Source: a virus
Reading direction: 5' to 3' (one strand)
Length of the DNA: 33,492 nt
Virus record (IMG/VR): IMGVR_UViG_3300032313_001337
Coordinates: 1 to 33,492 of that record
Below are positions 1 to 33,492 of the stretch, in pieces. Position 1 is the stretch's first letter. The number at the start of each line of letters is the position of its first letter. Under the pieces are notes generated by a model. The model saw only the letters and a list, made by a program, of their open reading frames with translations, searched no databases and was not told where the DNA came from. Both the position numbers and the translations under genes were made by a program.

Positions 1-2743
1 AAATATCAGTGCCTGCACCTAAAACAACACAGTCAGGAGTCTGAGTAAATTCTCCTCGACTGAAATTACTTTCAACTTGAAGCACTTTGTAAACTCCACT
101 GAAAGTTCCGTCTGTGGTTCTACCATTGGTCAATATATCTTGCTTGTTAACGATACCAATTGAATCGTCTATGTCTACTGCATTTTTAAATTGTACACGA
201 ACATTAACTTGCTCGGCATCAAATAATATTTGACCTGATGCAGCAATAGGTGCAGTTGAATTGGCAAATCGCTCGCCTAACAATTTAGCATATTCTTCAG
301 GACTGCCTGGATTAAAAAATATGTCATCCTGCTTGATAAAATCTGGATCCCCAATGATCTGCAACTTGATATTCAGTGCGTCGCCACGTTGACTGGTATA
401 AAGACTTTTTTTAAGATCTGCAACTATTTTCTCGTTGGGATTGGTAGACGTATTCATAGAATTTGCATCTTTGTTTGACCCACTATATTGAATAGTTGTT
501 GGCGGATTTGTTTGTTGTGCGGCCGCATTGGTACTAAATTGTGAATCCGGAATGTCACCGGCGTCGCTGGTTCTACTGGTTCCTAATCTAGCAACTTGAT
601 TTCTATAAGTGGTCAGTTGAGTATAAAAAGTGCTATCAAAATCTATATCAAGTCTTGTAATATCTTGATTTTTTCCGGTATAAAAATAATTGTACTCTCT
701 AACAACAGACTGTTGATTATTTTGTGCAGTGGGTTTTGGAAAGTTGGGATGATAAGCGTTCACCGCACTATACGGTAAAATAGAATACAGTATTGTTTTA
801 CTATAAGCATTTCTCGATGCGTCAAAGTCGTTTAAGGCCACTGTTGGTATCACTTTATACCATTTCAATGGCGTAGCGGGTTTTTTCTCTTCTTCTCTTG
901 CTGGTCTGCCATTGTTGTACTCTGTTTGCTCAGCTTGGGTATTGTTTTCCTTGCCTAATGTTTTGATTTGATTTTTTACATATTCGCTTTTGCCCATGAC
1001 CATGTCAATGATGTCTAGTACACTGGTACCTGGGTTTATAGCAAAACTTTGAGTTTTTTTGTATTGCGGATCTGCTTTGCCTACTGTGGCAGTTTGATCT
1101 TGCATTTTTGTATCTGTGCTCTGTGCTGTAGCGTCCACAATTGGCGAATCTGATATTGCTTTGTCAGGTATGTTAAAAGCAATCTTGGTAGGAGGCAGTT
1201 TGCTTAAACTTAATTTTTCCCGATTGGCTATATCTGCGGTGTAAGCGTTATACGCCGCTGTTAAACTTTTAGTTCTAAACGCAATTGCATTTTTTAACGC
1301 ACGTCGTTGATTTTCAATTTGTTCAGGTGTTGGGGCATACCCACCAGTGCTCCAGAATTCATCGACCCAGGCTTTTAAATCGCTCTCCAATCTTTCTTCC
1401 TGCGATTTAATTTCTCCAGAAAATAATTTAACAAGGTCATCAGTGGTACTGAAAAACTCTCCCACTGTGCTGGCCTCAACGTTCATTGCCACCGGCATAG
1501 CAGCCGTGCTCAAACTGAATGCAGTATGATTGTACGGCATTGCTTTGAGGGCATAAGTGGACCCGCTACCTGAAGGTTTTATCTTCATTTCTAACAATTT
1601 GATTGCTATTTTTTTTGAATCAATCACATTGGTAGTTTGCTTCAGGCGAGTCAGCTGTTCATCAGTGGGACTGGCCAACAAGTCAATCTGCAGTAGATAC
1701 GGCTGTTCCATATAGTTTGTATTCTTGTCCCCGCAAGTTTCGCATGCACTTAACAATCTGTCTAACAAGCTCAAACCATACGGTTCTGTAATATTAAACG
1801 CCATTTCAATTGCATTAGACGCTTTGCTTTTGGCATTCAATCCCACAATAGTGGTCATTGACAAATTGTCAATAAAAAAATCTGTTTGAAAATCTGGATG
1901 TCTGCCGGCTTTGGTTTGTGTTGTTGCAACATCTTCAAATCCACCACCGGGTGTACTTTGTCTAGTGGTTTCTGTGTTAATTGCGCCCGGCGATGCAAAT
2001 CCAGCACCGCTGCTGATTAGTGAAAATGTTGGTATAAAAGTTCTTGGGTTACTGGCCAGCGCATTGAAATCTTTGGCTGTTAATAAAAACAATGTGATTC
2101 TGTATGTGTAACTGGTATAATCATGCAATTTGTTCTTTGGCAATTGAAAGCCTGCATACGACGTGTCAGTGCTATAGTCAGAAGTTTTACCTGTTACATC
2201 TCTTCCTTTGACAGAATTAGAATTGTTGTTGGCCTTTTCTCCTTCAAAATTTGATTCAGATTTGTTTTGACCGGATCCGCCGGTATTATTCTGTTTGTTA
2301 GCTGCGGTTGGGTCTTGGCTTTGTTGAACTTTGTTAGACAGTTCTCCAGAGTTGGCTCGATTTACGTTTTGTTTTTGATCGTCGGTGATCGGCTGTGGGT
2401 CTTGTGTGGTGTCAGCTGATCCTGTTCCAGGATTGTTGGCCGTATTGGTATTTTGTAATTTTTGTTCTGCTGTTTGACCAGCTGCTTGTACTTGTGCTTG
2501 AATTTGGTTTCTTAAATCACTATTTTCAACTTGGAGTGTATCTATATCGTTGTCAAGTTTATTCAATTGAGTATCAAACGCATCACGTTGAGCACGTAAA
2601 GCTGCGGCTTCGGTGGTGTCTCTGGTGGCAGCTATTTTTCGTTGCAGTTCGTTTCGTTGTCGGTCAATTTCTTGATATTGTTCGCCAATGGTGGCAAGTG
2701 TTGCTTGATTACTTCGAAGTTTAGACTCTGCGGCGGTGGCCAT
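1..2743 (-). CDS. large virion structural protein (3' end outside window)
   Basis: An uninterrupted minus-strand reading frame of 914 codons starts at the ATG complementary to 2741-2743 and leaves the window at the left edge without a stop, so the protein exceeds 900 residues. The first ~110 residues are rich in Gln, Glu, Arg and Leu with heptad-like spacing and look like a coiled coil. A low-complexity Asn/Ser/Gly/Thr/Gln stretch follows, then a long mixed region with many Tyr, Phe and Thr residues typical of beta-rich virion proteins. No catalytic motif was seen. The gene follows a gp53-like baseplate gene by 4 bases on the same strand, so a baseplate or tail role is likely. The exact homologue is not recognised. 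The small plus-strand open frames inside it are shadows. Confidence 0.8.
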   Translation of the reverse strand, partial: MATAAESKLRSNQATLATIGEQYQEIDRQRNELQRKIAATRDTTEAAALRAQRDAFDTQLNKLDNDIDTLQVENSDLRNQIQAQVQAAGQTAEQKLQNTNTANNPGTGSADTTQDPQPITDDQKQNVNRANSGELSNKVQQSQDPTAANKQNNTGGSGQNKSESNFEGEKANNNSNSVKGRDVTGKTSDYSTDTSYAGFQLPKNKLHDYTSYTYRITLFLLTAKDFNALASNPRTFIPTFSLISSGAGFASPGAINTETTRQSTPGGGFEDVATTQTKAGRHPDFQTDFFIDNLSMTTIVGLNAKSKASNAIEMAFNITEPYGLSLLDRLLSACETCGDKNTNYMEQPYLLQIDLLASPTDEQLTRLKQTTNVIDSKKIAIKLLEMKIKPSGSGSTYALKAMPYNHTAFSLSTAAMPVAMNVEASTVGEFFSTTDDLVKLFSGEIKSQEERLESDLKAWVDEFWSTGGYAPTPEQIENQRRALKNAIAFRTKSLTAAYNAYTADIANREKLSLSKLPPTKIAFNIPDKAISDSPIVDATAQSTDTKMQDQTATVGKADPQYKKTQSFAINPGTSVLDIIDMVMGKSEYVKNQIKTLGKENNTQAEQTEYNNGRPAREEEKKPATPLKWYKVIPTVALNDFDASRNAYSKTILYSILPYSAVNAYHPNFPKPTAQNNQQSVVREYNYFYTGKNQDITRLDIDFDSTFYTQLTTYRNQVARLGTSRTSDAGDIPDSQFSTNAAAQQTNPPTTIQYSGSNKDANSMNTSTNPNEKIVADLKKSLYTSQRGDALNIKLQIIGDPDFIKQDDIFFNPGSPEEYAKLLGERFANSTAPIAASGQILFDAEQVNVRVQFKNAVDIDDSIGIVNKQDILTNGRTTDGTFSGVYKVLQVESNFSRGEFTQTPDCVVLGAGTDI

Positions 2744-2747
2744 ACAA

Positions 2748-3053
2748 TTATACTCCCAAGTCTTGCTTCAAGGTTGCCAATCTAGGAATATAGATTCTTG
2801 CTCCAGCAACAAAATCAAAAAGAGGATCCACTAACACATTGGGATTACGTTGTGCAAACACCCACCATAACGAACCGTCACCGTACAAGTCTGAAGCCAA
2901 CAAGTCCGGTCTATATTCATAAACACTGTCAATTTCATACAGTGTGTCATCAGACAATTTTGTAATGGGTCTATTGGTCATAACATCTAAGAAAATACCA
3001 AATGTACCAGTTCTGTAGTATGGACTAGATGCACTGTATGTAGTTTTTGCCAT
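2748..3053 (-). CDS. gp53-like baseplate wedge protein
   Basis: This 101-residue protein carries a block (residues ~45-95) matching the gp53/LysM-like baseplate family: an Arg-Pro-Asp-x-Leu-Ala segment, then LYGDGSLWWVFAQRNP, then a closing Ile-Tyr-Ile-Pro-Arg strand. In T4, gp53 (196 residues) is a baseplate wedge subunit that helps join wedges around the hub. This protein is about half that length and holds essentially only the conserved domain. Its ATG overlaps the stop of the upstream 3053-4072 gene by one base (TAATG), and the next minus-strand gene follows after 4 bases, so the three are probably co-translated. The family call rests on remembered motif similarity; confidence is good for a baseplate/LysM-like role and moderate for gp53 specifically. 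Confidence 0.65.
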   Translation of the reverse strand: MAKTTYSASSPYYRTGTFGIFLDVMTNRPITKLSDDTLYEIDSVYEYRPDLLASDLYGDGSLWWVFAQRNPNVLVDPLFDFVAGARIYIPRLATLKQDLGV

Positions 3054-4072
3054 TATAAATATCCTCCGGAGAACAAACTGCCTTTGCCTGGAATTAGTTC
3101 TCCTCGAGCAAACTTTTGATAATCAAAATTAATTGCCTGTGTTCTACTAATTACTGGCTGTAAGGTCAAGCTAAAGGTACTAGAAGTGGGTACCCGGTTA
3201 AAAGCAGTGTTAATAGTTTGAGTTGTCAATTCAGTTCCTTGATTGCTTGATTTTGTAGGATAATAAGAACTAGAGTGTGTGGCTTTTTCTTTAGTTGTAG
3301 TAATTGATTGCGGAGTGTTTACTTCCATGTAGTCCACGTCGCCGGGCATGGTATGACTGAAGTTCATAATCACACACGGAATATGTGGTAAATAGTGTTG
3401 CCCAAAGCCATCAAGATAAACAATAGGTGGAGGACTTCCTTGATAATCTCCGGACATGCCATAGAACATTTTTGTACATGCTCTAAAGAAATATATTGCA
3501 GCTAAAAAATATTTTGCTTCGTCAATATTCTGAACTGTAAACTCTCCGGAAATGCTTATAGATGCCACCGAGCTGGATTCGTAAAAATATTGGGCATAGT
3601 TTGAATGTGTAAGAGGTACCGATGTGTAATTGGCGCTGTGCGACACTGTAACTTGTGGCACATACGGAAAAATAAACCCATCGGTGAATTTTAATGGTGC
3701 CATCAGCCCAGGAAGACTACCAGTGGTATTTGGATCCCAATATAATATTTTACTACTAGGATTTATGCTCACTTTAACACGCCAATCGTTGCCAGAATCA
3801 TCTGATGGTCCAAATTGTACTTTGGGGTCCTGTGTTGATGATTTAGTCATTGCTGCACCACCTTTTGCTACTCCTGCCTTGGCTCGTCGCGAATCTGCAG
3901 GATCAACACTTGTAGTGGTTTGGTTACCGTTACTGGGACTGAATGATGAAAATATTCCTTGTCCGTTGTTAGCTGACCGTTTTCCGGCTTCGGCTATATT
4001 TTGTTGTGTTGATTGCGTCGTGTCGCCTGATGTGAAACGTCCGTATCCACCACCATTAGTTACTACTGCCAT
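3053..4072 (-). CDS. virion structural protein, probably baseplate/tail tube related
   Basis: The product is 339 residues. Residues 1-90 are a low-complexity Ser/Thr/Gly/Gln/Asn leader. The remaining part is compact and aromatic-rich, with the segment FFRACTKMFYG (near residue 193) followed by a Pro-rich PPPIVYLDGFGQHYLP motif and a short strand reading HIPCVIMNFSHTMPGD. This pattern resembles tail-tube or baseplate tube-initiator type proteins of T4-like phages, but I cannot assign gp48, gp54 or gp19 firmly. It heads the minus-strand structural operon. A candidate late promoter lies 23 bases upstream and an AGAGG ribosome binding site is seen before the ATG. An antisense open frame at 3630-4109 on the plus strand is rejected as a shadow. 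Confidence 0.7.
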   Translation of the reverse strand: MAVVTNGGGYGRFTSGDTTQSTQQNIAEAGKRSANNGQGIFSSFSPSNGNQTTTSVDPADSRRAKAGVAKGGAAMTKSSTQDPKVQFGPSDDSGNDWRVKVSINPSSKILYWDPNTTGSLPGLMAPLKFTDGFIFPYVPQVTVSHSANYTSVPLTHSNYAQYFYESSSVASISISGEFTVQNIDEAKYFLAAIYFFRACTKMFYGMSGDYQGSPPPIVYLDGFGQHYLPHIPCVIMNFSHTMPGDVDYMEVNTPQSITTTKEKATHSSSYYPTKSSNQGTELTTQTINTAFNRVPTSSTFSLTLQPVISRTQAINFDYQKFARGELIPGKGSLFSGGYL

Positions 4073-4095
4073 AAAAATTCCTCTTGCTTTTTTAT

Positions 4096-4103
4096 TATTT
4101 ATT
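4096..4103 (-). promoter_or_regulatory. candidate T4-type late promoter for the left structural operon
   Basis: The minus strand reads AATAAATA here, one base from the T4 late consensus TATAAATA. It ends 23 bases before the ATG at 4072. Initiation about six bases downstream would give a short leader containing the AGAGG ribosome binding site. It lies in the divergent gap opposite gp55. Confidence 0.5.
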
Positions 4104-4135
4104 TGTTAAATTAACAGTGTATTTAAAGGAAACGA

Positions 4136-5017
4136 ATGAAACACAACTACCTAAACAACAGAGACATTCTTAAAGAAATCCACAAAAGTAAAACAACATA
4201 TTGCTCATTTTTGACACCAGATGATGGCCATTATGACATAATTTTGCCCGGTGTGGACAAGATCAACAAGAAAAACATCGCAGAAGGTCGCAAACTGCGA
4301 GCAGAAAGATTGACCAGAGCTGCTTATGATGCTGCACAAGCTGTTAGTACCACCAAATTAAAATTAGATGATTTTTCTGTAAAACCCACAAAAATTGTCA
4401 CTACAGATATAGTTTTTCGAATTATGACATGGGAACATGTTCCGGTAGACACTAGTAAGCCCAAGAAAGCTCGAGCACAATTGGTCAATGATGATGAGGA
4501 TCCGCTTACCGAATACGACGACGGAGTTGCTGCTGTTCCCACCAAGTATACCAAAGTTAATTTTCCACCGTTCCAACATTATCGAATTGACGACAATGGC
4601 GTTCCTTATTGTGTGGGCAAGAGTCACTGGAAGGGCGAATTGGAAGCTGGTATATTCTCCAAAGAGCACGGAACCATGACCAACAAGTTGGCTCACATGT
4701 TCATGAAACTGTGTGAACGCTATGCCACACGCTCAAACTGGCGTGGTTACACGTATAACGATGAAATGCGATCACAAGCTCTGCTACAATTATCACAGAT
4801 AGGACTACAATTTGATGAATCGAAATCACAAAATCCTTTTGCTTATTATACTGCTGCTATCACTAATAGTTTCACTCGAGTCCTTAACATTGAAAAGCGC
4901 AACCAGAATCTTCGAGACGATATACTCGAAATGAACGGGCTGACTCCCAGCTACACTCGACAGGGAATGGGTTCGTGGGGCGGTAGTACTCCATCAAATG
5001 ATTTTACCGACGATTGA
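4136..5017 (+). CDS. 55: gp55-like sigma factor for late transcription
   Basis: The 293-residue product contains the conserved core of T4-like gp55 at residues ~183-263: a helix beginning NKLAHMFMKLCERYATRSNW, the segment GYTYNDEMRSQALLQL, then PFAYYTAAITNSFTRVLN and a basic RNQNLRDD stretch. gp55 is a minimal sigma-family protein that binds host RNA polymerase and reads the TATAAATA late promoter; with gp33 and the gp45 clamp it drives late transcription. T4 gp55 is 185 residues, so this protein carries roughly 100 extra residues before the core, including a charged, Lys/Ala-rich stretch and an acidic NDDEDPL segment. AAAGGAAACGA precedes the ATG and gives a good ribosome binding site. It is transcribed divergently from the left structural genes, just upstream of gp47. 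Confidence 0.9.
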   Translation: MKHNYLNNRDILKEIHKSKTTYCSFLTPDDGHYDIILPGVDKINKKNIAEGRKLRAERLTRAAYDAAQAVSTTKLKLDDFSVKPTKIVTTDIVFRIMTWEHVPVDTSKPKKARAQLVNDDEDPLTEYDDGVAAVPTKYTKVNFPPFQHYRIDDNGVPYCVGKSHWKGELEAGIFSKEHGTMTNKLAHMFMKLCERYATRSNWRGYTYNDEMRSQALLQLSQIGLQFDESKSQNPFAYYTAAITNSFTRVLNIEKRNQNLRDDILEMNGLTPSYTRQGMGSWGGSTPSNDFTDD

Positions 5018-5019
5018 GT

Positions 5020-5049
5020 TTGACTTTGTTGTTATCAATGTTGTATAAT
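5020..5049 (+). promoter_or_regulatory. sigma70-like promoter placed for a leaderless gp47 transcript
   Basis: TTGACT (5020-5025) and a perfect TATAAT (5044-5049) are separated by 18 bases. A start seven bases after the -10 box falls on 5056, the A of the gp47 ATG. No Shine-Dalgarno sequence is visible before that ATG. The motif is seen directly; its activity is inferred. Confidence 0.55.
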
Positions 5050-5055
5050 TGTTGA

Positions 5056-6075
5056 ATGTCTAATTTATTCAAACGAGCAGCAGTCTGCACTGATATTCAT
5101 TTTGGCTTAAAAAGCAACAGTCAAACACACAATGACGATTGCTTAAATTTTATTAAATGGTTTACTGCCAAAGCCAAAGAGGAAGGTTGTGAAACAGCTT
5201 TCTTTCTTGGTGACTGGCATAACAATAGAGCCAGTATCAATATTGTTACTCTCAATTATAGCCTACGAGCTCTGGAGCATTTAAATGACAATTTTGGCGC
5301 TGTTTATTTTATTCCTGGTAATCACGATCTTTATTATCGTGACAAACGTGATGTACAAAGTGTTGAATGGGCACGGCACTTACCTAACGTTCATATATGT
5401 AACGATTGGTATCATAGCGGCGACGTGGTTATTGCTCCTTGGCTCGTCGGTGATGATCATAAGCGGATTCCAAAACTGAATGCCAAATACATGTTTGGAC
5501 ATTTTGAATTACCAACATTCTACATGAATGCCATGGTACAAATGCCCGATCACGGTGATGTCAAACGTGAAGACTTTGGAGGTATCGAACATGTGTTCAC
5601 TGGGCACTTTCATAAAAGACAAACACAAAAGAATATAACTTATATTGGCAATTGTTTCCCGCACAACTACGCAGACAATCACGACGACGAACGAGGTATG
5701 ATGATCCTGGAGTGGGGACAAGAGCCTGAATATCATGCTTGGCCTGACCAACCTAGATATCGTGTTTACCAATTGAGCGATGTGCTTGCTAACACCGATG
5801 CATTACTAAACAAAGGTATGCATGTGCGTGTGAATCTTGATGTAGACATCAGTTACGAAGAAGCTACATTTATCAAAGAAACATTTGTAAATACTTACAA
5901 TCTCAGAGAAATAACACTTATTCCGCAAAAAACAGTGGGGGAAGATATCAACTACGATATTACTGGAAATATCATGTTTGAAAGTGTTGATACTATTGTT
6001 ACCAATCAGCTGACTAATATCCAAAGCGATCAATATAATAAAAACTTGCTGTTAGACATTTATAGGAACCTATGA
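5056..6075 (+). CDS. 47: gp47-like recombination nuclease subunit (SbcD/Mre11 type)
   Basis: This 339-residue calcineurin-like metallophosphoesterase shows the Mre11/SbcD motif series in order: DIH (D13, H15), GDWH (G52-H55), GNHD (G88-D91), a further FGH (H149) and GHFH (G183-H186). These residues bind the two catalytic metals. In T4, gp47 pairs with the ATPase gp46 to resect DNA ends for recombination-dependent replication and to degrade host DNA. Length agrees with T4 gp47. The partner gp46 lies 3.3 kb downstream instead of next door, separated by accessory genes. The start at 5056 keeps the first metal motif close to the N terminus as in relatives; there is no in-frame Met between it and that motif. 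The stop overlaps the next ATG (ATGA), so the cassette is translationally coupled to it. Confidence 0.95.
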   Translation: MSNLFKRAAVCTDIHFGLKSNSQTHNDDCLNFIKWFTAKAKEEGCETAFFLGDWHNNRASINIVTLNYSLRALEHLNDNFGAVYFIPGNHDLYYRDKRDVQSVEWARHLPNVHICNDWYHSGDVVIAPWLVGDDHKRIPKLNAKYMFGHFELPTFYMNAMVQMPDHGDVKREDFGGIEHVFTGHFHKRQTQKNITYIGNCFPHNYADNHDDERGMMILEWGQEPEYHAWPDQPRYRVYQLSDVLANTDALLNKGMHVRVNLDVDISYEEATFIKETFVNTYNLREITLIPQKTVGEDINYDITGNIMFESVDTIVTNQLTNIQSDQYNKNLLLDIYRNL

Positions 6076-6614
6076 TTTTAATTACCGGGAATAGCACATT
6101 AGCTATAGCATTACAAAATCACTTGCAAGATAGTGTTATTGCCGGTAGACCAACCTATGATTTTAAATCAAAACAGGACTGTAAGAAATTGATTAAGGAT
6201 TTTCCATCGCCACAAATTGTAATTAATACATTTGCAGATGTAGAATTAGATCCGTGGGACTCTCTTATAACTAATCTTGTTGCTCCAATATATCTAACTG
6301 ACCAATATTACCAACAACTTAGAATTGGACAGATTATTAATATAAGCAGCACGAGTGCCTGGTGGCCAAGTTATCCTGGCATTGATGATAACAGATTTTT
6401 CTACAATCTATCAAAATTTAGTTTAAGTGAATTTGGCCGTCAGTATAATCGAAAAGTAGTTGACGAGTCTAAGAATGTTGTTGTAACTACTATCGAAATT
6501 GGTAAGTTTCAGTCGCCAATGAGTAATTTTACCGGAATTTCTATTGACAAAGTTGTTGAATTAGTCAAGACTGCCATTGATCAAAAATGTAATTGGTTGT
6601 CGGCTATAAGATGA
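6072..6614 (+). CDS. short-chain dehydrogenase/reductase (SDR)-like protein
   Basis: The 180-residue product has an SDR-like Rossmann layout: an N-terminal strand and glycine turn (MILITGNSTLA), an Asn at the end of a strand (VIN, N52), a Ser-rich strand INISSTSAW (S92-S95) and the catalytic-type YNLSK (Y111, K115). SDRs use NAD(P)H to oxidise or reduce alcohols, carbonyls or sugar nucleotides. It is shorter than the usual ~250 residues, and the glycine motif is TGxxxLA rather than TGxxxGxG, so cofactor binding may differ. The ATG overlaps the gp47 stop by 4 bases and its stop overlaps the next ATG by 4. A second SDR (16308-16904) also sits beside a radical SAM gene. The substrate is unknown. 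Confidence 0.75.
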   Translation: MILITGNSTLAIALQNHLQDSVIAGRPTYDFKSKQDCKKLIKDFPSPQIVINTFADVELDPWDSLITNLVAPIYLTDQYYQQLRIGQIINISSTSAWWPSYPGIDDNRFFYNLSKFSLSEFGRQYNRKVVDESKNVVVTTIEIGKFQSPMSNFTGISIDKVVELVKTAIDQKCNWLSAIR

Positions 6615-7693
6615 ATTATTCTAACTACTCATATGAATCAATATCTCTATTAGAGATAGAAATAAGCACTTACTGCAATGCAGCTTGCCCGCAATGTCCT
6701 AGAAATGTGTATGGCGGCAAAACTGTGCCCGACTTACCTCTAATCAATTGGTCTACAGACCAGTTCATCAATATTATTAAAAAAGATTTTATACAGCAGC
6801 TAAAAGTAATTTATTTTTGCGGAACATACGGTGATCCATTGATGAATTCAAGCTTAGTAGAAATGTGTCATTATTTAAAAGCAGTGAATCCTAATATTAA
6901 AATTGGAATACATACTAACGGCGGAGCCGGAAAATCTGAAACGTTTCAACAGCTAGCAAAACTAGTAAATTTTATTGCATTTGGCATTGATGGACTTGAT
7001 GATACCAATCATCTATATAGAAGAAATACCAGTTGGGAAACTATATTAAATAATGCTCAATCCTACATTGATGCTGGTGGTTATGCTGTATGGGATTTTA
7101 TTGTGTTTAAACATAACCAACATCAAGTTGAGACAGCAAAAGAATTAAGTCAAAAGTTAGGATTTAAAGAATTTAATATTAAAAAGACAGGCAGATTTTT
7201 TAATAAAGCACACGAATTAATTAATAAGGTTGATGTACAAGATAAAAATAATAATTTTCTTTACAGCATAGAGCCTCCAAGCATCAATTTGTACAAAAAT
7301 ACCGGGTATGAACTAATAAAAGTCAAAAATCTTAGCAAATACATAGCCAGTACCAAAATTGATTGTTACTTTATGAAAAATAACATGGTATATATTGGAG
7401 CAGACGGATATGTATTTCCATGTGGATTTTTACACGATCGTCTTTACGGGATAGAAGTCAAAAGATCTTCAGATTACACAAAAATTAAAAAACTAATGGA
7501 CGATGTAGGCGGGAATCTTTTTACTAATGTTTTCTTTAATAGTATTAAAAACATCATCGACGGTCCGTGGTTTGCTGCAATTAAGTCATCGTGGGATAGC
7601 GAATCTCGATTAGAAAGATGTGCTATCACATGTGGCGAAACTATTAACTTAGTGGGACAACAAAATATTAACATTAAATATAAGCAAGGGTAG
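6611..7693 (+). CDS. radical SAM enzyme with C-terminal Cys cluster (SPASM/twitch-like)
   Basis: The N terminus carries the radical SAM cluster motif CNAACPQC (C22, C26, C29), which binds the [4Fe-4S] cluster that cleaves S-adenosylmethionine. A (beta/alpha) barrel follows with YFCGTYGDP, IHTNGG and FGIDGL segments. The C-terminal third has more cysteines (IDCYF, FPCGF, ERCAITCGE), as expected for an auxiliary cluster domain. It closely resembles the 15196-16311 protein: both share the CNAACPQCPRN motif, a FKHNxHQVETA segment and a KTGRFxN segment. I place the start at the ATG at 6611, which overlaps the SDR stop as ATGA; an upstream in-frame TTG at 6593 is less likely. The product is 360 residues. 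The substrate is unknown; adjacency to an SDR and an oxygenase suggests a shared pathway. Confidence 0.9.
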   Translation: MNYSNYSYESISLLEIEISTYCNAACPQCPRNVYGGKTVPDLPLINWSTDQFINIIKKDFIQQLKVIYFCGTYGDPLMNSSLVEMCHYLKAVNPNIKIGIHTNGGAGKSETFQQLAKLVNFIAFGIDGLDDTNHLYRRNTSWETILNNAQSYIDAGGYAVWDFIVFKHNQHQVETAKELSQKLGFKEFNIKKTGRFFNKAHELINKVDVQDKNNNFLYSIEPPSINLYKNTGYELIKVKNLSKYIASTKIDCYFMKNNMVYIGADGYVFPCGFLHDRLYGIEVKRSSDYTKIKKLMDDVGGNLFTNVFFNSIKNIIDGPWFAAIKSSWDSESRLERCAITCGETINLVGQQNINIKYKQG

Positions 7694-7695
7694 CC

Positions 7696-8220
7696 ATGAT
7701 TAAATCTATCAAATTAAATTTTGATTTTTCAATCTTCTTAGACGTCAATTATAGTCTGCACGAAGGAAGTTGTATCAAGCATCAAGTATACGAATTAGAA
7801 GATATTCATAAAAAGTTTGGAGGATTTCCGGCTTCTTATTGCTACGAAAATACCAAAATAAATCAGATTTGGTGGAATCAAGATCAAATTGATTACAATT
7901 CCATTGGTTTGCAACTTGGGATGGAAGTTATTAGCGTTAGTAGTATTCGACAACAGCCTGGGTGTGTTATACCATGGCATCGTGATACTTTCTATCAAAT
8001 TAAATCAAAGTTCCCCAATAGGTCTGAATGCAAAGTGCGGGCGAATATATATCTTGAAGATTGGAGGATAGGCCATATCATTCAATTTGACGATACAGTG
8101 CATACACATTGGAAACAAGGTGAGGGATGGTTGTGGGACGACACAATATTACATTTGGGCGCAAATGTAGGAATGCAGGATAAATTCACTTTACAAGTTT
8201 CTGGTTTTTTAAAGGACTAA
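7696..8220 (+). CDS. 2OG-Fe(II) oxygenase-like (aspartyl/prolyl hydroxylase-type) protein
   Basis: The 174-residue product has an HxD motif (IPWHRDTF, H95 and D97) and a later histidine in LHLGANVG (H153), the usual 2-His-1-carboxylate iron triad of 2-oxoglutarate dioxygenases on a double-stranded beta-helix. The segments VRANIYLEDW and WKQGEGWLWDDT also fit the aspartyl/asparaginyl hydroxylase-like group. Such enzymes hydroxylate amino-acid side chains, sugars or small molecules. The gene starts 2 bases after the radical SAM stop, and its own stop directly abuts a downstream ATG at 8221, so it is part of the same coupled run. The family is assigned by motif only; the substrate is unknown. 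Confidence 0.65.
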   Translation: MIKSIKLNFDFSIFLDVNYSLHEGSCIKHQVYELEDIHKKFGGFPASYCYENTKINQIWWNQDQIDYNSIGLQLGMEVISVSSIRQQPGCVIPWHRDTFYQIKSKFPNRSECKVRANIYLEDWRIGHIIQFDDTVHTHWKQGEGWLWDDTILHLGANVGMQDKFTLQVSGFLKD

Positions 8221-8259
8221 ATGAATCATTTTTTAGATAAAGCAAAAACCTTTTAGATT

Positions 8260-8823
8260 ATGCATAATCCAATAATTTCGCCAGACTCAATTGTTATATT
8301 AAAAAAATTTTTTGTGTTTGACAAAATATTTATTTTGTGCGAGTACGACCATAACATGGTTGAGTTATACGATGAACTAAAAAATCTTAAAAAAGAAACA
8401 TACAAATCAAATTATAGATTTATATTTTTACACTACGAAACAGAATATTACTTTCATGATTTATCTGACTCGGTCGGAGTAACCTTGTTGAATTTGCACA
8501 GAATATTACAGTCTCTAGATATACCAAATTATTTTTGTTTAATACTAACTCAACAACAAATAATAAATCAATTAGAATATATAAAAAATTTGACGTCAAA
8601 TGAATGTATAATTGACTCACTTACCTATTTTAATTATTACGCAATTGAATTACTCAATAACGATATAAATCATGAATTAGAAATTAATGAGAATGCTATT
8701 TGTGAAAAATATCTTGCTCTTAACAGAGTAAGCAGATTTCACAGGCACGCATTAATATCATTACTTAAACAAAAAAATCTCTTAGACCATGGAATAATTA
8801 GTTATAATGCCAAGCCCACCTGA
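8260..8823 (+). CDS. N-terminal half of split glycosyltransferase-like protein
   Basis: This 187-residue frame is AT-rich and ends in a segment LNRVSRFHRHALISLL followed by LLDHGIISYN, which resembles the middle of the intact relative at 28094-29191 (NNMSNYRSEKIYNYI ... WIVSIYDH). The start at ATG 8260 lacks a visible ribosome binding site; the better start at 8221 is separated by an amber codon. It overlaps the 8807-9388 frame by 17 bases. One 60-base line inside it (8521-8580) has 10 G/C bases, against 29 of 60 in a gp23 line (27361-27420), so composition differs from the core genes. The function rests on the family resemblance of the joined halves and is tentative. Confidence 0.55.
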   Translation: MHNPIISPDSIVILKKFFVFDKIFILCEYDHNMVELYDELKNLKKETYKSNYRFIFLHYETEYYFHDLSDSVGVTLLNLHRILQSLDIPNYFCLILTQQQIINQLEYIKNLTSNECIIDSLTYFNYYAIELLNNDINHELEINENAICEKYLALNRVSRFHRHALISLLKQKNLLDHGIISYNAKPT

Positions 8824-9388
8824 TTTGATACAATTATCAACAAATACTAGAATCAATCATAACTGGTTAGTAAAAAATCAGAATCTTAAAGAATCTTTAG
8901 CGGCTTTGCCTGACGATTTTATTTTTAAAAATTTTCACGAAGACGTAATCGATGACGTAATCGGTCCCGTTAGCAATAATTGTACTTTATCACAAAAAGC
9001 GTTTTTGCATGTAGTAACTGAGACAGTATATAATTACCCAACCACATACATAAGTGAAAAAACAATTAAGCCAATTATAAGTAAAAGACCATTTATTATT
9101 GTTGGCCCGTCAGGATCTGTAGACAATTTAAGATCAATTGGATTTAAAACATTTGGCGACTTTTGGTCTGAAGAATATGATGATATTTTAGATCCTGATG
9201 AACGTATAATAGCCATTGCAGATATTATTGAATGGATTTGTTCTAAATCAATCAATGATCTTCGGAATCTTTGCGTTAGCATGCAAGATGTACTAAACTA
9301 TAATTTTAATTTTTACGTCAATCAGTTTAAAAAAAACGAATACAAAAAATTAACTAAATTCTGTATACAGAATGTAAACCTAAGATAA
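8807..9388 (+). CDS. C-terminal half of split glycosyltransferase-like protein
   Basis: This 193-residue frame contains TYISEKTIKPIISKRPFIIV, then a GS-rich turn, LRSIGFKTF and EYDDILDPDERI. This SEK-x2-KP-x-(V/I)S-K ... GF-x-x-F ... YD pattern also occurs in the intact gene at 28094-29191 and resembles the donor-binding C-terminal domain of GT-B fold (family 10-like) glycosyltransferases. The frame is open upstream only to 8798, so a join to the N-terminal half must occur within 8798-8823. Its own ATG at 8807 could allow re-initiation. Its stop overlaps the gp46 ATG by one base (TAATG), so gp46 translation may depend on this segment being translated. Confidence 0.6.
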   Translation: MPSPPDLIQLSTNTRINHNWLVKNQNLKESLAALPDDFIFKNFHEDVIDDVIGPVSNNCTLSQKAFLHVVTETVYNYPTTYISEKTIKPIISKRPFIIVGPSGSVDNLRSIGFKTFGDFWSEEYDDILDPDERIIAIADIIEWICSKSINDLRNLCVSMQDVLNYNFNFYVNQFKKNEYKKLTKFCIQNVNLR

Positions 9389-11157
9389 TGTTCAAAATAA
9401 AAACACTTGCAGTAAAGAATTTCATGAGCGTGGGTAATTCTACCCAGGCTGTTCAGTTTGATCGTAGGGACCTTACTCTTGTACTAGGACAAAACCTAGA
9501 CTTGGGCGGAGACGATACAGGCGCACGTAATGGTACCGGTAAGACTACTATTATCAATGCACTGAGTTATGCCTTGTACGGTTCTGCTCTTACCAATATC
9601 AAAAAAGACAATCTTATCAATAAAACAAATGGTAAGAACATGTTGGTCACAATTGAGTTTGAAAAAGATGGTATTGATTATCGAATAGAACGCGGTCGTA
9701 AGCCCAATACCATGGCATTTTATGTAGGTGGTCAAGAGCAAGAAATCACTGACGAATCACAAGGTGACAGTAGAGAAACGCAAGCAGAAATCGAACGTAT
9801 GTTAGGTATGAGCCATGACATGTTCAAACACATTGTTGCTCTTAACACTTATACTGAACCTTTTCTAGCCCTTAAAGCAAATGATCAACGTGCTATCATT
9901 GAACAGTTGCTCGGCATTACCATGCTTAGTGACAAGGCAGATACCCTTAAAGAACAACTAAAAGCAACTCGAGATGCCATTACTGCCGAAGAGTACCGTA
10001 TTAAAGCAGTTAACGATGCCAACGGACGTATACAAGAACAGATTGATTCCACAAAGCGTAGACAAACCTTGTGGAACATCAAACGTCTGAACGAAATTGA
10101 TGAATTAAAAAAAGCATTAACAGCAATTGGTGATTTAGATATTGAACAAGAATTGTTGAATCACGACGCATTGCAAGCACAGAATGAATTGGCTAAAGCC
10201 GCAGCAGAAGTTAATAAGTGGAAAATTGCTTGCGAACAAGAACAAGTAAAGTTAATTAAAACGCAAGACAAATTAAAAACAGAAATAGAAAAACTTGAGA
10301 AGCATGAATGTTATGCTTGCGGGCAAGTCATGCACGACGACAAACATGAACAAGTGTTAAATGAAAAACGTGCTGCTGTGCAGGAAACCAGTTTACAATA
10401 TCTTGCCAACGATACACAACTTGCAGAACACATTAATACACTATCAGAACTAGGGAAACCTGGACCAATGCCCACGGTGTTTTATGATACCAAAGAAGAT
10501 GCTATCAATCATAAAAATACACTGGCAAACTTACGTCAACAATTAGCTGCAAAAGAAACAGAGGTAGATCCTTATGCAGAACAAATCGCCGAAATGCAAA
10601 CACAGGCCTTAGAAGAAATCAACTATGATAATATTAATGAATTGGCCAATGTTAAAGAACATCAAGAGTTCTTGCTTAAACTGTTAACTAACAAAGATTC
10701 ATTCATACGTAAACGTATTATTGATCAGAACCTAAGTTACTTGAATGCTAGACTAGGCCAGTATTTGGATCGTATTGGCTTGCCGCACACTGTAAAATTC
10801 CAAAACGACTTGACAGTCAGCATCGAGGAGCTGGGACGTGAGCTAGACTTTGATAACTTGAGCAGGGGCGAGCGTAACAGACTTATATTAAGTTTAAGTT
10901 GGTCTTTCCGTGATGTGTGGGAAAGTTTGTATCAACCCATCAACTTGTTGTTCATTGATGAAGTTATTGACACAGGTATGGATAGCTCGGGTGTTGAAAA
11001 CAGTCTAGCTATTCTAAAGAAAATGGCCCGTGAGGGTAATCGCAGTGTTTGGCTTGTTAGTCACAAGGACGAGCTAGCAGGGCGTGTAAACAATGTGCTC
11101 AGTGTAATTAAAGAAAATGGATTTACAACCTATAACACCGATGTAGAAATTCAATGA
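9388..11157 (+). CDS. 46: gp46-like recombination nuclease ATPase subunit (SbcC/Rad50 type)
   Basis: The 589-residue SMC-like ATPase has a Walker A GARNGTGKTT (residues 45-54), long charged coiled coils on both sides of a zinc hook CYAC (C308, C311), an ABC signature LSRGER (491-496) and a Walker B LLFIDE (520-525). With gp47 it forms the T4 Mre11/Rad50-type complex that processes DNA ends. Length and architecture match T4 gp46 (about 560 residues). It starts one base into the stop of the broken glycosyltransferase-like gene and its own stop overlaps the next ATG by 4 bases. In T4 the pair is separated only by a very small gene; here 3.3 kb of metabolic-type genes separate them. Confidence 0.95.
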   Translation: MFKIKTLAVKNFMSVGNSTQAVQFDRRDLTLVLGQNLDLGGDDTGARNGTGKTTIINALSYALYGSALTNIKKDNLINKTNGKNMLVTIEFEKDGIDYRIERGRKPNTMAFYVGGQEQEITDESQGDSRETQAEIERMLGMSHDMFKHIVALNTYTEPFLALKANDQRAIIEQLLGITMLSDKADTLKEQLKATRDAITAEEYRIKAVNDANGRIQEQIDSTKRRQTLWNIKRLNEIDELKKALTAIGDLDIEQELLNHDALQAQNELAKAAAEVNKWKIACEQEQVKLIKTQDKLKTEIEKLEKHECYACGQVMHDDKHEQVLNEKRAAVQETSLQYLANDTQLAEHINTLSELGKPGPMPTVFYDTKEDAINHKNTLANLRQQLAAKETEVDPYAEQIAEMQTQALEEINYDNINELANVKEHQEFLLKLLTNKDSFIRKRIIDQNLSYLNARLGQYLDRIGLPHTVKFQNDLTVSIEELGRELDFDNLSRGERNRLILSLSWSFRDVWESLYQPINLLFIDEVIDTGMDSSGVENSLAILKKMAREGNRSVWLVSHKDELAGRVNNVLSVIKENGFTTYNTDVEIQ

Positions 11158-11729
11158 TTGTCAAGTTCAATTTATTTTGCGGATTAGTCAACAGCCAAGG
11201 TCCTGAAATTGAAATACAAGTAAATCATAAAGTTGTTAGCTCTTTAATTGCTGACTGTGCAGAATTTACAATTGATCTGGATATCAACAATGATCAGACA
11301 AATGAAATATCTTTTATACATAAAAATAAAACTGATCACGATACCATTGTGCTTGATAATCAAATAGTTGAAGATAAATTTTTTAAAGTTACTAAAATTT
11401 GGGCTGATGATATATTGCTACCAGATTTACTATGTTATGGCCAGGCAACTATAATTTATTCAGACAGCTTTTTAAAAGACATCAATTATACACCAGAACG
11501 CAACTGCAAAAGTGACAGTTTGTATTTTAATGGACAGTTAACATACACGTTATCAAAAAATTTGTTTGATTGGTTGTACGAATATCACAGACAGCAAGAT
11601 TTAGAATACATTCAAGGTCATCATGATCATGAGGCCGAAGAAAAATATTTAGGCTATCAACAAGATTCAGATTTTGAGCAGGAAATAGTAGACTTGTTAG
11701 AGAATCATGGATACTGTATTACTCGTTAA
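11154..11729 (+). CDS. beta-rich protein of unknown function, partner A
   Basis: The 191-residue product is not recognised. Residues 1-140 alternate hydrophobic and polar residues as in a beta sandwich: EIEIQVNHKVV, FTIDLDI, EISFIHKNKTDHDTI, VEDKFFKVTKIWADDILL. The same order occurs in the 14688-15203 product (IKIVVDD, FDIDLID, LTIVHYGKLPEHHTY, VEIKSIKLDHVML), so the two look like paralogues. The C-terminal 50 residues here are acidic and His-rich (GHHDHEAEEK), a feature the other copy lacks. It overlaps gp46 by 4 bases and the following B12-type radical SAM gene by 23. The two beta proteins bracket the two B12-type radical SAM genes, hinting at a shared complex or substrate; this is inference. 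Confidence 0.8.
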   Translation: MIVKFNLFCGLVNSQGPEIEIQVNHKVVSSLIADCAEFTIDLDINNDQTNEISFIHKNKTDHDTIVLDNQIVEDKFFKVTKIWADDILLPDLLCYGQATIIYSDSFLKDINYTPERNCKSDSLYFNGQLTYTLSKNLFDWLYEYHRQQDLEYIQGHHDHEAEEKYLGYQQDSDFEQEIVDLLENHGYCITR

Positions 11730-13182
11730 TTTACCAAGACAAGAAGCCGAGCGATCACCTGCGGTCATTGCTGGACTAGCAGGTATATGCAAAAAAGCCG
11801 GAGTTGATTATGATGTGCTTGATATTAATCTTGCATGTGTCAAAAATTTAGAGCCAACTCAATGGCGAGATTTGCAAAGTTATGTTTCGTACTACATTGA
11901 CAGTAGCTATGACGCTAGCAATTTTGTTAATCTAGTAGAATCGTCGCTTCCCAAAATACAATATTCAATTATTGCAGTAAGCATGTTTACCTACGAAACT
12001 CTACGTGCCGGAAATATAGTTTTGCCTATGTTGAGAAAAGCATATCCTGACAGCAAAATTATTATTGGCGGGCACGGTGCTGATTTTGCCGATCCTGACA
12101 ACAACAAACAACCTTTTTACAAAAAACATCTAGAGTGCAAAAATATTGATGCTTATATTTTAGGCGAAGCTGAGTCTAGTTTTCAAACGTATATCAAAGA
12201 TCCCAACAGTTGGAACAATACTACCCATCGGCATGTGGTTGATGATTTGAATACAGTGCCTTTTGCCTGCTACGACAAAATTCCACCTGATGATTACTTG
12301 CATCACGGTGTGAGAGGTGCATACATAACCGGAAGCAGAGGATGTGTGCGTGACTGTACTTTTTGCGATGTTGGACACATCTGGGGTAAGTTCAGGTTCC
12401 GATCAGCCACTCATATTTTTGAAGAAATATTGCACCATCATCTCAATTACAATGTTACACTAATTGAATTCACAGATAATCTGATTAACGGTAGTTTGAG
12501 TGAATTTAAAAAATTAAATCAACTGCTTGTAGCTGCACAAGAACAATATCCCAGTCTCAAACAGTTACGATACAAAGGTGATTTCATTTGCCGGCCTAAG
12601 AATCAATTTACTGAAAAAGATTTTCAGTTGATGAAACAAGCCGGCTGCGAGGACCTGATAGTGGGTATAGAATCATTCAGTGAGCCTGTTAGATACCACA
12701 TGGGCAAAAAGTTTTCCAACGATGACATTGATTTTCATTTGTATGCCAGCGGTAAATATGGTATAAAAAATACGTTTCTCATGCAAGTAGGGTACCCAAC
12801 AGAAACGTTACAAGATCACGAAGAAAACAAAAAAGGACTATATCGTTATCAACGATATGCTCTGAGTCGTGTTATTAAAATGATACGGTGGGGCTATACT
12901 ACAGGTATTTTGCCAGGGTCTCCGTTGGATCTCAATCACCGACATAGTCTTCCGTTAATTAGTGAAGTCAAAAATTCTGAATTTTACGGAGAATCAAATT
13001 GGATCAATTTAAGCAATCCCACATTGACTTATGCAGAACGAATTCGACGAAGAATGGAGTTGCATTTTTTAAGCAAACAATTACAATATAACCAACCCAG
13101 AGTCAACGACGAATTTTTATCTATTTTGAGTCAATTAAAAAGTAATATAAAAAGTAAACAGGTAATACCTATTAAAAAATAA
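11707..13182 (+). CDS. B12-binding-type radical SAM protein, copy 1
   Basis: The 491-residue product has an N-terminal ~190-residue Rossmann-like domain typical of cobalamin-binding radical SAM enzymes (LLVNLPRQEAERSPAVIAGL, then IIIGGHGADF and YILGEAESSF), followed by the radical SAM motif CVRDCTFC (C213, C217, C220) preceded by TGSRG. The barrel contains IEFTDNLING, DLIVGIES and LMQVGYPTET, all usual in this family. The canonical DxHxxG cobalamin-ligand motif is not visible, so B12 may bind base-off or not at all. Family members methylate unactivated carbons or rearrange substrates. It is followed after 3 bases by a second protein of the same architecture. The substrate is unknown. Confidence 0.9.
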   Translation: MDTVLLVNLPRQEAERSPAVIAGLAGICKKAGVDYDVLDINLACVKNLEPTQWRDLQSYVSYYIDSSYDASNFVNLVESSLPKIQYSIIAVSMFTYETLRAGNIVLPMLRKAYPDSKIIIGGHGADFADPDNNKQPFYKKHLECKNIDAYILGEAESSFQTYIKDPNSWNNTTHRHVVDDLNTVPFACYDKIPPDDYLHHGVRGAYITGSRGCVRDCTFCDVGHIWGKFRFRSATHIFEEILHHHLNYNVTLIEFTDNLINGSLSEFKKLNQLLVAAQEQYPSLKQLRYKGDFICRPKNQFTEKDFQLMKQAGCEDLIVGIESFSEPVRYHMGKKFSNDDIDFHLYASGKYGIKNTFLMQVGYPTETLQDHEENKKGLYRYQRYALSRVIKMIRWGYTTGILPGSPLDLNHRHSLPLISEVKNSEFYGESNWINLSNPTLTYAERIRRRMELHFLSKQLQYNQPRVNDEFLSILSQLKSNIKSKQVIPIKK

Positions 13183-13185
13183 ATT

Positions 13186-14691
13186 ATGTCAATTTATGCT
13201 GTTATTCTTTCAATCCCAAGAGTGGCTCCGGTACGCCCGGCTGCTGCTCCGGCTATTATTAAAAGAATAATAAAAGAGCACAATTTATCTAGTAAAATAC
13301 TTGATATTAATATTAATTATTTTACTGATTTTAAAAATTCTGTTGACTCTGTATTGTTTAACGAAATTGATGACTACTTGTTTGTAAAAAATAAAACACT
13401 ATCAGCAACGGCTGCAACAGAGTTTCATAACTTCATTGATGGTTGGACACAACAGATAATTGTATTGCAACCAAAAAAACTGTTCATCAGTATTTTTAGT
13501 TGGCAAGCTCAGAGATTTGTTGAAGAGTTTTTGCGTAGATTTAGACTTGTTAGCACCATTGAAGTAATTGTGGGCGGGCAAGGACTCATTAGAGAAGAAA
13601 ACGGTAGCTACAGCGAACGTCCAGAATTTGCTCATTATTTAAAAAAAGAACACTTGATCGATCACTGGATACGTGGCGAAGCTGAAACTACCATTCCAGA
13701 AATAATCAAAGGCAACTATAATGTTGCTGGAATTGATACAGATTTTTTAGCTGAACGTAGCAACATTAAAACTCATGTGCCAATGGATTTTGACGACTTT
13801 GATATAACCAAATATCAAAGTGGATATGCCACTGGTGTGCTTCCAATGGAGACCAGCAGAGGCTGTGTACGTAATTGTAACTTTTGTGATATTCCTACTA
13901 TGCAAGGAGGTTTCAGATTTAAAACTGGTCTCCAGCTGGCCAACGAAATGATTCATTATTACGAATCATATGGTGTGCGTGACTATTTTTTTCATGATGC
14001 GCTATGCAATGGTAGTGTCAAAGACTTCAGACAGTTCAATAATACACTAATCGAATATTATCAAACAAACAACTTGCCTGACAGATATTTTAGTTACAGT
14101 AGCCATGCCATTGTACACAATGATCGAACATTTCGTCCTGGTGATTTTGAATCAATGGGACGGGCTGGAGCAGATACCATGGTCATTGGTGTTGAAACGG
14201 GCAGCGACCGTGTGCGTGGTCATATGAAAAAAGGCTATGTTGGCGAAGATCTTGATTACAACATAGAGCAGTACAGCAAACACAAAATGCATGTTTACTT
14301 CTTGATAATTGTTGGTTTTCCTACAGAAACTGAACAAGACTTTGTTGAAACACTAAACATGTTAACCAAGTATCAACGTTATGTGGCCGATGGTACTATT
14401 ATTGGTGTTAATTTAGGAACTACATTAACTATTGAAGAAGGCACTGAGTTGTACAATCGTCCTGATACATTAAAGATTGTTGGCGTTAACAATCAACGCC
14501 CACAAGGAACAGCATGGATCTGCGAGGATAATCCTGGTCTAACTTATAAAGAACGTGTCATGCGTAGAATCAGGGCACAGGAACATGCAGTTGCTCTTGG
14601 GTATACGTTTTGGAAAGGCGATGATCAAATGAAAATAATGATGGACGAATATCAAGACCGTCTAGCAAGACTTGCTGGGGTCATACATTGA
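13186..14691 (+). CDS. B12-binding-type radical SAM protein, copy 2
   Basis: The 501-residue product parallels its upstream neighbour: an N-terminal B12-domain-like region (AVILSIPRVAPVRPAAAPAI, VIVGGQGLI, WIRGEAETTI), the TSRG turn and radical SAM motif CVRNCNFC (C227, C231, C234), then YFFHDALCNG, TMVIGVETGS and LIIVGFPTET. Again no DxHxxG cobalamin motif is seen. The two proteins are clearly paralogous yet diverged, suggesting different substrates or successive steps rather than a recent duplication. The stop TGA overlaps the next gene's TTG start (TTGA). The C-terminal region (near residue 444, WICEDNPGLTYKERVMRRI) matches copy 1 (WINLSNPTLTYAERIRRRM), so the domain order is the same throughout. 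Confidence 0.9.
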   Translation: MSIYAVILSIPRVAPVRPAAAPAIIKRIIKEHNLSSKILDININYFTDFKNSVDSVLFNEIDDYLFVKNKTLSATAATEFHNFIDGWTQQIIVLQPKKLFISIFSWQAQRFVEEFLRRFRLVSTIEVIVGGQGLIREENGSYSERPEFAHYLKKEHLIDHWIRGEAETTIPEIIKGNYNVAGIDTDFLAERSNIKTHVPMDFDDFDITKYQSGYATGVLPMETSRGCVRNCNFCDIPTMQGGFRFKTGLQLANEMIHYYESYGVRDYFFHDALCNGSVKDFRQFNNTLIEYYQTNNLPDRYFSYSSHAIVHNDRTFRPGDFESMGRAGADTMVIGVETGSDRVRGHMKKGYVGEDLDYNIEQYSKHKMHVYFLIIVGFPTETEQDFVETLNMLTKYQRYVADGTIIGVNLGTTLTIEEGTELYNRPDTLKIVGVNNQRPQGTAWICEDNPGLTYKERVMRRIRAQEHAVALGYTFWKGDDQMKIMMDEYQDRLARLAGVIH

Positions 14692-15203
14692 AATTAGATA
14701 TAGACTTTACTGTTGAGCGTAGACTAGGTAATCCAATGATAAAAATTGTCGTCGATGATTACTTAACATTGTATGATGGTATTGCACAAGAACATTACGA
14801 GTTCGACATTGATTTGATCGACGGCGGACATGATTTGACTATTGTACACTACGGAAAGTTACCCGAACATCATACGTATAACAAGGACGGTTCTGTTGAT
14901 ATTGATCAACATGTTGAGATAAAAAGTATAAAATTAGATCATGTCATGCTGGAGTCTGAATTATGGTCAGGAAAATTCTTTCCTGTGTATATGCACAAGA
15001 CCAACGACGAACCGTATTTTATTTGTCCTAATTTATATCTAGGGCACAATGGTGCATGGAAATTAGAGTTTGCTACTCCAGCTGCTGCATGGTTAATTGA
15101 TTTAAGACAGCCTGGTCCAAAACTAGCAGGAACTATATTTAAAACAAATAGTGCCACACTAACCATGGCTAAAAATTTCTTTAAAGATTTACCAGATGTT
15201 TAA
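14688..15203 (+). CDS. beta-rich protein of unknown function, partner B
   Basis: The 171-residue product appears to start with TTG at 14688, overlapping the preceding stop as TTGA; the next in-frame ATG is 16 codons later and would cut into the first predicted strand. It shares strand order with the 11154-11729 product (see that entry) and ends with a NLYLGHNGAWKLEF / AAAWLIDLRQPG region matching SLYFNGQLTYTL / LFDWLYE there. No catalytic motif, signal peptide or membrane segment was seen. It overlaps the following radical SAM gene by 8 bases. Function unknown; a binding or scaffold role beside the radical SAM enzymes is a guess from position. Confidence 0.8.
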   Translation: MKLDIDFTVERRLGNPMIKIVVDDYLTLYDGIAQEHYEFDIDLIDGGHDLTIVHYGKLPEHHTYNKDGSVDIDQHVEIKSIKLDHVMLESELWSGKFFPVYMHKTNDEPYFICPNLYLGHNGAWKLEFATPAAAWLIDLRQPGPKLAGTIFKTNSATLTMAKNFFKDLPDV

Positions 15204-16311
15204 ATTTGATAACATCAATGAGTATCAACTGGAAATTACAACCTATTGTAATGCTGCCTGTCCTCAGTGTCCTAGAAATATACAAGGATCTGGCATTAAT
15301 CCTTATATGCCGTTGGTGCATTTAAGTCGCGAAGCTATTGATGCAGCATTTGGTGTCGAGCATTGCGGAAAGTTAAAACAAATATTCTTTTGTGGTAGTT
15401 ATGGTGATCCTGTCATGCATCCAGACTTTCTAGATATACTACAAGACTTTAGACGCAAACATCCAACGTTGTGGTTGTATATTCATACCAACGGTGGTGT
15501 ACACGACGAACGTTACTGGGCAGAAATTGCCACTATCATGAATGGCTACGGTCAAATTGATTTTGGGTTCGACGGGCTAGAAGATACTTTACATTTGTAC
15601 AGACGTAATGTAAAATATGCTGTTGCCATGCGTAATGCACGAGCATTTATTGGTGCAGGCGGTAGAGCACAATGGAACTATATTGTTTTTAAACACAACG
15701 AACACCAAGTTGAGACTGCACGAGCATTGAGCAAAGAGTATGGATTCTTTAACTTTTTGCCAAGAAAGACCGGACGTTTTTATAATCATACAAACGAGTG
15801 TGCATATCCAAATTGGCCTGTGCTGGATAAGAATAAAAAAATATTGTATGTTCTTGAGCAACCGGTTGGCGCTGAGTGGCAGAACCCAAGTGTGCAAAAA
15901 ATTGAAATATTAAAAAAAATGTATGGAGGCTTTAGAAAGTATCTTGATCAAACACCAATCAAATGTGATGCGTTACTAGGAAACAAGGTTGTTATCACTG
16001 CAGAAGGATTGGTATTGCCGTGTAACTTTTTTGAACACAATTTACACGATGCTAGATTCTACGATGATTATATGCCTGGCGCCAATGTAGCAAGTTTTAT
16101 TAGTACCGGTGGTAATCAAGTGCAAGAGTTTGTAGGACGTTACTATAACGAGCTTGATATAAATCAACATTGTTTAGAAAATATTTTTAAATCTAAATTT
16201 TGGGAAGAATTGACCAATCGCTGGACTGGTCCAAATAAAATTATGGAATGTGCAATGACTTGCGGTGAAAAATTTACCAAGGTATGGGATCAAGGAGGAT
16301 CCAAGAGATGA
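15196..16311 (+). CDS. radical SAM enzyme with C-terminal Cys cluster, second copy
   Basis: The 371-residue product opens with TTYCNAACPQCPRN (cluster cysteines C18, C22, C25), then IFFCGSYGDP, IHTNGG, FGFDGLEDT, and IVFKHNEHQVETA, with C-terminal cysteines in IKCDALL, LPCNFFEH, HCLENIF and MECAMTCGEKF. It is a paralogue of the 6611-7693 protein with the same domain order, and both copies sit next to an SDR gene, although the order is reversed (SDR first there, radical SAM first here). An ATG overlapping the previous stop by 8 bases sets the start. Auxiliary-cluster radical SAM enzymes often modify peptides or sugar-like substrates; which applies here cannot be told from the sequence. Confidence 0.9.
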   Translation: MFKFDNINEYQLEITTYCNAACPQCPRNIQGSGINPYMPLVHLSREAIDAAFGVEHCGKLKQIFFCGSYGDPVMHPDFLDILQDFRRKHPTLWLYIHTNGGVHDERYWAEIATIMNGYGQIDFGFDGLEDTLHLYRRNVKYAVAMRNARAFIGAGGRAQWNYIVFKHNEHQVETARALSKEYGFFNFLPRKTGRFYNHTNECAYPNWPVLDKNKKILYVLEQPVGAEWQNPSVQKIEILKKMYGGFRKYLDQTPIKCDALLGNKVVITAEGLVLPCNFFEHNLHDARFYDDYMPGANVASFISTGGNQVQEFVGRYYNELDINQHCLENIFKSKFWEELTNRWTGPNKIMECAMTCGEKFTKVWDQGGSKR

Positions 16312-16904
16312 AAGTTTTAGTCACTGGTGGTAATCGAGGTTTAGGTAAACACCTAGTTGAAGCATTTGACGGCGACAGTCTCAGCCGCGAAACTGGTTAT
16401 GATATTACCAAACATGTAAAAGAAATTGCCGATAAAAGCGTCATGTATGACGTGGTTATCAATAATGCGTTTGATGGGCCTCCACAAGAATCCTGGGCAA
16501 ACTTTGCACAAACAAACTTGTATATTGCCATATACGACAAGTGGAAGGCTGCGGGCAAGACCGGACATATTTTTAATATTGGATCAATTGGTGAAAAGCA
16601 TACAGTTGCACCAGAACCTAGATTTGAAACTTATAGAGTCAGCAAAGCTGCGCTAAGTCATGCAAGTAAGCAGGGCACCCAAGCATTTAAACAAAATCTA
16701 GTTTCTTTTAAAACAACATTAATTACACTAGATAGATTAGATACAGAACTTAGTCGTAGTAGATCAAACTGGACCGGAAACGGAATTAATTTAACAGACA
16801 TCGGTGATTTTATTCATTATAGCACAAACATTAATTCAAATACCTGTGTTGAAGAAATAATATTTTACTGCAATTTGCAACATGAACAAAATAGTACGCA
16901 TTGA
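16308..16904 (+). CDS. short-chain dehydrogenase/reductase, second copy
   Basis: The product (198 residues from the ATG at 16308) has a complete SDR cofactor motif TGGNRGLG (T6-G13), a NNAF motif (N52-F55), a catalytic Ser in IGSIGE (S93) and YRVSK (Y109, K113). This copy therefore looks more canonical than the SDR at 6072-6614. The start at 16308 is chosen because AAGGAGG (16292-16298) lies at proper distance and the ATG overlaps the preceding stop as ATGA; an upstream in-frame extension to 16284 would place this ribosome binding site inside the gene. The 3' end overlaps the next radical SAM gene by 23 bases. NAD(P)-dependent oxidation or reduction of a pathway intermediate is likely; the substrate is unknown. 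Confidence 0.85.
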   Translation: MKVLVTGGNRGLGKHLVEAFDGDSLSRETGYDITKHVKEIADKSVMYDVVINNAFDGPPQESWANFAQTNLYIAIYDKWKAAGKTGHIFNIGSIGEKHTVAPEPRFETYRVSKAALSHASKQGTQAFKQNLVSFKTTLITLDRLDTELSRSRSNWTGNGINLTDIGDFIHYSTNINSNTCVEEIIFYCNLQHEQNSTH

Positions 16905-17508
16905 ACCCATTGACGATGTTTTCAGTATAACGTGGACCATGCATCTGCGATGCAATTACGACTGTATGTATTGCGGTGACGTTCGGCATGAATACAATCA
17001 AGGAAAAGTGTTAAGTCTAGAAGAATTACAAAGTTACTGGAATCAAGTTTACGAAAAAACAAAACATACCAACAAACTGTATAAACTGGTGCTGTCGGGC
17101 GGTGAGCCAACTGTGAATAAAAATTTATTGCCATTTGTCAAATGGCTACGAGATACATTTAAAGATAGAATATTTCAGCTGGGTTTGTGTACCAACGGTA
17201 GTGCCAGTAAATCTTATTACCTGGATCTATTTGAATATTTTGACTGGATTTCGTTTTCCACTCATACTGAATATCTAGATGAAGAAAAATTTTTTAATTC
17301 GGCTGTTGCGTGTAATGCGTATGCCAAAGAAATTGGCAATAAAAGTTTCATGATAAAAATTATGCCCGAACCGTGGGCCAGTAATTCTGTACAGAAATTC
17401 ATTCAAATTTGTCAGCAAAATAATATTCATTATGATTTGGCCGACCATATTGATATGACCAGACAAACTAGAGCACATCCTATTTTTAAAATAAAATCAT
17501 ATGATTAA
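16882..17508 (+). CDS. radical SAM protein, barrel portion of a split gene
   Basis: This 208-residue frame has the cluster motif CNYDCMYC (C24, C28, C31) and the SAM-binding GGEP (73-76), followed by LGLCTNGS and ISFSTHTEYL, so the catalytic part of a radical SAM barrel is present. It ends abruptly with a stop at 17506-17508, and the next frame, shifted +1 and overlapping by 8 bases, begins with what looks like the missing C-terminal SPASM-type Cys domain. At 208 residues it is shorter than the 350-370 of the other single-module radical SAM proteins here. Either a one-base frameshift split one gene, or the two parts work as separate polypeptides. Confidence 0.8.
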   Translation: MNKIVRIEPIDDVFSITWTMHLRCNYDCMYCGDVRHEYNQGKVLSLEELQSYWNQVYEKTKHTNKLYKLVLSGGEPTVNKNLLPFVKWLRDTFKDRIFQLGLCTNGSASKSYYLDLFEYFDWISFSTHTEYLDEEKFFNSAVACNAYAKEIGNKSFMIKIMPEPWASNSVQKFIQICQQNNIHYDLADHIDMTRQTRAHPIFKIKSYD

Positions 17509-17815
17509 ATTAAAAAACGACGAAAATTACAATTGTACAGTGTTTTACGATGATGGGGAAACTTCAAAAATATTTTCCACCGCATTGAATGCCAACAACT
17601 TAGATAATTTTAAAAATTGGCAGTGCGAAGCGGGTTTCTCTAGAATTTATATACATGCAGACGGCAGCGTGTGGAGTAGCGAATGTAACAACGATTATTT
17701 GGGTTCTTTAGTGGATCAATCGTTTGCTCTTTTGACCAATACCACTACTTGTCGGCTTGATAACTGTGTTACCAGTGCTGACGAATTGATGTTAAAAAAA
17801 TACAGATTAGACTAA
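17501..17815 (+). CDS. SPASM-like Cys domain, C-terminal portion of the split radical SAM gene
   Basis: The 104-residue product has the spacing of a SPASM/twitch auxiliary cluster domain: WQCEAG (C42), a strand with a DG turn (IYIHADGSVW), SECNND (C62), and C84-x4-C89 followed by TSADE. No radical SAM CxxxCxxC motif is present, so it depends on the preceding frame. The frame is open upstream only to 17495, so a fused protein would need a +1 shift within 17495-17508, inside an A/T-rich stretch. No good ribosome binding site precedes the ATG at 17501, though re-initiation at the overlapping stop is possible. Confidence 0.65.
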   Translation: MIKLKNDENYNCTVFYDDGETSKIFSTALNANNLDNFKNWQCEAGFSRIYIHADGSVWSSECNNDYLGSLVDQSFALLTNTTTCRLDNCVTSADELMLKKYRLD

Positions 17816-17834
17816 CAAATGATAATTACACTGT

Positions 17835-18269
17835 ATGTCATGGATATTCGAAACTACTACAGTGGAAACTCTACCCGAAGATTGTGTGGGTTTTGTGTAT
17901 TTGATCACTAATTTAATCACTGGACGAAAGTATATTGGTAAAAAACTGGCCAAATTTGCAAAAACAACCTACAAAGTCGTCAAACTCAAAAACGGCAACA
18001 AAAAGAAGAAAAAAATTAGAAGTAAAATAGACAGCGACTGGCTCACATATTATGGCTCAAACGACGAATTAAACAAAGACATACAGACACTAGGTCATGA
18101 AAACTTCAAACGAGAAATACTCTACTACTGCACTTCCAAAGCACAATGCTCATACATCGAAGCACGAGAACAATTTAGACACCAAGTCTTAGAATCAGAT
18201 GCATATTATAACGGACAGATCAGCGTTCGTGTCCATGGCTCCCACATAAAAAACAAGTTAGGCAGTTAA
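17835..18269 (+). CDS. GIY-YIG family endonuclease
   Basis: The 144-residue product contains a GIY-YIG-type core: GFVYLITNLITGRKYIGKKL near residues 19-38, a Lys-rich insert (KLKNGNKKKKKIRSK), a WLTYYGSND segment, and an EAREQFRHQ helix with the expected glutamate. Such proteins in T4-like phages are often free-standing homing-type or DNA-processing nucleases. No separate DNA-binding repeat domain is visible, so it may be a small stand-alone nuclease. It is the last gene of the plus-strand run and lies directly before the 408-base gene-free, hairpin-rich region, an arrangement typical of mobile nucleases next to a structured RNA or insertion point, but no intron boundaries were identified. 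Confidence 0.8.
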   Translation: MSWIFETTTVETLPEDCVGFVYLITNLITGRKYIGKKLAKFAKTTYKVVKLKNGNKKKKKIRSKIDSDWLTYYGSNDELNKDIQTLGHENFKREILYYCTSKAQCSYIEAREQFRHQVLESDAYYNGQISVRVHGSHIKNKLGS

Positions 18270-18677
18270 GCTAGCACAGGCCAATATCGTGTGCCCTATA
18301 CCTGGTAGTAATACGCAGGGATGGAAGACTCGCCGCTGCAACGAGCACTCAATCACTACCCGTAAGGATGACGATCGCTAATCGCCGCGATTTGATTGTT
18401 TGAAGATGATTTTAAGGCTAAAAAGACGCAGTAGCGATACTGCACGTTTGTTAGATATGCTGATATATGTTTAACAAATCGCCGTTGTACAAGAACGGAG
18501 CTCGAGGTACAGGACAACCGCCTCTGTAATGCTCTAATATCAGTGACTGTGCTACTCAGATGAAGTACACTATATTTTTTGCCCGCCCTGGGCAAAGAGT
18601 GACTGATTAATCTAGATGAAATCTCTAAAACAATATTGATGAGCGTAAGCGAAATCAATAGACTAACGAAGTTAGTC
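18270..18677 (+). ncRNA. candidate structured RNA or complex intergenic region
   Basis: No convincing gene lies in these 408 bases between convergent genes, unusual in a genome with overlapping genes. Hairpins seen by eye: GCACA/TGTGC (18274-18278 with 18290-18294); CTCG/CGAG (18329-18332 with 18342-18345); an ATCGC/GCGAT pair near 18374-18391; GCAGTA-GCGA-TACTGC (18428-18443, a GNRA loop on a six-pair stem); TTTGTTA/TAACAAA (18447-18478); CCGTT/AACGG (18482-18497); TTTGCCC/GGGCAAA (18578-18596); a TATTGAT/ATCAATA helix closing a GC-GTAA-GC hairpin (18634-18660); and AGACTAAC-GAA-GTTAGTCT (near 18660-18679). No tRNA, RNase P, tmRNA or clear group I core was recognised. The strand is unknown; plus is listed because the stems follow the plus-strand operon. 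Confidence 0.4.
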
Positions 18678-18968
18678 TTAGAAGAATGGCATTCCTGATT
18701 TCTTAGCAGTTTCTAAATTATCTTTAATAATTTCATTGATAATTCGTCTATCTTCATTGCTCAGCAACATGGCATCTGCGTAGGATATACCACCGCGCAT
18801 GAACCAACAGAATCTTAGCAGTTCGTCTTTGATTTGTTTTACTTGATTTTCGTAGCTCTTAACCAGTCCGAGTATTTCTTCGGTGTTTTTTGTTAAGAGC
18901 GTTTTCCGAAAAAACTTGCGTAATCGAACACTAAGGATATATCGTATTTGTCTGAACAACTGGTACAT
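18678..18968 (-). CDS. gp51-like baseplate hub assembly protein (start uncertain)
   Basis: The conserved part is the last ~65 residues: a coiled-coil-like stretch (TEEILGLVKSYENQVKQIKD) and a C terminus reading LLRFCWFMRGGISYADAM, then a helix ending NLETAKKSGMPFF. This resembles the short gp51 homologues that follow gp26 in T4-like marine phages; T4 gp51 (249 residues) acts in hub assembly. The only upstream ATG, at 18968, gives 96 residues but overlaps gp26 by 76 bases; the basic N-terminal segment may not be translated and a non-ATG start near the gp26 stop is possible. Gene order gp26-gp51 supports the call. Confidence 0.5.
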   Translation of the reverse strand: MYQLFRQIRYILSVRLRKFFRKTLLTKNTEEILGLVKSYENQVKQIKDELLRFCWFMRGGISYADAMLLSNEDRRIINEIIKDNLETAKKSGMPFF

Positions 18969-19741
18969 TCGCCTGTTTGTGGTTTAACAGCACCTTCTTT
19001 GTTGATCTCTACCAGTCTATTTTGTATTTCTTTACAAATTTCAGCATCACAATTGAAGTAAAATTCCTCAATGAATTCTGGTTCAGTGACCACGGTGCTA
19101 GATTCTGGAATTTCAATGTATTCGGTAGTATCAACCAACAACTTGGCATTTAATTTTATCAGTCGATTTAGATGTTTTTTATAAGCATCAAGTTTGACCG
19201 GATCCTCGGAATCAGGCACACCCAGGTTTTCTAGTATTCTTTGTTCTTCGTAGTTTATCTTGTTTGTTTCGTTAATGCTGGCGTAATTTTGTGGTTTTAG
19301 TTTGATTTTAACATGAGCAACATCAATTTTTTTACTGTAGTTGGGTAGATTTACGTTATCCAAATAAGTATTTAGGTCAATGTCAAACGTGTTTTCGGCA
19401 CCACAATGTGGGCATTTGGTGTCCACTGGCATTTCACTGCCGTATGATGCTATTCGTATTGCTATCAATACCGGATCAACATCTACCCCGGGCATTTGCC
19501 AGGCATCCACAATGTTCGGACAACAGCTTTGTATCACATCTACTACACCCTGTCCATTTAGTAAAGCATCAGGAGTTTTTAAAACTATTTCGTCCCGTGA
19601 GGTCATTGGGTAAATTGGTAGCTCGCCCACCTCAGGCAAGTCAAGCCCGGTGCCCCAGAACTGACCTTTGCTGGGCAATTGCAAGTAAATTGCCGGTTGT
19701 CTAAAATGAGCACGAAGGGGATTTACGGGTTTTTGATCCAT
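18893..19741 (-). CDS. 26: gp26-like baseplate hub subunit
   Basis: The 282-residue product matches the T4 gp26 baseplate family: an N-terminal IYLQLPSKGQFW segment, YPMTSRDEI and LKTPDALLNG motifs, then a Cys pair CPHC (C110, C113) and a second pair CTSC (C259, C262), probably joining in one zinc site. In T4, gp26 is a baseplate hub component (208 residues); longer forms with two CxxC knuckles are my recollection for environmental relatives. AGGA precedes the ATG, and a perfect TATAAATA late promoter lies 31 bases upstream. It is transcribed away from the tape-measure-like gene and followed by the gp51-like gene. Confidence 0.85.
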   Translation of the reverse strand: MDQKPVNPLRAHFRQPAIYLQLPSKGQFWGTGLDLPEVGELPIYPMTSRDEIVLKTPDALLNGQGVVDVIQSCCPNIVDAWQMPGVDVDPVLIAIRIASYGSEMPVDTKCPHCGAENTFDIDLNTYLDNVNLPNYSKKIDVAHVKIKLKPQNYASINETNKINYEEQRILENLGVPDSEDPVKLDAYKKHLNRLIKLNAKLLVDTTEYIEIPESSTVVTEPEFIEEFYFNCDAEICKEIQNRLVEINKEGAVKPQTGECTSCSDKYDISLVFDYASFFGKRS

Positions 19742-19751
19742 TTTTGATTCC

Positions 19752-19759
19752 TATAAATA
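19752..19759 (+). promoter_or_regulatory. T4-type late promoter for the tape-measure-like gene
   Basis: The plus strand reads the perfect consensus TATAAATA, 31 bases before the ATG at 19791. It overlaps the leader of the divergent gp26 transcript. Confidence 0.7.
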
Positions 19760-19772
19760 ATTGATATATGAA

Positions 19773-19780
19773 TATTTATA
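19773..19780 (-). promoter_or_regulatory. 26: T4-type late promoter for gp26
   Basis: The minus strand reads the perfect consensus TATAAATA, 31 bases before the gp26 ATG at 19741. With the plus-strand copy it forms a symmetric divergent pair whose transcripts overlap at their 5' ends. Confidence 0.7.
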
Positions 19781-19790
19781 GGCTAAAATT

Positions 19791-22058
19791 ATGACTCCTG
19801 CAGAAATCCAACAAGCACTACAAGCGTTATCACAGCTGGGTGCAGCTGCCGGTAATTCGCGAGCAGGTATAGCTGGTGTAGGACAAAGTATGGCCAGACT
19901 GCGTATGGAAATGCAACGTGGTACAGGAACCATACAAGGTAACAGTCAGGCTCTACAGCGACTGATGACTGACTTTGACGGTCTGGATCGGGCAACCAAA
20001 AGCTCAGCAGCTGGTCAAGCCATGTTGGCTGAACAAACCAAGATGGCCGGACAAATCATGCGCGATGCAGCCGGCCAAATGTCCGGTGCCTTGGTCAAAG
20101 GTGGTATAATTGAAGCTGTTTCGTTTTTCAAGAATCAAGTGTTTGCTGCTGCTGAAAGTTATCAACAAGGTGTCAGTGGTACCACTGCTGCTTTGAGACA
20201 ACAACAGGTTGGTATACAAAGCAACATTGATATTTTAAATAGGCTGTCTAGCGGGCTGGCACTGTCAGCAGAAATGTTGGCCATGATTCCAAATCCTGTT
20301 GCTAGATTTGGTGCTGGACTAACTGCGGGTACTGCTGGTATCTTGGCAGTTTTTTCAAAAGAAGAACAAGCAAGAAAAGAAGCTTACACCTTGTTAGGTG
20401 CAGAATTAAGTGCAACTACTTTGGCATATCAAACCCAAGTAAAAGCAGGAAATAGTTTTGTAGACGGATTAACTGAACTCCGCAGAACTTCAAACGAGAT
20501 GCGTTTGACTACAGGTGAAATGACCAATGTAGTCACTAGGAATACGGGACAGTTGATACAATTTGGTGGGTCAGTACAAGGTGGTGTAATAAGATTAAAA
20601 AGTGTAAACAATCAATTGAACGAATTAACTGATGGTTCTCAGAGTCTAAGAGAACAACTTTACCGCATGGGCATCAGTTATGAAGATCAATCTCAAGGTA
20701 TTGTTGATTACATGACTCTACAGCAGCAAGCTGGTACACTGGGATCTAAAAGTAGCAGGCAACTGGCAGAAGAATCCGCCAAGTACATGACTAACCTAAA
20801 GTCCATTTCGGCCTATACCGGCGAAGATGCCAAAGCAGCACAAGCTCGAGCACAAGCTGCTAGCGAACAACTGGCCGTACAAGCAAAGCTAAGAAAATCA
20901 CAAGATCCCCAGGCCATGGAAAAATTCCAGGCCATGATCAAATTGATGCCAGCAGACATGCAAAAAGGCATACAGCAAATGACTGCATTTGATGGTACAA
21001 TTGTTGATAAAAATCTAAATATTTTACTTGCTCAAAGTCCTACTCGAAAAAGAGTACTAGAAGAAGCACAAGCCGATCTAGCAGATAAAACACTGACGGC
21101 AGCTGACTTAGAGGCAAGACAGCAAGAACGTATGAAGAAATACGGCAAGGCATTAGAAGATGAAGCTCTTGCAGCCGGTGAGACTCTAGGTGCAGTAACT
21201 TTGGCCACCGGTGGACTAGGTGACGTTACAGGCATGTTGCAAAATCAAGCCAACGAAGGAAGAAAAGGCCAAACAGATCTCAAAGACATAGTAGGAAGCA
21301 CTACGGAACAATTTGAAAATTTAAAGAAACGAGGTACAGATCCACTTACTGAATCAATTATTAAACTGGACACAAAATTTAGAGAAGTTCAAATGCCTAA
21401 ATATTCAGGCGCATTTACTGAGTCTATGACAAAAATGGTAACAGTAGGCGGATCAAAAACTCCCACACTAGAAAAGCAAAACGAAGATGCAATGAAAAAA
21501 ACCCTAGAGGCATTAAAAGGGTTGGACCTGTTGTCGAATGTTCCATCGTTGATGCAATCTGTGGATCAATTGGTTATAGGCAGTAGAGAAACTAATGCTA
21601 CTATGAGTGGTGTAAGTACCAATTTTACAGCAGCAAGTAACACTCAATTGGACGCAGCAAATAGATTTAGCGAGTCTGTGGACAAATTTGGTAGAAGTCC
21701 TAGTACTACAACCAGCGGGAATCGTGAAGGTGGCGCCTTGGCACAGTTACAAGGAAGATCAAATACTCCATCAGCAGATAGTATCAGTGTAGCATTAAGA
21801 AATCCAGCCAGTATGCTTGAGAATTTGGCCGGAAAAACTGGCGCTGCTGCTCCGGCTGACACAGAACAAACATTGGCTGGTTTATTCAACAGCCCAAATT
21901 TAATGACTACTGCCTTGACAGATTTAAAAAATACCATGACAGCAGACAGTCAGGCATCACAGTCACTGATGCAACAATACACTGAAAAAATGGACACGCT
22001 GATAGCTACCATGGAAACCAATGTTGATTACACTAAAAGAATAGCAGACAACGCATAA
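19791..22058 (+). CDS. tape-measure-like tail protein
   Basis: The 755-residue product is rich in Ala, Gln, Gly and Thr with long predicted helices, the composition of tape-measure or tail-internal proteins. A hydrophobic segment around residues 155-190 (GLALSAEMLAMIPNPVARFG then GLTAGTAGILAVF) could cross or contact the membrane during DNA entry. The C-terminal third contains charged helices and ends in a coiled-coil-like MQQYTEKMDTLIATMETNVD. In T4 the tape measure gp29 is about 590 residues. Placement opposite gp26/gp51 and a strong late promoter support a tail role, but the tape-measure call rests on composition and context only. The Ala-rich coiled C terminus makes a minor internal virion protein an alternative. 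Confidence 0.6.
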   Translation: MTPAEIQQALQALSQLGAAAGNSRAGIAGVGQSMARLRMEMQRGTGTIQGNSQALQRLMTDFDGLDRATKSSAAGQAMLAEQTKMAGQIMRDAAGQMSGALVKGGIIEAVSFFKNQVFAAAESYQQGVSGTTAALRQQQVGIQSNIDILNRLSSGLALSAEMLAMIPNPVARFGAGLTAGTAGILAVFSKEEQARKEAYTLLGAELSATTLAYQTQVKAGNSFVDGLTELRRTSNEMRLTTGEMTNVVTRNTGQLIQFGGSVQGGVIRLKSVNNQLNELTDGSQSLREQLYRMGISYEDQSQGIVDYMTLQQQAGTLGSKSSRQLAEESAKYMTNLKSISAYTGEDAKAAQARAQAASEQLAVQAKLRKSQDPQAMEKFQAMIKLMPADMQKGIQQMTAFDGTIVDKNLNILLAQSPTRKRVLEEAQADLADKTLTAADLEARQQERMKKYGKALEDEALAAGETLGAVTLATGGLGDVTGMLQNQANEGRKGQTDLKDIVGSTTEQFENLKKRGTDPLTESIIKLDTKFREVQMPKYSGAFTESMTKMVTVGGSKTPTLEKQNEDAMKKTLEALKGLDLLSNVPSLMQSVDQLVIGSRETNATMSGVSTNFTAASNTQLDAANRFSESVDKFGRSPSTTTSGNREGGALAQLQGRSNTPSADSISVALRNPASMLENLAGKTGAAAPADTEQTLAGLFNSPNLMTTALTDLKNTMTADSQASQSLMQQYTEKMDTLIATMETNVDYTKRIADNA

Positions 22059-22065
22059 ACAGCGG

Positions 22066-22071
22066 TAAATA
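22066..22071 (+). promoter_or_regulatory. candidate late promoter (TAAATA core) for gp20
   Basis: GGTAAATA lies 20 bases before the portal ATG. It keeps the TAAATA core but not the leading TA of the consensus. Confidence 0.35.
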
Positions 22072-22091
22072 TAGCATACTCGGAACAATTC

Positions 22092-23807
22092 ATGTCTTGG
22101 AAAAAATACTTTAAATCATCAAATCTACCTAGTAACATCAGTCCACTTGGCGGTGGGCGCATGCCCGATCCGGGCTACAGAAACTATCAAAGTAATCTTC
22201 CTGATGTGTATATTGGGCATCCTAACCGTATTGAACGCTACAACCAATACGAACAAATGGACATGGACTCGGAGATCAATGCAGCACTGGATATTCTTTC
22301 TGAGTTTATGACTCAAAAGAATGAAGCCAATAATACACCGTTTGATGTTAAATTCAAAGACAATCCCACAGACAACGAAATCAAAATTATCAAAGAACAA
22401 CTGACTCAATGGGTTACATTGAATGAATTTAATAAAAGAATATTCAGAATTGTAAGAAACACTATCAAATACGGTGATCAAGTGTTTGTTAGAGACCCAG
22501 AAAATTTCAAATTGTTTTGGGTAGAAATGAGCAAAGTTGTCAAAGTGATTGTAAATGAAAGTGAAGGCAAAAAACCCGAACAGTACATTCTCAAAGATCT
22601 AAATCCCAATTTTGAAAATTTAACAGTTACCGCAGTTACCACCAGCGACCAGTACATGAATCATCCGCAAGTGGGCGGACCCAGTGGTAGTTATGTACAG
22701 CCCAATGTGCCGTTAGGCGGCGGCGGCAGATTTAGCCGAGCACAAAACGAAGCTGCTATTGATTCTGAACATGTGGTACATTTGAGTTTGACTGAAGGAT
22801 TGGATGTTTACTGGCCGTTTGGTACCAGTGTACTAGAAAACGTTTTCAAAGTGTTCAAACAAAAAGAACTGCTAGAAGACAGTATTATTATCTATCGTGT
22901 GCAACGTGCACCTGAGCGTAGGGTATTCAAAATTGATGTAGGTAACATGCCCAGTCACATGGCCATGGCGTTTGTTGAGCGTATCAAAAACGAAATCAGT
23001 CAGCGCAGAATCCCTACTCAAAGTGGCGGCGGTGCCAACATGATGGATGCCACATACAATCCATTGGCACAAATGGAAGATTACTTTTTCCCAGTGACAG
23101 CTGACGGACGTGGTTCAAGTGTTGATACATTACCGGGTGCAAGCAATCTAGGCGAAATTACAGACTTACGATACTTCACTAACAAATTATTCCGCGGATT
23201 ACGTATTCCGTCAAGTTATTTGCCAGTGGGTCTTGAGGACGGAACTCAAGCGTTCAATGACGGTAGAGTTGGTACAGCTCTAATACAAGAATGGCGTTTT
23301 AATCAATACTGTCAACGATTACAAAGTGCTGTGATTGAAAAATTAGATCAAGAATTCAAACTTTTCATGCGCTGGCGTGGTGTCAATATTGATAGCCAGG
23401 TATTTGAATTGGTATTTGAACCACCACAAAACTTTGCACAATACAGACAAGCTGACATTGATACAGCTAAAATCAGCACATTTACATCGCTAGAAGCTTA
23501 TCCTTACTTTAGTAAACGTTTCTTGATGAAACGTTATTTGGGTATGAGTGAGCAGGAAATGAGCGAAAACGAAACCATGTGGGCAGAAGAGCAAGGCGAA
23601 GTTGATAATGCACCTGCAGCAGATCCTTCATTGCGTAATGTTGGTATCAGTCCCGGAGGTATCGCATCGGATCTAGAAAATGTAGCACCAGAGGAAGCTC
23701 CCCCAGAAGGAGAGGCTGCACCTGGCGCCGCAGCACCAGCAGCTGGTGGCCCAGTAGCAGCACCAGCACAAACAGCACCCACTGGTCCCACTGGCGCAGC
23801 AATTTGA
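22092..23807 (+). CDS. 20: gp20-like portal vertex protein
   Basis: The 571-residue product matches the T4 gp20 portal family through its length and segments such as MDMDSEINAALDILSEFMTQ near residues 56-75, NTIKYGDQVFVRDP, a basic RVQRAPERRVFKIDVGNMP block, the PLAQMEDYFFPVTADGRGS region and a TLPGASNLGEI motif. The dodecameric portal nucleates head assembly and is the DNA entry channel and tail attachment site. T4 gp20 has 524 residues; the extra length here is a C-terminal Ala/Pro/Glu-rich tail of about 50 residues (from ~515), probably flexible. It opens the canonical T4 head cluster 20-67-68-21-22-23, conserved in order here. Confidence 0.95.
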   Translation: MSWKKYFKSSNLPSNISPLGGGRMPDPGYRNYQSNLPDVYIGHPNRIERYNQYEQMDMDSEINAALDILSEFMTQKNEANNTPFDVKFKDNPTDNEIKIIKEQLTQWVTLNEFNKRIFRIVRNTIKYGDQVFVRDPENFKLFWVEMSKVVKVIVNESEGKKPEQYILKDLNPNFENLTVTAVTTSDQYMNHPQVGGPSGSYVQPNVPLGGGGRFSRAQNEAAIDSEHVVHLSLTEGLDVYWPFGTSVLENVFKVFKQKELLEDSIIIYRVQRAPERRVFKIDVGNMPSHMAMAFVERIKNEISQRRIPTQSGGGANMMDATYNPLAQMEDYFFPVTADGRGSSVDTLPGASNLGEITDLRYFTNKLFRGLRIPSSYLPVGLEDGTQAFNDGRVGTALIQEWRFNQYCQRLQSAVIEKLDQEFKLFMRWRGVNIDSQVFELVFEPPQNFAQYRQADIDTAKISTFTSLEAYPYFSKRFLMKRYLGMSEQEMSENETMWAEEQGEVDNAPAADPSLRNVGISPGGIASDLENVAPEEAPPEGEAAPGAAAPAAGGPVAAPAQTAPTGPTGAAI

Positions 23808-23829
23808 GCAATAATGGGTAAATAACTGT

Positions 23830-24054
23830 ATGATAGTGACAGAATTATTTGAGCCAGCTAAACCTGGTTACCAAAGTGATAGCCTAGATCAAACACCGTT
23901 GAAACTGAGTGATCTACGTAAAACTAGACTCACTCTGGCAGATATAAACAGATTGCGTATGTCGAACGATGTGCGTAAAATAGAACACGAAAAAAAGCTA
24001 GAAAAAGTATCTGCACAATACAAACCCCCTGCTGCTGCCCCTGCAGCCATGTAG
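23830..24054 (+). CDS. small gp67-position head protein
   Basis: The 74-residue product lies between portal and prohead core genes, the T4 position of gp67 (80 residues), a prohead core component. It has a basic helical middle, KLSDLRKTRLTLADINRLR, followed by a DVRKIEHEKKLEKVSAQY helix and a Pro/Ala tail. Unlike T4 gp67 it is basic rather than acidic, so equivalence is by position and size only. No clear ribosome binding site precedes the ATG. A TAAATA motif (23819-23824) ends 5 bases before it, so a late transcript from it would start at the ATG; translation coupled to gp20, 22 bases upstream, is equally possible. Confidence 0.65.
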   Translation: MIVTELFEPAKPGYQSDSLDQTPLKLSDLRKTRLTLADINRLRMSNDVRKIEHEKKLEKVSAQYKPPAAAPAAM

Positions 24055-24109
24055 TCCGTTAGAATCCTTCAAAAAAACACCATTTAACCCCATAATCTGC
24101 GTATTTTAG

Positions 24110-24115
24110 TAAATA
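24110..24115 (+). promoter_or_regulatory. candidate late promoter (TAAATA core) for the core/protease/scaffold genes
   Basis: AGTAAATA lies 32 bases before the ATG at 24148, with an AAGGAG ribosome binding site between. Confidence 0.4.
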
Positions 24116-24147
24116 ATATACAGCCATATTATTACAAGGAGTTCCCA

Positions 24148-25035
24148 ATGAACAAATATGAACAGCTAATTGAACACATTATCAATGACGAGGAAGGCAA
24201 AGCTCGAGCATTGTTTCACGAAATCGTAGTAGAAAAAAGTCGCGACATTTACGAAAGTCTAATGGACGAAGAGTATGCCGAAGAGAGTGTTGGAGGTAGC
24301 AAAGTAGAAGCAATGATGGACGAAATCCAAAGCGACCAAACCGGCGGTATGCAAGAAGGCGAAGACGACGAAGAAGGCGAAATGGATGACATGAGCCCAA
24401 TGGGCAACATGGATGACATGGAACCAGAAATGGGCGACGAAGACGATCTAGAACAAAAAGTTATGGATCTTGAGTCAGAGCTAGACGCATTAAAGGCTGA
24501 ATTTGAATCTTTAATGGGCAGCGAAGAGGACGACGAAATGGATGCTATGGACATGGATGCTATGGACATGGACGACGAAGAAGACGACGAAGAATCCATG
24601 GATGACATGATGGAAGCTGAAGACGACGAGAAAGAAATGTCCGAATCTTTTTATGAATCAACTCGCCGTGCTCCACTACAAAAAACCGCAGTTGATTTAA
24701 TGCGTGAATATGTAGAAAAAATTAGTACAAATAACGGTCCACTTGTAGGCACCAGCACAGGCGGTGATCATGCCAATGTAAATGACTCATCAGTTGTTGC
24801 AGGCAAAAACGACATGGGTGGTACAGCACAAAACATCGCTAAAGGTGGCAGCGAAAGCGCACCAGATGGCACAAGTGCTCCTAAAAAAGGCACTGTAAAA
24901 GATGTTAAAGATGCCAGCAACTGGGAAAACAAACCAGGTGCAAATGCTGGCAAGGCATTTAGCGGTAAAGCAAAAGCAAAAACAGGCGAAGAAGGCGGCA
25001 TTAACAAGCACAGCATCGAGTCTGGTGGCAACTAA
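24148..25035 (+). CDS. acidic prohead core protein, gp68-position
   Basis: The 295-residue product starts with a helical domain (MNKYEQLIEHIINDEEGKAR, then HEIVVEKSRDIYESLMDEE), continues into an extremely acidic Asp/Glu/Met stretch (about residues 70-170) and ends in a Gly/Lys/Ala-rich basic tail. It occupies the T4 gp68 position between the portal-linked gene and the protease; T4 gp68 has 141 residues. Acidic, low-complexity core proteins are typical prohead scaffold components degraded by gp21 during maturation. A perfect 15-base tandem duplication inside the acidic part encodes repeated Asp-Ala-Met-Asp-Met. AAGGAG is an ideal ribosome binding site. The role is inferred from position and composition. 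Confidence 0.75.
   Translation: MNKYEQLIEHIINDEEGKARALFHEIVVEKSRDIYESLMDEEYAEESVGGSKVEAMMDEIQSDQTGGMQEGEDDEEGEMDDMSPMGNMDDMEPEMGDEDDLEQKVMDLESELDALKAEFESLMGSEEDDEMDAMDMDAMDMDDEEDDEESMDDMMEAEDDEKEMSESFYESTRRAPLQKTAVDLMREYVEKISTNNGPLVGTSTGGDHANVNDSSVVAGKNDMGGTAQNIAKGGSESAPDGTSAPKKGTVKDVKDASNWENKPGANAGKAFSGKAKAKTGEEGGINKHSIESGGN
24541..24570 (+). repeat. perfect 15-base tandem duplication in the acidic core gene
   Basis: GATGCTATGGACATG occurs twice in direct succession (24541-24555 and 24556-24570). It keeps the reading frame and adds one Asp-Ala-Met-Asp-Met unit, suggesting the acidic region can change length by slippage. Confidence 0.9.
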
Positions 25036-25049
25036 GTTAGGGCAATAAT

Positions 25050-25688
25050 ATGGCTTTGTACCTAAGAGAAAATCTTACCTTTGATCATGCACAGATAGAA
25101 GTGTTGACTGAAGATTCTGCGCTTGGCGAAGGTAAGAAGTTGTATATGAAAGGGATATTCATTCAAGGTGGGGTAAAAAATGCCAACCAGCGTGTTTATC
25201 CTCTTCATGAAATCTCTAGAGCCGTAGAAACTATCAACGAACAGATCAAGAGCGGACACAGTGTTCTTGGCGAAGTTGATCACCCTGATGACCTAAAGAT
25301 TAATTTGGATCGTGTGTCGCATATGATTACAGGTATGTGGATGGACGGTCCGTGCGGACACGGTAAATTACAGATCCTACCAACACCAATGGGTGAGCTT
25401 GTAAAAGCCATGATCACCTCAGGTGTCAAGTTGGGTGTTAGTAGTCGAGGAAGCGGAGAAGTTGGCGACAACGGACATGTAAGCGGTTTTGATATCATTA
25501 CCGTTGACATTGTAGCACAGCCTAGTGCCCCTAATGCATACCCCAAAGCAATCTATGAGAGCTTGATGAATATGCATCATGGTCACCGAGTGTTAGATGT
25601 GGCTCGTGATGCCACACAAGATCAAAAAGTACAGAAGTACCTGAAAGAAGGCATAACACGCCTTATCAATGACCTTAAGTTAAAATAG
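25050..25688 (+). CDS. 21: gp21-like prohead core protease
   Basis: The 212-residue product is a T4 gp21-type (herpesvirus protease-fold) serine protease: the catalytic His lies in LGEVDHPD (H78) and the nucleophile Ser in LGVSSRGSG (S132), both strongly conserved in this family. T4 gp21 is of similar size. It cleaves the scaffold and core proteins and trims gp23 during head maturation, typically after Glu in (I/L)-x-E sequences. Such a site, LTE, occurs at residues 40-42 of the gp23 encoded downstream. It follows the acidic core gene by 14 bases and is followed by gp22 after 10, so the three form one unit. Confidence 0.95.
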   Translation: MALYLRENLTFDHAQIEVLTEDSALGEGKKLYMKGIFIQGGVKNANQRVYPLHEISRAVETINEQIKSGHSVLGEVDHPDDLKINLDRVSHMITGMWMDGPCGHGKLQILPTPMGELVKAMITSGVKLGVSSRGSGEVGDNGHVSGFDIITVDIVAQPSAPNAYPKAIYESLMNMHHGHRVLDVARDATQDQKVQKYLKEGITRLINDLKLK

Positions 25689-25698
25689 GAGAAACCCG

Positions 25699-26805
25699 AT
25701 GTTATTAGATGCTATCAAACCATTGGTAGACAGCGGCATCATAAACGAAGATACTAAGCAAGCTATTAGCGAAGCATGGGAAGCAAAACTTCTTGAAGCT
25801 CGTGAAACAGTTCGCGCAGAACTTCGTGAAGAGTTTGCCACTCGCTATCAGCATGACAAACAAGTTATGGTTGAAGCTCTAGACAAAATGGTAACTGAAT
25901 CTCTACACAGTGAGTTACAAGAATTTGCTGTAGAGAAACAAAAACTAGCCGAAGATCGTGTGAAATTTAAAAGTCACATGATGGAAAGCAGCACAAAGTT
26001 TAATGATTTCATGGTTGGCAAACTGGCCGAAGAAATTAGAGAATTACGTGAAGACCGTAAGCAATATGAAAATAGTGTTAGTAAGCTAGAGTCATTTGTG
26101 ATCAAGTCTTTGGCAGAAGAAATTCAAGAGTTTGAGCAAGACAAGCAGGCAGTGGTTGAGACAAAAGTTCGTCTAATTGCTGGTGCTAAAGATAAACTTG
26201 CTGAACTGCAACAGAATTTCATTGCTCGTTCTGCAGAACTAGTTAAAGAATCAATTACCAGTAAACTAGAGTCAGAAATGACTCAACTCAAAGAAGATAT
26301 CCAAATGGCTCGTGAGAACATGTTTGGTCGTCAACTCTTTGAAGCTTTTGCAAGTGAATTCGCTGTAACTCATTTAAACGAGAACAAAGAAATTCGCAAG
26401 CTACAAGCTGTTATTGCAGCAAAAGAGCAAGCACTGTCAGAAGCTAGACAGCAAGCTGATCAATCTGCAATGATTGTTGAATCAAAAGAAAAAGAGATAA
26501 GAGTTATTAAGGAATCAACAGAGCGCAAGGAAATTCTTGCAAATCTATTGCAACCGTTAAACAAGGAGAAAGCTACAATAATGAGCGAACTTCTTGAAAG
26601 TGTGCAAACTGTGAAATTGCAGAGCACATATGACAAGTATCTACCAGCTGTACTGAACAACACAGCAAAAGTTGAATCAAAGTCCAAAACTATGATCAAC
26701 GAAAGTCGTGTAGAAGTAACTGGTGATAAATCTGCTAATGCATTCTTGATTGAAGAAAACAATACTAATGTTTTTGAAATCAAGCGTTTAGCAGGGCTAA
26801 AGTGA
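25699..26805 (+). CDS. 22: gp22-like prohead scaffold protein
   Basis: The 368-residue product is almost entirely charged coiled coil (long runs of Glu, Lys, Arg, Leu heptads, for example LREDRKQYENSVSKLESFV), as expected of the major scaffolding protein gp22 (T4: 269 residues). The scaffold directs capsid shape and is degraded by gp21. The C-terminal part (from residue ~325) ends with NTNVFEIKRLAGLK, a short conserved-looking tail that may bind gp23. TAGGAG gives the ribosome binding site. Position between gp21 and gp23 is canonical. It is longer than the T4 protein by about 100 residues. Confidence 0.9.
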   Translation: MLLDAIKPLVDSGIINEDTKQAISEAWEAKLLEARETVRAELREEFATRYQHDKQVMVEALDKMVTESLHSELQEFAVEKQKLAEDRVKFKSHMMESSTKFNDFMVGKLAEEIRELREDRKQYENSVSKLESFVIKSLAEEIQEFEQDKQAVVETKVRLIAGAKDKLAELQQNFIARSAELVKESITSKLESEMTQLKEDIQMARENMFGRQLFEAFASEFAVTHLNENKEIRKLQAVIAAKEQALSEARQQADQSAMIVESKEKEIRVIKESTERKEILANLLQPLNKEKATIMSELLESVQTVKLQSTYDKYLPAVLNNTAKVESKSKTMINESRVEVTGDKSANAFLIEENNTNVFEIKRLAGLK

Positions 26806-26809
26806 ACCC

Positions 26810-26815
26810 TAAATA
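26810..26815 (+). promoter_or_regulatory. candidate late promoter (TAAATA core) for gp23
   Basis: CCTAAATA lies 16 bases before the gp23 ATG. A transcript starting six bases downstream would have an 11-base leader that still contains AAGGA. A second AGGAG upstream of it would serve read-through transcripts. Confidence 0.35.
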
Positions 26816-26831
26816 GGAGAAAAGGAAAATT

Positions 26832-28028
26832 ATGTCACAAGCACTACTAGAAAGCCGTTGGGGCGAAACAAAAGAAGCCCTGTTAGAAGGCCTAAATGGT
26901 TCAAAAAGAACCACAATGGGTGTAATTCTTGAAAACACCCGCAAGCACTTGACTGAAGCTGCAACTGCAGGCGCCACTGCTGCTTCAAACGTTGCAACAC
27001 TAAACCGCGTAATTCTACCAGTTATTCGTCGTGTTATGCCAACAGTTATTGCAAACGAAATCGTTGGTGTTCAGCCAATGACAGGTCCAGTAGCTCAGAT
27101 TCATACACTACGTGTACGTTACGCTGACAACACCACTGATTCAGCTAGCCCATACGCTACTGGTACCACAGCTGGTGATGAAGCACTAAGCCCATTCAAG
27201 ATTGCTGTTGCTTATTCTGGTTTAACTCCAGGTGGTACAGCTACAACCGGACGTGCTGCTACAACTAGTACACTAGAAGGTGTACCAGGTAACAGAATCA
27301 ACGTTCAAATCTTGAAGCAAGTTGTTGAAGCCAAGACTCGTAAGTTATCAGCTCGCTGGACTTTCGAAGCTGCACAAGATGCACAAGCCATGCACGGTCT
27401 TGACATCGAAGCAGAAATCATGGCAGCACTAGCACAAGAGATCACAGTTGAGATCGACCAAGAAGTTCTAGGTTCATTGCGTAGCCTAGCAGCAACTGAG
27501 TTCACATATGACCAAGCTGCTGTATCAGGTACTGCTACATTCGTTGGTGACGAGCATGCTGCACTAGCTGTTCTAATCAATCGTACAGCAAACCTAATCG
27601 CTTCACGTACACGTCGTGGCGCTGGTAACTGGGCAGTTGTAAGTCCAGCAGCTCTAACTGTACTACAAAGCGCAACAACTTCAGCATTTGCTCGTACAAC
27701 AGAAGGTACATTTGAAGCACCTACAAACACCAAGTTTGTTGGTACATTGAATGGCGCTATGCGTATCTATGTTGACAGCTATGCTAACGATAGCCAGGCA
27801 GTTCTAGTTGGTTATAAGGGTTCAAGCGAGGCTGATGCAGCCGCGTTCTACTGCCCATATATTCCTCTAATGAGTTCTGGTGTTGTTCTAGATCCTAGCA
27901 CATTTGAACCAGTAGTAGGCTTTATGACACGTTACGGTTATGTTGAGTTAACAAACACAGCATCATCGTTCGGTAATGCAGCTGACTACCTAGGTGAGAT
28001 TGCTGTTTCTAACCTATCGTTCCAGTAA
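26832..28028 (+). CDS. 23: gp23-like major capsid protein
   Basis: The 398-residue product is the T4-type major capsid protein, recognised by its position and family segments such as LNRVILPVIRRVMPTVIANE and VGVQPMTGPVAQIHTLRVRY. A likely gp21 cleavage site, LTE before Ala43, would release the N-terminal peptide; LLE before Gly20 is a further candidate. T4 gp23 has 521 residues; the shorter length resembles that of cyanophage-like relatives. Codon composition is richer in G/C than that of the cassette genes (29 of 60 bases in line 27361-27420), as often in highly expressed genes. A strong intrinsic terminator follows. HK97-type fold is known for the family. Confidence 0.95.
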   Translation: MSQALLESRWGETKEALLEGLNGSKRTTMGVILENTRKHLTEAATAGATAASNVATLNRVILPVIRRVMPTVIANEIVGVQPMTGPVAQIHTLRVRYADNTTDSASPYATGTTAGDEALSPFKIAVAYSGLTPGGTATTGRAATTSTLEGVPGNRINVQILKQVVEAKTRKLSARWTFEAAQDAQAMHGLDIEAEIMAALAQEITVEIDQEVLGSLRSLAATEFTYDQAAVSGTATFVGDEHAALAVLINRTANLIASRTRRGAGNWAVVSPAALTVLQSATTSAFARTTEGTFEAPTNTKFVGTLNGAMRIYVDSYANDSQAVLVGYKGSSEADAAAFYCPYIPLMSSGVVLDPSTFEPVVGFMTRYGYVELTNTASSFGNAADYLGEIAVSNLSFQ

Positions 28029-28053
28029 TTTCCACTCGGGATGGGAAAACATT

Positions 28054-28076
28054 AAAGCGCCGCAAGGCGCTTTTTT
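28054..28076 (+). terminator. intrinsic terminator after gp23
   Basis: A perfect eight-pair stem AAAGCGCC/GGCGCTTT with GCAA loop is followed by a T run that continues from the stem. It separates the head genes from the following glycosyltransferase-like gene. Confidence 0.9.
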
Positions 28077-28093
28077 GTTGGCTAAGTATTTTA

Positions 28094-29191
28094 ATGGAAG
28101 TTTTTTATTTCAATTACGCACACAGATTAGACAAGTATAGTCCTTTAATTAGTGCATGGGCAAAAGATAATAATCTAGGTTTATTTGATTTTGATAATTG
28201 CATGTATTCCCCAGACAGACATCATTTAATAAATGATCATTTGACTTGGGTGGCCGCAAATTACAACAAATTACTAGTAGTCGAACAGCATCCTTTTTTT
28301 GACACCGACGAAAAATATATTAATGCAAAAAGTGAAATTGTAGAAACGGCCAATCAACTGAATCTTGACCTGTATTTTTTAACTTCTGATTATCAACATT
28401 GGGACGATATTTCGTCCAACGAATGTTTTTACCCCAATTGGTATTTTGAGTTACGAAATAACGCATTGCGAAACAAGTATCGTGAATTTAATTGGCCAAT
28501 TGACAGAAAATATAACTTTTCCTGTAATAATATGAGTAATTATAGATCTGAAAAAATTTACAACTATATTGAGTGCTTTAGGCGATATCGGAAAGACTGG
28601 ATTGTTTCAATTTACGATCACCCACATGTAGAAATATCAAAATTAGATTTACATAACATAGGAAAAATTAACCAAGATCAAATTGAAATTTGGAATGAAC
28701 AAATAAAACATACAATTAATTTTTATAAATCTGACTTGTATAACCAAGAGTCTCGCAGTGCAATGAATACTATATTTCCAGGTCATGTTGATGCTTACTG
28801 CAACCTTGTAATGGAACACAGTATGGAGATTGAGATCTTGTCGGAAAAAAGTTTTAAGCCGTTTGTATCAAAACAGATTCCTGTATATTTGGCACATGCC
28901 GGGTGCTGTGCCTTTTTAACAAAGCTAGGGTTTGATTTATTTTATGATTTTGTTGATCACAACGAATATGATAATATAGGACTAGGAGCCAATCATAGAT
29001 TTCCTGAACTCTGGCCAGAAAGAATAAACAAAGTACATAATTTAATTGACAAACTATATACTACAAATTTTGAAGAGTTTATTCACGATCCAAGTACTAA
29101 ACTGAGATTAGAAAACAACTGTGATCATTTTTACAGTGATAGTATAGATAAAATGTGCATTGGACGATTTAACCAACTTTTAAATAAATAG
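28094..29191 (+). CDS. glycosyltransferase-like protein (intact relative of the split gene)
   Basis: The 365-residue product has a C-terminal block SEKSFKPFVSKQIPVYL, then LTKLGFDLFYDF and NEYDNI, which matches the layout of the 8807-9388 half and resembles the GT-B fold donor-binding domain of family 10-like glycosyltransferases. The N-terminal 200 residues have Rossmann-like hydrophobic strands and a NNMSNYR segment equivalent to LNRVSRF in the broken paralogue. Such enzymes transfer sugars to glycans or proteins; the acceptor is unknown. It lies between the gp23 terminator and a candidate late promoter for the next virion gene, like a moron. No ribosome binding site is seen; TAAGTA ends 5 bases before the ATG. 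Composition is AT-rich relative to gp23. Confidence 0.6.
   Translation: MEVFYFNYAHRLDKYSPLISAWAKDNNLGLFDFDNCMYSPDRHHLINDHLTWVAANYNKLLVVEQHPFFDTDEKYINAKSEIVETANQLNLDLYFLTSDYQHWDDISSNECFYPNWYFELRNNALRNKYREFNWPIDRKYNFSCNNMSNYRSEKIYNYIECFRRYRKDWIVSIYDHPHVEISKLDLHNIGKINQDQIEIWNEQIKHTINFYKSDLYNQESRSAMNTIFPGHVDAYCNLVMEHSMEIEILSEKSFKPFVSKQIPVYLAHAGCCAFLTKLGFDLFYDFVDHNEYDNIGLGANHRFPELWPERINKVHNLIDKLYTTNFEEFIHDPSTKLRLENNCDHFYSDSIDKMCIGRFNQLLNK
29183..29190 (+). promoter_or_regulatory. candidate late promoter for the 29269 virion gene
   Basis: AATAAATA overlaps the 3' end of the glycosyltransferase-like gene and lies 78 bases before the ATG at 29269. The leader contains a GCGG/CCGC hairpin (from 29220) and a GTTAG/CTAAC pair bracketing it, then a TAAGGAG ribosome binding site. 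Confidence 0.5.
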
Positions 29192-29268
29192 TTAGTTCGC
29201 TCGTAACAGAGAACTTATTGCGGCGCCAACCGCGTAGGCCTAGAACGCTAACCTAAGGAGAAATCAAA

Positions 29269-29769
29269 ATGGCAAGAGGTTTAAAAATCAGTCACAAAAG
29301 AAACGACGGTACACTAGTTGACCAGGAAGTGTTTAACCCAACAGTGAGCAATAGCATTATTGGTGGTACAGGTGGTCGTCCACAGTGGATCACAACTACA
29401 GGTGTTAAAACTATCAAGGCCGAGTACAGAGATTCAGCAGGTATTTTGCATGCCAACGCATACATCATTGCACAAAAAGGTTCAACTCAGTTTTTTGTAG
29501 CCAATGCAGTAGGTGCAATAGAAAATCACACTCACTCAAATGCCAGTGCTACAATTTGTACAGTAGCAGCCGGCGCAGATGCAGCAAATGGTACTCCAGG
29601 CAGTACTGCAAGCACAGTTGCTATTGCCGGGTACAATACAAGTAATGCAGCTTTTTATGCTAGCCGTATCAGCAACAAATTTGTCTGGGATCAAAACGAT
29701 GTACGTTATAGATATCGTGGAAGCGATTATGTGGCCACTAGTACATTTGCTAACGTGTTTACACACTAA
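29269..29769 (+). CDS. virion structural protein, unassigned
   Basis: The 166-residue product is rich in Gly, Ala, Thr, Ser and Asn with beta-strand-like alternation (for example AEYRDSAGILHANAYIIAQK near residues 51-70) and no catalytic motif. It is preceded by an optimal TAAGGAG site and a structured leader, and followed by a strong terminator, so it is a single-gene, probably highly expressed late unit. Downstream of gp23, head decoration or neck proteins are plausible, but I do not recognise the family. The C terminus (DVRYRYRGSDYVATSTF) is aromatic and compact, suggesting a folded single domain. Confidence 0.7.
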   Translation: MARGLKISHKRNDGTLVDQEVFNPTVSNSIIGGTGGRPQWITTTGVKTIKAEYRDSAGILHANAYIIAQKGSTQFFVANAVGAIENHTHSNASATICTVAAGADAANGTPGSTASTVAIAGYNTSNAAFYASRISNKFVWDQNDVRYRYRGSDYVATSTFANVFTH

Positions 29770-29787
29770 AAGAAATAGTACCAAAAT

Positions 29788-29810
29788 AAACCCGCTTCGG
29801 CGGGTTTTTT
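29788..29810 (+). terminator. intrinsic terminator after the 29269 gene
   Basis: A stem AAACCCGC/GCGGGTTT with the stable TTCG loop is followed by a run of T. It lies 18 bases after the stop codon. Confidence 0.9.
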
Positions 29811-29836
29811 ATTGAATAAGCCAAACTAAAACTGTG

Positions 29837-29844
29837 CATAAATA
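29837..29844 (+). promoter_or_regulatory. candidate late promoter for the tail-fibre-like gene group
   Basis: CATAAATA lies 21 bases before the ATG at 29866 and directly follows a terminator. An AAGGA site lies between. Confidence 0.6.
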
Positions 29845-29865
29845 CATTTAATAAGGATCCAAAAA

Positions 29866-30246
29866 ATGGCCGTAGTAAAAAGTCTCAATACAGACTACAC
29901 AATTACTAATAAAATTACCCCCAGTGCAAATATTACTCTGGCTACTAACACAGTTTTTATTCAAGGAAATCTGTATGTTGGCGGCAATGCAACTGCGGTA
30001 ACAAAAACAGATCTTAATATTACTGATAATATCATAACAGTAAATGCTGGCGAGACCGGACCGGGCGTAACATTAAATACTGCAGGGTTGGCAGTTGACA
30101 GAGGATCGTTAGCAAATGTTTCCATAGTATGGAACGAAACTACAGGAGCCTGGACACTTACTAATGATGGTACAACTTTTGAAACAATACAAACCGGCAG
30201 TGCAACCGCAGTGACTAGCGCACAAGTTTACGCATTGGTACTATAA
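29866..30246 (+). CDS. tail-fibre-like beta protein 1
   Basis: The 126-residue product is a Thr/Asn/Ala/Val-rich beta protein beginning MAVVKSLNTDYTITNKI, with a FIQGNLYVGGNAT segment and VNAGETGPGVTLNTAGLAVD, patterns common in trimeric phage fibre proteins and their attachment domains. A similar strand reading IIGNLTVTGTSS occurs in the partial gene at 32784. It is the first of four closely packed genes (gaps of 9, 3 and 9 bases). AAGGA precedes the ATG. The precise role (fibre, fibre hinge or head fibre) is not determined. Confidence 0.65.
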   Translation: MAVVKSLNTDYTITNKITPSANITLATNTVFIQGNLYVGGNATAVTKTDLNITDNIITVNAGETGPGVTLNTAGLAVDRGSLANVSIVWNETTGAWTLTNDGTTFETIQTGSATAVTSAQVYALVL

Positions 30247-30255
30247 GGATTAAAA

Positions 30256-30579
30256 ATGGCAATTCATAACACAGTTTTAGTAGATACAGGACAAGCAGCA
30301 GCTAATGTTTTAGCATCAACAGGCATCAGTGGGGTCGCAGTAACTACAATGTACTTTTGTAATACCAATGCTGCTGCAACTGCATTTACCTTGCATGTTG
30401 TTCCTGCAGGGTTTATAGCCAATGCAAACAACATTGTTTATAAAAATAAATTAATCACCAGCGGTGATACCTATGTAGTTGATTGGGAAAAATTAGTGTT
30501 GGGTCCTGGAGATTCTATTAGAGCAAATGCAAATGTAGGTAATTCAATTGTGGCAACTATCAGCACTATAGGTGTATAA
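30256..30579 (+). CDS. small beta-rich virion protein
   Basis: The 107-residue product begins MAIHNTVLVDTGQAAANVLA and has a regular strand pattern (TMYFCNTNAAATAFTLHVVP, NNIVYKNKLITSGDTYVVDW, a SIRANANVGNSIVATIS end). This resembles small jelly-roll-like phage structural proteins, found among fibre genes of marine phages. No motif gives a function. AAGGA precedes the ATG, and it is embedded in the fibre-like operon. Confidence 0.65.
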   Translation: MAIHNTVLVDTGQAAANVLASTGISGVAVTTMYFCNTNAAATAFTLHVVPAGFIANANNIVYKNKLITSGDTYVVDWEKLVLGPGDSIRANANVGNSIVATISTIGV

Positions 30580-30582
30580 CAA

Positions 30583-31008
30583 ATGGGACGCTATCTTAAA
30601 AATACTCAATTGGAAGGTGGTAGTTATGCCATACAATTACCATTGGGTAGTAATAGTATTGGCCCTGATCAACCAGTAAATGGCCAGGTTAGATTTAATA
30701 CTTCCAATAATAAAATAGAAATGTTTTTTGCTGGAGTATGGAATCAAGTAGCCAAAATTGGTTCAGTCAATATCACAGTGGATGAATTCACCGGTGATGG
30801 AATTACTACCACTTTTACTATGAGTCAAGCCGAATCAAGTGTTAGTGCTGTGCTAGTTTCTATTGGTGGTGTTTATCAGCAACCAACCACTAACTATACA
30901 GTTGATGGATCAACCACAATTACATTTACTGGTCCGCCGCCAGCCCCAGGTGTTAACCCTAACAAAATCGTAGTAGTACACAATCTCAACAGCACTGATG
31001 CTGCATAA
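30583..31008 (+). CDS. tail-fibre-like protein with GxYQQP-type domain
   Basis: The 141-residue product has two modules. The first (residues ~20-60) contains GPDQPVNGQVRFNTSNNKIE and FAGVWNQV, a motif frequent at fibre tips or joints. The second (~65-141) contains FTGDGITTTFTM, VLVSIGGVYQQPTTNYTVDG and ITFTGPPP. Both modules recur in the same order near the C terminus of the next gene (GGAIRWNNSTNTLEVYTGSG and VSINGTLQQPGVAYTVAG), so the protein looks like a stand-alone copy of that region. It begins 3 bases after the previous stop. Adsorption-apparatus function is inferred. Confidence 0.7.
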   Translation: MGRYLKNTQLEGGSYAIQLPLGSNSIGPDQPVNGQVRFNTSNNKIEMFFAGVWNQVAKIGSVNITVDEFTGDGITTTFTMSQAESSVSAVLVSIGGVYQQPTTNYTVDGSTTITFTGPPPAPGVNPNKIVVVHNLNSTDAA

Positions 31009-31017
31009 GGACCAGCA

Positions 31018-32727
31018 ATGGCCATTGGCAGAATAAGCGGCGCATTACTTTTTAGCGATCTAGATAGACAAAGCACGGATCTTGCGTTTACTACAAATGG
31101 TAAACCGCTCGCCTACATGGATTTTACCAACTTTAGATTTGGTGTCAACACCAATTCTGTAGTTGACACTTTTACAGTGACCGGGACAGCAAATGTTTCT
31201 GGAGTTGCTAAAATATTTGGTAATTTAGTAGCTGCGTCGGGTACTGCTTCATCGAGCGTCAACACAGGTGCTTTGGTAGTGATTGGTGGCGCAGGCGTAA
31301 GTGGTAATTTATATGCCGGTAACCTCTTTGCAACCAATCTTAGCGGCAATATTACAAACATTAGCGGCAGTTCTATTTTTGGTAATATAGGAGTTACATT
31401 TGCAGGCGCATTTGGATCTGTTAATACTGCCAATGCTGTTATCAGTGGCGGGTACATTAATAATTTGGCCAATTTAACAGCCACAACAGCACAGGCTACC
31501 AATTTTAGCACAGGTAATGCAGTCATAAGCGGTGGATATATTAGTGCGTTAACTAATGTAACAGCTACAACTGGCAATACTATTTCTTGGTATGCAACCA
31601 CACTAAATGCCACTACATCTAACATAACTACTGGACAAACTACAAACTTCAGCACTGCCAATGCAGTCATTTCTGGCGGATATATTTCTGCATTAACTAA
31701 TGCTTATATAACGACCAGTGAAATAACAAACTTCAGTTCGAGTAATGTACTTGTAAGCGGTGGTTATATTTCTGACCTTGCAAATATAACAGCAACAACA
31801 GGTAATGTACAAAATTGGTATGCTACCGCTCTTAATGCAACTGCATCAAATATTACTACTGGATACGCCGCTAATTTTAGTTCAGGCAATGCAGTCGTAA
31901 GTGGCGGATATATTTCCGCTTTGGCAAATGCAACAATCACAACTGCCAATATTGGTAGTATAAACTTGTCAAGCTTAACCGTTTCAAGCACTGTGGGAAA
32001 TCTTGTACTGAGTCCTTTGTTGAGTAATGGAAACAATGTAGTAACCATAGCTGCAACCAGTGCTTTGCAATTACCATCGGGCACAACTGATCAACAGCCT
32101 ACACCAGTAACCGGTGGTGCTATTAGATGGAACAATAGCACAAATACATTGGAAGTTTATACCGGATCAGGATGGATAAGCTTGTTAAGTCAAATTAACA
32201 ATCAAACCATTACTCCGGACGGAGTAAGCACAGCGTTTACCCTAGATTATAGTACCACAGCCGAAGGTATTATTGTAAGTATTAACGGTACATTACAGCA
32301 ACCGGGTGTGGCTTATACTGTTGCTGGAACACAAATAACCTTTACTGAAATACCATTAAGCACAGATATTGTTAGCATTAGATATATTGCTGCTGGTACA
32401 GTTACAGCAGAAAATACTCAAGAAATTAATTCGGCAAATGTGTCATTAACCACTACTCCTGTAATTATTGATAGTTTTGATCAAGCAATTTATAGGTCCG
32501 CAAAATACATGACTACAACAACAGCAGCCAGTTCAGCTGAATTTGCAGAATTTGCTGTAGTACATATGGGAGCCACTGTGGCAGTAAGCAATGTTGATAG
32601 AGTGATTACAGGAAGTACATTAACAACATTTATTGCCAATATTTCTGGTACCACTGTGAGATTATGGGCAAATACTGTCTCCGGAACTGCCAATATCAAG
32701 CTGCAAAAAACCTATTTTGTTGTCTAA
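31018..32727 (+). CDS. repeat-containing tail-fibre-like protein
   Basis: The 569-residue product consists of an N-terminal domain (about 1-130), a repeat region in which a unit centred on NAVISGGYISALTN recurs about five times with spacers such as TATTGN and WYATTLNAT, a joint module matching the 30583 protein, a VSINGTLQQPG-type module and a distinct C-terminal domain from ~450 (INSANVSLTTTPVIIDSFDQ onward) that could be the receptor-binding tip. The regular Asn/Thr/Ser/Ala/Gly repeats are typical of trimeric beta-helical fibres. The repeat also occurs in the next, partial gene, giving scope for recombination between them. AAGGA precedes the ATG. Confidence 0.75.
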   Translation: MAIGRISGALLFSDLDRQSTDLAFTTNGKPLAYMDFTNFRFGVNTNSVVDTFTVTGTANVSGVAKIFGNLVAASGTASSSVNTGALVVIGGAGVSGNLYAGNLFATNLSGNITNISGSSIFGNIGVTFAGAFGSVNTANAVISGGYINNLANLTATTAQATNFSTGNAVISGGYISALTNVTATTGNTISWYATTLNATTSNITTGQTTNFSTANAVISGGYISALTNAYITTSEITNFSSSNVLVSGGYISDLANITATTGNVQNWYATALNATASNITTGYAANFSSGNAVVSGGYISALANATITTANIGSINLSSLTVSSTVGNLVLSPLLSNGNNVVTIAATSALQLPSGTTDQQPTPVTGGAIRWNNSTNTLEVYTGSGWISLLSQINNQTITPDGVSTAFTLDYSTTAEGIIVSINGTLQQPGVAYTVAGTQITFTEIPLSTDIVSIRYIAAGTVTAENTQEINSANVSLTTTPVIIDSFDQAIYRSAKYMTTTTAASSAEFAEFAVVHMGATVAVSNVDRVITGSTLTTFIANISGTTVRLWANTVSGTANIKLQKTYFVV

Positions 32728-33350
32728 ACCTTAACACCCAACTCTAGGCTAAATACTGATAATACCTTATAAAAGGATCAGCAATGGCTGTCACACGAAT
32801 TAAAAATAATCAAATTACCGATGCTACTATTACAGCAGCAAAAATTGCAAGTCAAACACTAGTTGGGAGTTTATTTGCCACAGATTTGACTATCAGCTCA
32901 AATTTAAGCATTATTGGTAATCTTACTGTTACTGGCACAAGCAGTAACATCAACGCAATTAACACATACATTTCAGATCCTTTTGTAATTTTTAACAATG
33001 GATATACTGGTTCGTTGTCTAATTACACAATTGGTATTTTGGTCAACAGAAATCTAGCAAGTTTAAACAGTTTTGGTGCAGTAAATACTGCCTGGGTCTG
33101 GAGCGAAGCTGACTCAGCATTTACTGGCATAGCAACAACAGACACCGGAACAGGTGTTGTTAGTATCAACAACGCTGGTTACGCTAACATCAAAATTGGA
33201 AATTTAAACGCAGTAACAGCAGTTACCGCTTCTAGTATTACAGCAACCGCATTGAATTTTACCAATGCTGTAGCAACAACTTTGGTAGCAACTAATTTTA
33301 GTTCTGGTAATGCAGTAATCAGTGGTGGATATATTTCTGCATTGTCCAAT
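31420..33350 (+). repeat. family of ~57-base coding repeats shared by two fibre-like genes
   Basis: Units encoding a variant of NFSxxNAVISGGYISALxN begin near 31422, 31501, 31645, 31731 and 31873 in one gene and near 33293 in the next. The nucleotide copies are similar but not identical, sharing strings such as GGTGGATATATT. Spacers also recur (TGGTATGCTAC at about 31588, 31816 and 33380). Confidence 0.8.
32750..32755 (+). promoter_or_regulatory. candidate late promoter (TAAATA core) for the last fibre-like gene
   Basis: GCTAAATA lies 28 bases before the ATG at 32784, with AAAAGGA in between. Confidence 0.35.
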
Positions 33351-33492
33351 GCAACAATGACTACCGGCAATGTTCAAAGTTGGTATGCTACAAATTTAAA
33401 TAGTACCAACGGAAATATTACAACTTTAACTGCCACTACAGTTGACGCAGGCACCACAACCACTGCTGTATTGAATAGCACAACAGGCAACA
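32784..33492 (+). CDS. tail-fibre-like protein (3' end outside window)
   Basis: The frame starts at ATG 32784 after AAAAGGATC and stays open for 236 codons to the right edge, so the gene is partial. It begins MAVTRIKNNQITDATITAAK, a common start for phage fibre or base proteins, then LSIIGNLTVTGTSSNINAIN (similar to the 29866 protein) and FVIFNNGYTGSLSNYTIGIL, a recurrent phage fibre segment. Around residue 170 the NFSSGNAVISGGYISALSN repeat and a NVQSWYATNL spacer appear, shared with the preceding gene. A trimeric fibre subunit is likely; its tip lies outside the window. Confidence 0.75.
   Translation, partial: MAVTRIKNNQITDATITAAKIASQTLVGSLFATDLTISSNLSIIGNLTVTGTSSNINAINTYISDPFVIFNNGYTGSLSNYTIGILVNRNLASLNSFGAVNTAWVWSEADSAFTGIATTDTGTGVVSINNAGYANIKIGNLNAVTAVTASSITATALNFTNAVATTLVATNFSSGNAVISGGYISALSNATMTTGNVQSWYATNLNSTNGNITTLTATTVDAGTTTTAVLNSTTGN

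Follow-up and report, generated by a model that had tools for sequence, protein, structure and literature searches.

Exchangeable radical SAM modules in two slots of the gp47-gp46 recombination operon of uncultured jumbo myophages

Introduction

Why would the operon for the recombination nuclease of a T4-like phage be split and followed by a long series of genes that resemble biosynthetic enzymes? This question is raised by the virus record IMGVR_UViG_3300032313_001337, whose 33,492 nucleotides are referred to here as the window. Radical SAM (rSAM) enzymes perform some of the hardest known biochemistry and, to our knowledge, their viral representatives have been little characterised so far. 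A sequence-only reading of the window had pointed to a biosynthetic-looking cassette built into the operon, which perhaps modified a glycan, a peptide or the virion surface through a single pathway.

Hypervariable islands with rSAM genes are already published for T4-like phages, and what is new here is this locus and its modules; a literature search for rSAM genes at gp46/gp47 gave no relevant match. In pelagimyophages, the host recognition cluster is a hypervariable island with glycosyltransferases, which has been proposed to alter host surface glycans, and comparison of MAGV3 with MAGV16 revealed swapped rSAM gene cassettes within it (PMC7029224). The locus described here is likewise hypervariable, set among conserved T4-like modules and subject to the swapping of rSAM cassettes, as in the pelagimyophage and cyanomyophage islands. 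The pelagimyophage island, however, sits between VrlC and gp14 together with tail fibres (PMC7029224), whereas here two slots flank gp46 at a different position, and the locus from gp47 to segE contains no tail fibre gene.

A split recombination operon with two slots

The phages concerned are uncultured jumbo myophages that form a clade with relationship to PA5oct and Atu_ph07, and their locus consists of a pair of exchangeable slots in an operon with the order gp55-gp47-[slot 1]-gp46-[slot 2]-segE (Table 1). Both nuclease subunits are of the T4 (SbcCD-like) type, as indicated by their PHROG matches and by their adjacency in cultured phages and in relatives with an empty slot. The order gp55-gp47-gp46 is shared with the T4 gp46/gp47 operon and with cultured jumbo phages, but in the window it is split and trailed by foreign enzyme modules. 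In the cultured jumbo relatives PA5oct, Atu_ph07 and RaK2, where gp55 occupies the identical position, as well as in many uncultured ones, the same gene frame is found with gp47 and gp46 adjacent; gp46 of PA5oct keeps 49% identity with that of the window. The proposed insertion is thus borne out by relatives, both cultured and uncultured, in which the site is empty, and the distances of 3.3 and 6.7 kb originally given agree with the measured 3312 bp between gp47 and gp46 and 6658 bp from the end of gp46 to position 17815.

Table 1. Features of the gp55-segE region, with positions in the window
Feature	Position	Strand	Description and evidence
gp55	4136..5017	+	Late sigma factor; PHROG 12791, E 3e-79; core, upstream frame
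gp47	5056..6075	+	SbcD-like recombination nuclease subunit; PHROG 100, E 2e-59; core; left border of slot 1
SDR1	6072..6614	+	Short-chain dehydrogenase-like; PF00106 E 1.5e-4, below cut-off; ATGA overlap with gp47
rS1	6611..7693	+	Radical SAM/SPASM-like; PF04055, 56 bits
2OG oxygenase	7696..8220	+	Asp/Arg-hydroxylase-type 2OG-Fe(II) oxygenase; PF05118, 24.4 bits (cut-off 22.6)
GTa	8260..8823	+	N-terminal half of a naturally split GT-like gene; split recurs in L069, L091, L119, L137
GTb	8807..9388	+	GT-like protein, C-terminal half; homologues adjoin gp46 in other loci
gp46	9388..11157	+	SbcC-like recombination nuclease subunit; PHROG 77, E 3e-104; core
bet1	11154..11729	+	Beta protein, rS2 partner; aligned family A1; next to rS2 in relatives
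rS2	11707..13182	+	B12-type radical SAM; PF04055, 45.7 bits; top NCBIfam TIGR04479, far below cut-off
rS3	13186..14691	+	B12-type radical SAM; PF04055, 65 bits
bet2	14688..15203	+	Beta protein, rS3 partner; predicted fold like calcium-dependent carbohydrate-binding modules
rS4	15196..16311	+	Radical SAM, twitch/SPASM-like C-terminal cysteines; PF04055, 39 bits
SDR2	16308..16904	+	Dedicated rS4 partner; adjoins rS4 in 79/79
rS5	16882..17508	+	Radical SAM core, catalytic half of split enzyme; PF04055, 28.9 bits
rS5c	17501..17815	+	Detached twitch-like cysteine domain of rS5; always directly 3' of rS5, reading frame varying
SegE-type gene	17835..18269	+	GIY-YIG; PF19835, 115 bits; right border of slot 2
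Hairpin	18426..18445	.	Terminator-like, downstream of operon; consensus scan only

The cassette genes are tightly packed, with spacings from -23 to +39 bp and several 4-bp ATGA/TTGA overlaps, and they overlap the nuclease genes, in keeping with the coupled operon first suggested. These values include two corrected starts: those of rS1 and SDR2, initially placed at 6593 and 16284, are likelier at 6611 and 16308, both of which create an ATGA overlap. The candidate terminator lies inside the convergent gap 18269-18678, and comes from a consensus scan that found 14 hairpins in the region against 8.1 expected. No T4 late promoter (TATAAATA) occurs at 4-19 kb, a scan that is uninformative because the count over the window is about the number expected by chance.

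Across the roughly 100 related lineages in IMG/VR, each of the two sites behaves as a swap slot, slot 1 being empty in 39 of 94 and slot 2 in 13 of 85, with a bimodal size distribution that separates empty from filled sites. The SegE-type gene is still there when slot 2 is empty. The contents of the two slots vary separately, and the slot-1 set of the window was otherwise found only in one near-identical contig. Slot 2 shows a strong bias, as rSAM genes occur in 65 of its 72 filled sites (35/42 in the gp46-sampled subset).

Partner modules of slot 2

Five CxxxCxxC proteins (rS1 to rS5) account for the five radical SAM modules of the sequence-only reading, the last of them being one part of a split pair with rS5c. 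Four exceed the PF04055 gathering threshold, and rS5 scores 28.9 versus 29.5 bits with its motif intact. The modules of slot 2 combine an rSAM with a beta protein (rS2-bet1 and rS3-bet2), with an SDR (rS4-SDR2) or with a detached twitch domain (rS5-rS5c).

The two beta proteins already noticed in the window form a single family. Of 152 B12-type rSAM genes scored automatically, 148 adjoin a beta protein; the four exceptions comprise one contig edge and three cases where the neighbour was missed by the caller or the beta-like ORF fell below threshold. Moreover, distance matrices of rS3 and beta agree as closely (Mantel r 0.95) as those of the core control gp46-gp47 (0.94), in comparison with 0.56 for rS3-rS4 and 0.59 for rS3-gp46. 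Some members of the family adjoin N_Twi rSAMs, and others have an aminotransferase-like protein on either side, which suggests that the beta protein is a general substrate-side partner. A sequence search of the PDB with this family found no close relative. The AlphaFold model of bet2 (pLDDT 86, with the conserved C-terminal segment of the family modelled at low confidence) has as its best solved-structure matches in Foldseek 2xhh and 2xfd, of the CBM36/CBM60 modules (probability 1.00, E 3e-3, TM-score by target 0.62-0.73, 12% identity). Such modules accompany glycoside hydrolases, whereas bet2 is a stand-alone protein paired with tailoring enzymes.

In rS4, the invariant cysteines C257-x13-G271-x4-C276 and C352xxxC356 resemble the SPASM/twitch signature, that is, a C-terminal CX9-15GX4C plus further cysteines binding an auxiliary cluster, with a Pfam SPASM score below cut-off. 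SDR2 carries the motifs TGGNRGLG and YRVSK and always follows rS4, to which it is fused in ten loci (568-574 aa); their distance agreement is moderate (r 0.62). By the motif test both SDR1 and SDR2 qualify as SDRs, as originally proposed, with YxxxK present and Pfam scores below cut-off. The fourth module is a naturally split enzyme: rS5 and rS5c are fused in L109 and L154, which rules out a frameshift artefact.

None of the cassette enzymes falls into a characterised NCBIfam family, all scores being far below the cut-offs. For the B12-dependent rSAM methyltransferase families (PhpK and RiPP C-methyltransferases) the best score was 73.7 bits versus a cut-off of 600, and the B12-binding domain reached 14.1 versus 32.1 in Pfam. 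Similarly, rS1 (42), rS4 (22) and rS5 (27) stay below the 170 bits required for N_Twi_rSAM (NF033640), a threshold exceeded solely by other rSAMs, F11, F22 and the tandem array among them. When 84,980 genomes of bacteria and archaea were scanned by pattern, an approach that distant relatives would escape, neither rS4 nor rS3 was matched, and 50,697 phage records yielded four weak partial matches to rS4 and none to rS3, so that both families may be virus-specific enzymes. A bacterial origin or a known biosynthetic context for them is not supported by these scans of genome contigs. No homologues of rS5, SDR2 or bet2 were found in cultured phages.

A mixed slot 1

Slot 1 of the window starts with SDR1, which keeps a catalytic YNLSK and has a degenerate glycine motif, followed by rS1, a paralogue of rS4 (35% over 367 aa). 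The predicted 2OG-Fe(II) oxygenase stands, its Asp_Arg_Hydrox match being above gathering and its HxD...H triad intact (HRD and LHLGANV). The glycosyltransferase-like gene turned out to be two ORFs without a Pfam match; their likeness to such enzymes comes from a poor model of the fused homologue in L126, which weakly matches a GT-B/fucosyltransferase fold. This split is also natural and not a frameshift artefact, since the halves are fused in L120 and L126. Across loci, slot 1 holds DUF6071/SGNH-type proteins, an N_Twi rSAM, an AMP-ligase, a methyltransferase and unknowns.

Modules are exchanged between phages

The slots, the exchange of modules between phages, their pairings and fusions, the intact motifs and the Fe-S support genes are all observed. 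Seven loci have the rS3-beta pair and lack rS4-SDR2, rS5-rS5c adjoins uvsX in other phages (a recombination-operon setting in L312), and in L217 the whole rS3-bet2-rS4-SDR2 block lies in a different phage setting that includes a CsgG curli gene, next to a cupin gene and with a GT-like ORF 31 bp after the block. Since modules separate and reassort, the data do not support a single fixed pathway of 12 genes; from the single pathway first envisaged the constant pairs rS4-SDR2 and rSAM-beta stay. Independent occurrence of the genes without shared order, which had been named as the outcome that would speak against a common set, was found by half: modules are independent of each other, while in slot 2 pairings are fixed and the order is often conserved.

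What could the modules do?

Our preferred reading, still a tentative one, is that these are exchangeable tailoring modules acting on sugars or glycoconjugates, which would alter the host surface or the virion. We infer in this regard a sugar substrate, the type of reaction, a biological role and early or middle expression with gp46; the carbohydrate-binding-like predicted fold of bet2 and the genome context would favour a glycan. The beta protein may bind or present the glycan, an unactivated carbon of which would be altered by the rSAM through epimerisation, deoxygenation, oxidation or methylation. Reduction or oxidation of the keto product by the SDR could then follow, by analogy with AprD4/AprD3 on aminoglycosides. 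In apramycin biosynthesis, these two proteins are an rSAM and an NADPH-dependent reductase acting on a sugar (PMC5461906), a pairing that rS4-SDR2 resembles. At the sequence level there is no detectable match between rS4 and AprD4, nor of the rS4 profile to any rSAM chain in the PDB, and the sole match to AprD4 is a weak one from the B12-type rSAM profile (6fd2, E 4e-4). The product would change the virion or the surface of the infected host. Since it is subject to diversifying exchange, it probably serves to mask receptors, to exclude superinfecting phages or to evade defences.

Alternatively, the rSAMs could modify proteins, as in RiPP or metalloenzyme maturation: each beta protein, a small adhesin or decoration protein whose C-terminal tail is flexible, would be the dedicated substrate that its B12-type rSAM methylates or cross-links. 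The near 1:1, co-divergent pairing of rSAM and beta, the conserved C-terminal segment with its low model confidence, and the best NCBIfam scores, which include PhpK P-methyltransferase and RiPP C-methyltransferase for the B12-type rSAMs and maturases for the SPASM-like ones, all agree with this. Against it, gaps of ≤39 bp leave no room in the cassette for the precursor peptide gene of a RiPP cluster, the beta relatives between two aminotransferase-like proteins favour a shared binding role, and the predicted fold of bet2 is carbohydrate-binding-like, so we consider a protein substrate unlikely.

That the slots are just places permissive to the insertion of unrelated auxiliary genes, which share no substrate, would explain the chemical mixture of slot 1 and the reassortment of modules. 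Such a view is rather unlikely given the rSAM bias, the kept pairings and the often conserved order of slot 2.

The modules might instead make or alter nucleotides, as in viperin-like analogues, or phage DNA, as in hypermodified bases. This would fit co-expression with the nuclease and the location in recombination operons, either gp46/gp47 or uvsX, and the top score of rS5 is indeed prokaryotic viperin (48.6 bits versus a cut-off of 180). That score is generic for the superfamily, the cassette has no match to a DNA-modification gene in Pfam or PHROGs, and neither SDRs nor a CBM-like partner would be expected, all of which makes this explanation improbable. Finally, GTa/GTb and rS5/rS5c might initially be taken for broken genes. 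An assembly chimera or frameshift artefact of a single contig is virtually inconceivable, because each split is found again in many loci, with differing overlaps and reading frames, and scores of independent contigs repeat the arrangement with the same gene sets within the same framework of flanking genes.

Returning to glycan tailoring, a bolder version would make the beta proteins exchangeable glycan carriers or acceptors, each module, whether an rSAM or the aminotransferase-like pair, plugging onto one of them. It is a long shot, and if true the phage would run a combinatorial radical-chemistry glycan code beside its recombination nuclease; we know of no modular tailoring with exchangeable glycan carriers in viruses or cells. 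In any case, the locus supplies a defined and repeatable set of phage rSAMs together with the proteins that naturally accompany them (an SDR, a carbohydrate-binding-like protein and a detached twitch domain), clonable as pairs, and shows that accessory enzymes can be exchanged within a recombination operon.

Radical SAM genes in the wider genomes

The 183-kb T4-like environmental virus TARA_ERS488813_N000010 contains 12 rSAM genes plus an A-type carrier (PMC5332604), and thus shares with the phages described here many rSAMs and its own Fe-S carrier; the passage concerned describes no gp46/gp47 locus, modules or partner genes. Large related genomes carry 4-17 rSAM genes each, as compared with 0, 4 and 1 in three cultured relatives. 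NDP-sugar epimerases and a carbamoyltransferase are each found in eight of the nine large genomes, and no ferredoxin (PF00111) was detected in the jumbo genomes. A-type Fe-S carriers occur in four of the nine and in none of the three cultured relatives, the peak corresponding to jumbo relatives with 16-17 rSAMs and two carriers.

Two exchange slots in a conserved frame

The sequence-only reading had described a biosynthetic-looking cassette in the gp47-gp46 operon, and its layout was borne out, with 3.3 kb inserted between gp47 and gp46 and a further 6.7 kb after gp46; the gene kinds that it named hold as well, except for the glycosyltransferase (GT) label, which is weakly supported. The window, a virus record of 33,492 bp, has a T4-like frame: minus-strand genes for virion and baseplate are followed by plus-strand gp55, gp47 and gp46, then by a GIY-YIG gene of SegE type, the hub gene of the baseplate (minus strand) and genes for portal, head protease and major head protein. 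The closest cultured relatives of gp46 are proteins of the jumbo phages PA5oct (49%) and Atu_ph07 (46%). In these two and RaK2 the frame is likewise gp55-gp47-gp46-hub, gp47 lies next or almost next to gp46, and no such enzymes are encoded either between this pair or right behind it.

Related loci, up to 80 per scan, were fetched with gp46, rS4 (a slot-2 radical SAM, or rSAM, gene) and bet2 (a slot-2 beta protein) as queries, annotated and clustered; the relatives within the clade, all metagenomic contigs, collapsed at 97% gp46 identity into at least 106 lineages. Among the matches listed, 39 of 94 lineages have an empty slot 1 (gp47 to gp46; gap ≤31 bp) and the other 55 hold 0.6-3.9 kb there; slot 2 (gp46 to the SegE-type gene) is empty (≤71 bp) in 13 of 85 and occupied by 0.2-6.7 kb in the remaining 72, 65 of which carry rSAM genes. 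Because part of the set came through rS4, we recounted the gp46-found loci alone: among the matches listed, slot 2 was filled in 42 of 55 (35 with rSAM) and slot 1 in 37 of 62 (13 with rSAM). The proteins encoded in slot 1 are chemically mixed (DUF6071/SGNH-type, N_Twi_rSAM, AMP-ligase, methyltransferase, GT-like and others without known kind), and in the window the slot-1 genes have 27-35% G+C, below the 38-39% of gp47 and gp46. Rare contents seen by eye in two loci (Table) had no Pfam support where tested. The SegE-type gene bordering slot 2 occurs at the same place in two diverged forms (~65-90% and ~35-40% identity to that of the window), and could help to drive slot-2 exchange.

Junctions between cassette genes span -23 to +39 bp; with corrected starts for rS1 and SDR2, several are ATGA/TTGA overlaps of 4 bp. 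Their position with gp46 and gp47, rather than any promoter support, suggests expression before virion assembly; T4-late-promoter-like TATAAATA boxes in the window are about as numerous as expected by chance.

Fixed pairs and travelling modules

Among the matches listed, the short-chain-dehydrogenase-type gene SDR2 directly follows rS4 in 79 of 79 loci, both forming one protein of 568-574 aa in ten, and a beta-family gene adjoins the B12-type rSAM in 148 of 152 profile-scored cases; the other four comprise one contig edge and three with an antisense ORF called or a beta-like 136-aa neighbour below threshold. The rS5 and rS5c genes always adjoin, with differing frames, and are fused in two loci (L109, L154), which marks them as a naturally split rSAM whose twitch-like domain is detached. 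Paralogues occur within the cassette (rS1/rS4, 35%; rS2/rS3, 28%). Over 19-28 lineages, pairwise identities of the B12-type rS3 and its beta partner gave a Mantel r of 0.95, and those of the core genes gp46 and gp47 0.94; rS3 gave 0.56 against rS4 and 0.59 against gp46, and two loci (L001, L027) with 87% identical gp46 have rS3 at 44%. For rS4 and SDR2 r was only 0.62, therefore the boundary between them was sometimes recombined.

In a separate rS3 scan, among the matches listed, rS3 lies nearly always in slot 2; seven loci have it together with beta partners and lack rS4-SDR2. The block rS3-bet2-rS4-SDR2 also sits in a different phage context (L217) that includes a CsgG curli gene, with a cupin gene directly 5' of the block and a GT-like ORF 31 bp beyond it; this contig may be phage or partly cellular. 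In other phages rS5-rS5c adjoins uvsX, and the rSAM, SDR and rS5/rS5c genes flanking uvsX in L312 and L264 indicate that rSAM modules were inserted beside recombination genes more than once.

Beta proteins and possible chemistry

The slots are exchangeable, the pairs fixed, some partners fused and the catalytic motifs intact. None of the cassette enzymes can be assigned to an rSAM family that has been characterised, as their scores fall far short of every curated NCBIfam cut-off. Both beta proteins of the window and their relatives form a single diverse family, for which no sequence-level relative was found in the PDB. The AlphaFold model of bet2 (pLDDT 86) has as its two best solved-structure matches CBM36/CBM60 calcium-dependent carbohydrate-binding modules (probability 1.00, E 3e-3), and is matched by three uncultured-phage proteins (E < 1e-8). 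Family members also stand beside N_Twi rSAMs (L100, L188, L256). In eight loci (L227, L226, L228, L230, L231, L234, L235, L106) one lies between two related aminotransferase-type proteins; these have an SxSK motif resembling PLP aminotransferases and stand in for the usual rSAM partner. One such flanking protein scores 22.5 bits to PF00155, and the others tested had no Pfam hit. That enzymes of different types share the beta protein places it most likely on the substrate side.

The strongest rival is that the rSAM modifies its beta partner as a protein. We favour sugars, which the rSAM-partner pairs would tailor, because the modelled partner fold appears carbohydrate-binding-like, because AprD4/AprD3, an rSAM plus reductase acting on a sugar (PMC5461906), offers a precedent for such pairs, because phages carrying the modules also bear sugar genes, and because a hypervariable island published for pelagimyophages links rSAM cassettes to glycosyltransferases (PMC7029224).

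Genome context

Within the clade, nine large contigs of 127-364 kb each hold 4-17 PF04055 domains and 5-13 N_Twi_rSAM matches, many of these matches above cut-off; PA5oct, Atu_ph07 and RaK2 have 0, 4 and 1 rSAMs. Scans of bacterial and archaeal genome contigs with short rS4 and rS3 patterns, by which distant homologues would be missed, gave no hit. Of the nine large contigs, eight encode NDP-sugar epimerases, eight a carbamoyltransferase and four A-type Fe-S carriers (two apiece in the three largest); carrier and carbamoyltransferase are absent from the three cultured phages. Having a carrier of their own fits active rSAM enzymes, and one T4-like genome is reported to combine 12 rSAM genes with an A-type carrier (PMC5332604). 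A second locus of the same jumbo phages (L165, also L164 and L171), recurring in eight of nine contigs searched, has tandem N_Twi_rSAM genes, then SGNH/DUF6071 proteins and a carbamoyltransferase, with GT-like genes adjoining and, in L165, tail-fibre-like genes nearby by eye.

Table. Coordinates of features in the window, related loci (L) and large contigs of the clade (G)
Sequence	Position	Feature
Window	6611	rS1 start
Window	16308	SDR2 start
Window	17835-18269	SegE-type GIY-YIG gene
Window	19752-19780	Divergent late-promoter-like boxes between baseplate hub gene (-) and 755-aa gene at 19791 (+)
L079	12615-15944	Slot 2: asparagine-synthetase-like and oxygenase-like proteins
L138	8820-10001	Slot 1: amidinotransferase-like protein
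L217	2689-15656	CsgG, 6-pyruvoyl tetrahydropterin synthase and CHASE2-guanylate cyclase beside the four-gene block
L227	10014-12548	Beta-family protein with aminotransferase-type flanks
L312	2322-8341	N_Twi rSAMs, SDR and rS5-rS5c around uvsX (RecA-like), other T4-like phage
L264	4835-6922	Further T4-like locus, rSAM/SDR/rS5/rS5c-type genes flanking uvsX
L165	4950-11510	Five tandem N_Twi_rSAM genes (~400-460 aa)
G001	99115, 168852	A-type Fe-S carriers (PF01521)
G002	175425, 256604	A-type Fe-S carriers (PF01521)
G003	78295, 168566	A-type Fe-S carriers (PF01521)
G008	133636	A-type Fe-S carrier (PF01521)
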